Assembly (NCBI RefSeq): GCF_026151205.1 | Contig: NC_087077.1 | Span: forward strand, 10,407,983 to 10,471,982 | DNA: 64,000 nucleotides | Source of the DNA: Bolinopsis microptera | Lineage: Eukaryota; Ctenophora; Tentaculata; Lobata; Bolinopsidae | Direction: 5' to 3' | Part shown: positions 1-64,000 of the stretch, in pieces | Position numbering within the stretch: position 1 is the stretch's first letter | Layout of the letters: each line of letters opens with the position of its first letter | Program-made: the position numbers and the translations under genes | The notes under the pieces: generated by a model | The model's input: only the letters and a program-made list of their open reading frames with translations | The model's database searches: none | What the model was told of the DNA's origin: nothing

Positions 1-487
1 AGAAAGCAGAGCTGAGCTCCACAACCCAAGGCATGGCCCAACACCAGAGAATACTAAATCGCAAAATTGACGTTTTTATAAAATAATTCTTTAAAAATGC
101 ACAAACTTCAATGACGAATATCTTTATGAAGGAACAAGCTAGAAAAACGTTCCGGTAGATTTTCAGAATGCTTGAACAATTATCTAAGATGCAAATTTCC
201 TCAGATTTTGAATACAATTACTTTTTAATGGTGTAAAATCATTTTTAAAAGTTATTACTTTGTCAAAAATCAAGTTTTAAAAACGGTTAACTTGATGACG
301 TCATCAAGGGGTGTTCATGACGTCAAATAATTTGTTTATACAATGTAAACTAAAGTGTAAACAATTATTTTCAAGACCTGTGGTCGGAAATGGCTGTATC
401 TTTTATACTTTTGAATCTATGGACAATTAAATACAGGCTACAATTGACTGGCAAAGCGTCTATCCCTGAATATATATATATGTATAT

Positions 488-1004
488 ATATTTTACCAAA
501 ACCCATTATCATGGGTAGAGTGGACCGCTGTCAGTGTCTCTCTTTCCCAAACAAAAGGAATTGATATTACTTTGATTGACCGTTCTCAAATGTAAAATGA
601 TACCGAGAATGAAATCGGTCGCTCGCTTTTCCCATTCATTCACGGCTTACGAATTGTAATAAGTTTCGATTGATTACATCAATCAGATGCTGTAAAAATC
701 TCTTTGGGTTGCGTTCGGGTCGATACCTAGTATTTCGGGGTAAGGGTAGTAGTTATTAGTATTACTTATTGAATTAGCTGAAGTTTATTGAATCTTCATT
801 GCCGAGTACAGCTGCCTTTGGGTAGTTCTTCTTAATCTATTACAATTGTAAATGAATGGGAAAAGCGAGCGACCGATTTCATTCTCGGTATCATTTTACA
901 TTTGAGAACGGTCAATCAAAGTAATATCAATTCCTTTTGTTTGGGAAAGAGAGACACTGACAGCGGTCCACTCTACCCATGATAATGGGTTTTGGTAAAA
1001 TATC
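488..1004. mobile_element. Foldback element C, copy 1
   Basis: Two arms of roughly 150 bp are near-perfect inverted copies. The left arm runs from the motif AAAACCCATTATCATGGGTA through GAATGAAATCGGTCGCTCGC; the right arm is its reverse complement and ends at about 1004. The ~200-bp centre carries TTGCGTTCGGGTCGATACC. Further copies lie at 2581-3085, 5705-6215 (inverted), 7149-7405 (truncated) and 8461-8790 (short centre). There is no coding capacity. The structure is that of a MITE or foldback element, but because B always follows it, it may simply be part of the 1.5-kb unit. Confidence 0.75.
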
Positions 1005-2030
1005 ATCTCTTTTTGATTATAATGTCAGGGTACTTTATAAAGTCGAAATATAAACTGATATCTTCATTAATAAGGAGGAAGTTTCAACGATTTCGAAATT
1101 TTTCCTTTAAAAACATTTCCTTGTGTTTAGGTAAGCATATCGGTCGATCACTGACTGAATATGCCACTTAATACTCATTCAAGTTGGCATTAACTTCATA
1201 TATAATGACATTAAACTGTCGTGGCAAAGCAGAATTTGTTGGAAATCACGAATGAGCAAAATTCTCACCTTTCGCACGTGCAAACTTTGAGCGGACGTTG
1301 CGTGCGCATCCAATATTGAATCGCCGTAAATTTGTGCATGTAATTGTTTTATATATAGCTTGATAAGCATGCAAAGTTTCAAAGTATTTCAAGAAGAGCT
1401 GTAATCACAACGGCACTCTAAAGTTGACAGAAAATGACGAAAACAGCAATTTTCAGTGATTTTTAGCGATTTTCTATCAATTTGGGCGTGTCCCAACGTG
1501 TGCAACTTTTCGATTTTCAACTTTAAAACTAGCCTAATGCACAATTTATACCTATAGGAAGCAGAACTGAGCTCCACAACCCAAGGCATGGCCCAACACC
1601 AGAGAATACTAAATCGCAAATTTGACGTTTTTATAAAATAATTCTTCAAAAAGCACAAACTTCAATGACGAATATCTTTATGAAGGAGCAAGCTAGAAAA
1701 AACTTTCCGGTAGATTTTCAGAATGCTTGAACAATTATCTAAGATGAAATTTTCCTCAGATTTTGAATAAAATTACTCCTTAATGGTTTAAAATTAATTT
1801 TAAAAGTTATTACTTTGTCAAAAATCAAGTTTTAAAAATGGTTAACTTGATGACGTCATCAAGGGGTGTTTATGACGGCATATAATTTTTTTATACAATG
1901 TAAACTAAAGTATAAACAATTATTTGCAAAACCTGTGGTCGGAAATGGCTGTATCTTTTATACTTTTGAATTTATGGACAATTAAATACAGGCTACAATT
2001 GACTGGCAAAGCGTCTATCCCTGAATATAT
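1005..2030. repeat. Segments B and A of the composite unit (reference copy)
   Basis: B begins near ATATCATCTCTTTTTGATTA and contains the CACGTG-bearing tract at about 1275-1330. A begins near GAAGCAGAACTGAGCTCCAC and ends at TCTATCCCTGAATAT plus an (AT)n tract. A contains an 18-bp palindrome, CTTGATGACGTCATCAAG, centred on the CRE-like TGACGTCA, followed by a second TGACG motif. The same palindrome is retained in diverged copies (about 8262 and 9622), so it is an old feature of the unit. No protein family is recognisable. Confidence 0.8.
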
Positions 2031-2040
2031 GTATATATAT

Positions 2041-2580
2041 ATCACGACAATCTGTCGTAAAACAGGGGTTCTAGAAAACCCATTTCCCGATGCTCCTGAA
2101 ACTTGAAACTTTTTTTGCAGTCGATTTGGTCAACGTCTAGACGCCCTGAAAAATTTCAGATCTCTAACTCAATTTTAACATGGTTTTTAAGGCACCTGAA
2201 TATGGCGATTTTGGGTTTTTACCGAATTTCGTATAACAGTGCTGGCGAGTATTTTATGCAAATTTCTTAAAAATCTCAACATAACTATTTTTTATTCCTG
2301 TCATCTTTGACATCAAATTAGAATGTTTTGAATTAAAAATAAATCTGCTGAACGACTTCCGATGAGTCTTAATGCCTGAAAAACTCGTGCCGGAGGAGGC
2401 GGCCTTCGGCCGCCGCCTCCGGCCGGAGTGCACGCTTCGCGTGCACGAAAGAGGCTTCCGACGAGTACCAAAGGGGTTATAGTAGTAAAGGGGGTATAAT
2501 AGTAAAGGGGGTACAATAGTAAAGGGGGTACATAGTATACCCCCAATAAAGACACCGCTCGTGCTTGCCAGCACTGTGAT
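2041..2580 (+). mobile_element. Element D, copy 1 (Helitron/DINE-like, non-autonomous)
   Basis: A 540-bp element inserted in an AT tract. It begins TCACGACAATCTGTCGT, whose ACGACA/TGTCGT arms make a hairpin 3 nt from the end. It ends GTGCTTGCCAGCACTGTGA, whose GTGCT/AGCAC arms make a hairpin 5 nt from the end. Near its 3' end it carries a GC-rich double hairpin (about 2391-2449) and a variable array of AAAGGGGGTATAATAGT units. It is flanked by A and T with no longer target duplication. The AT target, TC start, terminal hairpins and internal minisatellite recall DINE/Helentron elements, but a CTRR end is absent, so class is inferred. Confidence 0.7.
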
Positions 2581-4121
2581 TTGACCAAAACCCATAATCA
2601 TGGGTAGAGTGGACCGCTGCCAGTGTCTCTCTTTCCCAAACAAAAGGAAATGATATTAATTTGATTGACCGTTCTCAAATGCAAAATGATACCGAAAATG
2701 AAATCGGTCGCTCGCTTTTCCCATTCATTCAAGGCTTACGAATTGTAATAAGTTTTGATTGATTAGGTACATCAATCAGATGCTGTAAAAATCTCTTTGG
2801 GTTGCGTTCGGGTCGATACCTAGTATTTCGGGGTAAGGGTGGTAGTTATTACTTATTGAATTAGCTGAAGTTTATTGAATCTTTATTGCCGAGTACAGCT
2901 GCCTTTGGGTAGTTCTTCTTAATCTATTACAATTGTAAATGAATGGGAAAAGCGAGCGACCGATTTCATTTTCGGTATCATTTTGCATTTGAGAACGGTC
3001 AATCAAATTAATATCATTTCCTTTTGTTTGGAAAAGAGAGACACTGGCAGCGGTACACTCTACCCATGATTATGGGTTTTGGTCAAATATCATCTCTTTT
3101 TGATTATAAATATAATGTCAGGGTACTTTATTTATAAAGTCGAAATATAAACTGATATCTTCATTAATAAGGAGGAAGTTTCAACAATTTCGAAATTTTT
3201 CCTTTAAAAACATTTCCTTGTGTTTAGGTAAGCATATCGGTCGATCACTGACTGAATATGCCACTTAATACTCATTCAAGTTGGCATTAAATTCATTTAA
3301 AATGACATTAAACTGTCGTGGCAAAGCAGAATTTGTTGGAAATCACGAATGAGCAAAATTCTCACCTTTCGCACGTGCAAACTTTGAGCGGACGTTGCGT
3401 GCGCATCCAATATTGAATCGCCGTAACTTTCTGCATGTAATTGTGTTATATATAGCTTGATAAGCATGCAAAGTTTCAAAGTATTTCAAGAAGAACTGTA
3501 ATCACAACGGCACTCTAAAGTTGACAGAAAATGACGAAAACAGCAATTTTCAGTGATTTTAGCAATTTCTATCAATTTGGGCGTGTCCCCTCGTGTGCAA
3601 CTTTTCGATTTTTAACTTTAAAACTAGCCTAATGCACAATTTATACCTATAGGAAGCAGAACTGAGCTCCACAACCCAAGGCATGGCCCAACACCAGAGA
3701 ATACTAAATCGCAAAATTGACGTTTTTATAAAATAATTCTTCAAAAAAGCACAAACTTCAATGACGAATATCTTTATGAAGGAGCAAGCTAGAAAAACTT
3801 TCCGGTAGATTTTCAGAATGCTTGAACAATTATCTAAGGTGAAAATTTCCTCAGATTTTGAATACAATTACTTTTTAATGGTGTAAAATCATTTTTAAAA
3901 GTTATTACTTTGTCAAAAATCAAGTTTTAAAAACAGTTAACTTGATGACGTCATCAAGGGGTGTTCATGACGTCAAATAATTTGTTTATACAATGTAAAC
4001 TAAAGTGTAAACAATTATTTTCAAGACCTGTGGTCGGAAATGGCTGTATCTTTTATACTTTTGAATCTATGGACAATTAAATACAGGCTACAATTGACTG
4101 GCAAAGCGTCTATCCCTGAAT

Positions 4122-4671
4122 ATCACAGTGCTGGCAAGCACGACCGGTGCATTTATTGTGGGTATACTATGTACCCCCCTTTACTATTATACCCCCTTTA
4201 CTATTATACCCCCTTTACTATTATACCCCCTTTGGTACACGTTACAAGCCTCTTTCGTGCACGCGAAGCGTGCACTCCGGCCGGAGGCGGCGGCCGAAGG
4301 CCGCCGCCTCCGGCAGGAGTTTTTCAGGCATTAAGACTCATCGGAAGTCGTTCAGCAGATTTATTTTTAGTTCAAAACATTCTAATTTGATGTCAAAGAT
4401 GACAGGAAAAAAAATAGTTATGTTGAGATTTTTAAGAAATTTGCATAAAATAGTAAAAATACTCGCCAGCACTGTTATACGAAATTCGGTAAAAAACCCA
4501 AAATCGCCATATTCAGGTGCCTTAAAAACCATGTTAAAATTGAGTTAGAGATCTGAAATTTTTCAGGGCGTCTAGACGTTGACCAAATCGACTGCAAAAA
4601 AAGTTTCAGGTTTCAGGAGCATCGGGAAGTGGGTTTTCTAGAACCCCTGTTTTACGATAGATTGTCGTGAT
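4122..4671 (-). mobile_element. Element D, copy 2 (inverted)
   Basis: An inverted ~550-bp copy lying between an A segment on its left and an inverted A on its right, so it sits at the inversion centre of the repeat block. The TACCCCCTTTACTATTA array is four units long here. The GC-rich hairpin block is at about 4256-4315. Confidence 0.7.
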
Positions 4672-6241
4672 ACATATATACATATATTCAGGGATAGACG
4701 CTTTGCCAGTCAATTGTAGCCTGTATTTAATTGTCCATAGATTCAAAAGCATAAAAGATACAGCCATTTCCGACCACAGGTCTTGCAAATAATTGTTTAT
4801 ACTTTAGTTTACATTGTATAAAAAAATTATATGACGTCATAAACACCCCTTGATGACGTCATCAAGTTAACCGTTTTTAAAACTTGATTTTTGACAAAGT
4901 AATAACTTTTAAAATTAATTTTAAACCATTAAGGAGTAATTTTATTCAAAATCTGAGGAAATTTTCATCTTAGATAATTGTTCAAGCATTCTGAAAATCT
5001 ACCGAAAAGTTTTTCTAGCTTGCTCCTTCATAAAGATATTCGTCATTGAAGTTTGTGCTTTTTTGAAGAATAATTTTATAAAAACGTCAATTTTGCGATT
5101 TAGTATTCTCTGGTGTTGGGCCATGCCTTGGTTGTGGAGCTCAGTTCTGCTTCCTATAGGTATAAATTGTGTCATAGGCTAGTTTTAAAGTTGAAAATCG
5201 AAAAGTTGCACACGTTGGGACACGCCCAAATTGATAAAAAATTGCTAAAATCACTGAAAATTGCTGTTTTCGTCATTTTCTGTCAACTTTAGAGTGCCGT
5301 TGTGATTACAATTCTTCTTAAAATACTTTGAAACTTTGCATGCTTATTAAGCTATATATAAAACAATTACATGCAAAAATTTACGGCGATTCAATATTGG
5401 ATGCGCACGCAACGTCTGCTCAAAGTTTGCACGTGCGAAAGGTGAGAATTTTGCTCATTCGTGATTTCCAACAAATTCTGCTTTGCCACGACAGTTTAAT
5501 GTCATTATATATGAATTTAATGCCAACTTGAATGAGTATTAAGTGGCATATTCAGTCAGTGATCGACCGATATGCTTCCCTAAACACAAGGAAATGTTTT
5601 TAAAGGATAGATTTCGAAATCGTTGAAACTTCCTCCTTATTAATGAAGATATCAGTTTATATTTCGACTTTATAAAGTACCCTGACATTATAATCAAAAA
5701 GAGATGATATTTTACCAAAACCCATAATCATGGGTAGAGTGGACCGCTGTCAGTGTCTCTCTTTCCCAAACAAAAGGAAATGATATTACTTTGATCGACC
5801 GTTCTCAAATGCAAAATGATACCGAGAATGAAATCGGTCGCTCGCTTTTCCCATTCATTTACAATTGTAATAGATTAAGAAAAACTACCCAAAGGCAGCT
5901 GTACTCGCAATGAAGATTCAATAAACTTCAGCTAATTCAATAAGTAATACTAATAACTACCACCCTTACCCCGAAATACTAGGTATCGACCCGAACGCAA
6001 CCCAAAGAGATTTTTACAGCATCTGATTGATGTAATCAATCGAAACTTATTACAATTCGTAAGCCGTGAATGAATGGGAAAAGCGAGCGACCGATTTCAT
6101 TCTCGTATCATTTTGCATTTGAGAACGGTCAATCAAAGTAATATCATTTCCTTTTGTTTGGGAAAGAGAGACACTGACAGCGGTCCACTCTACCCATGAT
6201 TATGGTTTTGGTAAAATATATATATATGTATATATATAGAT

Positions 6242-6770
6242 ATCACGACAATCTGTCGTAAAACAGGGGTTCTAGAAAACCCACTTCCCGATAATCCTGA
6301 AACCTGAAACTTTTTTTGCAGTCGATTTGGTCAACGTCTAGACGCCTTGAAAAATTTCAGATCTCTAACTCGATTTTAACATGGTTTTTAAGGCACCTGA
6401 ATATGGCGATTTTGGGTTTTTTACCGAATTTCGTATAACAGTGCTGGCGAGTATTTTATGCAAATTTCTTAAAAATCTCAACATAACTATTTTTATTCCT
6501 GTCATCTTTGACATCAAATTAGAATGTTTTGAACTAAAAATAAATCTGCTGAACGACTTCCGATGAGTCTTAATGCCTGAAAAACTCCTGCCGGAGGCTG
6601 CGGCCTTCGGCCGCCGCCTCCGGCCGGAGTGCACGCTTCGCGTGCACGAAAGAGGCTTGTAACGTGTACCAAAGGGGGTATAATAGTAAAACTAAAGGGG
6701 GTATAATAGTAAAGGGGGTACATAGTATACCCACAATAAATGCACCGGTCGTGCTTGCCAGCACTGTGAT
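6242..6770 (+). mobile_element. Element D, copy 3
   Basis: A ~529-bp copy with both terminal hairpins present. The GC hairpin carries one substitution and the purine array is shortened and interrupted. Copy 4 follows after 8 bp, in the same orientation. Confidence 0.7.
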
Positions 6771-6778
6771 AGATAGAT

Positions 6779-7148
6779 ATCACGACAATCTGTCGTAAAA
6801 CAGGGGTTCTAGAAAACCCACTTCCCGATGCTCCTGAAACCTGAAACTTTTTTTGCAGTCGAATTGGTCAACGTCTAGACGCCCTGAAAAATTTCAGATC
6901 TCTAACTCAATTTTAACATGGTTTTTAAGGCACCTGAATATGGCGATTTTGGGTTTTTTACCGAATTTCGTATAACAGTGCTGGCGAGTATTTTATGCAA
7001 ATTTCTTAAAAATCTCAACATAACTATTTTTATTCCTGTCATCTTTGACATCAAATTAGAATGTTTTGAACTAAAAATAAATCTGCTGAACGACTTCCGA
7101 TGAGTCTTAATGCCTGAAAAACTCCTCCCGGAGGCGGCGGCCTTCGGC
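6779..7148 (+). mobile_element. Element D, copy 4 (3'-truncated)
   Basis: A 370-bp copy that stops inside the CTTCGG loop of the GC-rich hairpin and is fused directly to a truncated C segment. The breakpoint at the hairpin tip suggests deletion or replication slippage there. Confidence 0.65.
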
Positions 7149-9820
7149 AAATGCAAAATGATACCGAGAATGAAATCGGTCGCTCGCTTTTCCCACTCAT
7201 TCATGGCTTACGAATTGTAATAAGTTTCGATTTATAACATGTAATCTATTTCAATTGTAAATGAATGGGAAAAGCGAGCGACCGATTTCATTCTCGGTAT
7301 CATTTTGCATTTGATAACGGTCATTCAAATTGATATCATTGCCTTTTGTTTGGGAAAGAGAGACACTGACAGCGGTCCACTCTACCCATGATTATGGGTT
7401 TTGGTCAAATATCATCTCTTTTTGATTATAATGTCAGGGTACTTTACAAAGCCGAAATGTAAACTCATAACTTCATTAATATTAATAAGGAGGTGATTTC
7501 AACGATTGCGAAATTTTTCCTTTAAAAACATTTCCTTGTGTTTAGGTAAGCATATCGGTCGATCACTGACTGAATATGCCACTTTATACTCATTCAAGTT
7601 GGCATTAAATTCATATATAATGACATTAAACTGTCGTGGCAAAGCAGAATTTGTTCAAAATCACGAATGTGCAAAATTTGAACCTTTCGCACGTGCAAAC
7701 CTTGAGCGGAAGTTGCGTGCGCATCCAATATCGAATCACCATAAATTTTTGCATGATGGTGGTTTATATATAGTTTGATAAGCATGAAAAGTTTCATAGT
7801 ATTTCAAGAAGAACTGTAATCACAACGGCACTCCAAAGTTGACAGAAATTGGTGAAAACAGCAATTTTCAGTGATTTTAGCAATTTTCTATCAATTTGGG
7901 CGTGGCCCCACGTGTGCAACTTTTCGATTTTCAACTTTAAAACTAGCCTATGACACAATTTAGACCTTTAGGAAGCAAAATTGAGCTCCACAACCCAAGG
8001 GATGGTGCAACACCAGAGAATACTAGAACGTAAAATTAGCGTTTTTATAAAATTATTCTTTAAAAAAGCACTAACTTCAATACCGAATATCTTTATGAAG
8101 GAGCAAGCTAGAAAAACTTTCCGGTAGATTTTCAGAATGCTTAAACAATTATCTAACTTCAATATGTTCTCAAATTTTGAATAAAATTATTCCTTAATGG
8201 CGTAAAATCGATTTGAAAAATGATTACTTTGTGAAAAATCAAGTTTTAAAAATGGTTAACTTGATGACGTCATCAAGTGGTGATGAAGACGTTAAATTAC
8301 TTTTTAACATAATGTAAACTGAAGTCTAAACAATTATCTTCAAGACCTGTGCTCCGAAATGGCTGTATCTTTAAAGCTTTTGAATCTACGGACACCTAAA
8401 TATAGCCTATAATTGACTGGCAAAGCGTCTATCCCTGAATATATATATGTATATATGTATTTGACTAAAACCCATAATCATGGGTAGAGTGTACCGCTGC
8501 CAGTGTCTCTCTTTTCCAAACAAAAGGAAATGATATTAATTTGAGGAACCGTCCGCTAATGCAAATTGAAACCGAGAATGAAATCGGTCGCTCGCTTTTC
8601 CCATTTATTCACAGCTTACGAATTGTAATATAATAAAGCTTATTAAATGGGAAAAGCGAGCGACCGATTTCATTCTCGGTTTCAATTTGCATTAGCGGAC
8701 GGTTCCTCAAATTAATATCATTTCCTTTTGTTTGGAAAAGAGAGACACTGGCAGCGGTACACTCTACCCATGATTATGGGTTTTAGTCAAATATCATCTC
8801 TTTTTGATTATAATGTCAGGATAATTTACACAGTCGAAACTTCATTAATAAGGAGGTAATTTCAACGATTTCGAAATTCTGCCTTTGAAAACGTTTCCTT
8901 GTGTTTAGGTAGGTATATCTGTCGATAACCGACTGAATATGGCACTTTTTACTCATTCAAGTTGGCATTAAATTCATATATAATGCCATTTAAATATCGT
9001 GGAAAGCAGAATATATTCGAAATCACGAATGAGCAAAATTCTCACCTTTCGCACGTGCAATCTTTGAGCGGACGTTGCATGCGCATAAAATATTGAATCA
9101 CCGTAAAATTTTGCATAGTGGTATTTAATATATAGTTTGATAAGCATGCAAAGTTTCAGAAGATTTCAAAAAGAACTTGGATCACAAGGGGACTCCAAAG
9201 TTGATAAAAATCGTGAAAATCAAAATTTTTAGTGATTTTAGCTATTTTAAATCAATTTGGGCGTGTCCCCACGTGTGCAACTTTTCGATTTTTAACTTTA
9301 AAACTAGCCTATAACACAATTTACACCTTTAAGAAGCAAAATTGAGCTCCACAACCCAAGGGATGGCCCAACACCAGAGAATACTAATTCACAACTTTTG
9401 TGTTTTTATAAAATTATTCTTTAAAAAAGCACTAACTTCAAAAGCAAATATCTTAATGAAGGAGCAAGGTAGGAAACTTTTCCGGTAGATTTTTGGAATG
9501 CTTGAACAATTATCTAAGATGATAATGTCCTCAGATTTTGAATATAATTACTCCTTAATGTGGTAAAATCGATTTGAAAAGTTGTTACTTTGTCAAAAAT
9601 CAAGTTTTAAAAACACTTAATTTGATGACGTCATCAAGTGATGATGATGACGTTAAATTATTTTTCAATACAATGTAAACTGAAGTTTAAACGATTATCT
9701 TTAAAACCTGTGGTTCGAGATGACTGTATCGTTTATACTTTTGGATCTACGGACACTTAAATGTAGGCTACAATTGACTGCCAATTGACTGCCAAAGCGT
9801 CTATATTATATATATATGCT

Positions 9821-10242
9821 TCACGACAATCTGTTGTAAAACAGGGGTTCCAGAAAACCCACTTGCCGATACTGCTGAAACATGAAATTTTTTTTACAGT
9901 CGATTTGGACAAGGTCTAGACGCCCTGCAAAGTTTCAGATCTCTAACTCAATTTTTACACGGTTTTTAAGGCACCTGAATATGGCGATTTTGGGTTTTTT
10001 ACCTAATTTCGTATAACATGCTGGCGCGTATTTTGCGCAAATTTCTTAAAAACCTCCATATAACTATTTCTTATTCCTGTCATCTTTAACATTGAATTAG
10101 AATGTTTTTAACTTAAATATACCTGCTGAACTACTTTCGATGAGTCTTAATGCCTGGAAAACAATAAAGGGGATATAATAGTATAGGGGGTAAATAGTAT
10201 TGTGAATATAAGGGCGACGGTAATGCTTGCCAGCATTGTGAT
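9821..10242 (+). mobile_element. Element D, copy 5 (diverged)
   Basis: A ~420-bp diverged copy. The terminal hairpins survive, but the GC-rich hairpin block is gone and the purine array is reduced to one or two units. It sits in the most diverged A segment, so it is probably an older insertion. Confidence 0.6.
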
Positions 10243-10244
10243 AT

Positions 10245-11334
10245 ATCACGACAATCTGTCGTAAAACAGGGGTTCTAGAAAACCCATTTCCCGATGCTCC
10301 TGAAACCTGAAACTTTTTTTGCAGTCGATTTGGTCAACGTCTACACGCCCTGAAAAATTTCAGATCTCTTACTCAATTTTAACATGGTTTTTAAGGCCCC
10401 TAAATATGGCGATTTTGAGTTTTTACCGAATTTCGTATAACAGTGCTGGCGAGTATTTTATGCAAATTTCTTAAAAATCTCAACATAACTATTTTTTATT
10501 CCTGTCATCTTTGACATCAAATTAGAATGTTTTGAAATAAAAATAAATCTGCTGAACAACTTCCGATGAGTCTTAATGCCTGAAAAACTCCTGCCGGAGG
10601 CGGCGGCCTTCGGCCGCCGCCTCCGCCGGAGTGCACGCTTCGCGTGCACGAAAGAGGCTTCCGACGTGTACCAAAGGGGGTGTAAAGGGGTTATAATAGT
10701 AAAGGGGGTATAATAGTAAAGGGGGTACAATAGTAAAGGGGGTACATAGTATACCCCCAATAAAGACACCGCTCGTGCTTGCCAGCACTGTGATCACGAC
10801 AATCTATCGTAAAACAGGGGTTCTAGAAAACCCGTTTCCCGATGCTCCTGAAACCTGAAACTTTTTTTGCAGTCGATTTGGTCAACGTCTAGACGCCCTG
10901 AAAAATTTCAGATCTCTAACTCAATTTTAACATGGTTTTTAAGGCACCTGAATATGGCGATTTTGGGTTTTTTACCGAATTTCGTATAACAGTGCTGGCG
11001 AGTATTTTATGCAAATTTCTTAAAAATCTCAACATAACTATTTTTTATTCCTGTCATCTTTGACATCAAATTAGAATGTTTTGAACTAAAAATAAATCTG
11101 CTGAACGACTTCCGATGAGTCTTAATGCCTGAAAAACTCCTGCCGGAGGCGGCGGCCTTCGGCCGCCGCCTCCGGCCGGAGTGCACGCTTCGCGTGCACG
11201 AAAGAGGCTTCCGACGAGTACCAAAGGGGTTATAATAGTAAAGGGGGTATAATAGTAAAGGGGGTACAATAGTAAAGGGGGGTACATAGTATACCCCCAA
11301 TAAAGACACCGCTCGTGCTTGCCAGCACTGTGAT
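10245..11334 (+). mobile_element. Element D, copies 6 and 7, head-to-tail
   Basis: Two ~545-bp D copies are joined head to tail. Copy 6 ends and copy 7 begins within the shared hexamer GATCAC at about 10791-10797, so only an AT lies between them. Both have terminal hairpins, the GC-rich double hairpin and the purine array; in copy 6 one arm of the hairpin block has a small deletion. Seamless direct arrays like this are known for rolling-circle elements, which fits the Helitron-like reading. Confidence 0.7.
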
Positions 11335-13746
11335 TTGTAATTTGTAATCAAATTTCATGGATAATCCGATAAGCTAACATTTATTGCGAAATTATCAATT
11401 ACATATTAATACATATTTAATGATTTTGATGTTCAGAATTTAAAGACCGTCCGCGATCAATTTCAACTTCAAGCCACACCTTTTCGTAATACGTCAATTT
11501 TCGAGGATTAATACGTATTCGTATTCCAATACGTATTCCCTCCTAATACGTATTTAACAACCTTGGTGGAATTTGTAACGTAATTGTAACTTATGGTTGA
11601 TAAGATTTAACCTCGATCTAACGTAAAGTCATAAACATCATGCAACGTTAAAAAAGTAAACCTTTAACCAATGTTGGCCTAAAGAACATTTAAGAACTTT
11701 TTATTCACAATCTAAAATTAAATACAACGTTAAAACGCTAAAACGTAACGTAACTTTCTTTTCGGGCCAAAGAACCATATTTATAACAGTCCATATTTTT
11801 AATACCCATAATTCCCCTCCCCCCCCCCCCCCCCATAATATTACCGACTAAGGTAAGCTTTAGTTTGTCATATTTTCGATCTTTTTCATGATTCGCAAAA
11901 AATCATTATAATCCAGCAATTAACTTGATTCCTCCATTTTTTTCTTATCTCTCACCCATCGACCTATGCCATTCCTTATATCAACATATTGCGATGTGAG
12001 TATAAGTACACTTGCACGAATATTTGAACTATATTAAGGAGCTCAACAGTATGATATCTCATTCATACAGACCAGTAATGATTTAATCGGTCGATATATC
12101 GGTAATTATCCAATTATAACTACAAGCCGTGTTACCGCGAGTCACAAATGTGGAAGTAAGAGCCGTGGGACGCTCCCTCTCCCTTTTATCTTACACGTGT
12201 ACCACAGCTATAATACTATGATATATAATAATATGCACTGTTATCTACAGCCTGGTTACTGCGTGTGGTTTAACGTTGTGAATTTCAGTATATTTTGAAT
12301 GGAGATCACTGTTTTATACTGCAAGACCGGATCTTGTTTTACTGGAGATAATTGTGTTTCAATTGCGTGTCCGAGCTGTAGGTCAAATATTCTATTTCTA
12401 GCAGGCTGCACCCCTCCAGGGCCTCCGGCCCTTACCTCCCATATTTTCACAACAGATAATGCAGATAAACACACTCATTTTCTAAATATGAAACAAGGAA
12501 AATTCATCTTATCTTATCTTATCTTCGAAACTGATAGATTACGGTTTAAATCGTTCGTTATAATGGATATGGTTGACGGGAACACGCTAGCTCTCTTGTG
12601 ATTGGAAAGTCCTGTGTCACGTGGGATGCTCGCAGAGCCAATCAGCGCGCGAGCGCCAAAATGACCAGCAAATCAGCAGTCAGTTTGTTCGAGGCCTCCT
12701 GCCATGAGGAGCACTTTCCTATTCTTTTCGCGGCTCTCGAGAACAGTTTGAGTTGCTCGGTTTACAACATAGTTACTCTTAGTTTATCGCTACTTGATCG
12801 TCTTGTCTGTTTACAGATCTTACGTCTTCAAGCAATGGATCTTACATTATTTCGTACCTTACATTTGATACCTGAACTTGTCGAATTGTAAAGAATCAGC
12901 ACAATCTATCCCCATTCCCCATAAAAATGTGTTTTCCATTGAACTACAGTTGTAAGTTCTTCGTCAGTATTGACAGTATTGTCTATATTATATAATATGT
13001 AAAAATGAACAACATAATCTTATTACTTATAGCATCAGCTAAAGCCTTGTTGCTATATAATTTGGTATACAAATTTCGTTCAGCTTCAGAAAGTTTATAA
13101 CAACTTTGTCACTATCAGCGTTGCGATTAGACGGTGATAAATTATTTCAATCCCAAACTACCTACTAAATGTACCGATCTGAATCAATAACTGCAGACAT
13201 TTGATACACGGTTTTCAGTGTCTTTCAAAAGCTACTGCTCCTTGTCAATGTCATGACGTAAATTTCCCGTTACAAATTTAAACATTCCACAACACTGTAG
13301 CCCGAAATGTACATACTGTAACCCACATGGCACAAAACTTTCATCTTAACAATTGTTTAGTTTTAGAGACTTGAACAATTGACATAGCGTTATATATACA
13401 ATACATTGCGTAGTGTGTACATAGTCTCATCGCGGTTGGAACATTGTTCGGATCGGCTCCACTCAAACGTCCACTACACTGTTTTGTTTAGTTTTCTCAA
13501 AAGTCAAAGAAACCGAAATTGTATACTCTTCATTTGTAGGTGGCCTCTCTTCGTGGGATCAGTTAGTCAAGATTCCTCCATGTTGATTCTGATCGAGTTA
13601 TAAAGCCTGAAGCTTACCTGCTGTTTACAGAATTAGCTCTGAGAAGATAGCAGCTGTTTTTGATGTGATATTTTATACCAGACATGTGTACCCAGACATT
13701 GTAACTCGTTAGTTGTTGTGGAGCTGTTATACTTGTTATGTTCTAG

Positions 13747-13811
<65 letters not shown>

Positions 13812-15293
13812 AAGGGGTTCTATGTAGATTGTAGAGCTCCAGTCCCTCATATCTTTACTCCTTTATAATGTCCTCTCCCTTTACTCCTTTATAATTTGTA
13901 GAGCTGCTCCGTTCTGGAGACGGCCCTTTATATAATATAGCTGTCATTATATAAGTGTAATCTTCAGTTTCTTTGTTCTTTTTGTTATCATATCTCAAGC
14001 GTGCTTCTTTTTAATCTACAAAACTAGGCCCATATAATACATAGTCTGATCGTTGCTGCTTGCCTCACAGTTTCTGTGACCATTTGCTTTACGATATTAT
14101 TATCTCAATGTATTGAGATCGTGCGTTAGAAACAGCTTTCCCTGATCGAATATTAGTGCTCAGATAAAAAAATTCAATGTGAGAAGACATATAGCTGGTT
14201 ATGTATATCCTGTTTCAGATGGTAAACATCTCGTGTGGTAATCCTGAGTACACCTACTCAGAGTAATACTGTTTGTCCCTCAGGTCATGTGTTCATAAAC
14301 CATCGTATCGTACCTATTATTATCATTATTATCGATCTAAAAGCTTTTACAAATCTGACGCAGAAATTTTAAACAAATTTGTTCGATTAGGCACCGTAGT
14401 TGATAAGTGGCCTGCAGTCAAAGATATCGACAGGTATGCGAGCTAACCTAATGGTATCGGAGTAAGCTTGTTTAATATATTTCCAATAATGACGGCTGCA
14501 CATTACCCATTACCGTAGTCAGATCGGGTACGTGTGTGACTGAGTTGTTAGTTCTATTAGTGTAGATAGTAAAATAATAATTGTATCAATAATTTGATAG
14601 ATATATAATTTTATAGATGTAATCAATAATTTGATAGAATTGTAAATTAAGAACAGAATCACCACAAATACATTCCATTATCAACAGACGATACCTCTTA
14701 AATCGTGTATGTAAATCATCCTATCAATATGTTAATCAGTATATCCAGTTTCACTGTTTATGGTAATTATTGACATTGTGGTTACTCCCGATGATCCCAA
14801 ACCACCAGTGTACAAGATGTACAAGCATTGTTTACACAGGCAGCTATATCAGTGTATAGTGTGACATCACCATTACAGCTATCGACAATAACCACAACTA
14901 ATGACACAGTGACAGTTCCCACACGTTTATTTCTCGCTAATCTTTTGTTTATGTGGGTCCCTTTTGTGTTGGGATATTGTAAATCTATTGCTAGGATCAC
15001 ACGTCAGGCTCTAGTAGTTTCCAGGTCTTTACTTTTACAAACCAGGGCACTTGAGTTGCCTTGTTTTATTTTAAGATTTGATCTCTTATTGTTTATTAGC
15101 AGATTTAGATGTAGAAGTTTGAACTTGTCATTTTCAAGTTTTAATTAAAACTGATATCTCAAAGATAGATCAGACTTTAATCACTAATATGGCTCAAGTA
15201 ATTTTGTGGTCCTTCAGCATAGCTCTCAACCACTCCTCGATTCATAATTTGTTCAGTCTTCATTTCCCCAAAATATTTTCACTCTCGCTTTAT
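11335..15293. other. Intergenic stretch, no recognised gene
   Basis: I see no protein family, no RNA gene and no multi-exon pattern. Contents: a poly-C run at about 11817-11833, a (CTTAT)n tract near 12508-12525, and a (GA)n microsatellite at 13749-13811. The open frames here (up to ~105 codons) show no recognisable domain. Base use is similar to the introns further right. Confidence 0.5.
13749..13811. repeat. (GA)n microsatellite
   Basis: About 63 bp of alternating AG/GA with one GGG interruption. Confidence 0.95.
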
Positions 15294-15304
15294 ATGTAGT
15301 ATTT
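15294..15304. repeat. Target-site duplication, left copy
   Basis: ATGTAGTATTT, identical to 19100-19110. It abuts the 3' tail of the RTE element, so these 11 bp mark one end of the insertion. Confidence 0.8.
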
Positions 15305-15363
15305 GTTACATGTTACATGGCGAGATCTCCATCCAAAAGGATTAGTCTGCGTCATCTGCGTCA

Positions 15364-18300
15364 TTACTTTGTATTATACAACTTCGGCGGGTAATATTTC
15401 TCATCAATCGTGAGTCCATTACGATCCAATCTCTGCTCAGCATCTTCAATAAATACATCATTTAAGCTCTTCCTAGGCCTGCCTCTTGATCGTTTCCCAT
15501 GCTTGGGTTTCCATTCAAGTAGATAGTTAGGTAACCGATCTTCAGGCATTCTACTGACATGTCCAAACCAACGTAGCCGTTTTGTTGCTATTATGTCAGT
15601 AAGAGCAGTTATTGAAGCCCTTCTTAAAACATCTTCATTTCTTACTCGATGGAACCACCTCACTCTCAGGATTCTGCGTAAGCAGTACTGATGGAAAGAC
15701 TCTAATCTTCTTGTCTGCACTTGAGTCGTGTTCCATATCTCACTTCCATAGGTCAGAATGGTAAGAACAGCTGCGATGTAGATTCGCACTTTGTTGTTAA
15801 TGCTTATGTTCTTATTCTTCCAAATGTTATTGAGTTGGTTAAAAGCTCCGGTTGCTTTTCCAATCCTGACACTTATTTCTTTATCGATCTTGCCATCCGA
15901 TGTAATTTTGGCACCCAAATAAGTGAATTGAGTGACCTGCTTTGCAGAGTTTCCATCGACAGTAATATCTATGGTCCTATTCTCTGGGAGTGGGTGCTGC
16001 GACGTATCTTTCCCAATTACCATGATCTCTGTTTTCTTTGCGTTCATCTTTAAACCCCCAAGCCCACAGTATTTCGCAATATTGTCCGTTGTTTCTTGCA
16101 GTCCCTCGACAGTGTCATCCATGCCTGCTATGTCATCAGCATAGTCCAAATCAATGACACATTTTTCCGGTTGTCTGGAACTTTGTCTGTACTGAAGAGT
16201 AAAACCACGCGATATATTTTTAAACTTCTCGGCAAGTTCTAATCCCCAGTTAAGTACAAGGTTGAAAATGGGAGGCCCTTGCACATCACCTTGTCCAGTC
16301 CCCGAATCGACATCAAACCATCTTGTCAATTCCCCATTGACACGAACTGCACTTTCAGTTGCTCTAAAGAACGCTTTGAAAACATTGATGTATTTTGTTG
16401 GAAGACCATAATGTTCAAAAGCTTTCCAAATAAAGTCACGATTGATTGAATCAAAAGCAGCTTTAAAATCAATAAAGTTTATATACAAAGGGACGTTGAA
16501 TTCTATACAATTGTGTATTATACAATGAAGGGAGTATAGCTGATCTATACAAGAACGGTTTCTCCTGAAACCACACTGATTTTCTCTAAGTAACTTTTCA
16601 AGCCCATTACTTAGTCTTTTTAACAACACGATTTGAAATAACTTCGATACGGTGGAGCGTAGAGTTATCCCTCTGTTGTTGTTGCAATATGTGAGGTCCC
16701 CTTTCTTTGGGATGATGGTGATGATTCCTTTCCTCCAATCACTAGGAATATCCTCACTTTTCCATACAGTTTCAAACAAATCTTTTAACCAAGGCAGACG
16801 TCCAGGAGAACCGTACTTTAACTGCTCATTTGAAATTTCATCAATTCCAGCACTTTTGTAGTTCTTCAACTTCTTGATAGCTTCCTCAATTTCAAACAAG
16901 GACGGTGGCTCATCATCATTACTAAGATATTCAAAAGAAAGTACCTTTTCGTCCTCATCCAATAGAGAGAAATCCACCGCATCTGCTGCTGGCGTCAAGA
17001 GTTCTTCAAAATATTCGGCCCAGCGATGTGACTGAGCTTCGGGATCTGATATAAGTGTCCCATTCTTATCCCGCACTGCCGCAGATCTGTTTACTCTCTT
17101 GTTTGTAAGGGATTTTATTTTCTGCCAAACATCTCTTTGTTGACCCTGCTTGGCAGCCTCTTCCAATTCCTCAGCTACTCTAACAGCCCAGGCATTATCA
17201 TCTCTTTTACAGTTCTGCCTAACAAGACCGTTAATGTGCGAGTACTTAGCACGATTCTCAGCAGTACTAGGTTTCTTTTTAATGTCACCTCGTTCTTTTA
17301 GGAGATTCTTAGTATCCTTTGAGAGATGTTCTGTTCTCTATTTACGGCCCCTTTCACCCAGAACTTCAAACGAGATATCAGTTATAATGTCTCTCAATTT
17401 CTTCCATTGTTCTTCTAAAGGAGAGTTTCCAAGCTCCTGATCGTTGGTATAGTATTTTTCAGCTATTTTGTTACTATATTCCTGGCTCTTAGATCTATCA
17501 CGCAAGTTCTCTAAAGCAGGCTGTCTTACACGCTTCTTTCTTTTCTGTGGACACTTAAGCTTAATAGATACATATCCTCTTACCAGGTAGTGAGTAGTAT
17601 TTATATCTGCTCCTCTCATGCTCCTGACATCAAGCAATGAATGGCTCCATCTCGTCGAAATACAAATATGGTCAATTTGAGTGACGGTGTTACCATTTGG
17701 GGATCTCCATGTTGTCTTGTGAATATCCTTGTGTTCAAAAAGTGTGCCTCCGATCGTCAGCTGGTGCATAGTACAGAAATCTAGCATCCGTTTTCCGTTA
17801 TCATTGGATTCTGTGTGATATGAGTGTTTTCCTATTACACCAGGGTGAGCATCAGTGTCCCTTCCAACACGAGCATTAAAATCTCCTAAAACTATTTTTA
17901 TATCATGAGCAGGTAGTCCCGATTGAACATCATTCAATTCCTTGTAGAATGAGTCTTTTAAACTGATCTCTGCATCCTCAGTTGGAGCATATACCACTGT
18001 AACACTAATGTTGATGTGTTTGCTATGTAAACGGGCAGTCATAACCCGTCCTGATACAGGGGTGTATGATATGAGAGTATTCTTCATCTTTTTGGACAGT
18101 ACAACACCGACTCCTTCTCTCCGTACCCCATCATTCCTGCCAGAATACACCAAAACAGCCCCATTTCCCAAAGTCTGAGTTCCCGATCCAGCCATATGTG
18201 TTTCAGTTACCCCAAGGAGCTCTAGTCCATAATCATCAAACCCTTTTCCCAATTGATACATCTTGCTGGAATTGCTGACAAGAGAAGTAACATTCCATGT

Positions 18301-18672
18301 ACTGACACAGAGAGGATTCTTTACAATATTTACAGGATTAGACATACTTGACTGTCTGTTTACAAATGATAAATCTGATGAAGGAATTCTGTATTTACAG
18401 TGTTTACGTCGGCTCTTACGGGAGTTGCAAACAGACATCAAGCTACTAGGGTCCTTTCGGCTTTGCCTAGTCGCCGTCATCACTCCACCTGCGCCTCCAC
18501 GTATAATACTATTGAATGACACTGTAGACGTTTCTGTAGCGGTTTGATTTAAGGTGGATGGTTTGCCGGACCTTCGCACCCGATCCAGAGGCAGCACCGA
18601 CATCAAAATGTAAGCCCTCCGTCCGGACACCAGCATGCTGGTGGTTAGGTTCGATACGTAAAATAAAAGCAT
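15364..18672 (-). pseudogene. RTE-type LINE ORF2, APE endonuclease + reverse transcriptase, one in-frame stop
   Basis: From ATG at 18672 the frame runs 444 codons, meets TAG at 17340-17338, and continues in the same frame for 657 codons to 15364. The first part is an APE-type endonuclease with LCVSTWNVTSL, VLGDFNARVG and TQIDHICIS. Its last motif reads NTTHYLV where the family has SDH, so a catalytic aspartate appears lost. The second part has RT motifs FIDFKAAFDS (A), GTGQGDVQGP (B) and LDYADD (C). The C-terminal region LRWFGHVSRM..RSRGRPRK is characteristic of RTE-like elements. One stop plus a damaged endonuclease motif indicates a dead but fairly young copy. Confidence 0.85.
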
Positions 18673-18982
18673 GCAGAGCTTCTGAAGCCCTTAGGGAATC
18701 AAAATTGAACCGTAAGTGATCATGTTTGAGACACGATCACCAAGCAAATGCTCAATTACACAGGGCAACCAAGACTTGGACAATATGGTGAACCGTAGGT
18801 GACACACAGATGACCCTGCCACAAGACAGCATCACCAAGCACCACCCAGCAAATGCATCCTCTCGCCACCACAGCAACCGACCCCCCAGTGATATAGCAC
18901 TGACAGGCAATTAACGGTTTTATGGTGTTACCACTCCCAGGTGATCTGTGCTAACAGACTCGGACCAGATGCAATGGGGAGC
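18673..18982 (-). other. 5' region of the RTE LINE
   Basis: Sequence between the U6 T-run and the first ATG of the LINE frame. No ORF is recognised; it is probably the LINE 5' UTR or a 5'-truncated part of it. Confidence 0.5.
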
Positions 18983-19033
18983 AAAAAATTTGGAACGCTT
19001 CACGAATTTGCGTGTCATCCTTGCGCAGGGGCC

Positions 19034-19072
<39 letters not shown>

Positions 19073-19089
19073 CACTACCGAAGTAGTAC
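18983..19089 (-). ncRNA. U6: U6 snRNA copy (retrotransposed, LINE-fused)
   Basis: A 107-bp full-length U6 on the minus strand. It has a 5' stem-loop with a TTCG loop (GTACTACTTCGGTAGTGC), ATATACTAAAATTGGAACG, the catalytic ACAGAGA, the AGC triad in ATTAGCATGG, the internal stem-loop region GCGCAAGGATGACACGCAAA, and a 3' T-run. The core matches the universally conserved metazoan U6; the 5' stem differs from vertebrates with paired changes. It lies inside the TSD of the LINE insertion, and no convincing TATA/PSE pol III promoter is seen upstream, so I regard it as a reverse-transcribed copy. Confidence 0.85.
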
Positions 19090-19099
19090 ATATACTAAA

Positions 19100-19110
19100 A
19101 TGTAGTATTT
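19100..19110. repeat. Target-site duplication, right copy
   Basis: ATGTAGTATTT, matching 15294-15304, directly after the foldback extension at the U6 5' end. Confidence 0.8.
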
Positions 19111-20245
19111 AGCGATCTCTAAACAATTAAATCTGGTGCACTTATACGTTGTACAGAGATGTAATCTATAGTCAAGTTTCTCAAACATTAGAGAATCGCA
19201 GCTGCCATCTATTTTTATCTAACATTAATCAACACAGCTAGAGTGTGTAGTACTAGTAGGCACTGGGCACTCTCTTCCTGTAAAGATTTTAAATGGTTAT
19301 TATAGGAATGTAAGACTGTAACTACTGTTTACTTCAAGTACAACAGGATCTGTGCTCTTGCAAGGGCCCCGTGAGCTTTATTTTTCATAAGAACTTTCAA
19401 ATTCGGTTAACAATATGCCTCCATGATATGATGATACATGTCAATCGTGATACAATCGTGCTGAAGCAAATGATCCGAGTACATATCATGCCCAATTTGA
19501 TTAATGCGGCTCATTTTATGATTTTATGCAATGTTAGTCCTTCAGTTTATTATTAGTTTGTAGTTTCGAGTTTCGAATTCCTCTCTCGCATAGCCCGGAG
19601 TTTGTGTAAGTTAGTAACTTTCTCGATCGTATGATTTACGGTTGTTCGCTGTTGATGTTATTGAAGCTATTAATTTGTAATCCGCGTCTAAAGAGTAAAG
19701 AGTAAAGACGAGAGGATAAATTTATCACTTTCGTTTTCGTAATTCCTTAATTAGTAGCGTGCACGTGGTTTCATGCTTTATAAAAGTTTAGCAGAATATG
19801 TTCCACTCATATTCAGCATTCTAGTGCAGTCGTGTGGTATTCTCTAGGATACACAACACGGATGTGTATTATATTCAAGGTATATATAGCTTTTATCGTT
19901 GTGAGAGGGAAGTAAAATAGGTCCACCTGCTTCCCTACCCACTGATTGTTTTGTTTGGCGCTTGTTTTTGACTTTTTGTGTGTTTTATTCGATCAGTGCT
20001 TTCGTTGAGTTTGTGTTTTGTCTTTTGAGAGAGAAATATAAGTTCGTTGGCAGTGAGTCCCTGTCGAATCGTTATTTTGTTTGCTTCCAGCTGTTCATTT
20101 TTCCCTGCCGTTTTGTGTTTGACCGATCACCGTATTAGTTTTACTTTAAAAAGTCTGTTTACAAGCTATCAATATTTGATTCCTTTACTTTCTTTCAAAG
20201 CAGACAAGATACGACTGTAACGATATTGTATTTCCAACTACTCGT
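19111..20245. other. Upstream region of gene 1
   Basis: No gene is seen. It is AT-rich, with a TATA-like element at 19779-19786 and an E-box-like GCACGTGG just before it. A transcript starting ~30 bp downstream of the TATA would have a ~430-nt 5' leader. Confidence 0.4.
19779..19786 (+). promoter_or_regulatory. Candidate TATA box of gene 1
   Basis: TATAAAAG, ~460 bp upstream of the inferred start codon, with CACGTG 15-20 bp before it. Supported by motif and position only. Confidence 0.3.
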
Positions 20246-20833
20246 ATGGGATACTATGAAATCAGTTCACTGAGTAAGCACCGATCTTGAACTTATATTT
20301 TACGTAATGTATATCTCTGCTTTCTGCTTCCGAGAAACCTTGGAAAATGTAGATGTTCTAATCTTAGTATAACAACACTCTCCCCCTCTCTCAGTTATAC
20401 TAGTGCTTCTAGTTGGAGACATTCAGGCAGCATGTCCTGCTGGTACCTTCCTTCGAGGAGACCAATGTTGTAAGTGATATTGTAAACTTGTTTCTCAAGT
20501 CTCAATCATTACATAGTTGGTAGTCAGGGATTTCACGTTTGTTCTTGAAAACTTTTGAGAAACATCTAAATTGTCTGCTCAAACCCTAACAACTGCTACA
20601 TTTTGTAACTTCGTATCTACATATTATTACTTCTGATACCCTGCTAATTAATTAATTGATTAATTACTCCACTGCAGTGGTGTGCTCGGCTGGGTATTAC
20701 GAGTCTGGGGGAACGTGTGAGGCGTGTCCGCTAGATCAGTACAACGACGCGGAGCAGGCTACAGAGTGTAAAGCGTGTCCGGGCGGGAAGAAAACCCTGG
20801 AGATAGGGTCTGATGCGGAGAGTAAATGTATTG
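20246..20833 (+). CDS. Gene 1 exons 1-3: signal peptide and GCC2/GCC3 domain
   Basis: Exon 1 (MGYYEISSL) joins exon 2 in phase 1 to give a hydrophobic core IILVLLVG and a likely cleavage after IQAA. ACPAGTFLRGDQC is followed by exon 3 with VCSAGYYESGGTCEACP and KACPGGKKT. The CxxGxY...C..CP pattern is that of the GCC2/GCC3 (ephrin-receptor-like) repeat. Choosing ATG 20246 gives both phase agreement and a canonical signal peptide; the second ATG at 20256 would run into a stop. Confidence 0.7.
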
Positions 20834-23800
20834 GTGAGTGAATTTAGTGATAGGTTGTTAAGGGTTGTTAGCATCCCTTCTTTTCTTCCAGTGAACTCTA
20901 CCAAGAGAGTAAAGTAGTTTAGTAGATTTAATCACAGACAACGAGACATAGTTTCATCATTAACCAAACAACTGTTTTTACTTTCTTTTCTTTTAAAGAT
21001 CTGCTAGAGACAAATCAAATCTCTGCAGAACTGCGTGTAGTTGTATAATTCCTTTTTTTGAGTTCTGTTCCTATCTTCAGACTTGTGTGAGATTCCCGCT
21101 ACTTACAACGCTGGGTACAGGGTCGCTTCAAAGCAAGGGCTTTACAGCGTATCCTCTCAAGACAGGTTAGTTACCAATAACCACGGAGACAGGCTTGCCA
21201 CCGTGGTGACAGGTTTGTCACCATGGTAACCTAATGCAAGTTTATAATTATGGAGACAGATTTGTCTGAATGGCGACATGTTTTTCGAACCAAATACACA
21301 GGGGATTCAATTTCGTGTTCGATTGTGTGTTCGTTTGGATGTTTGTCATGATTTCAAGAACTAACTTATCACCACTTAGAGTTGCGTACAATACAAAGCT
21401 GGTGTTCGTGTGTTCCCCCGGTTACCAGTACGATAACACCAACACTAACAAACTGGAGAAGACATGTTCAGCTGATGTTGGGGAGCTTCCTTCCTTCTGC
21501 ATACGTTAGTAAAACTTGAACTCAGCCGTTAGATGTACAATTCTGATGCATTTCAGCCGTGATTTTTTGTAATAGCGAGGAAACACAGTTTATGCCGTTT
21601 CACATGTGGTGATTTTGAAAATTATGGTCGACTTTACTTAACCTATCTCTGATCAGGAATTGAAACCAATAACGAGGGTAAGATATCTATTGCACATGAT
21701 AAGCTAGTGTCAAACTCCAAGCTGGAGGCTAATTGTTGCATCCACATTTTTTGTGAACAAATTGATATGAATCTTATTTTTTCTCAAGAAATGCACGACT
21801 GAAACGATTTAAAATAGTAGCCATAAAATCATAGTATAGGTAAAGCTCACTTAAACGAGTGACCACTGATTACTATCACTATTAGTTATTACTATAATAT
21901 TACTATTATAAAATAAATAAATAAATAAATTCTAACATTTATTACACGCTTCGACATTAAAATATACCCAACAAAGATGTACATTAAAGTCATTCAAGCG
22001 AGACTTAGTGTTGAAATAGCAAGATTATGGACTTTTTAAACAGTTCAGATTTTATGAACAAATATTTGTATGAAGTTACCAAAATTATGCACTTTCATAT
22101 CAGTTCAGACATTATGGACAAATATTAGAAATATTATCAAAAGCTAGTTGGAAATAAAACGTCTTTAGGGCATTTTTAAAACATTCTACAGATGATAATG
22201 ATCTCACTGAGTAGGGTAGTTCATTCCAAATTTTTGGTCCACAAAACATAAATGCAGCATCTGTTCGTCTGAAATGAGGAGCAGGAGGAACTTTCAACAA
22301 ATAAAAGTCATCATCTAGTCTGGAACTTCGTCTTCGTACTTCCCTTAGATTGACGTGTCCTTGTAAGTACTGAGGGGCTATGTTATTAAGACACTTGAAG
22401 ACCAGAAGTGATATTTTGAACTTAATTCTGAACCGAACAGGCAGAAAGTGGAGCTTTTTGAGGTAAGGCATGATAGGTTCACGTATCTTTTTTCCGTAAA
22501 GACCAAAGATAAATCTAGCAGCATTGTTCTGTATCTTTTGTAGCTTATGGAGATTCTTTTCTGTTATACCATAATAGACTGAGTTGCAGTAGTCTATGAA
22601 ACAGAGGATATTGGAGTGAACTAACTGAACTTTTAGGTCATGGGAAAGCTTCGAACCGATTCTTGCTAAGTCCCTTTGATTCAAATAACATACTTTGGAG
22701 ACAGCATTTATTTGAGAGTCCAGATTCATTTGGTGATCGAAAAGGAATCCCAGGTTCTTGGCCTTGCTAACAGGGCAGATTGAGAGGTCTCCTAAATCCA
22801 TTGTCTGGATTGGGCTGACATATGGACCTATATCAATGAACTCTGTTTTTTCATCATTCAGTTTTAGGAAGTTAACTGTCATCCATTGCTTTATCTCCAG
22901 AAAGCAATTTTTCACAGCTGTTAAATCAGGATTAGAACTGTGAACATCAAAAGTAAAGTACACCTGTGTGTCATCTGCATACAAATGTATCGAGAAACCA
23001 TATTTTGTGACAATTTCTTCAAGATCTCTGGTATACAATATGAACAGTAGTGGTCCTAAAATGGATCCTTGAGGTACACCAATATCCAGATAGCCTTCAG
23101 AAGATGTGGCTTTTTTTACTTTAACCTTGAATGTGCGATTATTAAGGTAACATTGTAACCAGCTGAGTGCTAGTTCTGTAATACCATACGCATTCTTGAG
23201 TTTCGTAAGAAGGAGGTTATGGTTTATGGTGTCGAAAGCAGCTGATAGATCTAAGAGTAGAAGCACAACATTCGATTTGCTGTCAATCATCATTAGAATA
23301 TCATTATGTATTTTGGTAACTGCAGTTTCACAACTATGGAATTTTCTATAGCCTGATTGATATGGGGAAAACAGGTTGTTGACATCAGCATATTCATTTA
23401 ATTGGCAATGAACTACTTTTTCTAGTATTTTGGACAGATAAGTTAGATTGCTAATCGGTCGATAGTTTTTCAGCTCATCAACATCTAAGGTAGGTTTCTT
23501 GAGTCCAGGCCTAATAGATGCTTCTTTTAGGGCAGATGGAAACTTTCCGACTCTTAGTGATTCATTCACGATGTAATGGATGATTGGGAGAAGCTCGGGT
23601 AAGCAGTTCTTGAAGAGCCACATTGGTATGACATCGAGTACGCTTGATTTATTGGGAAGACTCTTAATTAAGGTTTCAAGATCTGATAATGAGACTTCCT
23701 TAAACTGATTAAGTCTACACTTTGCATTATCTATCGAAGTAGAGTCCTTGGTACCTTGACCGTTTAGGGAAGTGTTTTGAATTTCCTTCTCAATATTAGA

Positions 23801-26800
23801 GTAAATGGTCTTTACTTTTTGATCGAAGAAAGTCTTGAGTTTGGCAGCCACTTCGATATCTTCACCATTTGGCAATTTGTTGGAGCCATATTCCTTATCT
23901 AAAAGTTTATTTATGACTTTATAGGTCCCTTTCGAGTCTCCTTTGCAAGAACTGAGCTGTTTATCATAGTAGCCATCCCTAGCTCGATTGATAGTGATTT
24001 CTGCGTCAACACATTTTTCAAAATGAGTAGTTTTAAACTCATCATTCTCTGGATACTTTTTGGCTTTTCGTTTTGCCCTTCTCCTCTCTCTGACAGCAAT
24101 TTGACATTTATTATCCCAAAAATCAGACTTTTCAGCAGTAAATCGTTTCGTAATAAGTGGGGCATGTTTGTCTAGCACCTGTTCAAGGACATTTTGATAA
24201 AGGTTCACAGCCTCGTCTAAGGATTGATATTCAGAAAGGTTAAGCTCTGAACAAAACAGATCTTCCCTGAACTTATCGATGTCAATTTTGCTTAGCTCTC
24301 TGACATCTTTTTCTTCATATGTACGAGCTTTATGAAGATCGAATGTGACTGGGACCTGAAAACTTAATAGATAGTGATCAGAGCTGGTTCCAGTGCTTGT
24401 CTCTACCATCATATCTGTTACAGACAATGAGTCACTTACACAGCCTAGAGTAAATAACAAGTCCAGTGTCCCGCCGGAGATGTGAGTAGGAGAGTCGACA
24501 TGCTGAAGGAAGCCTTTGCTCTCACAAAGAGCAATAAAGTTCTGGGCAGCATTATTGTATATGTCTTCAACATGGAAATTAAAGTCACCACAAATAATTG
24601 GAGATCCAGTTTTAAGCAGAAGATTGTCCAGGTATCCATCAAAGTCATCCATAAACTTAGATATTTTTGTTTCATCATATTTCGCTTTGGCCTGAGTGCT
24701 GCGATAAACTACACATAGCCTGATAATCTCACCAGCAGTTTTAATGACACATTCAAGTACTTCAAAAGATGAATATTTAGTAACATCATTGCGTACAGGC
24801 GATATCATTTTTGGGTTGAAGATAAAACCAACACCACCTCCCCTACCTCTTCGAGGGGCACTGATAATATCGAACCCAAAATCACGGATTTCGGCAAACT
24901 TTGCCCGATCATTAGTTTTTAGCCAAGTTTCCGTGATACAACAGATAGAAATCGAGTTATCTTTAAGCATTTCTAGTACGCCACAAGTTTTGTTGCATAG
25001 AGACCTTGCGTTGAAACAACCAATAGAAAGCTGTGATTTCTGTCGATTAGCACCTAATTTCACATTACGTTTTTTGAAATAAAGTCAGTGTTAGCAGCAA
25101 TACGTTTAGTTTCTCTTACCAACACAGGACAATCGTAAGCTGCCGCATTATGTGTTCTTGAATTCTCGGCATCATTAGTGTGTGTTGAAGCCAGACATCG
25201 AGCACAGGCATGTTTGTCCTTCTTCTGCTTAAATTGGCATGCTGAAGACCGGTGACTTCCCATACAGTACATGCAGGTAGGATGTTTATTTGTTTTGACT
25301 TCATTACAGTCAACAGAAGTGTGTCCAATCATTTGACAATGATAACACTGTTTGATGTAGAAGCGATCAGTTACTTTGTATCTGCGACTACCTAAATAGA
25401 GAGATCCTTGTTGTTGGTTAAAGAGGACTCTATAGACAGATGGTGATAGTTTGATTCCAATAGTGAGCTCTGTGCGTTCCTGCTTATCGTTGGTCAAACG
25501 TTTTATCTTATTGAGATAGACAATACTGATAGTGTGCCCTGCTTCATACAAATCTTTGATGGACGAGTTTTTCTCCACAATTTGGGCGACTAAGTGGTTC
25601 TTTTCAAGATCCCTAAGTTTATCGGCATCATTCCCTACAGCTGTAGTGTCTATATCGTCAAGAACTTCAGAAGAAACACCATAAATAGTAACTTTTGGCA
25701 GCATTTTGTTGCCATTCTTAGACTGATATCCATACGAATCTAAGGTATTTCCATCATTGAGAAGTGAAGTAGCCTTATCACGAATTTCAGCATTAGGGAA
25801 GCCAATTGAAACTTTCTTGTTGTTTTCATTACATCTGAGAAATACTACTTGACTGCTCTTTAATTTATCAGTAGCAAATTTTTTCACATTCGTCATTGTT
25901 GCAGCATTTACCGATTGTTCTTCTTTCGGGGACAGAATTAGAATCTCGGGTGATGAAGGTTGTGTACGTGTTGGAGCAATTGGAACATGTGGTGGTTGAG
26001 CAGATGGTGTGGAACTGTTTGAGTCGGTAAACAAGCTGGAATAGAGAACGTCCTTTTTATGAGAATCAGTACCGGATTTTGTTACAACAGTGTTTACTTT
26101 ATTGTCAATAACATCATTGATATTTTTCGTGAGGTCTTCTTTTAAAGATGAAAACTGTTCAGCAAATTGTTTCATAAAATCAACCTGATCTGAGGATCGC
26201 TCTTGAGCTCTCTCAGGTTTCTGGGACAGTTGTTCCTTCAGCAAGGTTTTAAGTTCAGACATCTCTTCCCTGAACTCCAAATTAATGGCATCTATTTTAT
26301 TATCTAACAATCCTACCCGATCTACGGTAGTAGCAGCCCTCTTTTCCTCCTCAGCAGTACTACAATCATTACAGATAAATAGAAAGCGACCAAATCGTTT
26401 AGCATAAGATGAAGTGTTGTTCACAGCATGAGACAGGTGAGCAGTAAAAACCGTGGGCGCACTGACATTGCAAGTTTCATCACAGTTGATAGCATGAAAA
26501 CTGTCCTTACACCAAAAACACTGTACAATGTCGGTACTTTTGACAACCTCATCATTCGAACAAGCTTTACATAAACCGTTGACGAGAAGATTCTTTGCAG
26601 AGTTATGAGCAGACTTTTCCATTGCAATTGTGTATTTGTACTTGTATAGATGTACAAAGGTAAAGTACAAACACCGTGCAGTAGCAGTGCAGTGGCAGTT
26701 AAAATTTCCGATTAAACAGAGATAAGGGAGCTCTGTTTTTCAACACGTAACAAAACTACAAACGAAAAAATTATACTATTACTATTACTATTCCTCAAGA

Positions 26801-29800
26801 GGCTCCCTCGCTAGCTCTGTGGCTCAGATACGCTTCCGCTCCTCAGTTATAACGCTATTCAATATTATTATTGTCATCGTAGCCAAGATCATTAATTTTA
26901 CATTAAGTTTTTTATGAAAACGTTAGATTATCTTGCCTTATCATAGTAAAGATTTTAGAGATTTGGAAAATGAATTGTGACATATAACTTAATGAACTTA
27001 ATAAGTCACACACATTCAAATTTCTCGTATTCAAGTTAAGATATGAGCAAGAATTTCTGTTGAATTATGTTGAACGATTGCACGCGTGTGACGTGAAGGC
27101 AATGATTTCACTAACGTGTACACTTGAGCGATTGGAGTGAAAATATTAAATAAACTTATTTTGTTGGTACCGTGTAAATAGATCTTATAAATAAATAGTA
27201 AATAGTAAATAGATCAAGATATATGGTACCGTGTAACATATATCTTGCTCAGGTCTGGAGGCGAGCCAGGAAGGAGAAACTTACTTGGTCTCAACTCAGG
27301 TTAGCAAGGAACTTATTTACTTTTAGTCTAATTTAAGTTTACTTTTTTGAGTTTTTATGCATTTTTTGCCATTGTGAAACACATAGAATATTGATTTCAA
27401 TGCAGGAAAAGAGTGTGACAGTGTCTTGTCAAGTGTTTCCGCTGGAACAGAGCAAGTACGCAAGTGTTCATTTCTTCAAGGATGATGTTAAAAAGACCCA
27501 GGATCCTGGTTAGACACTTTTAACAATAGACATATTTCAGATATCATATGACTGATATTCACTCATTGCAAATAATCAAATTAATGATCTATATTTAAAG
27601 ATCAGCTTTCTTTCACCATGACTCTATTTCTTCCTTTTCAGTGGTCCTGGTAGCATCAAGTGACCACAAGTCCGCTAGTTACACCGTCCAAGAAGAGGGA
27701 ACCTGGCGGTGTGGTCTAGCTGACGACATCACGGGGGACATCAACAAACCTGTCTCTGATGCTGTCGTCTCCAAACTTAGTGAGTGTTTTTTGTGTTTAG
27801 TAGTCGCTGTCGCCTCCAAACTTAATGAGTGTTTTGTGTGTTTAGTAGTCGCTGTCGCCTCCAAACTTAATGAGTGTTTTGTGTGTTTAGTAGTCGCTGT
27901 CATCTCCAAACTTAGTGAGTGTTTTGTGTGTTTAGTAGTCGCTGTCATCTCCAAACTTAGTGAGTGTTTTTTGTGTTTAGTAATCGCTGTCATCTCCAAA
28001 CTTAGTGAGTGTTTTGTGTGTTTAGTAGTCGCTGTCGTCTCCAAACTTAGTGAGTGTTTTGTGTGTTTAGCAGTCGCTGTCGCCTCCAAACTTAATGAGT
28101 GTTTTGTGTGTTTAGTAGTCGCTGTCATCTCCAAACTTAGTGAGTGTTTTGTGTGTTTAGTAGTCGCTGTCATCTCCAAACTTAGTGAGTGTTTTTTGTG
28201 TTTAGTAATCGCTGTCATCTCCAAACTTAGTGAGTGTTTTGTGTGTTTAGTAGTCGCTGTCATCTCCAAACTTAGTGAGTGTTTTGTGTGTTTAGTAGTC
28301 GCTGTCGTCTCCAAACTTAGTGAGTGTTTTGTGTGTTTAGCAGTCGCTGTCGCCTCCAAACTTAGTGAGTGTTTTGTGTGTTTAGTAGTCGCTGTCATCT
28401 CCAAACTTAGTGAGTGTTTTGTGTGTTTAGTAGTCGCTGTCATCTCCAAACTTAGTGAGTGTTTTGTGTGTTTAGTAGTCGCTGTCATCTCCAAACTTAG
28501 TGAGTGTTTTTTGTGTTTAGTAATCGCTGTCATCTCCAAACTTAGTGAGTGTTTTGTGTGTTTAGTAGTCGTTGTCGTCTCCAAACTTAGTGAGTGTTTT
28601 GTGTGTTTAGCTGTCGCTGTCATCTCCAAACTTAGTGAGTGTTTTGTGTGTTTAGTAGTCGCTGTCGCCTCCAAACTTAGTGAGTGTTTTGTGTGTTTAG
28701 TAGTCGCTGTCATCTCCAAACTTAGTGAGTGTTTTGTGTGTTTTGTGTGTTTAGTAGTCGCTGTTATCTCCAAACTTAGTGAGTGTTTTGTGTGTTTAGT
28801 AGTCGCTGTCATCTCCAAACTTAGTGAGTGTTTTTTGTGTTTAGTAATCGGGAGGTCGCTGAAAATAACGGGTTCTTTTCATCTTTTGTGTGTTTTTATT
28901 ACTTCGCGGCGAATGTTTTCAGACAATAGAATAGTGATAAAGCAGTAGTTCACATTTTTAACTAGAACTGTCGAGTAGTGTACTGCGTAGATACAGAAAG
29001 TAGCTATTGTTGATGTTAAGACAATGGTAGACCTGGAGAGGACAAAGGAAATATCCGTCACAACTCTCAAATTATCGTCACAACTCACCTCTAATCAACT
29101 GATTATTAAATACTTTTCAAATTTTACAGAGTACAGCAATAGATGAATATAAAATAGAATCGTTCAAAATATCGCCCCCATCTGTAAAATATGATGGGCA
29201 CCCAAACACGGTAAACACATAGTGAACTATGTCCGCAGTAACTTGGACCCATTACATCGAATTAATCTAAATCCAAAAATTTATGAAAAACTATTTAATA
29301 ACAAACAAATCCATGGTGAATAACTGTGGATAAAGAGTCAAAATTGGTATTTCAATACGTCAAATTCCAGATACATTAGATACAGGTCTGAAACGGTCAT
29401 TAATGTGTGAGAAGGTGTGCGGGTGAAGTGTGATATGATGTTGAAAGTATAGGAAGGTAGATAAAAAAAATTAATAAAACAAAAATAATAATAATATGGG
29501 GAGCAAAGAGACTAGGCTAGACTGTTGTTTCACTGTCCAATAAACATTTCCAGAGATGCTTAGTGACCTCAGCTTTGAAAAGACTAGTAGACACAATCTG
29601 TCTTACCTGTAAAGGGAGTCCATTCCACAGTATATGGGTTCTGTAGAAAAATGATTTTGCCAGTGGGCTATTTGAGGTACATGTGGTGTGTGAATTCTGA
29701 CTTAACTTAGGTAAAATTGATGACACAATAGACAGACTGTCGAGGTGGCAACGTCTTAGTCGAGAAGTGCCCTGATATAAAGAGAGATAGCGAGGCAGCG

Positions 29801-32800
29801 ATACAGGAATTAAATTGTTAAGAACTTTGTGGAAAAAAATAAGATCATTCAAGTCAAACTTTTGAGACAAAGGGAGAATGTCGACAAGCTTGCACTTTTT
29901 GACATATTGCTCAGGTGGATAACTGCGGCCCTCTTCAGACAGAATCCATTTAATAGCTCTCTTTTGGAGACTTTCTAATTTATCACTAAGTGATTTATTA
30001 CAAGGGCGCCAGATTATGGAACAATTTTCGAATTGGCTACGAACCAGGGAGAGGTAAAGCGCCCGGCGACGTTTCTGATCAATGACAATATGGCCATCTC
30101 TTCTGACCATACCAAGTTGTTGGCAGGCCTTAGTATAAATTCTGTCGCACTGACTATTCCAACTAAGCTTAGGAGTAACATCGACTCCAAGATCTTTTTC
30201 TAACTCTACATACACAAGATAAAATGGATATTTTTACATTTCACTGACTATAATTCTGAAGAAAAGAGTTCGACTGCTCTGTTTAGATATCACTATTAAA
30301 TATTATCCACTAACTTTCAGCAGAATTACAGAACATATAACAACAAAACATAACAACACTGAATGAAGTATCTGTTATAGTCAAGGGATGTAATTTTGCG
30401 GTCCCCGACTCTTACATAACTAACCACAGAGTATAACATCCTCGTAACTTTCTCTCTGATCTTACTGTAACAGTGAGAGTTTCAGTATTGAAAGAATCAA
30501 TCATCTTAAAACCTAACCCTTATATTTTCAGCGCTCACGATGGAAAAACCAGATGAGCTGGCTGTTTCAACTGCAGAATACAGCATTTCCTGTGTAGCCT
30601 CTTATCTCGACACCATGGCTCTTCCTGAACTGACTCTGACTTTGAATGGCAATGCTGTAACCGGAACTACCTCCAACATAGGTGAGCTTTCTTTCTTTTT
30701 AGCATGTCACAATTCAAAGCCCTATCATGACACTTTGAGCCGTATATTATAAGTCAGGCCGGAATCAACGCGAAGTCAAGATTACTTCCGTCCATACAGC
30801 TCAGCTGATAGAGTATGTCAGCTGTCTAAAGCACCCTGTGTTTATCCGTAATCACCCAGTTTATAACTCCTGACTTAACACTCTTTCCCCAGACGGGAGC
30901 ACGTACCGTATCTCAACGTTATTCGCCACACCATCAAGTGGAATAGCTGGAGAATACACGTGTAATTCCAAGTGGAAGATCACAGACGGGGTGGTTATCA
31001 GTGAGAGTCAGTTAAAGCAGACTGTGGATTTCCTTGGTGAGTAATAGAAGATATATTTGCAGTTTCTTTGTTTAGTTTCTTTATTTGTACCTGAAAATTC
31101 GTCATTACTATTGTGATATTGTCACAATTGGCCCGAACAAAAATTTGCTAAGTACTTTACATTTTACAAAAAGCTTCAAGCACCCACTGAAAAGTAACTT
31201 ACTCCACTCCAGAGTTCAGACTCAAGTCACGAAGATGACCATGGTATTTGCAGGTTTCAAGACAGAATACCCTGGTGGAGAGGATGGTACCAGCGCCGAG
31301 AAGATCATAGCGTCAAAAGACACTGATTTTACTCTGCTCTGTGAAACTTTCCCTGTGTCAGGTGGGTTTCTGGGGAAGATTTTCAGTTATATTTAAGTGG
31401 AGTCATAAGCTTAGCTATCTGAATAGCAAAGTTTGTTGCCAAATAAGATCTAGTATAGGAGGAAGAATGGTTTGACTTTGACTTTCGTCCCTTCAGGAAC
31501 ACAACCGACAGTGAAGTTTTTCGTGGATGGCTCTGAGACGGCAGCCAGCGCAGGCAACTCTCTCGCCGTGACGGCTACAGGAGAGAAAACTGTTTACTGC
31601 ACTGCAACTGTTGGTAGTCAGGTAAGTGTACTTAGTGTTATTGGTTTGGATATTGGAATTGAAGATAAGAAAATGAAGAATTTCCCGCTCATTTGTTAAG
31701 AAAAATAGGCACATCTTAAAAGCTCATGTTTATCCTTTTGACCAATATAACTGACTCCTGCAGACGGTAACATCTAAGACGATGACGCTGGTACCTACAG
31801 AGCTGACTGTGGAGCTGACCCCGGCTCTGGTGTACGGAACAGTTGGTGACACTCTCACTCTTACCTGCTCCATGAAGGGGGACAATGTCGAGCTGGTAAC
31901 GTTTACTTTCTTAAAGTTTATCGTTTGTAATAGAATTTATAATAGTTAACATTTCAATGTATCAACCACTATATATCTAATGGTTTAGCGTTTAAGATAA
32001 AACAGTAAGGATAGTAGATAGTAGTAACATGCACTCAAGCCACAATGTTAATGTAAATTGATAAATGGAACAAGCCATATTCCCGAATAAATTAAATTTC
32101 TAGGAACAAATGTTTCTTTTTTAAAATTTGTTTATGCTGACAATTCACTTAATTTTGTGCAAAATAAGGCTCCGGTGTATAAAAGTAGTAATTTACCAAC
32201 TTGCTGTTTTTATTGAGTACTCTTATCTGATTGGTTACTCTTATCTGATTGGCTATTGTTTTTATAGAAAGGCTTTCTATTAAAACTGTACGGTCAAGTT
32301 GTTAATGAAAGAAAATTATGAGCTGAAGCTATAAAATAATGAAAAATTTCAGTTCATACAACAGTTTTCCACGGTAAGATGAAGATGGAATCCCCGATTA
32401 CTTTTGATCAATCATTTTTTACCTCTCCAATTAATCATAACTACTTTGGTCACAAATCCAGAAGATGACGACATTCTCTTTTTGTGACCGAACTTGTCAC
32501 TATTGATGGGGAGAATGCAAAGCATTTTTGTGGTTGATAATCGCATCTGCTTTACAAAGGATATTTTATTCCGATATTAACGAGAATCAAATTGTTGATT
32601 AAATTTTGACGATTCCATTAGCATATTTGACCCTTGATCAGAGTGATATTTTTTCAGAAAACATTCTTCGAGCTGTTAAGCGCATGCTTGAAGCATATGA
32701 TAATAAACACAAATCTTAGCTTTACCTTGCTATTTTGCTCTACAGCTACTATTAAAGAAATGGCACCAAAATATATCCTTGTGTTTTACAAGCTGCTAAA

Positions 32801-35800
32801 ATGATTCCTCTCAGGCGGTACTGAACACGTATGTGGATGGCTCCAACACGTTCACTAAGGACAGTGCGGATGTGGACGATACTGGGGCCTCCAAGTTCGA
32901 TATCACCATCTCAAAGTGAGTGCAAAATACCTTATTCTCCAAAAATTCGCCCAAATGATTTCAAATTTTTCGCCCAAATTTTTCGCTCAATATAATAGAT
33001 CACAAATTTTTGGGAACTAAGGTATGCAAAATATGCCAAATATTCAGTATTTGATCACCGGAATACTAAACAATCTAAATTTCGTCGAGGAACACACATA
33101 CTATCCGGAATGAGATGATCAGTTGTACAATGTACACGAGGCCACGTAGCTGGAGTTATGAGTGCTTAACAAATAATTATGATAATAAATAAATAAAATA
33201 AATTACAAAATCGCTCCCAGGACCAACACATGGGCAAGGTGTGGTATGTACATATTGAGTGAGGGACTCCATTTCTACTCCGATCCCATCAGGATTTATT
33301 ACAGAGGTGAGGTTAACTTTCTTATATTAAAAAACCGATAATTGATACCAAATTGTTGATTGTTCTGAACACTTGAACAAAAACTTCAATCGTTTGTGAG
33401 TCTCGTGCCGCTAAGTTACCCACCACTGAGCTAAACCATCTAACTATGTTCCCTGATTTACAATTTAACGATTAAAATGTTGTTGTCTCACAGAGAGCAC
33501 TGTTTCCCCTGACTATCTCGTCCTGCTGGCTGGAGGGAGCAGCTCCTTCACTCTTCAAGTGTATGGTGACCCCTCTCAAGTGACCGCCTCCAACCCTGAA
33601 ATTCAGACCAACAAGATTACCGACAAATCGTCCGACTGGTCAGTCTTCTTATAATTATTTTAATACTCACACAATTAACACAATTTATTAGCTTGGCCAT
33701 GCTCTGGTGTCCGATTTAATGCCTAAATGATTCAGATACTAACATATTTTGCATCAGCTGAATTATGAATACTTGAATATTTGGTTCTTTTGTGATAGTC
33801 AAAACGCGACAACTAGCGCTGGATGGCGACAACTAGCGCTGGATGGCGACAACTAGCGCTGGATAGCGTTAGTTGTCGCCATCCAGCGCTAGTTGTCGCG
33901 TTTTGACTATCGCAAAAGAACCGAATATTTTGACGTTTGCAAATTGCATTTTCACTCTTTTTGTGGCTATCCTTATATACAGTTGAAAAGTATCGTGGTT
34001 AATCAGTGATAATTAATAAATATACATTATGTATATTAATTATTAATGATATAATGTACAACCCACTCTTCAGGATGACCTACTACGAAGTACCAGTAAC
34101 GTCCGCCAAAACCAAATGGTACGGTCCTCTAGACTTTACTATCACCTATACCTCAGACAAGGACACGGATGTTAAGGAGACTAAACTCTATGTTACCGGT
34201 TAGGACTTGTTGATATTTTTAGTAATATTTACTAGCTATTATTTAATTCTTTGGAAATGTTTTCTTGATTCGAGACAACGTTTAATAAATATAGTATAAA
34301 TATTATAATACGATATTATAGGTGTATGTGGTGAGTGGTGAGGTTATATTAAGGTCACAAAACCTCACATCCGAGTGTTATTGTATTATCTTCTACTCAA
34401 CATACAGTTAGAATATTAAGTTACACAACTCTGCATTATACTCTGACTTGGACTCTTCCTCTTTTGCCAAAATTGTTGGTAATAAATCCGTTCATAAACT
34501 ATTATATTATATATTATGTTGCATTTAGACACGCAGGAAAACACACAATATGAGGCTTTAATGAGAGCAGCTCAAATTATTTGTTATATTATAAGTACTA
34601 TGTAGTATTGAAAGTGTTAAATATTACATTATTACATAATATAGTATCAAATATTATACACATTTAACCCCACACACACAGATGTGTCATTGAGCGCCTA
34701 CTCGGAGAACGTAGCTGCCGCTCAGGATATAGTTCTGATCTGCTCCCATGTTAACCCTCCTGTGTACAACCTGCCTTCTGTAACCTGGACCAAGGGAGAG
34801 CTGGTAATAGAGGATTCAGCCAGAGGTAATTACCGACTCACTGGTTTCTTCTAATTGCTAATTGTGGTTTATTTCCGATCATGTGCGTTTTTTTCCCGAT
34901 GGAACAAAATAATGAAATCCACAAAAACATTTTCCCATAATTTTGATCCATATACGTTCTCAAGTTGAAATCACGAATGGCAAAGACGAAACTACACTGA
35001 AGATAAAATCCGTCGAGGAATCTGACACTGGACTCTACAAATGTGCTGTTGACTTCAAAAATAAAACCGACGTTGTTATGTTTCAGAAGACTTCTGACTC
35101 TGTTCAGCAAAACGTAGTCGGGGAAGGTAGGTGTTTTATTATTTAACTTATTATATCGGACGTTATTTGACTCGACATTACGTAAAAGGACATAATTCTG
35201 AGTAAACATTAAAATGGACGCCCCTGTTGGCGCCCCTCCCCTTTTAGCGCCCCTCCCTAAAATTGAACAAATAAGGTGATATTAGAGGATACGCCGGTAA
35301 AATCTCTAAAAAAGTGTGTTTATAGAGCAAAACGCGCAGTTTTGCAAAATAGTCCCACATTCAAACGACGAATTTGCGCCCCCCTAAGATGGTGCCCCCC
35401 CCCCCCCCCCCCGCACAGCGGGCCCTTCTTTACGCCACTGGTCTCCAGCGTCCGATTAATGTCCGTTCAAATAAAGTCCGATAACTCGATAAGGTAGTCA
35501 AGTTTAATTGGAGATATACTGGCGTAGCAGATATAATAATACTAGAAATTTATTACTGACCCGTTTAATTTACATATCTTACATTTTTGCAACATAACAC
35601 AGCCACAGTTTTGAGGACATTGCTTTGGTTCCATCTGCTCTGACCCCCAACAATTGTCACTGCTTATCTGATATTTACAGCCGAAACAAGTAAATTTCAC
35701 ACCTGTTACTCATTTCAGCTTATTTCTCCGACTCAGAAGCTTGGATGGGACAGCAAGTTAACGCACTGTTCCGGATATCTTGTCATGTTCATTACAGTCG

Positions 35801-36885
35801 CCCTTCAAACTCTGCAGCTCCTAAGATCGGTGTTCAGTGTCAAGACTCAGGTACTTCATTCGTCCTGAGACAGATATTTCGATTTGTTAGTTAAGACAAC
35901 TTAAATTATTTTAATAATCACTTTAAGAATGTTGTATTGAAAGAAATTGATTCTTCTAAAATACCGCAACCCAAGGTCTGGAAGGCTGGGTGACGAAGGA
36001 AGAAAAAACAACATCCAAGACTGACAAAAAATTTACGGAGTTGTTTGACGTCACGATGGTAGAAACAATGAACAACAATGACTGCAGATGTTTTGGAGAG
36101 TTCTATGACGCTGTTCTGGAACCTTACGAAATTTCCTCTCCTCTTACTCGAGTGTTTGCTTATGGTAGGTTCACCGACAATATCACAGTGCTGGCAAGCA
36201 CGACCGTGGACATTTTATATTCCCTTTACTCATTCCCCTTTACTCATTTTTCTTTTTTCATTAGGACTCATCAGGAGTCATTCAGCAAATTTATTTTGTA
36301 GTATTCCAAACATTCTAATGCAATGTTAAAGATGGCAGGAATTAAAACCCTGATATACTCAATTTTGTAAAAACCCCCGAATCACCATATTATTCAAGTG
36401 CCTACAAAACTATGTTAATATTGAATTAGAGACCTGACATTTTTACAGGGCTTCTAGAACTTGACCAAATCGACGGCAAAATGATTTAAAGTTTCAGGAG
36501 TATCAGGAAGGGGGTAAACTGGAACAAATTTGAAAACCTAATTTATGGAGCCGCGTGCGACGTGTCGTCAAATGAAATTACAAATTTTTGTTATTTAATT
36601 CTTCCAAAATTTATCATTTCGAGTTTCATAAACATCTTTGACTTCTTTGTTAGAGTTGTAAAAACCATGTCAATTAGAAAGTCTCGTAAACAATACACAG
36701 CTATGAGTTATTTGTTATTGTTGTCAATTAATTAAGATACAACATTTTTTTCCATCCTCCCTTAAAAAGGTAAAGTAGAATTTTAATTGTAGCTGTGCTG
36801 GGTATTTTCTACAGATGAAGTTGTGACGTTGACAGCAGAGTTGCTTCTGATCACGAGACTCTACTTGGACCAACAAGATAATTAG
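20246..36885 (+). CDS. Gene 1: secreted GCC2/GCC3-CCP-Ig protein, 22 exons
   Basis: Exons: 20246-20273, 20395-20469, 20678-20833, 21081-21165, 21380-21504, 27253-27299, 27406-27508, 27642-27779, 30532-30681, 30893-31036, 31254-31361, 31497-31621, 31764-31895, 32815-32915, 33221-33306, 33494-33638, 34074-34198, 34682-34825, 34965-35126, 35719-35850, 35976-36164, 36815-36885. All introns are GT-AG and every phase matches, giving 856 aa plus TAG at 36883. Order: signal peptide, GCC2/GCC3 cysteine-rich repeat, one CCP/sushi, then about seven Ig-like modules, mostly split over two exons. No transmembrane segment is seen, so it is probably secreted. AATAAA follows at 36972. Exact function is unknown; the domain set suggests adhesion, matrix or recognition. 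The 5.7-kb intron 5 holds a complete LINE, and introns 8 and 21 hold a minisatellite and a D copy. Confidence 0.7.
21081..21504 (+). CDS. Gene 1 exons 4-5: CCP/sushi domain
   Basis: Exon 4 begins DLCEIPATYNAGYRVASKQG and exon 5 continues NTKLVFVCSPGYQYDN..KTCSADVGELPSFC. The four cysteines and the FxCxxGY motif match a CCP module split over two exons in phase 2. Confidence 0.65.
22112..25063 (-). CDS. LINE ORF2: APE endonuclease + reverse transcriptase
   Basis: 983 codons. The APE endonuclease begins almost at once (LSIGCFNARSLCNK, WLKTND, PIICGDFNFHVED, TSSDHYLLSF, with the SDH motif intact). The RT carries LLLLDLSAAFDTINH (motif A), GVPQGSILGPLLFILYTRDL (B) and LYADDTQVYF (C). The C-terminal region resembles CR1/Jockey elements. 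No ATG sits at the expected start: codon 25063 is GTG, the frame upstream closes at 25087, and ORF1 ends with ATGTGA across the junction. Translation probably depends on termination-reinitiation at the ORF1 stop. Confidence 0.9.
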   Translation of the reverse strand: MKLGANRQKSQLSIGCFNARSLCNKTCGVLEMLKDNSISICCITETWLKTNDRAKFAEIRDFGFDIISAPRRGRGGGVGFIFNPKMISPVRNDVTKYSSFEVLECVIKTAGEIIRLCVVYRSTQAKAKYDETKISKFMDDFDGYLDNLLLKTGSPIICGDFNFHVEDIYNNAAQNFIALCESKGFLQHVDSPTHISGGTLDLLFTLGCVSDSLSVTDMMVETSTGTSSDHYLLSFQVPVTFDLHKARTYEEKDVRELSKIDIDKFREDLFCSELNLSEYQSLDEAVNLYQNVLEQVLDKHAPLITKRFTAEKSDFWDNKCQIAVRERRRAKRKAKKYPENDEFKTTHFEKCVDAEITINRARDGYYDKQLSSCKGDSKGTYKVINKLLDKEYGSNKLPNGEDIEVAAKLKTFFDQKVKTIYSNIEKEIQNTSLNGQGTKDSTSIDNAKCRLNQFKEVSLSDLETLIKSLPNKSSVLDVIPMWLFKNCLPELLPIIHYIVNESLRVGKFPSALKEASIRPGLKKPTLDVDELKNYRPISNLTYLSKILEKVVHCQLNEYADVNNLFSPYQSGYRKFHSCETAVTKIHNDILMMIDSKSNVVLLLLDLSAAFDTINHNLLLTKLKNAYGITELALSWLQCYLNNRTFKVKVKKATSSEGYLDIGVPQGSILGPLLFILYTRDLEEIVTKYGFSIHLYADDTQVYFTFDVHSSNPDLTAVKNCFLEIKQWMTVNFLKLNDEKTEFIDIGPYVSPIQTMDLGDLSICPVSKAKNLGFLFDHQMNLDSQINAVSKVCYLNQRDLARIGSKLSHDLKVQLVHSNILCFIDYCNSVYYGITEKNLHKLQKIQNNAARFIFGLYGKKIREPIMPYLKKLHFLPVRFRIKFKISLLVFKCLNNIAPQYLQGHVNLREVRRRSSRLDDDFYLLKVPPAPHFRRTDAAFMFCGPKIWNELPYSVRSLSSVECFKNALKTFYFQLAFDNISNICP
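25060..26670 (-). CDS. LINE ORF1: PHD-like finger and zinc-knuckle RNA-binding protein
   Basis: Up to 536 codons; the ATG of MEKSAHNSAKN is ~15 codons inside the reported frame and is a better start. The N-terminal LCKACSN..IVQCFWCKDSFHAINCDETC looks like a PHD/RING-like zinc finger, followed by a coiled-coil-like region (LDNKIDAINLEFREEMSELK) and a basic linker. The C-terminus has CCHC-type fingers: CYHCQMIGHTSVDC, CMYCMGSHRSSAC, CARCLASTH. This architecture is common for CR1-type ORF1. It ends 4 nt into ORF2. Confidence 0.85.
   Translation of the reverse strand: MYFTFVHLYKYKYTIAMEKSAHNSAKNLLVNGLCKACSNDEVVKSTDIVQCFWCKDSFHAINCDETCNVSAPTVFTAHLSHAVNNTSSYAKRFGRFLFICNDCSTAEEEKRAATTVDRVGLLDNKIDAINLEFREEMSELKTLLKEQLSQKPERAQERSSDQVDFMKQFAEQFSSLKEDLTKNINDVIDNKVNTVVTKSGTDSHKKDVLYSSLFTDSNSSTPSAQPPHVPIAPTRTQPSSPEILILSPKEEQSVNAATMTNVKKFATDKLKSSQVVFLRCNENNKKVSIGFPNAEIRDKATSLLNDGNTLDSYGYQSKNGNKMLPKVTIYGVSSEVLDDIDTTAVGNDADKLRDLEKNHLVAQIVEKNSSIKDLYEAGHTISIVYLNKIKRLTNDKQERTELTIGIKLSPSVYRVLFNQQQGSLYLGSRRYKVTDRFYIKQCYHCQMIGHTSVDCNEVKTNKHPTCMYCMGSHRSSACQFKQKKDKHACARCLASTHTNDAENSRTHNAAAYDCPVLVRETKRIAANTDFISKNVM
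27253..27779 (+). CDS. Gene 1 exons 6-8: first Ig-like domain
   Basis: The strand B cysteine lies in KSVTVSCQVFPLE and the strand F cysteine in EEGTWRCGLADD, separated by the intron after KTQDP. Exon 8 ends SKLS in phase 1, at a GTGAGT donor that is the founder copy of the downstream 45-bp minisatellite. Confidence 0.65.
27766..28851. repeat. 45-bp minisatellite carrying a splice donor, ~24 copies
   Basis: Each unit repeats the 3' end of gene 1 exon 8 (TCTCCAAACTTA) plus its donor (GTGAGTGTTTTGTG) and a TTTAG. The 45-bp unit is a multiple of three without stops, so both strands stay open. The plus frame encodes SKLSECFVCLVVAVI repeated; intron retention would add ~380 hydrophobic residues. 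Variants form a higher-order block of about four to six units seen three times. I read it as intronic, with the founder donor at 27780. Confidence 0.9.
28852..30531. other. Rest of gene 1 intron 8
   Basis: Contains a truncated LINE (29460-30220) and otherwise AT-rich sequence in which I see no gene. Confidence 0.5.
29460..30220 (-). mobile_element. 5'-truncated CR1/Jockey-like LINE fragment
   Basis: A 232-codon minus-strand frame at 30215-29517 matches the C-terminal region of LINE reverse transcriptases: LGVDVTPKLSWNSQCD, SLVRSQFENCSIIWRPCN, LESLQKRAIKWI, and FYRTHILWNGLPLQVR. It is followed by (TTA)n/poly-A-like sequence at about 29500-29460. The catalytic motifs are missing through 5' truncation. 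It differs in sequence from the full-length LINE in intron 5, so it is another family. Confidence 0.8.
30532..33306 (+). CDS. Gene 1 exons 9-15: Ig-like domains
   Basis: Paired exons give Ig halves: YSISCVASYLD / GIAGEYTCNSKW; FTLLCETFPVS / EKTVYCTATVGSQ; LTLTCSMKGDN with ASKFDITIS and ARCGMYILSEG. Cysteine spacing and D/A-G-xYxC signatures support Ig folds. Intron 13 (31896-32814) is the longest here and contains no recognised gene. Confidence 0.6.
33494..36885 (+). CDS. Gene 1 exons 16-22: C-terminal Ig-like region
   Basis: Exons 18-19 form a clear Ig: IVLICSHVNPPVYN, SVTWTKGELV, then SVEESDTGLYKCAVDF. Exons 20-21 contain RISCHVHYSR and NDCRCFGEFYDAV, a less typical Ig. Exon 22 ends LLLITRLYLDQQDN and a TAG; with no membrane segment or GPI-like tail the product appears secreted, unless an alternative 3' exon exists. 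A foldback element occupies intron 16 and a hAT-like end intron 19. Confidence 0.55.
33795..33920. mobile_element. Small foldback element in gene 1 intron 16
   Basis: Long inverted arms read GGTTCTTTTGTGATAGTCAA and its near-complement, and enclose tandem GGCGACAACTAGCGCTGGAT units in both orientations. The total is ~120 bp with no coding potential. It would form a near-perfect hairpin. Confidence 0.75.
36182..36520 (-). mobile_element. Element D, copy 8 (diverged), in gene 1 intron 21
   Basis: Matches the inverted form of D: ATCACAGTGCTGGCAAGCAC, then CCCTTTACTCATT units, GGACTCATCAGGAGTCATTC, a TTCAAGTGCCT stretch and GGAGTATCAGGAAG. The GC-rich hairpin block is absent, as in copy 5. This shows D spread outside the repeat block. 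Confidence 0.65.
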
Positions 36886-36971
36886 AAACTTTTAAATTTA
36901 TACCGTGAGTACTTCTCAGAACAATTTAATTAGTAGACCGATTATGACTCATGAGATCGGGAGTTCTACTG

Positions 36972-36977
36972 AATAAA
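36972..36977 (+). promoter_or_regulatory. Candidate poly(A) signal of gene 1
   Basis: AATAAA 87 nt after the inferred stop codon. Confidence 0.4.
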
Positions 36978-37580
36978 TTGGTTTGATACCAAATTTAAAT
37001 GCTGCTGTTGAGTAATGAATCCCCTAACTACGTAAAGTTCATTGTGTGAATACAGTACAGCTCTAGGAAATAGAATGTAAATCTTGAGGGACACCTCTCA
37101 AGCTCATGTCTTTATAAACTTCTTTGTTTGAATTGTCTCCACTTTACTAGGATTTTTTAGCGTACGTTAAACCTACCCTTCATATAACAGTGTGGGCCAA
37201 AAGTCATTGGGCATACGTTGGCCTTAATAGCTCCACCGTGTTTTATATTTGAGAGCTGTTGCTTTGCAGATAGCATACTGTACCTTCTGGTTCGAGGATT
37301 CTGTCGTCAGAATTTGAAAATTCGAATATTTTAAACCACGCCCATTCATTATTAAAACACCCATATTGTTTAATTCAATAAAGACACGGCAACTAAATGG
37401 GCGATTTTTATTCGCATTTTAATAGGTTATTGAATCTGCTCATCGTTGCATACCCTGTATAATGTATATTGTATATTATATAGCAATAATTGATGATTAT
37501 TTTTAAAAGGGTAACGGATTAATTTACAATGTAGTCTACCAAGAGGGACACGACATGGGTGCGTAATTCTTCAGCTTGTG

Positions 37581-38480
37581 ATGAACGACAGATATTCGAT
37601 ATTTATCTGTTTGGGCTTGATATGTCTGTCAGCTAATGGTGAGTAATGATACAATTTTTATTATCTAATCAATCATAGTTGTTGCAATTTAGCCATTTCA
37701 GTTCTTGTTATTTACAATCCCACATCCAGAAAGCCGGCAGATAAGCAGATGATCTGCGAGGAAAATTTGATTTTGAATGAAATTTGGTGACAAAGAGGAC
37801 ATTTTTAGAAGATCTGATTTTTAAAGGGCATAAGAACATTTTTAGGGCGGAAACATTGATCTGCGAGGAAATTTAAAACTTTCTGGATGTGGGCTTACAA
37901 CATTGTATTATATCACATTATGATAGTACAATTACATTTATGTAATTTTATGTGTATCAATATACATGATACATTGTACTTTCATGGCGTGATATAATAC
38001 AGTGAATCGTAAGTTTCAAAAAACTTTTAAAATAATTGAAGCAAAAATATGGAAATAAATTCAATTTTACAGGAAGAGAAGTAACATTATTATCTGTTAC
38101 ACCATCATCTGTGGAGTCCTCCTTACGTGGCAACATCAACAAAATAATTGATGGAAACGAGGGAACGAATGCATGCACGAAAATGAATTCAAATCCCTGG
38201 TTTCAAGCTAAACTTGACGGAATGCATTGTATTGCACAAGTTCATGTTAAGATCAGACACTCTAGGGACTGCAACTTCACGGTTTTAAGCGATGCCACAT
38301 TAGAAAGTACAGGGAACTGTGAAAATCTCTTTATGGACGTCTTTAATGGCTCAACAGATTCTACCACCTCCTTCCCTTCCAGCAGATCTGGGTGTTTAAT
38401 AGGGGACACTGTAAAAATACTATTTAGTGTCTATAGTAGCCCCTGTGTATCTGAAATAAGAATAGTGGAATTATTAATAA
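37581..38480 (+). CDS. Gene 2 exons 1-2: signal peptide and F5/8C (F-type-lectin-like) domain
   Basis: Exon 1 encodes MNDRYSIFICLGLICLSANG, a clean signal peptide. Exon 2 encodes ~136 residues with INKIIDGNEGTNACTKMNS, NPWFQAKLDG and IAQVHVKIRHSRDC, which resembles the conserved DGN...C...NPWWQVDLG core of F5/8 type C / fucolectin domains. The trailing EIRIVELLIS matches their final strand. Sugar-binding residues cannot be judged by eye. Confidence 0.6.
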
Positions 38481-41400
38481 GTGAGTAATTTAAAGTACAT
38501 TTTGATAAAATGCAATGACAAATCGAAGAAAAAAGCAACGTATCATTGAATCATGTTTATTAACTAACCTAGTGACAGTCGCATTTTAGGATTAGTTTTA
38601 TTCAATGCATAATGTAACTCAGACATACCTCAGGTTGTGAAGCCAACAGTCTGAAGTGGGAGAATGTAAAAACAGACCCACCACTCCCAGTAAAACATGG
38701 GGTTCAGCTAAAGTTAAACTGCGAACACGATAAAACCAACTCAGGAGGGGATGTGGCTGAATGTAAGGATGGGAAGTTAGTGCTGGTTGGTACTGAACCC
38801 CCAATCTGTGGATTTGGTAAGCAAAACCCATTATATAATTCTAAGTATAATTGTTACTATGTAACGATTATTTTTAACGGTGCAGTTGTTTAGAACGCCA
38901 GCTTTGCAATCGTAAGGTTGCGAGTTCAAATCCCGCTGTTTGCCTGGTCGTGGGGTGAGCGACGAGCGTCGTTGACGTTCAGCTAAATATTGGATTTTTT
39001 ACTAATAATTCCACCAAAATTTTACAATGTTATGGTACTATGATTTTCCTATAGCTAGGTAATTTACTTTGGCTTTCATGAACATAATTGTTGTGAATGA
39101 ATTGTGCAATCCATTATATAAATTAACCAGAATTTATTTTTAGTTTCACATGACTGCCGACCGGACAGTGTTTTATGGAATAACACTAAGACAGTGCCAA
39201 CACTGCCCGTGAAGGATGGGGAGAGAATAAAGATTATGTGTGCAGATGGTTACAAAAACAACGGCAGTGTCACAGCCACATGTGTGAATGGAAATTTAGA
39301 ACCATCTGAAAAACCAACTAGTTGCCTTCCAAGTGAGTTCCTTGAAAAAAGAGTAATTTGGCACACTAGAAAGAGACATTTGTCAGATACTATTGTACTA
39401 TAATTATAACTACAATTATAACCTATAACTACGTCCTACATGCAATAATTGTATTTAAAAACTTCCCTTGTTTGAATTGTCTCCACTTTACCAGGATGTT
39501 TTAATTTAAGCATCTATATGGAAATAAATTCCGTTTTACAGGGAGAGAAGTAACATTGTTATCTGTAACACCATCATCTGTAACACTATCATCTGTGGAG
39601 TCCTCCTCCTTGAGAAGAGGTGGAAACATCAACAACATCATTGATGGAAACAACTTACTAAAACTGATAGATTTTGGAAGAACAAAATAACAAAAAATTA
39701 GACGATGCGTTGCGCGCATGGTTTCATAAATTTGTTTTTTAATTGCCCCCCCCCCCCTCCCCTGGTCGCAACAAAATCTTCCTCTTTTCTTTAGTGTAAC
39801 AACCGTGCGGTGGTTGATTATCGCCAGTTTAGGATCCATTCCGCATATTTCACTAAAAAAATATTTCAGCGGTAAAAAGATTGCCAGGTTCAGATGAGAA
39901 GCACTTCTCGATGATATCACACTCTGTCACAATGAAGTGCTCTGCTAACGGAAACGGAACCTTACCCATTCAATGGTAAGTTGCCTCACCCAATCTCGAT
40001 ATCACCACCAAATTGTATTTCGTGTGTTCTTTCAGACTCTGGTGGTTAGATTTACGAATTAAAGTCGTCATCAAATTTATTTTTCCCCGAAAACCACTAT
40101 AAACATTAAACACCCCCTATAATAATAACCCTGAAAAAGTCACCAAATGTTACCCGTGCTCAGGAAGAAAGGTGACACCAAGCTGAGCGGGAGTAAGTAC
40201 ACGGTGACAGGAGAAGAGCCGATAGACGGTGTCTATACCTCTACCCTGGTCATCACTCAGATAACTGCGGATATGGACGGAGGGTATGCGTGTTATGTGG
40301 CCTACGAGGTCGACACACAGCTTCAGGCAGACTTTAATCTTCATGTTCTGCGTGAGTTTTATGGATATATAAAAGTATTGGGACTTTCTATTTCTGAATT
40401 CTATGATTTTAGTTAGACTTAACTGAAAATAACCGTCTCCGTTTCTAGATATCGAGGAGTTTAGCACCTCCATCCGGTACGAGAACGAAGGATCGTCTGT
40501 GTCTCTCACCTGCAAGGTATCCCAGATTGAGGATAAAGTACCCACTGTGACCTGGGACCAGGAAGGTACCACCAAAGAGGGGTGTGATACTAGCATCGTC
40601 AGAGGTAAGCTGAATCCTGAATCTTAGATCTGAGTTTAAACTCTTAACACCCCAGTTCAGGGACAAAAGGTTTTCGCGATTATTTTGTTAAAAAATCGCG
40701 ATACCGCGATTTTTAACAGACTATACATTAAACTAGACATAAAATGTGTCGCAAATAATGGGAAAAATCGAGATTTCGTACATGCCGCGATTTCCTTTTG
40801 TCCCTGAAATAAAAACAAAATATGATTCTCAATATTATCATATACTCACTACTATTCAAAAAGGACTCCTAAAATGAAAAACTTGACTTTGTACACAAGA
40901 TATTCCAGATCTTATAATTTGCTAACTAACCAGGCGGTACCCTGGACTGTGTGCACGTGCTCACGATCACAGCACAGTTGGAACGGAGTGTGAGCTGTTC
41001 AGCGGAGTACAGAGGTCAACCTTCTCTTAAGGGACAATCCCAGAAGTCAGGAGCTGTTACTGTCATCTCGCAGCGTGAGTTTTTTTACGAGTAATTTGGT
41101 TCATACTTGACTTTCTGTGACAATGATTACAGTTATTACAATTATTACAGTTATTACAGTTATTACAATTATCACAATTATCACAATTATCACAATTATC
41201 AAAATCATCACAATTAGTACAATGATTACAATGATTACAACGATTTCAAATTTGCATTTAAAGGCGTGTGGAGCGACCAGAGCAAGGTAACAGTAGTGGA
41301 CGGGGAGACGGCAGAGTACGTGTGTTACGGGAGCGGAAACCAGAACGCAATGAGAGCAACCCTTAACTATCCCGGAAATCCCACTGTGAGTAGAAGAGGA

Positions 41401-44400
41401 TTTACGGTTATCATAACCGTAAATCCTCTTCCAACCGGGTTATGTATTTAATGATAGGAATGTTGTTTCACATTTTTATGAATTGACACATGATATTGTG
41501 AAGAGTTTAAATTTAAAGTAAAACCATATTTACAGGCGATTAAGGAGAATATTGGGACGTACGAGGCTAAGTTCACTTTTGTGATGGCAAAAATAACGAA
41601 CGATAAAGAGGGTGAATATCAGTGTGAACTTAACTTTGCGACTCCGGTTCAATTAGCCGTTACAGTGGAAATAATGAGTAAGTTGATATTGTTATTTCTA
41701 TTTATTTATTCTAAAAATATCATTTTTCCGGGACTGTCCAGGCTTACAACGACAAAACTTTCTAAAACGCGACGATTAGACTTGCTCTAACATCTGTGCT
41801 TTCATATTTGAGCTTTTAATCTATAATTTAAAAAGTCCTTCATATTATGGAGTCAGGGTGTGGACTGGCTGCACCTGGTTACCTCACTTCCGTCCCATTG
41901 CATAATAATACTGAAATACAGTTACAATAAAATATGCAATCATAATATTATAATCAGCAACATACGTCATACAGTATATGATATTGATAATCTCAGGGTT
42001 AACGGAGGGGTTCCCCTCGGAGACAACATTCCAGACTGTGGATAAGGTTCAGAGCTTCACATGTGCTACCGATTTGATGGGGGACAACACCAACGCTAAG
42101 GTAAGGACTGAAGCAGCTGAACCAGCATTAAGCTTTTATATGGTTGCAAATTATTGAGGATCAGTTTTGCAGGTTACACTCTCACACTCTGCGAGAGTAC
42201 CAAAACTGTACAGTGCCCATTTCGTCACAAACATACTCGCCACAGATTCGTTTTGACGGGGGACCGTCCGCAGACCCGAACTTGTTCAAGTACTTTGACA
42301 CAGAAGGAGAGGCGAGCAGCACCCTCATCCTCCAGCCCATCACGGAGACAATGAACATGAAGGAGTACAACTGCAGTGTGGAGATAAAGGGGAGTGATGC
42401 TGATGGAGATCTGACTTCCAAAGGGCTGTTTGTAGTCCAATGTAAGTGTGACTTTTATCTGTTTATGAAGCTAGATGTGCATTCAGAGGCCCATATTGAA
42501 TAAGAGGAGAAATAGCAGGTCAAATATTTTCTTAAACGAAAAAGAAAATGAGATCATGAGTACTTCCAAAGGGTTGTTTGTAGTCCAATTAAAGTGTGAC
42601 GTTTTTGATGTTTATGATATGCATTCGACTTTTGTTGGAGCATTTCAAGATGTTTTTAAACAATTAGAGATGAAATTGCAGGCCAAATATTTGCTATAAC
42701 AAATAAGTAATTTATATAACATCATAAGTATATAATATAGGTAAATCTAAGTATAAGTAAATACCATCTTATTGAAATGATGTATCTCGCCATTTAGTTG
42801 ATTAAATATTGCGCTCAAGAATTAAGATTTTGATGCCCTATACGAAGTGAAAGTATAACTGTACAAAAGGTAACATTTTCTACTCTCTAACAGTTGTAAA
42901 GCTAGAGAAGAAAAGTTACTTCGGAGTGGACAAACAGCCCCTGAGCATACCTTGTGTTGCCAGTGGAAGAAAGGCGCACGTGGAACAAATATCCTGGACT
43001 TTTTCGCCCGATGGATCAAAGAACACTGGAGATAAACAAGCTTATATGACCCAAAGTTTCTCGTGAGTTTGGAAAATTTCCGTAATAAAAATAAGGAAAG
43101 TGATATTCCTATTTAATGCGCGCATGGGCAGGGAGCAAAGTGAAAACTGAGGATCCTTTGGAAAAATGTTTAATATCTCTCCAAAAATCCCCCATAACAG
43201 ATGAAGAAATAAGGTCCACTCCCTCAGGTTAAAGTCTGTGTTAACTCAAGATCTGTCTCCGGAAAAGGATGGTGACTACACTTGTAGCGTACCTTACGAA
43301 ACTTACCCTCATCAAGATGTTCTCAATATTAAAGTTCTCAGTAAGTTTTGTTCTACTTTTTGAAATTTTTTAATAGCTATCTGCTACCACATGTTTACTT
43401 CTAATAGTAATTGATCACTCATATTGTCTAGAATTACCAATGTTTTTAAACACAATGTTGTAGCTGATATCCAAACTATTTAACTTCAGAGATAGAAGAA
43501 AACCCAACATCAAACAATTACCTGCAAGTGGGGGATGCAGCTACAATATCTTGTACCGGGTCCGCTCACGGACACACCGTTGTGCCGACATTCCTTTGGA
43601 ATTATGTCTCCGACATTAACACAGAGTGAGTGCACGGAATGTTTTAATTCTATGATCTGTTTCTACTTTCTACTACTACTTTCTATTTCTACTTTCTAGG
43701 TCCTTTTATGTTGTTGGTTAATGATAGCTTGTTTATTTGAGGTTTAATTTATACTCATACACAAAAGAAACAAGCTTATTGATGATTGAAGGAACACTGC
43801 GGTTTTAACAAAAGCCAATTCCAGCAAACAAGAAACGTGCAACACACAGTACAACCCCAACTCAGCAGGGGAACTCCCAACTCCGACTAACTCAAAGGGG
43901 GTGTCCACTATCCAGCACAGTATTGTTCAGGTTAGTGACGTCATAGATTCGTATCAGGTTTTACATCACGAACTATCGTCTGCGTCTTTTCCCGACTGAC
44001 CAAGCCGCCTTGGTCGACAGATATAATTATTAGAAAAGTTGAACTATACTGTCAGTAACTCAGCAAGATATAGGGGACAAGTCAACTTAAGGCTTAAGTC
44101 TAAGCCGAACCTTATACTGAATTACCGGTTCTATTCAGTCGGACCACCTCCGATCTGTGGACTGCACGATGTCCTGGAGTGGTACTGATGCTGACGGCTC
44201 TCTGACGACTACTCCAGCTCTTATTGTTGTCACTTACATTGACGCGCAGGACGAGGTGTGTAACTCTCTCTTACTGCTGTTCAAATCTATTAATTACTGT
44301 TAATTAATATCTCTTATTGCTGTTAATATCTTTATAGTTAAATCGTGTATTCCACACTTCCGTGATGATCGTCTAGATGTTCAAATCTCTTGCTCAATGA

Positions 44401-47400
44401 TTTGGAAAAGCTTCATCACCTTATTTTTACTGCACGCACGCATTTTGATCGTAGTTACCGTTAACTTTCTGCCAGGTTTACGTTATCGAAGGGCAGGACG
44501 GCAAGATAACATGCATGGCATACGGACCAGACTCAGTAGATTTTACGTGGTGGTATAAACAAAATGAAGACAGCAGCGCTTTCAGCAAGCTCACCCAGGG
44601 AGGAGACTACGACATTACCAAGGTACTTATAGTTCTAACAATCAGCATACTTATAAATATCTCCGGGATTTCGACGCGGGATCATATTATCACTCAGCCC
44701 GACCCGCTGTTAGATAAACATCTCAAGGTGATATCATCCCGCCCCGGAAATTTGTATAAACCCGGCCCGCTTTTTAGTCGTAACTGATGTTTATCATTCA
44801 ATTCTCCGACTTACAATAATCAATGATACTGCTGATTAGAACTCGATAATAGTAGAACAGTTAGACGCGCGATCACGTGGGCGCGTCACGTGCGTACCAC
44901 GTGCCACCAATAGCATACGCCGAGTCTATACCACGTGACACGAAACTCGAAAGCGCACCACGTGATATGAAACATCGTAACCGTCCACTTCTTTTACACG
45001 CAAATTCCTGGGAACGTTGCCAAAGCAGCTAATTCTTGGAATTTCTCCAACGCGTGGCGTGAGAAGTTGGCGACTAGCCAGCTACCCTTGTCCGTGCCCT
45101 AAAAATAGTATTGTTTTGCTTGCTCTCCTTCCAGCTTTTGTTCCTGCTAACGTTCAAGCTATTGCTCCACTATGACAGATCGGTTTGACATTCAGATTGA
45201 TGAACTGCTTTCCAATCGTGTTCCGGACAGTACAGTTAGAGTCAACAACTGGGCTCTAAACAAATTTAATTCTTGGCTTCAGTCATCCAGATTTGCTCGT
45301 GACTTCAATGACTTTGACCAAATTCAAAAACTATTTTATCACTCTCTTCTAAAATATAAATCCCTTGTCGAAATCGCCGGAGATAATTATAATCCATAAA
45401 CACTTCACGCTCAGGGCTAAATAAATGTAATCCCTCAGCTGGCGCTTCGGGATTACATATTAACACAAAACTCGTGCGCTAGCGCGGGATGATCTGTTAT
45501 ATAAACCCTTTGCGTGGCGGGTTTATGTTATTATAATCATAGCTCTAAAGTTCATTAAAACACCCAAAGAAAACAAAGACGATATTAGGTTCCCCGACTT
45601 TTACTCTTCATTGAAAGGCTCCAAAGTTTGCTACATGGAGAAGAGAAGTGGTATCCGTAATATACCTAAGTATGCCTAAGTGGTATCTAAGTCTTAGTAT
45701 AACGATCAGCTTTCTTCTCATTGTCACTATTGACATCGAAAAAGTAAAGAATAAATAGAAAATCCCCTCCCCCCTTCAAAGATGACATTCTTCAGACAAA
45801 CTGGGATAGTACTTGTCACAAGAGGTCCTCGACCTTGACTGTAAAGACATCTGCGGCCTCCCATGAGGGTAAATATAAGTGCAAGACGAGTGATAATGAG
45901 GTAACGACTAGAGATATGGAGAAAGAAATTCTTTTGAAGGTCAGTGTGATTCATATAAGGAAAATATACTACCCTTTATTAGGACTCCAATTAAGGGCAT
46001 TCTTTTCTTTTTTTATTTTCAATCATCGTTATTTTCTCTTATTCTTATTGAGTTATTGATATTCTCGACAATGAATATGATATGTACCGCAATTTAATTC
46101 CGCATGTTATTCAGTTCCACCCGTTATGATTAATTCAAATCAATCTTATAGCAATATATTTAGCGGTATGTAACCCAGACATTTAGCGGTATGTAACCCA
46201 GACATTTAGCGGTATGTAACCCAGACATTTAGTGGTCTGTAACCCAGACATTTAGCGGTCTGTAACCCAGACATTTAGCGGTCTGTAACCCAGACATGTA
46301 GTGGTCTGTAACCCAGACATTTAGTGGTCTGTAACCTAGACATTTAGCGGTATGTACACCAGATATTTAGCGGTATGTAAACCAGACATTTAGTGGTCTG
46401 TAACCCAGACATTTAGTGGTCTGTAACCCAGACATTTAGCGGTATGTAACCCAGACATTTAGCGGTCTGTAACCCAGACATTTAGCGGTCTGTAACTCAG
46501 ACATTTAGCGGTCTGTAACCCAGACATTTAGCGGTCTGTAACCCAGACATTTAGCGGTCTGTAACCCAGACATTTAGCGGTATATGTAACCCAGACATTT
46601 AGTGGTCTGTAACCCAGACATTTATCGGTCTGTAACCCAGACATTTAGCGGTCTGTAACCCAGACATTTAGCGGTATATGTAACCCAGACATTTAGTGGT
46701 CTGTAACCCAGACATTTAGTGGTCTGTAACCCAGACATTTAGCGGTCTGTAACCCAGATATTTAGCGGTATGTAAACCAGACATATTGGACAGGTGTATC
46801 GAGTAGTTGAGTTCAAGACTGACAAAGAAGGAGAGATCACTCAGTTTGACGCTGCTTCCTTGGCGTGTATCGCCAGTTACCCCGGAGGGAAGTTTAATTT
46901 CATCAAGAAAATTGACGGAAAGGACCCTGAAATTCAGTATAGTGACTACGAGGTTGAAACAGATGTGTCAGAGGGTTATGAAGACAAATCCTTCCTGACA
47001 GACAAATGGGTATGTTAAAGCTTTAAAGGAGCACTTATCTATTTATGAATTATCTTGCTCGTTTGTTCAATTTAAGTCTAAATTTGTCAGTGAACTCACG
47101 AGGTCTGGATAATTAATTTGAAACAAAGTTACGAGCCAAATCTTTATAATTCATAATTCATGTGTTCCAGGTAGCAGCTGGGTGGAACATCCAGACGTTT
47201 GACGTTGATGATACGGGAGAGTACGAGTGCAAGGTCGAGTGGAACGGAGACGCGGCTCCTGTCAAGAAACTGGATCTGGAAATAAGCTTGGTAAGTGGAC
47301 TAGACAAGTTACTAGACAAGTTACTAGACAAGTTACTAGACAAGTTACTAGACAAGTTACTAGACAAGTTACTAGACAAGTTACTAGACAAGTTACTGGA

Positions 47401-50400
47401 CAAGTTACTAGACAAGTTACTAGACAAGTTACTGGACAAGTTACTAGACAAGTTACTAGACAAGTTACTGGACAAGTTACTAGATAAGTTACTAGACAAG
47501 TTACTGGACAAGTTACTAGACAAGTTACTAGACAAGTTACTAGACAAGTTACTAGACAAGTTACTAGACAAGTTACTAGACAAGTTACTAGACAAGTTAC
47601 TAGACAAGTTACTAGACAAGTTACTAGACAAGTTACTAGACAAGTTACTAGACAAGTTACTAGACAAGTTACTAGACAAGTTACTAGACAAGTTACTAGA
47701 CAAGTTACTAGACAAGTTACTAGACAAGTTACTAGACAAGTTACTAGACAAGTTACTAGACAAGTTACTAGACAAGGTACTAGACAAGGTACTAGACAAG
47801 TTATTTAGAATTTTAGAGTATGGCTAGGTGCCCATTTTGTCTTTGTTTGTCTTCAATTATCAATTATTTTGCGCTTTTTTCTTTCACTATCCGTAACAGA
47901 TTCTGGCAAAATGACTTTTAAAAACGTATATCATTACTTAGGTGTGCCAAAGACCGGACATAACAAACGGTAAGCTGTTAACGGATGACCCAGACACAGT
48001 GTGGATTAAGAAGGGCGAGAGTGGCACTGTGACCTGTGAGTCAGGTTTCACCCTTAGTGGGGAGAGTTCCGTTAATTGTGTTGACGGCCAGCTGAAAACA
48101 CCCACCGGTGGTTCACTGACAGCGCAATGTCTGGCGGTAAGTTAAAATGACTCCGGTAGATTTATCAGTCTTCTCGCCGTTTAGTTTAGGAAGAAGTAAA
48201 ATGTCCATGGTATTTTTGGCTAACGAGCTAATATAAAGCAGTTATCAAGGCTTCTCTCCAACCATTACTACAATAAAGAATGTGAAATTTCGGAGAACAG
48301 TCCTTAGATTTTAGCAGAATGATATCCCATCCAGGTTCCAGAGAAGAGGTGTGTGGTTCTGCCAGCCCCAACTAACGGCAGATTAAACTGTGTGATGAGG
48401 GCAGGTAACCTGGCGTGCAGTGTTGTGTGCAATACAGGTAAGGAGCTGAAATAAGGAGCCGGAATAAGGAGCCAGCTAGACCAAATTCTCACATAGTGCA
48501 TATCTTTCAGTTTCACCTCAACTACATTTTACATTTATCCGAATCTGCGGACCCGTGATGATTAATAACGAGTCATTGTCAAGTCTAACACATTTCTCCC
48601 TCTCTCCCAGGTTTCCTTATCTCTGACGCTTCTGATAACGAGTACACGTGTACAGCTAATAGTGGAGAGAACTGGGACCACGTGGACGCCACTAATCCTC
48701 TCGGCAAGACAGCCACGTGCGACAGTAAGTTGTGTGACAAAAAAGAAAGAGAAGAAAAAATGAACAAAATTTTGGAAATTTCAAAATATTATCACAAAAC
48801 TTATATAATAGTATAATAATTATCACTAAACTTATATAATAGTTTATAAGTACTGTTATAAGTTACTGTTTTCTTGAAAAATTTGTTGTTTTCTTGTATA
48901 GCAAGCAGCGTCCGCTAACTTATTGATTTTCCTACACATGCGGCCACGTGTTATAGTAAAAAAGGAGCGCGAGCGTCAAAACTTATGATTCTCTCAGAGT
49001 TGACAACGAGGATCTACACTTACACTATTGATGATCAGGACTGTTCTGCAATCAATACTGCGTACGAAAGTCAATGTGATGTGGATTGTAAAGGAGTCCT
49101 AAAGGTAGGCTGAAATTTAACAAATGTATTGTACTTCTTTCAGTGACCAATGACCTTGATTTCAGTTATAAGTGGTCACTGATACAATTACTATAAATAA
49201 ATTAACGTACATTCTGAACTGAAAATTTCTCTGAAAAATCAAGTATCCGCTGTCTACAGGAGTTGAATTGTGATGAAACTGCTGGAACAACTATCACTAT
49301 CAAGTCACTGAAAAGCAGCACGGAAGTTTTACAAGCACTTGAAGGTCTGACAGCCAGTGATAACGGGAGGAAACGCAGGCAGGCGGGATCATCTCGGTTT
49401 ACGTTCGTGTCCGATCAAAGTTCCTGCGAGAGTTCTGGATCGGCACTGAGTGGAGAGTATTGTGGTGAGTAATGGTCTGGATACTGACAATCAACAAATT
49501 TCGTTCAGTAATAACTGTTATTTTATATTGTATCGTCATTATAATATCTGAATTTGAAGTTTAAAATTAACCGAGAGGATCAATTACGAATAACTTAACT
49601 TATAAGAAACATGTTAAGTTGTAGTTTTTAACAATAATAGAGATTCTCACTATATAATCAATGCACCTTATTTCAGTTGAGTGCTCGGCTGGATACTACT
49701 CAAGTAATAACAAGTGTAAGAGATGTGCAGTTGGAGCGTACTCCAACTTACCCGGACAAACGGAGTGTACAGAGTGTACTGGAGATCTGAGCACCTTAGG
49801 AGAGGGTGCATCACACTCTTCTGAATGTATTGGTGAGTTAACCAGTGTAGTGGTGAGTTGGTGAGATAGTGAGTTAACCAGTGTAATGGTGAGTGACCGA
49901 GTTGGTGAGATAGTGAGTTAACCAGTGTAATGGTGAGTGACTGAGTTGGTGAGATAGTGAGTTAACCAGTGTAGTGGTGACTTACTGAGTTGGTGAGATA
50001 GTGAATTAACCAGTGTAATGGTGAGTGACTGAGTTGGTGAGATAGTGAGTTAACCAGTGTAGTGGTGACTTACTGAGTTGGTGAGATAGTGAATTAACCA
50101 GTGTAATGGTGAGTGACTGAGTTGGTGAGATAGTGAGTTAACCAGTGTAATGGTGAGTTACTGAGTTGGTAAGATAGTGAGTTAACCAGTGTAGTGGTGA
50201 GTAACTGAGTTGGTGATTACTAACACTCCTCCTCCTCCTCACTACTAACACTCCTCCTCCTCCTCCTCACTACTAACACTCCTCCTCCTCCTCACTACTA
50301 ACACTCCTCCTCCTCCTCCTCACTACTAACACTCCTCCTCCTCCTCCTCCTCCTCCTCCTCACTACTAACACTCCTCCTCCTCACTACTAACACTCCTCC

Positions 50401-53400
50401 TCCTCCTCACTACTAACACTCCTCCTCCTCCTCACTACTAACACACCTCCCCCTCCTCCTCACTACTAACACTCCTCCTCCTCCTCCTCCTCACTACTAA
50501 CACTCTTCCTCCTCCTCTCTACTAACACTCCTCCTCCTCCTCCTCACTACTAACACTCCTCCTCTCTACTAACACTCCTCCTCCTCACTACTAACACTCC
50601 TCCTCTCTACTAACACTCCTCCTCCTCACTACTAACACTCCTCCTCTCTACTAACACTCCTCCTCCTCCTCCTCACTACTAACACTCCTCCTCCTCCTCC
50701 TCACTACTAACACTCCTCCTCCTCACTACTAACACTCCTCCTCTTCACTACTAACACTCCTCCTCCTCACTACTAACACTCCTCCGCTTCACTACTAACA
50801 CTCCTCCTCCTCCTCACTACTAACACTCCTCCTCCTCCTCCTCACTACTAACACTCCTCCTCCTCACTACTAACACTCCTCCTCCTCCTCCTCACTACTA
50901 ACACTCCTCCCCTCCTCCTCACTACTAACACTCCTCCTCCTCCTCCTCACTACTAACACTCCTCCTCCTCCTCACTACTAACACTCCTCCTCTTCACTAC
51001 TAACACTCCTCCTCCTCACTACTAACACTCCTCCTCCTCACTACTAACACTCCTCCTCCTCCTCACTACTAACACTTCCTCCTCCTCCTCACTACTAACA
51101 CTCCTCCCCTCCTCCTCACTACTAACACTCCTCCTCCTCCTCCTCACTATTAACAATCCTCCTCCTCCTCACTACTAACACTCCTCCTCTTCACTACTAA
51201 CACTCCTCCTCCTCACTACTAACCACTCATCCTCCTCACTACTAACACTCCTCCTCCTCCTCCCTCACTACTAACACTCCTCCTCCTCCTCCTCCTCACT
51301 ACTAACACACCTCCTCCTCCTCCCCACTCCTGACCACTCCCTCCTCCTCTCCTCATACTAAACACTCCTCCCCTCCTCCTCACTACTAACACTCATCCTC
51401 CTCTCCTCCTCACTACTAACACTCCCTCCTCCTCCTCATACTAACACTCCTCCTCCTCACTCACAAACACCCTCTCCTCCTCACCAACAACATCCTCCTC
51501 CTCACTACTAACACTCCTCCTCCTCCTCCTCACTACTAACACTCCTCCCCTCCTCCTCACTACAACACTCCCTCCTCCTCCTCCACACTACCTAACCACT
51601 CCTCCTCCTCCTCACTACTAACACTCCTCCTCTTCACTACTACACCTCCTCCTCCTCACTACTAACACTCCTCTCCTCACTACTAACCCATCCTCTCCTC
51701 CTCACTACTAACACTCCTCCTCCTCCTCACTACTAACACTCCTCCCCTCCTCCTCACTACTAACACTCCTCCTCCTCCTCCTCACTATTAACACTCCTCC
51801 TCCTCCTCACTACTAACACTCCTCCTCTTCACTACTAACACTCCTCCTCCTCACTACTAACACTCCTCCTCCTCACTACTAACACTCCTCCTCCTCCTCC
51901 TCACTACTAACACTCCTCCTCCTCCTCCTCCTCACTACTAACACTCCTCCTCCTCCTCCCCACTACTGACACTCCTCCTCCTCCTCCTCACTACTAACAC
52001 TCCTCCCCTCCTCCTCACTACTAACACTCCTCCTCCTCCTCCTCCTCACTACTAACACTCCTCCTCCTCCTCCTCACTACTAACACTCCTCCTCCTTACT
52101 ACTAACACTCCTCCTCCTCACTACTAACACTCCTCCTCCTCACTACTAACACTCCTCCTCCTCCTCCTCACTACTAACACTCCTCCTCCTCACTACTAAC
52201 ACTCCTCCTCCTCCTCCTCACTACTAACACTCCTCCTCCTTACTACTAACACTCCTCCTCCTCACTACTAACACACCTCCTCCTCCTCACTACTAACACA
52301 CTTCCTCCTCCTCCTCACTACTAACACTCCTCCTCCTCACTACTAACACTCCTCCTCCCTATAGAGGTATGCCTGATCCCCGGAGTGAACCAGGGAAGCT
52401 CGTACCCTCCTGAGGACTACACAGTTCCTGCTGGAACTACACTCACTCTCACGTGTAATACTGGATATGATCTGGAGTACAACCAGGCTGACGAGATCGA
52501 ATGTGCTGACGAGCTCCCTAAGTGCTACCGCAGGTAACTTCCTAAGTTCTACCACAGGTAACTTTCCTAAGTGGTACTGTTGATAACTTTCCTTCGTGTC
52601 TTGAAAAAAGTGTAGTGTGCAGACACTGACAGCATACAATTTTGAGCAGATGGGATTCTTATCAGCTTGTTCATAAAAAATGCGAATGTGCAGTTTGTAG
52701 AATTGATCTTTTGCCGGCGACAAGATTACCAAGGTGACCGTGTTAAGATTTTTTCTACTCATGCTTTCCTTCTGAACACGTTTGTGTAGAATAGAGAAGG
52801 AACTTTTGATTATTTGTAAGATAACATAATTAAATTAGATATCAGTACTTTTAATATCACTGAGAAGTATAGGTTTTCTCTCTCAGATGTTCTGTAGAGA
52901 GTCCAGAATACGACAACAATGGTCTGAAGAAGGTTGAGATAGGTTCCTCTTTCATTGACAAAGTTCAGCAACCTTCAGCCCTCTGCGGCGGAAGAGATGT
53001 CAAATGTACCGGGGTAAATGTTACTACAAACTTTTATTACTTTGACGTTTTACTTTTGAATATAAAAAGCCTTAATAAATATCATAATATTTTATAACAA
53101 AGACTTCAGTCCTCCATACTCTCACAGGGAAACAGCCCCTCTATTGTGCACGGGTTCCCAATAAAGGCTGTGTGTGTAGATGTAAAAGCAATGGAGAACG
53201 GGAAGACAGAGCAGATTCTCTACTGTCAAGAAAACGTCCTCTTTAGCTTCCCAGACTGCTCTGGTAAGTACACTCTGAGATCATGTCGGGGTGAATTAAA
53301 CTTAGAAAGTTTGCTTATCTTAGGACGTTGGAATGTGGATATTTTCAACGACATTTGCTTTGTATTATTTTCTGGGATATTAATGCTTTTCTTACAAAGT

Positions 53401-56400
53401 TACAACAAAGTCTTCATGTCAAATGTAACTAATAATTTATAGTGTTGTAATTAGTTTAAAATTAGAATCATACGTTATGATTCTATACTGTAAAGGCCCG
53501 AATGGGCAATTTTAAAATTTTGCATAAATGTTTTTAAAATTAAGACGATTACAGCTGTAACCAAATTATCTACTAGAATGCAAAACGGGGTGCTCTGAAA
53601 CTCAGTGGCAGTGCAATTCCGACTGTTCCTGTATAGACAATTCAAAGCGGTGCGATGGCGAAGATAACTGCAAAGTCAACTCTAATAAACCTTGGATATC
53701 AGACGAGTATGACTGTCCTGTTGATAGTGAGTCTAAAGTTGCAAATAGTGTTTATATTAGTTGCTGCTAAACTTGCTTAAAGGGATGTTTGTTTCATTTG
53801 AAAGTTGGAATTAGTCGCACTTTATTTCAAATATCTTTGTTTTTGAAATTTTGTCGTGAAATTAGACGTGTTGCAACAAGGCCTGTTTCCAAGGCGGTTA
53901 TCATGGGCAATATAACAGCATATTATGCAGCATATGCAGTTTATACGCTTATATATCCCTTACTTATCTGCTTGCTCATGTGAATGCAGGCACTTAAACG
54001 TGTCGAACAAACTGACTCAGTACAGGTAGCTTTGGGCAGATTCTCATGAACAATACAACTAAAAACACAGATGATAATTAATGTTAATTGCAATGTTTCA
54101 GTAACGGACCCGCAGGATATTTAGTTCGACCACTGCTCTGTAAATAATACGTAAAAATATGTGAATAATAATTAAATAATAAGTGAATAATATGAAACTG
54201 TTTCAGTAACGAGCCCGCAGGGTATACAGTTCGACCACTGGCAGCAGGAGGACAGTAGCATTGAGCCGGTTATATTTAACTACAATCAGGAGAAAGATTG
54301 GAAACAGTTTGCAACTTGTCTATGGCTGCAGACTTCGTACAAAGGCCCTCAGACAGTCTTTTCTTATGGGTTGGTTAATCATAATCCGCTGAGAATATAA
54401 AATCACAGTGGTTTTAGTTAACAGTTTCTTGTTGAACACTTATCGTAAGTCTAAGAGTTAGAGTTATTTGTGCACTCTTATATCGAAAATTGACAAAAAG
54501 GGGAACTTTAATTAACTCATTATAAAGCTTCAACAAATCTCCCCTAACAGAGGAAAGATAAGCATGTCAGTCCACGATCAATTGTTGGCGGTTCACTTTA
54601 ACTTTGACTCCACAATATCCACGTTTTCGAACACTGCCTCGGGTATCTCTGACGGAGACTACCACAGAATCTGTCTGTCTTGGAACAGTATTGGTGGTGT
54701 GGTGGATCTCTATTACGGCGATAGTAAGTTTTATCTTCTCTACTCTTTTATCCATTATCTACATTTTAACCCTGTAACTCCCATCCCTCCCCTCTTTATA
54801 GCATCTTTTGCATATTATTCGCCAGTCCTTGTATCAAGTCCCTTTCATTTCCCTTTATTCTTAATTCCTTTCTTTTAAAAATATAATACTTTTGGACACG
54901 AAAATCTTCGTAAAACTACATCATTAGAGCCTGTAAAAACATTTAACTTTAAGATAAGCACTCTATCAAGGAAAATTCCTTTCTTTTCCTTTTCTGAAAA
55001 AAAGTATTTTCCACCAGTGATGCACGCCGGTTCATTTTTCGCCAACCGGCGGCGGCGTGCCCAAAATGGCCCGGCGTGGCGGCGTTCGGCGGCGTGGAAC
55101 ATAATTTTGTTAAAATTTAGGTTTGAATTTCCAGGCCCACAAAAATTGTGGCGTACGTGCGTGCATGAAATAATGATGTAATAAGTGTGGTTTTTACAAT
55201 TATATTTGGTGGTTTTTACAATTATATTTAAGAAAAATCAAATTCTTAACATTGTCGTTGGACAATTTGGATCTCCTAGAGTTCAAAATCAACCCCGACT
55301 GGCTCCATACTCTTTCTATTTCCTTTCACGCCACGCCGACTTGAGAGGTATCGGCGTGGCGGCGTGTGAAAATGTGCCGGCGCGGCGGCGTCCGGCGGCG
55401 GCGTGCATCACTGTTTTCCACTGAGAAGTTGTATTTAAATAAGTATGTTGAGAGTGTGAAACATTGCTCATTATAAACCTTATTTCAGGGGACATCATAA
55501 ATGACGAGGATTTCAAGACATGGTCTGTTTCTGCTAAAACACTGCCCGCGGGAGATGTTGTTAACCTAGCCGTCGGCGGAACTGAGGCGGACAAATCAAA
55601 CAGCTTCCACGGTTTTATCAAAGATATGGTACGAATTGTTCATTCATAGATATTATCTTGGATGAGGTATCAGACTGTTTATTAAACAATAAACTTTAAA
55701 CCATATGCCTTTTTGTTATGATGATTTCTGGGACCTCCGAGTTTAACTTTCTTTTTTTTTTCAGTCGGTGATGCAGAAACAGCTTATTAAAGAAGACATC
55801 GACAACTTCAGGTACTTAAGTAAAATTAAACTCGCAGGTAATTAGGTGATAATATGTAACTAGGTGATAATATGTAACTAGGTGATAATATGTAACTAGG
55901 TGATAATATGTAACTAGGTGATAATATTATGTAACTAGGTGATAATATGTAACTAGGTGATAATATTATGTAACTAGGTGATAATATGTAACTAGGTGAT
56001 AATATGTAACTAGGTGATAATATGTAACTAGGTGATAATATGTAATTGTAATATGGTTTCTGTCCAGATTAAAATAAACTGCACTCTTTAAGAAACAAAG
56101 CGTCAACCGATGATCTTAAAATCCGCGCAACGGTATAGACATTCAAACAATGTTTATAATCCAACATTGCTACAACTTCAGATATTGTAAATTCCCTGCG
56201 GAAGACAGCACACGCATCGAATGGTCCAAAATCCTGACTCAGGCCAAGAGTAAAGCCACCAAATACTATATCATGGAGTATAACTACGGAGGCTGCTCCG
56301 CTCCAACTTGTGAAAGTAGGATTATACAAGTTATATTACAAGTTTATATTATACAAGTTTGATATGCTCACTTACTCCACAAGCTCTTGCTTCTTGCGAA

Positions 56401-58682
56401 GATTCAGTGAGTTATGGTAACCAGTAACTCGTCCCTAACTACAGATAATTCCTTCAGCAAGTTGCCCTGTAAACATGTTCACGTGCGGGTCATGCGACTG
56501 TGTGTCGCCATGGCAACGATGTGACCTGTTCACCCAGCACTGTATTGACAATTCAGACGAGAATGACTGTAAAAAAACTAACGGCGTTTTCAAGCCTTAC
56601 AACAATCAACAGGATTACGAAAACAGGTTTTTAAACTGTACTTCAGATATTTCAATGAAAAACACTGCGTGACAGCGCTATGAGATAACAAACGTTGATT
56701 TAATTAACTAAAACAATTAATTAAACCAAAATAACAACCAGATGAACAGCTTATTTAACTTTCAGCGGAAGGAAGTGTGTCACGGAGGGAGGCTACCTAG
56801 CATCGATTGACAGTGACTTTGAGAATGAACTCAGTGCGAATTCTTTGGAGATTGACGATATCAGGACGGCTTGGATAGGTAAGTTAGTTAGTTTAGAGGC
56901 TTTTGATTTGCTTGGATGGGTTATTTCAAATGTTTAAATATTAATTTTATCAAACTTAAAATTGTCTGAATACTCTAATATGTCTCTTTGTTGGGGTTTT
57001 AGATTTGTAACTAATGTAATGTAAAGTAATGTGAAGTAATGGTTACTCTCCGTTAGGTACGAGGGTGGTGAAAGGAAAGGCCCTCTCCAACTGGGTTAGC
57101 GGGGCCCCCAAGTCCCAGTGGGCTGTGTCCTACTACACGGACACCACCAAGGTGGACAAGTTCGTGGGACTGAAGAACGACAAGAACTGGCTTCCTATCT
57201 ACGGTCTATTCTCTGATAACCTCCCTTATCTCTGCAGGACTCAGGTTTGCTTTTCAATATTAACTATCAAGGGTTGTAGTTGTAAGTTTATGTGATTTAC
57301 CGGACTCAGGTCTGTTGCAGATTCCAAACTATTAGGGTTTAATCCTTTACCTGGCAACAGTCCCGCACACATTGGGACGTCCGCTATGTTTCTAGCGGAC
57401 GTCCCAATGTGTCTCGATATGGGTGCGGTCAAAAAGGGCGTGATTCCGAGAAATGCCCCACTGGTGAAAAAGTGTACCCGAGTAATTAGTGTTATTTAGG
57501 ACCATATAAGTCGGATTACATCGAGAAACCGAGCGGACGTCCCAATGTGTGCGGGACTGTTACCAGGTACAGGATTAGTTCTAGTTATAATGTTTGTGAG
57601 TTTGTGTGATTTACTGCGGAGTTTGGGGAAATGAATCAGTCGTGGTAAACCGGGGTTTGCGGTAAATCCGGATTTTACCGTATAATTTGGGAGGTAGACT
57701 ATCGGAGCATATAGTATAATATATACATAGTATATATTATACTATATAAATAGTATTTATACTTTACCCTGTATACGTCAGGGTTACCTGATAGCCAAAC
57801 TGGACGAGAGTCCCCTGTCAGTGGAAGACTGGAGAGCTAAATGTACTGCAGCTAACGACATGACTCACTTCACCCTTGCTGAGGCTCACTATTCTGACAG
57901 AGCCGAATCAGTGCTCCAGTCACGGGCTCTTCACAAGAGTGATGGTTGGGAAGGAGTGGCATGGGCCAAGAGTAGATTAACTTGCGATGTGAGTTCTTTT
58001 TTAACTGATTTTATGACCACTTTATTGTTTGATCTGGTTGAAAATGTGTCCGAAATTACAACAACTCTTGAACAACTCAGACTATAAATCAAGAGGGGTC
58101 TCTCTTCTGAGAGGGGTCTTTCTTCTGAGAAGGGTCTCTCTGGGACTTGTAACCCAAACCCCTCCAGTATATGAGAAGTGATGGTAGTAACCCGGCTGAG
58201 TGTGCAACCTACTGGAACATCCCCTCATTCTGCGGGGTGCAGGTGGAACTGGAACAGGTTACCCAAGCTGCTCTGTCTGGGGAACAGGACAGTTACTTCC
58301 TGTGGAACAACCCTTGGAATGACAAACTTAGCAGTGGTACTTATCCCTTTATTATTACTTACTTTGCAGTGGTACTTACTTACCTCTTTATTATTGCTTA
58401 TCGGTGAACCGCGATAAAGGCTAAGGTGATTTGGTTTTATGACTTTTTGTGGATTCTGCAATCCATTTGCGACGCTGAAAATTACATTTTTACTGAAATT
58501 ATTTTGTAGATGGAACGAGTGAGCTGAGCCTCTGTTTCAACGTAAAGTCAGCGGGTGAAGTGGGTACAGTTTTACGGTACAGTGCTGGATCCTATCAGAA
58601 CGAGATACTCGTGTTACTCTCCAGCAAATCTAAACATGCGCCTCTAGGTACGATTAACGATACTACTGATCGCAGAATTTAA
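37581..58682 (+). CDS. Gene 2: secreted multidomain F5/8C-CCP-Ig-LDLa-pentraxin-lectin protein, 42 exons
   Basis: Exons: 37581-37638, 38073-38480, 38634-38816, 39144-39332, 39870-39975, 40164-40351, 40449-40604, 40934-41074, 41264-41385, 41536-41677, 41997-42100, 42165-42441, 42894-43062, 43228-43340, 43490-43625, 43792-43930, 44139-44255, 44476-44622, 45796-45939, 46794-47009, 47171-47290, 47942-48136, 48335-48437, 48611-48724, 48998-49104, 49260-49464, 49677-49832, 52365-52533, 52887-53013, 53128-53263, 53577-53726, 54207-54369, 54551-54723, 55489-55628, 55765-55811, 56182-56315, 56458-56626, 56766-56878, 57057-57244, 57782-57988, 58168-58336, 58510-58682. These total 2,171 codons with consistent phase. 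There is a signal peptide and no membrane segment. The CCP + GCC2/GCC3 + pentraxin set recalls SVEP1/polydom, but with many Ig and lectin modules. A role in adhesion or recognition is inferred. Confidence 0.65.
38634..39332 (+). CDS. Gene 2 exons 3-4: two CCP/sushi domains
   Basis: Exon 3: SCEANSLKWEN..VQLKLNCEHDKTNSGG..AECKDGKL..PPICGF. Exon 4: DCRPDSVLWNN..RIKIMCADGYKNNGS..ATCVNGNLEPSEKPTSCLP. Each is a whole phase-1 exon carrying one CCP, the usual arrangement. Confidence 0.7.
38874..39000 (+). repeat. tRNA-like SINE head in gene 2 intron 3
   Basis: CGGTGCAGTTGTTTAGAACG resembles an A box region, CTTTGCAATCG an anticodon-like loop, and GCGAGTTCAAATCCC a B box. The arms do not pair well enough for a functional tRNA, and the GC-rich sequence continues past the tRNA length (GTCGTGGGGTGAGCGACGAG). 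Confidence 0.4.
39451..39662 (+). pseudogene. Partial duplicate of gene 2 exon 2 and upstream sequence
   Basis: 39520-39660 repeats the 5' half of exon 2 with its acceptor (ATGGAAATAAATTC, TTTTACAGG, AGAGAAGTAACATT, ATTGATGGAAACAA). An internal copy of ACACCATCATCTGT is inserted and the segment breaks off before the NPW core. 39466-39500 matches sequence upstream of gene 2 at about 37125-37160. It looks like a deleted local duplicate and lies inside intron 4. Confidence 0.75.
39870..44622 (+). CDS. Gene 2 exons 5-18: array of Ig-like domains
   Basis: About seven Ig modules, each usually two exons. B-strand cysteines: VTMKCSANG, VSLTCKVSQ, AEYVCYGSG, QSFTCATDL, SIPCVASG, ATISCTGSA, KITCMAYGP. 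F-strand signatures: DGGYACYVAY, RSVSCSAEY, KEGEYQCELN, MKEYNCSVEI, KDGDYTCSVP. Exon 12 is in frame only with the weak acceptor at 42164; the better TTTTGCAG acceptor at 42172 would give a frameshift and a TGA. This may reflect alternative splicing, a sequence error or early decay. Confidence 0.6.
41120..41245. repeat. ATTAC/ATTATCACA microsatellite in gene 2 intron 8
   Basis: Imperfect 9-10-bp repeats (ATTATCACA, TTATTACAG) over ~120 bp, ending ~20 bp before the exon 9 acceptor. Confidence 0.85.
41393..41431. repeat. 39-bp perfect palindrome 7 nt inside gene 2 intron 9
   Basis: The left arm GAAGAGGATTTACGGTTAT is followed by one base and then its exact reverse complement. It starts just after the GTGAGTA donor, so the transcript would place a 19-bp stem beside the 5' splice site. 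Confidence 0.9.
42530..42665 (+). pseudogene. Duplicate of gene 2 exon 12 end with dead donor
   Basis: ACTTCCAAAGGGTTGTTTGT, then AGTCCAATTAAAGTGTGACG, repeats the exon 12 end and start of intron 12 ~140 bp downstream. The donor GTAAGT has become TTAAAG, so this copy cannot splice. Confidence 0.75.
44874..44964. promoter_or_regulatory. Cluster of five CACGTG E-boxes
   Basis: CACGTG at 44874, 44887, 44898, 44932 and 44959: five in 91 bp, 200-300 bp upstream of the small ORF at 45172. This density suggests a bHLH-type control region carried by the insertion. Confidence 0.5.
45172..45399 (+). CDS. 75-aa ORF, possibly the N-terminal part of a Crypton/tyrosine-recombinase-like protein
   Basis: ATG to TAA, beginning MTDRFDIQIDELLSNRVPDS. 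The stretch DSTVRVNNWALNKFNSWL resembles the N-terminal core-binding segment of Crypton/DUF3504-type proteins, in which a T/R..WALK.F..W pattern is common. The catalytic recombinase domain is absent, so it would be a truncated or domesticated remnant. AATAAA follows ~25 nt after the stop. The family assignment is tentative. Confidence 0.35.
   Translation: MTDRFDIQIDELLSNRVPDSTVRVNNWALNKFNSWLQSSRFARDFNDFDQIQKLFYHSLLKYKSLVEIAGDNYNP
45796..47290 (+). CDS. Gene 2 exons 19-21: Ig-like domains
   Basis: Exon 19 completes the Ig started in exon 18 (STLTVKTSAASHEGKYKCKT). Exon 20 opens another (AASLACIASYPGG) and exon 21 closes it (FDVDDTGEYECKVEWNG). All are phase 0. Exon 20 is preceded by a 23-bp minisatellite and exon 21 followed by a 12-bp minisatellite. 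Confidence 0.65.
46140..46790. repeat. 23-bp minisatellite ending in acceptor-like CCCAG, ~28 copies
   Basis: The unit contains ACATTTAGCGGTCTG and TAACCCAG. Variants change GCGG/GTGG and TCTG/TATG. The array runs directly into the exon 20 acceptor (ATATTGGACAG). Every unit thus holds a potential 3' splice site. Confidence 0.9.
47291..47800. repeat. 12-bp minisatellite starting at the exon 21 donor, ~42 copies
   Basis: TTACTAGACAAG units begin directly after GTAAGTGGACTAGACAAG at the exon 21 donor. The array is very homogeneous, with a few CTGGAC variants. It is a multiple of three, so read-through would encode LLDK repeats; I regard that as intronic. Confidence 0.95.
47942..49104 (+). CDS. 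Gene 2 exons 22-25: CCP domains and cysteine-rich linker
   Basis: Exon 22 is a CCP: CQRPDITNGKL..GTVTCESGFTLSGES..NCVDGQL..AQCLA. Exons 23-24 read RCVVLPAPTNGRLNC..SVVCNTGFLISDA..EYTCTANSGEN..TCD, a sushi-like module in two exons. Exon 25 (RIYTYTIDDQDCSAIN) is unassigned. Confidence 0.6.
49260..49832 (+). CDS. Gene 2 exons 26-27: furin-type site and GCC2/GCC3 domain
   Basis: Exon 26 contains LTASDNGRKRRQAGSSRF; RKRR is a good furin/PC cleavage consensus, so the protein may be cut into two chains here. Exon 27 is a GCC2/GCC3 repeat (ECSAGYYSSNNKCKRCAVGA..ECTECTG), close to the one in gene 1 exon 3, suggesting shared ancestry of the two genes. It ends ATTG|GTGAGT, the seed of the downstream donor-rich repeat. 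Confidence 0.65.
49833..50216. repeat. 44-bp minisatellite amplifying the exon 27 splice donor
   Basis: About 8-9 units beginning GTGAGTTAACCAGTGTAATG, each with one or two GTGAGT motifs. I count about 14 GTGAGT sequences from the authentic donor at 49833 to 50210. Confidence 0.9.
50217..52360. repeat. TACTAAC-plus-pyrimidine satellite filling the intron before exon 28
   Basis: ~2.1 kb of CACTACTAACACTCCTCC with variable (TCC)n runs, in units of ~17-30 bp and on the order of 85-90 copies. The final unit runs straight into the exon 28 acceptor (CTCCTCCCTATAG). Each unit contains TACTAAC, the optimal branch-point consensus, followed by a polypyrimidine tract. The middle part (51220-51660) has more indels, which may be real or sequencing error. 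Confidence 0.9.
52365..53263 (+). CDS. Gene 2 exons 28-30: CCP and cysteine-rich segment
   Basis: Exon 28: VCLIPGVNQGSSYPPEDYTV, LTLTCNTGYDLEYN, ADELPKCYR, a CCP comparable to gene 1 exons 4-5. Exons 29-30 (SALCGGRDVKCTG, KAVCVDVKAMENG, FSFPDC) are cysteine-rich and unassigned. The GCC2/GCC3-then-CCP order repeats that of gene 1. Confidence 0.55.
52510..52590. repeat. Short tandem repeat of the exon 28 donor region
   Basis: CCTAAGTGCTACCGCAGGTAACTT recurs about three times with changes (CCTAAGTTCTACCACAGGTA, CCTAAGTGGTACTG). The second copy keeps CAG|GTAACT and so is a usable alternative donor 28 nt downstream; the third is degraded. Confidence 0.8.
53577..55811 (+). CDS. Gene 2 exons 31-35: LDL-receptor A and pentraxin/LamG-like domain
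   Basis: Exon 31 has an LDLa-like module: WQCNSDCSCIDNSKRCDGED, then DEYDCP. Exons 32-35 encode a concanavalin-like fold: FATCLWLQTSYKGPQTVFSY, FNFDSTISTFSNTASG, DGDYHRICLSWNSIGGVVDL, VVNLAVGGTEADKSNSFHGF, IKDM, resembling pentraxin (HxCxSW). Exon 32 uses an ATGG|GTTGGT donor, not a strong consensus. Confidence 0.6.
54098..54145 (+). pseudogene. Decoy copy of gene 2 exon 32 start
   Basis: TTTCAGTAACGGACCCGCAG, then GATATTTAG and TTCGACCACTG, duplicates the real acceptor and first ~35 nt of exon 32 (54201 onward). It carries an in-frame TAG, so inclusion would truncate the protein. Confidence 0.75.
55015..55413. mobile_element. hAT-type MITE with 8-bp TSD
   Basis: Terminal repeats begin CAGTGATGCACGCCG and end CGGCGTGCATCACTG. 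The flanks are TTTTCCAC at 55007-55014 and 55414-55421, the 8-bp duplication expected of hAT elements. The interior is 399 bp with GC-rich GGCGGCG runs near both ends and no ORF. It lies in gene 2 intron 33. Confidence 0.85.
55838..56046. repeat. 18-bp minisatellite in gene 2 intron 35
   Basis: About eleven units of GTGATAATATGTAACTAG, with two units lengthened by ATT. The first follows CGCAGGTAATTAG shortly after the exon 35 donor. Confidence 0.9.
56182..58682 (+). CDS. Gene 2 exons 36-42: LDLa, C-type lectin and C-terminal region
   Basis: Exon 37 has a second LDLa: MFTCGSCDCVSPWQRCDL, then CIDNSDENDC; it is in frame only with the acceptor at 56457. Exons 38-39 read as a C-type lectin: GYLASIDSDFENE, TAWIGTR, NDKNWLPIYGLFSDNLPYLC. 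A WxD-type calcium site is not obvious, so sugar binding is doubtful. Exons 40-42 (AKCTAANDMTHFT, SSFCGVQVELEQ, ELSLCFNVKSAGEV) are unassigned. The final exon reads through to TAA at 58680; an alternative 3' exon is possible. Confidence 0.55.
57349..57569. mobile_element. TA-flanked MITE in gene 2 intron 39
   Basis: Both ends begin TACCTGG(C/T)AACAGTCCC on opposite strands and share a ~38-bp terminal inverted repeat containing ATTGGGACGTCCGCT. An extra internal copy of the outer repeat (57398-57412) gives a nested hairpin. About 220 bp, no ORF; the TA flanks suggest a TA-targeting DNA transposon family. Confidence 0.75.
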
Positions 58683-58775
58683 TTTAATTTGGGTTAATTA
58701 TAATTTCAATTTGACTACATAGATACAATAACCACGCAGTGATGAGGTGATTATTTATGATTGAGTGGTGTCAAT

Positions 58776-58796
58776 GTCCCCCCCCCCCCCCCCCCA
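58776..58796. repeat. Poly-C tract
   Basis: About 20 consecutive C between gene 2 and the membrane-protein gene. Confidence 0.9.
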
Positions 58797-58814
58797 TGTC
58801 AGATAGTGTTTATT

Positions 58815-59126
58815 TTAACAAGAAAAACACTAGCAGCTAGGCTTTTATTAATTAGAATTAATTGTATACATCAACATAAGGTTAAATGAAGTAGTTACCA
58901 TCAAAATTCCCAACATTTCTTGAGTAAATCATACATGAATCCCGTAAGGCGTGAGTTTGTAACTTTGTGATTTTTGGTAGGGAGTATTGCACGACTCTCG
59001 ACGTAAGTAGTTTTGAGGTAGAAAAAAATAAAACAGGGTAAATTACTGATAAACTTGCTTGGAATCTCCTTATCAACTCCTCGTTAACTTGTATTCCTTA
59101 ACTTTCCTAATAACTCACTATTATAA
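58815..59126 (-). repeat. Direct repeat flanking the membrane-protein gene, left copy
   Basis: 58815-59126 matches 63620-63944 closely (shared ACACTAGCAG, AATCCCGTAAGGCGTGAGTT, AACAGGGTAAATTACTGATA). It resumes at 59481-59660, after a ~355-bp insertion, as the ACTCTCTAGTAAC series. It probably represents the 3' UTR of the minus-strand gene. TTTATT at 58844-58849 is AATAAA on the minus strand, a candidate poly(A) signal conserved in both copies. Confidence 0.75.
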
Positions 59127-59480
59127 TTATTTCCGGGAATTATATGCACTAAAACTCGTGGACACTGAGAGCTGATAATTTGCAGATTTTTCCCACAAGA
59201 GAAGCGAGCGTATTATCAGCACAGAAGCGAGTCACCTCACTGAGGTGACACCTCAAACTGGCTGGCGGGAAGTTTCAAAACAAATAACAGTGGCGCACTA
59301 TATAATTATATTACACACTATATATTCTATCATGCGCACGTATCACATTACACATGTTCCAAGCGGAATAGTCAATAGTTATAACAAATAATACCTTGGC
59401 TTCTTTTCGGACCGCACGTTCCCTCCAGCAAGCTTCGGGAATTATCGCGCGTAGCCCTCAAAAGCCAAGGTATTATTGGA
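59127..59480. mobile_element. ~355-bp insertion splitting the left direct repeat
   Basis: Present here but absent at the matching point of the right copy (about 63944). It begins TTTCCGGGAATTATATG and contains TACCTTGGCTTC near one end and its near complement AAGCCAAGGTATTATTGG at the other, so it may be a foldback element. No ORF. Confidence 0.55.
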
Positions 59481-59677
59481 TTATAACTCTCTAACAACTG
59501 ACCAGTATCTCCATAGTAACTCCTTAGCGACTCTCTAGTTATAACTCTAGTAACTTCATAGAAACTCTCTAGTAACTCTAGTAACTTCATAGCAACTCTA
59601 GTAAATTCAAAGCAACTCTCTAGTATCTCTCTAGTAACTTTTTAGTTACTAACCAGTTTCTCTCTAGTTACTCCTTT

Positions 59678-62425
59678 TTACGCCTGATCTCCGTTCGCAG
59701 TTGTGCAGCACGCTACAAACGCATTAATCACTTGACCTGCGAAAGCTACTATTGCCAAAAACAGCCATATGTAGGTGGAAGTCATGTCGACACTACCATA
59801 GGATGAGCCTTCTATCGCCACAAGGACAAGCAACACAACGAGGATTCCAGTTACTAGTGCTGAAATAGGATTGTTTAGTCATTTATAATCACTTATAATG
59901 GGCATGTTCGGCACTTTTGAAAGTACATAGATAGACCAATAATTAATGAGAGTTCAGCTATTAATTGGAAACAGTTAAAAAACAATCCTGCTAAATCAAT
60001 TAAAATTTTATTAACTGACATGAAATTCCTCCGAGGACGATTGTTGTGATTTTGAGGATGCTGGAATCTGGAATTAAGAAGGATGTTGTAAAAATATAGC
60101 TCACAAATTCACGTTATCACTTCCCACTCAATTATAATATAGTAAGTGGACACTGGACACTGTATGGGTTCACATATCTTTACAAACAACTTTACAAATT
60201 CTGGGATCAATGTTGCTACTCACTTGTTTTGTACCAAGAACCTTCTCCGCCTGAAAATGTAAACATTGTTAAATAAATGCAAAGAAGACAGTTCTTTCTG
60301 CAGATTGTTAACGTTTTTTTTCTTTCTACAGAAATCCCTGCTACTCGCTAGCATTCAAGCATTGAGTACAATCACTATCTCATTTTGCTCCATTACAGCA
60401 GTACAATACTGATGTGACTTTGTTTAAAGAAAAGAAAGGGGTAAAAAGGGAAAAAAAATTGGTAATAGAAAACTAACCAGCGAACATCTGAGCCAATCTG
60501 AATCCTAGGAGTAGACAGGCCACTAGAGCCATCACCAAGTAAATTATACCGTAAATTCCTGAAAAAGTGAATAATAACATCAAACCTACCTTAGAATACC
60601 CAATTTTCAGAACAAAAGGTGTACGGGTAAACCGCCCCTAAAACGTCACCTGTTTTTTGGGCCCAGATTGCCGAGTTAGGGCTAAATTTACAGGGTTCTG
60701 AAGTGTCTAGGAATAATATTTAAACCTTTTTCTAGCCTGCCAGGAAGATTTGGAAATTTGAAAATAAATTCAGGTACAATTTTTTTGACGTTGAAATGGA
60801 GTCACTTTTAAAACACCACCCCTAAAATGTCAACTCTATATGTGTCATAATTACAAAATGTACAGGAGGCCTGATTTATCTTTTGTCACTAGTATTATTT
60901 GTTTTGTCTTATTTAACATTAAGCTACTTGAAAACATTCACTCACTAAAGGAAGTACCTCAAAACCGTAATCACCCCTAAAATGTCACGTGCACCACCCC
61001 TAAAACGTCAGCTAAAACAGGTTGTGTAGCACTCAGAATGTTGCTCAATTATTAATTTTAACCACTTCTGGGACAAATATAACCTATTTCTGAGAGGTGT
61101 CGACCAGAATTTCTCTCTCTGTTGAAAAAAAATGGTGGAATTTAGTCAATTTACTTTTTGCGACATTTTGGGGACTTTTTTTTTAATACCCAGAACTTAC
61201 GGCAAAACAGTAACTCAGTCAACAAAATTTACACCTGTAGTTAGATTATCTAGTTATAAACTAACAATTGGCACAAAAGAAATGGATTCAATGTGATTTT
61301 AACCTTGTGCAAATTGCATGTTTTAATTGCATTTTTTGGGATTTTTAACATCATCCTGCATTTTGGCAATTTTAGTGACCTGTAGTTAACTAAGCCAACC
61401 CAGTAATCGATCTGACCTTCTCTATAGTCTAGATTTGACTGCTTTTAGCAAAATTGAATGTCAAAAATTACGGTTTTTGGTACTTACTGGTTTATGGTAA
61501 ACCTATGATATGCCCCCTAAAATGTCATTTTTTTCTCCCCTAAAATGTCAAATTTGTATTTTGTTCGCATGGTGTGCGATAATAGCTCTTGTTTTGGCAC
61601 TTGTTAATTATTAACATCAACTATTAACGAAATGTGAGTATGCATTGCATCTTAGGAAAAGCCTGAGTAATTTGATCAGGTTAAAATGATATTTTAGGGG
61701 GGATAATTAGACATTTTAGGGGATGTTTATTGCAATTAATAAAATAAAACTAATTCCTTGAGCTGCCAAAGCTTTCCAATATTACCATTAGATGCTAAAT
61801 ATGATGTTTAATAGGCTGGTACCTCCATTTTATGGTGCTTGTAGTCTCAAAGCCAGAATCTGATAAAATGACATTTTTGGGGGCAGCCAGGTGACATTTT
61901 AGGGGAGGGTAGTAATATTGAGTAATGTATAACTTTCCATATCTCCAGTCATATGTACAAAGTTGCTAAAATATGTAAATATCACTATCCTAGACCAAAA
62001 CCGAGTTAATATTAATGAATTCCAGAGTTATAAAATTGTGCGCTTTTCTTCAAAAGTGAAAAATTCGTACAAAGTGAAAAAAATGCCCTTACGGCATCAT
62101 TTAGATTCAATTTCAGGATGTGGCAGGGTCTGAATGATATTTTTTATGTTTAGGAGTTACAAATGATTAGGTAAGATACTTTCTAAGAAGATGGGATCCA
62201 ATCAATCAAGAGTGGCGTTTTAGGGGTGGGTGACATTTTAGGGGCGGTTTACCCGTAATATTTTTATATATAATTTATGGAATCATGCTAAGTTTGTTCA
62301 AAAATTGTCTATGATTTATCAGACTTACCCTGTCCACTACTACCAGAGAGTTGAATCATGAGAAATAAAACGAGTTGGGCAAGAGCAGCCGCGCCTATTC
62401 CAATCGTTCCAAGAAGTGCCGACAT
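59678..62425 (-). CDS. Small four-transmembrane protein, 5 exons, 144 aa
   Basis: Minus-strand exons 62425-62329, 60558-60478, 60250-60224 (27 nt), 60067-60020 and 59859-59678. All introns are GT-AG in phase 1, and the total is 145 codons including TAA. It starts MSALLGTIGIGAAALAQLVL and ends FVACCTTANGDQA. Four hydrophobic segments lie at about residues 4-26, 34-59, 72-101 and 112-136, joined by short loops (GEGSWYKTNSS; EGSSYGSVDMTS). Near-identical phases and one helix per exon suggest an ordered modular gene. I do not recognise the family; a MARVEL/tetraspan-like topology is possible. Individual exons are too short to stand out as single ORFs. Confidence 0.7.
60622..62258. mobile_element. 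1.64-kb TIR element with inverted CCCCTAAAATGTCA arrays
   Basis: Terminal repeats TACGGGTAAACCGCCCCTAA... match over ~29 bp on opposite strands with one mismatch; both ends carry TA, consistent with a TA target duplication. Copies of CCCCTAAAA(T/C)GTCA lie in forward orientation in the left half (60635, 60819, 60974, 60997, 61514, 61537). In reverse orientation they lie in the right half (61687, 61709, 61869, 61892, 62213, 62231). No ORF of size is present, so it is non-autonomous; the repeats look like transposase-binding sites. It sits in intron 1 of the membrane-protein gene. Confidence 0.8.
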
Positions 62426-63299
62426 ATTTACTGATAGTCTTGATCTATGTTTATCTTGATTTTGGTGTGATAATTCTGTTTAGAAATAGATACTCATGCT
62501 CAGTTAAAACACATAAACATTAAATAAACACATGAAATACACAAATAAACCTTATATCGGCCGAATAATATTAATTTGAATTCAATTTTATGGTGGCTAT
62601 TTCAAATTAAACTTAATCTTATAACTTTATAATCTAATATATTGTATCGAGTCTAAGATAAACGCTAAAACGCACGGTACTAAAAATGGCACGAAATCGA
62701 ACTTGCTGCCGAACTTACAGTCGAACTTTCTTGCGAATAGCATAAATATGTATAACTTAATAATCTCACTTCTTCAAACGTCTACTTTTAATCTCCCCAC
62801 CAGACGCGACAGCGATCGTTCGTGACAGACGGTGGCAAGTCTGGTGTTTTAGCCCAAGTTTTGCATTGTTCTCCGCATGTGAGCCCTTGTTTTGCTTTGT
62901 TTGTCCAGAAGCCCGTATTGTTTAGCTATTTTGAACCAATTAATTGATTCTTGATAGAGCTCGTCCGTTCTGTTGTCTCATTGATATTTAAAGTAAACTT
63001 ATTCAGATACTGCACTCCGATTGGTGGAACTTTTCTACGGGTGGCGCGTCTGGTAACCATGGCATCACCCTATTGTCTAGTCTCCGCACGACAATTAGGT
63101 TTATAATTTAACGTCATTAACTTCAGTCTCTGATTTGAGAAGTTTGGGGAGAATTGTAGACTGTCCAGCATTCAGTCCAGGATAATCTATTGTTCCCACA
63201 CGTGTGGGGATTCTAGGCTCGAACTATGACACGTGAGATGTGATAGTAAAGATTAGTCTGGAAAATCACAGCCGCCGTTATTATTAGGTTTTGCGATAA
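62426..63299. other. Upstream region of the membrane-protein gene
   Basis: No gene is seen. The promoter of the minus-strand gene should lie here. No clear TATA box; CACGTG-like ACACGTGTGG and ACACGTGAG occur near 63199-63236. Confidence 0.4.
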
Positions 63300-63321
63300 G
63301 TGCAATCTTTTCTTCAATTAT

Positions 63322-63512
<191 letters not shown>

Positions 63513-63619
63513 AGTGAGATAGTCAACTGGGAAATTATTTTGTACATTACCAATTACAATATCATAGAAAACTGATTAACTTGGTTGAGTTGCAGGTACT
63601 ATAAAGTGAAGGAAATGTT

Positions 63620-64000
63620 ACATTTATTTTACAAGAAAGACACTAGCAGTTAGGCTTTTATTAATTTATAAATAGAAGTACTTATTTAAATCAGCAACAA
63701 GGATAAATAATATAGTCACCACAAAAATCCCCAAAAATATCAAGCGTAAATCATGCATAAATCCCGTAAGGCGTGAGTTTGTAACTTTGTGATTTTTGGT
63801 AGGGAGCATCACGACTCTCGACAAAGTAGTTTTGAAATAGAAAAAATAGAACAGGGTAAATTACTGATAAACTTGCTTGGAATATCCTTATCAACTCCTC
63901 GTTAACTTGTATCACTTAACTATTCTGATAACACACTATTATAACTCTCTAACAACTGACCAGTATCTCCATAGTAACTCCTTAGCAACTCTCTAGTTAT
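63620..64000 (-). repeat. Direct repeat, right copy (probable 3' end of a second membrane-protein gene)
   Basis: Matches 58815-59126 and then 59481 onward (CTCTCTAACAACTGACCAGT, CTCCATAGTAACTCCTTAGC) without the 355-bp insertion, and runs off the window. By spacing, the last exon of a second gene copy would be expected ~130-150 bp beyond 64000. Confidence 0.6.

Follow-up and report, generated by a model that had tools for sequence, protein, structure and literature searches.

Intron 27 of a predicted 42-exon gene in the ctenophore Bolinopsis microptera appears to have grown by copying its own splice signals

Intron 27 of a predicted 42-exon Ig/sushi/GCC2-3/pentraxin gene of Bolinopsis microptera seems to have lengthened some tenfold or more through copies of its own splicing signals. 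The gene lies in the window analysed here, a stretch of 64,000 nucleotides (64 kb) of contig NC_087077.1. The intron opens with an array of donors and continues as an array of branch-site and pyrimidine units that runs almost to the acceptor. Its origin is most likely near-neutral tandem amplification of splice-junction DNA; we think it probable that this reading holds together with a second, that intron 27 is the extreme member of a class of splice-junction arrays found at several other genes of the genome.

Results and discussion

The intron and its host gene

49677..49832, + strand: exon 27, Ephrin_rec_like/GCC2-GCC3 domain, ending ..SECI|G in phase 1 (gene model, Pfam, paralog alignment)
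49833..52364, + strand: intron 27, 2,532 nt (gene model, paralog introns, paralog alignment)
52365..52533, + strand: exon 28, cysteine-containing, starting AG|GTATGC and reading ..ECIEVCLIPG (gene model, paralog alignment)
20834..21080, + strand: intron at the same position in a tandem paralog, 247 nt, with no donor array, branch-site array or TRF array

The exons of the host gene are those of a predicted model. Stops initially remained in exons 18 and 36, and junctions 17/18 and 35/36 were placed manually. The modelled end of exon 36 is off by one base, so that intron 36 is wrong in the donor-score, duplication-overlap and array-position statistics given below; exons 27 and 28 are unaffected. 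Of the 42 modelled exons, 18 came out exactly with an automatic exon finder; the three predictions it made in contact with arrays seemed spurious and were dropped. Pfam PF07699 matches residues 247–292 of the joined exons, exon 27 starting at residue 242. Exon 28 looks sushi-like by eye only; the Pfam search of the joined exons gave no match in it. A 487 aa part of the gene, used as query, had no protein homologue at E ≤ 0.001 among 6,878 candidates.

In the model exons 27 and 28 join in frame, and four intronless paralogs (L037, L038, L040 and L041, out of five fetched; L039 was left uncounted, its frame having been wrongly chosen) align across the join. On this comparative evidence 49833–52364 is a single intron, as the first-pass annotation had proposed. 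The GT and AG ends, the branch motif and the frame-preserving join are those of a U2-type spliceosomal intron. Two observations had been named as telling against this proposal, exons 27 and 28 never being joined and identical satellites being abundant outside introns. Both were examined in part and neither was found: four paralogs join the two exons, and a 20-mer of the satellite has all 47 of its exact matches in the whole 264.65-Mb genome within intron 27.

The introns at the same position in seven paralogs are 119–247 nt long, with 0–1 TACTAAC and AG-free runs of 14–32 nt. We found no donor or branch-site array in these seven introns, and Tandem Repeats Finder (TRF) gave only two-copy repeats in two of them (L032, L033). 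It therefore appears that the arrays arose in the gene copy that holds intron 27. The position is absent from the four fused paralogs and occupied in the seven. Gain of the intron by tandem duplication was accordingly rejected, the position not being novel.

The donor array

49833..50217, + strand: donor array, period 44, 14 GTGAGT
49833..49838, + strand: TTG|GTGAGT, predicted to be the functional donor; no other strong donor in the array preserves the reading frame

TRF reports period 44 and 8.2 copies at 49854–50216, and the copy at 49833 extends the array back to the end of exon 27. The amplified donors proposed downstream of this exon are thus present: GTGAGT occurs 14 times between 49833 and 50202, and GTGAG 21 times in 49821–50222. 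Across the 64-kb window GTGAGT is found 74 times against 32.0 expected. The tail of exon 27 lies outside the repeat (the best 24-mer match across the donor is 16/24), and the array starts at the donor itself. Taking as strong any GT site whose score is no lower than the 10th percentile for donors of the gene itself, 32 of the 71 GT sites qualify, the true donor included, and each of the 31 alternatives leads to a premature stop. Looping of the intron by pairing between its two arrays was rejected: shared complementary 7-mers numbered 66, against 56.0 expected in shuffled sequence (P 0.145), and the energy of the duplex was no better than that of shuffles.

The branch-site array and the AG-free stretch

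50218..52358, + strand: branch-site/pyrimidine array, TACTAACACTCC(TCC)nTCAC, 2,141 bp, 75 exact TACTAAC (TRF, motif counts)
50210..52362, + strand: AG-free stretch; last AG at 50208, acceptor AG at 52363, AG-to-AG distance 2,155 nt
52341..52364, + strand: last array unit, an ordinary-looking 3′ splice site with TACTAAC, branch A 18 nt from the intron end, pyrimidines and TATAG

The second array ends 6 nt short of the intron end. Both arrays thus lie in the order that had been claimed, donor, branch site, acceptor, with the intron's own signals multiplied. The window holds 79 TACTAAC against 11.9 expected from dinucleotide shuffling. Their spacing in the array is mostly 19–31 nt, varying because the (TCC)n tract varies in length. 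The earlier statement that every unit holds TACTAAC stands for the 75 exact copies, but not for some units with variants (TATTAAC, TACTGAC, indels). Indels cluster near 51.2–51.7 kb. The regular zones contain 60 TACTAAC, one TATTAAC and one TACTGAC, as counted with a pattern made of TACTAAC and three one-base variants and blind to others. Exact block duplications of up to 111 bp also lie inside the array. We did not find TACTAAC in the gene's 40 other introns; the amplified unit would therefore have been unusual already or have been improved later.

The follow-up brought out a further feature, the absence of AG. The array is composed of 1112 C, 599 T, 427 A and 3 G, with no AG at all. In the gene's 40 other introns the AG-to-AG distance is 10–84 nt (median 23.5), and the next-longest AG-free runs in the window are 148 nt on the same strand and 251 nt on the opposite strand. 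Candidate branch sites lie 18, 40 and 68 nt upstream of the intron end, and over the whole array they span 18 to about 2,140 nt. No AG separates any of them from the acceptor, as in an AG exclusion zone (AGEZ). With a single AG available, the choice of branch site cannot alter the mRNA. The suggestion that the arrays diversify splicing thus finds no support at either end, given this shared AG and the premature stops that follow every alternative strong donor.

A model for the origin of the intron

The ancestral intron was probably ordinary and roughly 100–250 nt long. Tandem duplication, by slippage or unequal exchange, would have amplified both of its functional ends, the donor end giving the 44-bp array and the branch site with its pyrimidine tract the 2.1-kb array, with little else left. 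Such arrays would persist since, however often a splice signal is copied, a functional one still stands at either edge. The 5′-most donor would pair with whichever TACTAAC is engaged and, since all branch points lead to the one downstream AG, a single mRNA would be made. Internal donors, if used, would yield transcripts with premature termination codons (PTC), which would then be degraded. The block duplications are what unequal exchange would leave, and in this one assembly they are suggestive of length instability.

Simulation with 20–30 substitutions (26 were counted in the alignable array units) left zero AG by chance in 35–21% of runs. Selection is therefore not required, and by this simulation none against AG is detectable in the branch-site array.

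This result bears on an alternative in which the intron is a splicing rheostat: internal donors would act as decoys leading to PTC and nonsense-mediated decay (NMD), the branch-site array would set the speed of splicing, and copy numbers would tune the output of receptor protein. Such a device would fit with the 32 GT sites whose scores fall where 90% of true donors lie, 31 of which lead to PTC, and with the 75 branch sites sharing one acceptor. The C. elegans minisatellite CeRep25B is, according to its abstract, over-represented near alternatively spliced regions (PMC4039745). We nevertheless consider a rheostat unlikely, as the simulation gives no sign of selection and seven paralogous introns manage with no arrays.

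Copies might instead have been selected as a guard against mutation, or as a means of gathering proteins of the U2AF/PTB/PCBP type. Buffering of splicing by the copies is possible, and the 60 TACTAAC set against one TATTAAC and one TACTGAC in the regular zones (with the variant-limited pattern) would fit it; homogenisation of the array accounts for this uniformity equally well. Substitutions avoid AG no more than chance. Tracts rich in C are not the classic target of U2AF, and a C-rich (UCC)n tract would be better suited to poly(C)-binding proteins than to PTB or U2AF. Selected buffering or recruitment thus seems improbable.

Related arrays in the window and the genome

27761..28850, + strand: array in an upstream gene, 45-bp unit (19 nt of exon end plus donor), 24 copies, GT donor present in 21, in a single phase
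52517..52577, + strand: tandem duplication of the end of exon 28 and its donor, 24 bp

Amplified junctions occur at other loci. By reading, the repeat unit spans the exon–intron boundary in both features above and at L014, L043, L046 and L048. In one homeodomain, 20 copies of its own exon-end/donor junction interrupt the domain, and a likely exon (L029) is preceded by at least 60 copies of a 3′ splice site and followed by nine donor copies. The junction word CAGGTAAGT, taken three times in tandem, has 163 overlapping matches genome-wide versus 0 for the reversed word; AGGTGAGT ×3 has 677 versus 178 and TTTTCAGG ×3 has 151 versus 18. These counts are of overlapping triplets rather than loci, with positions taken from the first 100 matches listed and the reversed word as sole control. 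TACTAAC ×3 gives 3,513 versus 588, a count that includes unrelated satellites and on which no conclusion rests.

General targeting of splice sites by arrays was rejected. Among 106 arrays of the 64-kb window and a 200-kb sample (20 stretches, 18 at round coordinates on C1–C6 and two flanking the window), donor motifs at array starts were not enriched in a crude test (9 versus 8.8 expected). Within the host gene duplications overlap 5 of 41 donors versus 62 of 410 random intronic points (p = 0.82), and fewer acceptors, 1 of 41 versus 64 of 410 (p = 0.018). A weak test placed the start of 6 of the 18 arrays there no more than 25 nt from a donor, where 3.2 were expected (P 0.074).

Tandem arrays make up 15% of the 200-kb sample. 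AG-free arrays with no known splice role reach 693, 494, 455, 447 and 391 nt in it, and L027 has about 1,010 TCC copies. Such abundance, with the absence of AG following simply from a G-free unit, would be compatible with an unrelated (TCC)n-type satellite that expanded in the intron and merely resembles splice signals. This we judge very improbable. The unit joins a perfect TACTAAC to a suitably spaced pyrimidine tract, the array ends at the acceptor with the donor array directly upstream, a two-unit branch and pyrimidine pattern has 53 of its 54 matches in intron 27, and consensus junction arrays outnumber their reversed-word controls. An assembly or polishing artefact is hardly credible: the indel-rich stretch around 51.2–51.7 kb does resemble unpolished long-read sequence, but much of the array is regular with ordered variants, and kin arrays are present at other loci.

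Comparison with known systems

The closest known system is the amphioxus “mirage” minisatellites of the Adh3 and globin genes, described as tandem copies at exon–intron boundaries, at either end, many of them carrying AG/GT and regular splicing being reportedly undisturbed (PMC3087553). Both cases are tandem, minisatellite-like copies of splice junctions. As the mirages are described there, with three and six units in the globin genes, intron 27 differs in that its unit does not span the exon–intron boundary, the donor array starting at the donor with no exon tail, and in its separate AG-free branch/pyrimidine array with 75 exact branch words.

Human introns with distant branch points likewise have branch sites far upstream and no AG between; an AGEZ of at least 100 nt is reported for 838 of 67,334 introns (PMC1431707). 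In intron 27 the corresponding AG-to-AG distance is 2,155 nt, with 75 repeated candidate sites. Intron gain by tandem genomic duplication, as outlined in PMC4974935, also involves duplicated DNA that holds splice signals; unlike that route, intron 27 would have grown rather than been created, its position being occupied in array-free paralogs. CeRep25B is similarly an intronic minisatellite tied to splicing and is over-represented near splicing-regulatory motifs too; in contrast to the case of intron 27, copying of a donor or branch site that belongs to the host intron is not described in the abstract (PMC4039745). Our literature search found no paper combining TACTAAC with minisatellite, and none joining intronic minisatellite, cryptic splice sites, 5′ splice site, repeat expansion and intron retention.

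Conclusions

Amplification of the intron's own ends, as we propose, makes intron 27 a natural experiment on how one donor and one branch site are picked among many alike, and on the reach of the second splicing step in its search for an AG. Human distant branch points are reported to reach about 400 nt (PMC1431707), versus candidates here at 18 to about 2,140 nt. A bolder view, which we hold to be rather unlikely, would make splice-signal satellites a regular genomic class in this lineage, including the L029 exon and the homeobox gene, with copy numbers as fast-mutating dials of productive and unproductive splicing and intron 27 as the limiting case; scanning in intron 27 would then have to cross up to 2 kb, with a choice among 75 identical branch sites. 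Junction arrays at the other loci of the genome suggest that splice junctions can be birth sites of minisatellites, in which case intron length, and possibly splicing efficiency, would evolve fast.

Anatomy of intron 27

The predicted gene model comprises 42 exons (37581 to 58647; two junctions other than 27/28 were set by hand), and its product carries Ig, sushi, Ephrin_rec_like (GCC2/GCC3) and pentraxin domains in Pfam. The window is C6:10407983-10471982 of the genome, and the domain repertoire is an animal one. Exons 27 (49677 to 49832) and 28 (52365 to 52533) join in phase (..SECI|EVCLIPG..). Used together as a protein query against the animal's own genome, they gave 34 matches, some spanning both exons in one open frame. 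Four of the five single-frame loci fetched (L037, L038, L040 and L041) align over the join without an intron; the fifth, L039, is not among the four because a wrong frame was used in its alignment. The in-phase join and these four paralogs argue that the segment from 49833 to 52364 is a single predicted intron holding both arrays:

49833 to 50217, plus strand: donor array, 385 nt directly behind the coding exon, period 44, 14 GTGAGT
50218 to 52358, plus strand: second array, 75 exact TACTAAC with ACTCC(TCC)nTCAC tracts between them (copy counts are uncertain within 51200 to 51720, which is rich in indels and possibly unpolished)
ending at 52364, plus strand: acceptor CCCTATAG

The first-pass annotation had read this order of donor array, branch-site array and acceptor as the anatomy of one intron; the pattern is real, and that reading is right. 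TACTAAC occurs 79 times in the whole window and GTGAGT 74 times, against 11.9 and 32.0 expected from dinucleotide shuffling. All 47 exact matches of a second-array 20-mer in the 264.65-Mb genome lie inside the intron 27 array. A two-unit pattern of branch site plus eight pyrimidines gave 53 matches here and 1 elsewhere in the genome (control, 0 and 1). The 15 longest exact block repeats within the second array measure 76 to 111 bp and lie 41 to 1,467 nt apart, which points to amplification by blocks.

The AG-free stretch and its candidate branch sites

The second array contains C 1112, T 599, A 427 and G 3, with no AG at all. The AG-to-AG distance up to the intron 27 acceptor is 2,155 nt; it is 10 to 84 nt (median 23.5) at the acceptors of the gene's other 40 modelled introns and 14 to 32 nt in seven paralogous introns. 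For human introns, passages of one study (PMC1431707) give AG exclusion zones of at least 100 nt in 838 of 67,334, and mapped distant branch points as far as 400 nt. Because the second array lacks AG, each TACTAAC copy could in principle be the branch site for one common acceptor. The last copy resembles an ordinary 3′ splice site, its branch A 18 nt from the intron end, and the next two lie 40 and 68 nt from that end. The other 40 introns of the gene contain no TACTAAC.

In simulations with strand-symmetric substitutions, 35% of runs were still free of AG after 20 changes and 21% after 30 (26 changes were counted in the second array, alignable units only); the AG-free state therefore needs no selection. 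On the opposing side, a 200-kb sample of the genome holds AG-free arrays without known splice role of 693, 494, 455, 447 and 391 nt. One further array of the same gene bears on this point:

46158 to 46784: intron 19 array, 23-bp unit, 27 copies, two AG per unit, stopping 9 nt short of the predicted exon 20 acceptor

An AG-free array is thus not obligatory there.

Consequences for splicing

It had also been proposed that expanded splice signals could diversify splicing. When the donor array's 71 GT sites are scored against the gene's own donors, 32 lie at or above the 10th percentile of true donors. Splicing from any of the 31 alternative donors downstream is predicted to run into a stop codon, within the insert for 30 of them and in exon 28 for one, so the choice of donor in intron 27 cannot diversify the protein and would only yield wasted transcripts. 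With a single AG available, the mRNA stays the same whichever branch site is chosen. The functional reading is only partly supported, and diversification is the part without support. Pairing between the donor array and the second array was not above shuffles.

A class of splice-junction arrays

The genome was searched for three consecutive copies of one splice word, 5 to 30 nt apart, with the reversed word as control; matches are overlapping triplets. Counts were 117+46 against 0+0 reversed for CAGGTAAGT, 366+311 against 69+109 for AGGTGAGT and 84+67 against 6+12 for TTTTCAGG. As single words in the 200-kb sample, CAGGTAAGT (0 against 2 reversed) and GTGAGT (67 against 75) are not in excess, and single words therefore do not explain the donor triplet excess. 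TTTTCAG, however, outnumbers its reversed form (69 against 26); AGGTGAGT itself was left out of these counts. Intron 27 thus belongs to a class of splice-junction arrays in this genome.

CAGGTAAGT triplets occur at no fewer than eight loci among the matches listed. Seven were fetched; four adjoin an open coding-like frame and three are without a clear exon. One array lies beside a homeodomain exon (PF00046, E 2.7e-13) and another beside a WD40-like exon (PF24782, E 1e-4; PF00400, E 5.6e-3; neither reaching its cut-off). Two further loci have an open frame beside the array with no Pfam match at E<=0.1. Kin arrays are as follows:

C10:4506450-4508400 (L046 and L049): homeobox gene with split homeodomain; first 45 profile positions, 20 copies of exon-end|GTAAGT, intron end, VWFQNRRAKCKK
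C2:981101-983100 (L029), minus strand: TACTAACCTCCCCTCTACCCAG|GTA array, at least 60 copies, running from the end of the locus to a likely 169-nt exon
L014, a locus of the same genome: exon end plus donor, 12 copies
27761 to 28850 of the window: exon-end/donor array, 45-bp unit, 24 copies, 21 with GTGAGT
C8:7268823-7269127 (L047): mini-intron-like array, 37-bp unit, GTAAGT..TTATTTCAG, no clear exon adjoining
C11:10996529-10996675: acceptor+donor-like array, 13-bp unit TTTTCAGGTAAGC

In the homeobox gene, TAAGTCCCTC is common to exon and intron, a possible seed of duplication. Each TACTAACCTCCCCTCTACCCAG|GTA copy on C2 resembles a whole 3′ splice site; the likely exon matches no Pfam family above cut-off and has 9 donor copies GTA[CT]GTG behind it, and use of an acceptor 1 to 6 copies further upstream would bring in stop codons. 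The 21 GTGAGT donors of the array at 27761 to 28850 are all in one phase. Since the frame from 27642 remains open over 402 codons, each alternative donor would lengthen the product by a multiple of 15 aa, or by nearly that where the spacing differs.

Arrays and splice sites in general

Some results speak against a general link. Most arrays of this genome seem unrelated to splice sites: at the starts of 106 arrays (200-kb sample plus window), donor motifs number 9 against 8.8 expected. Within the gene, donors overlap duplications as often as random intronic points do (5/41 against 62/410), acceptors less often (1/41 against 64/410, p=0.018), and exon interiors in 0/400 downstream and 1/400 upstream. 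We read this as duplications being tolerated at donors and avoided at acceptors, which makes the acceptor-side arrays (intron 27, L029) the odd ones.

Other repeats were noted. A 12-bp array of 42 copies (47299 to 47803) begins 8 nt past the predicted intron 21 donor, and an 18-bp array of 11 copies (55838 to 56045) 26 nt past that of intron 35. Exon 2 is partly copied again within intron 4 (39542 to 39620), and so is the exon 32 start within intron 31 (about 54100 to 54140). (GTGAGG)n arrays occur on C6 at 63322 to 63518 of the window (about 33 copies) and in its right flank (L010, 6567 to 6799, about 39 copies). In the upstream gene region (33806 to 33900), 20-bp tandem copies of GCGACAACTAGCGCTGGATG precede an inverted copy of themselves. 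On the same chromosome, L027 carries very long arrays of (TCC)n and TCCTCAGTCCTCC (542 to 3755 and 5542 to 8717). Towards the left of the window, a dispersed 17-bp repeat similar to AAAGGGGGTACAATAGT, perhaps of a mobile element, appears in either orientation (2470, 4175, 10682 and 11223).

Known systems and origin

Passages on the amphioxus ‘mirages’ (PMC3087553) describe minisatellite-like tandem copies of exon–intron boundaries that leave splicing undisturbed and differ in copy number between haplotypes. Several kin arrays likewise span the boundary, whereas intron 27, judged strictly, does not. No paper combining TACTAAC with a minisatellite was found in the literature searched, nor, in the parts of it consulted, was the intron 27 arrangement found described.

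Seven paralogs carry an intron at the same position, six elsewhere (L030 to L035) and one in the tandem paralog within the window (20834 to 21080). These introns are 119 to 247 nt long, with 0 or 1 TACTAAC, and none has a donor or branch-site array; TRF returned two-copy repeats of other sequence in two of them (L032, L033) and none in the remaining five. The most likely origin of the intron 27 arrays is therefore within this copy of the gene. The best explanation is near-neutral tandem amplification of the intron's own signals, which would be tolerated because the copies are functional.
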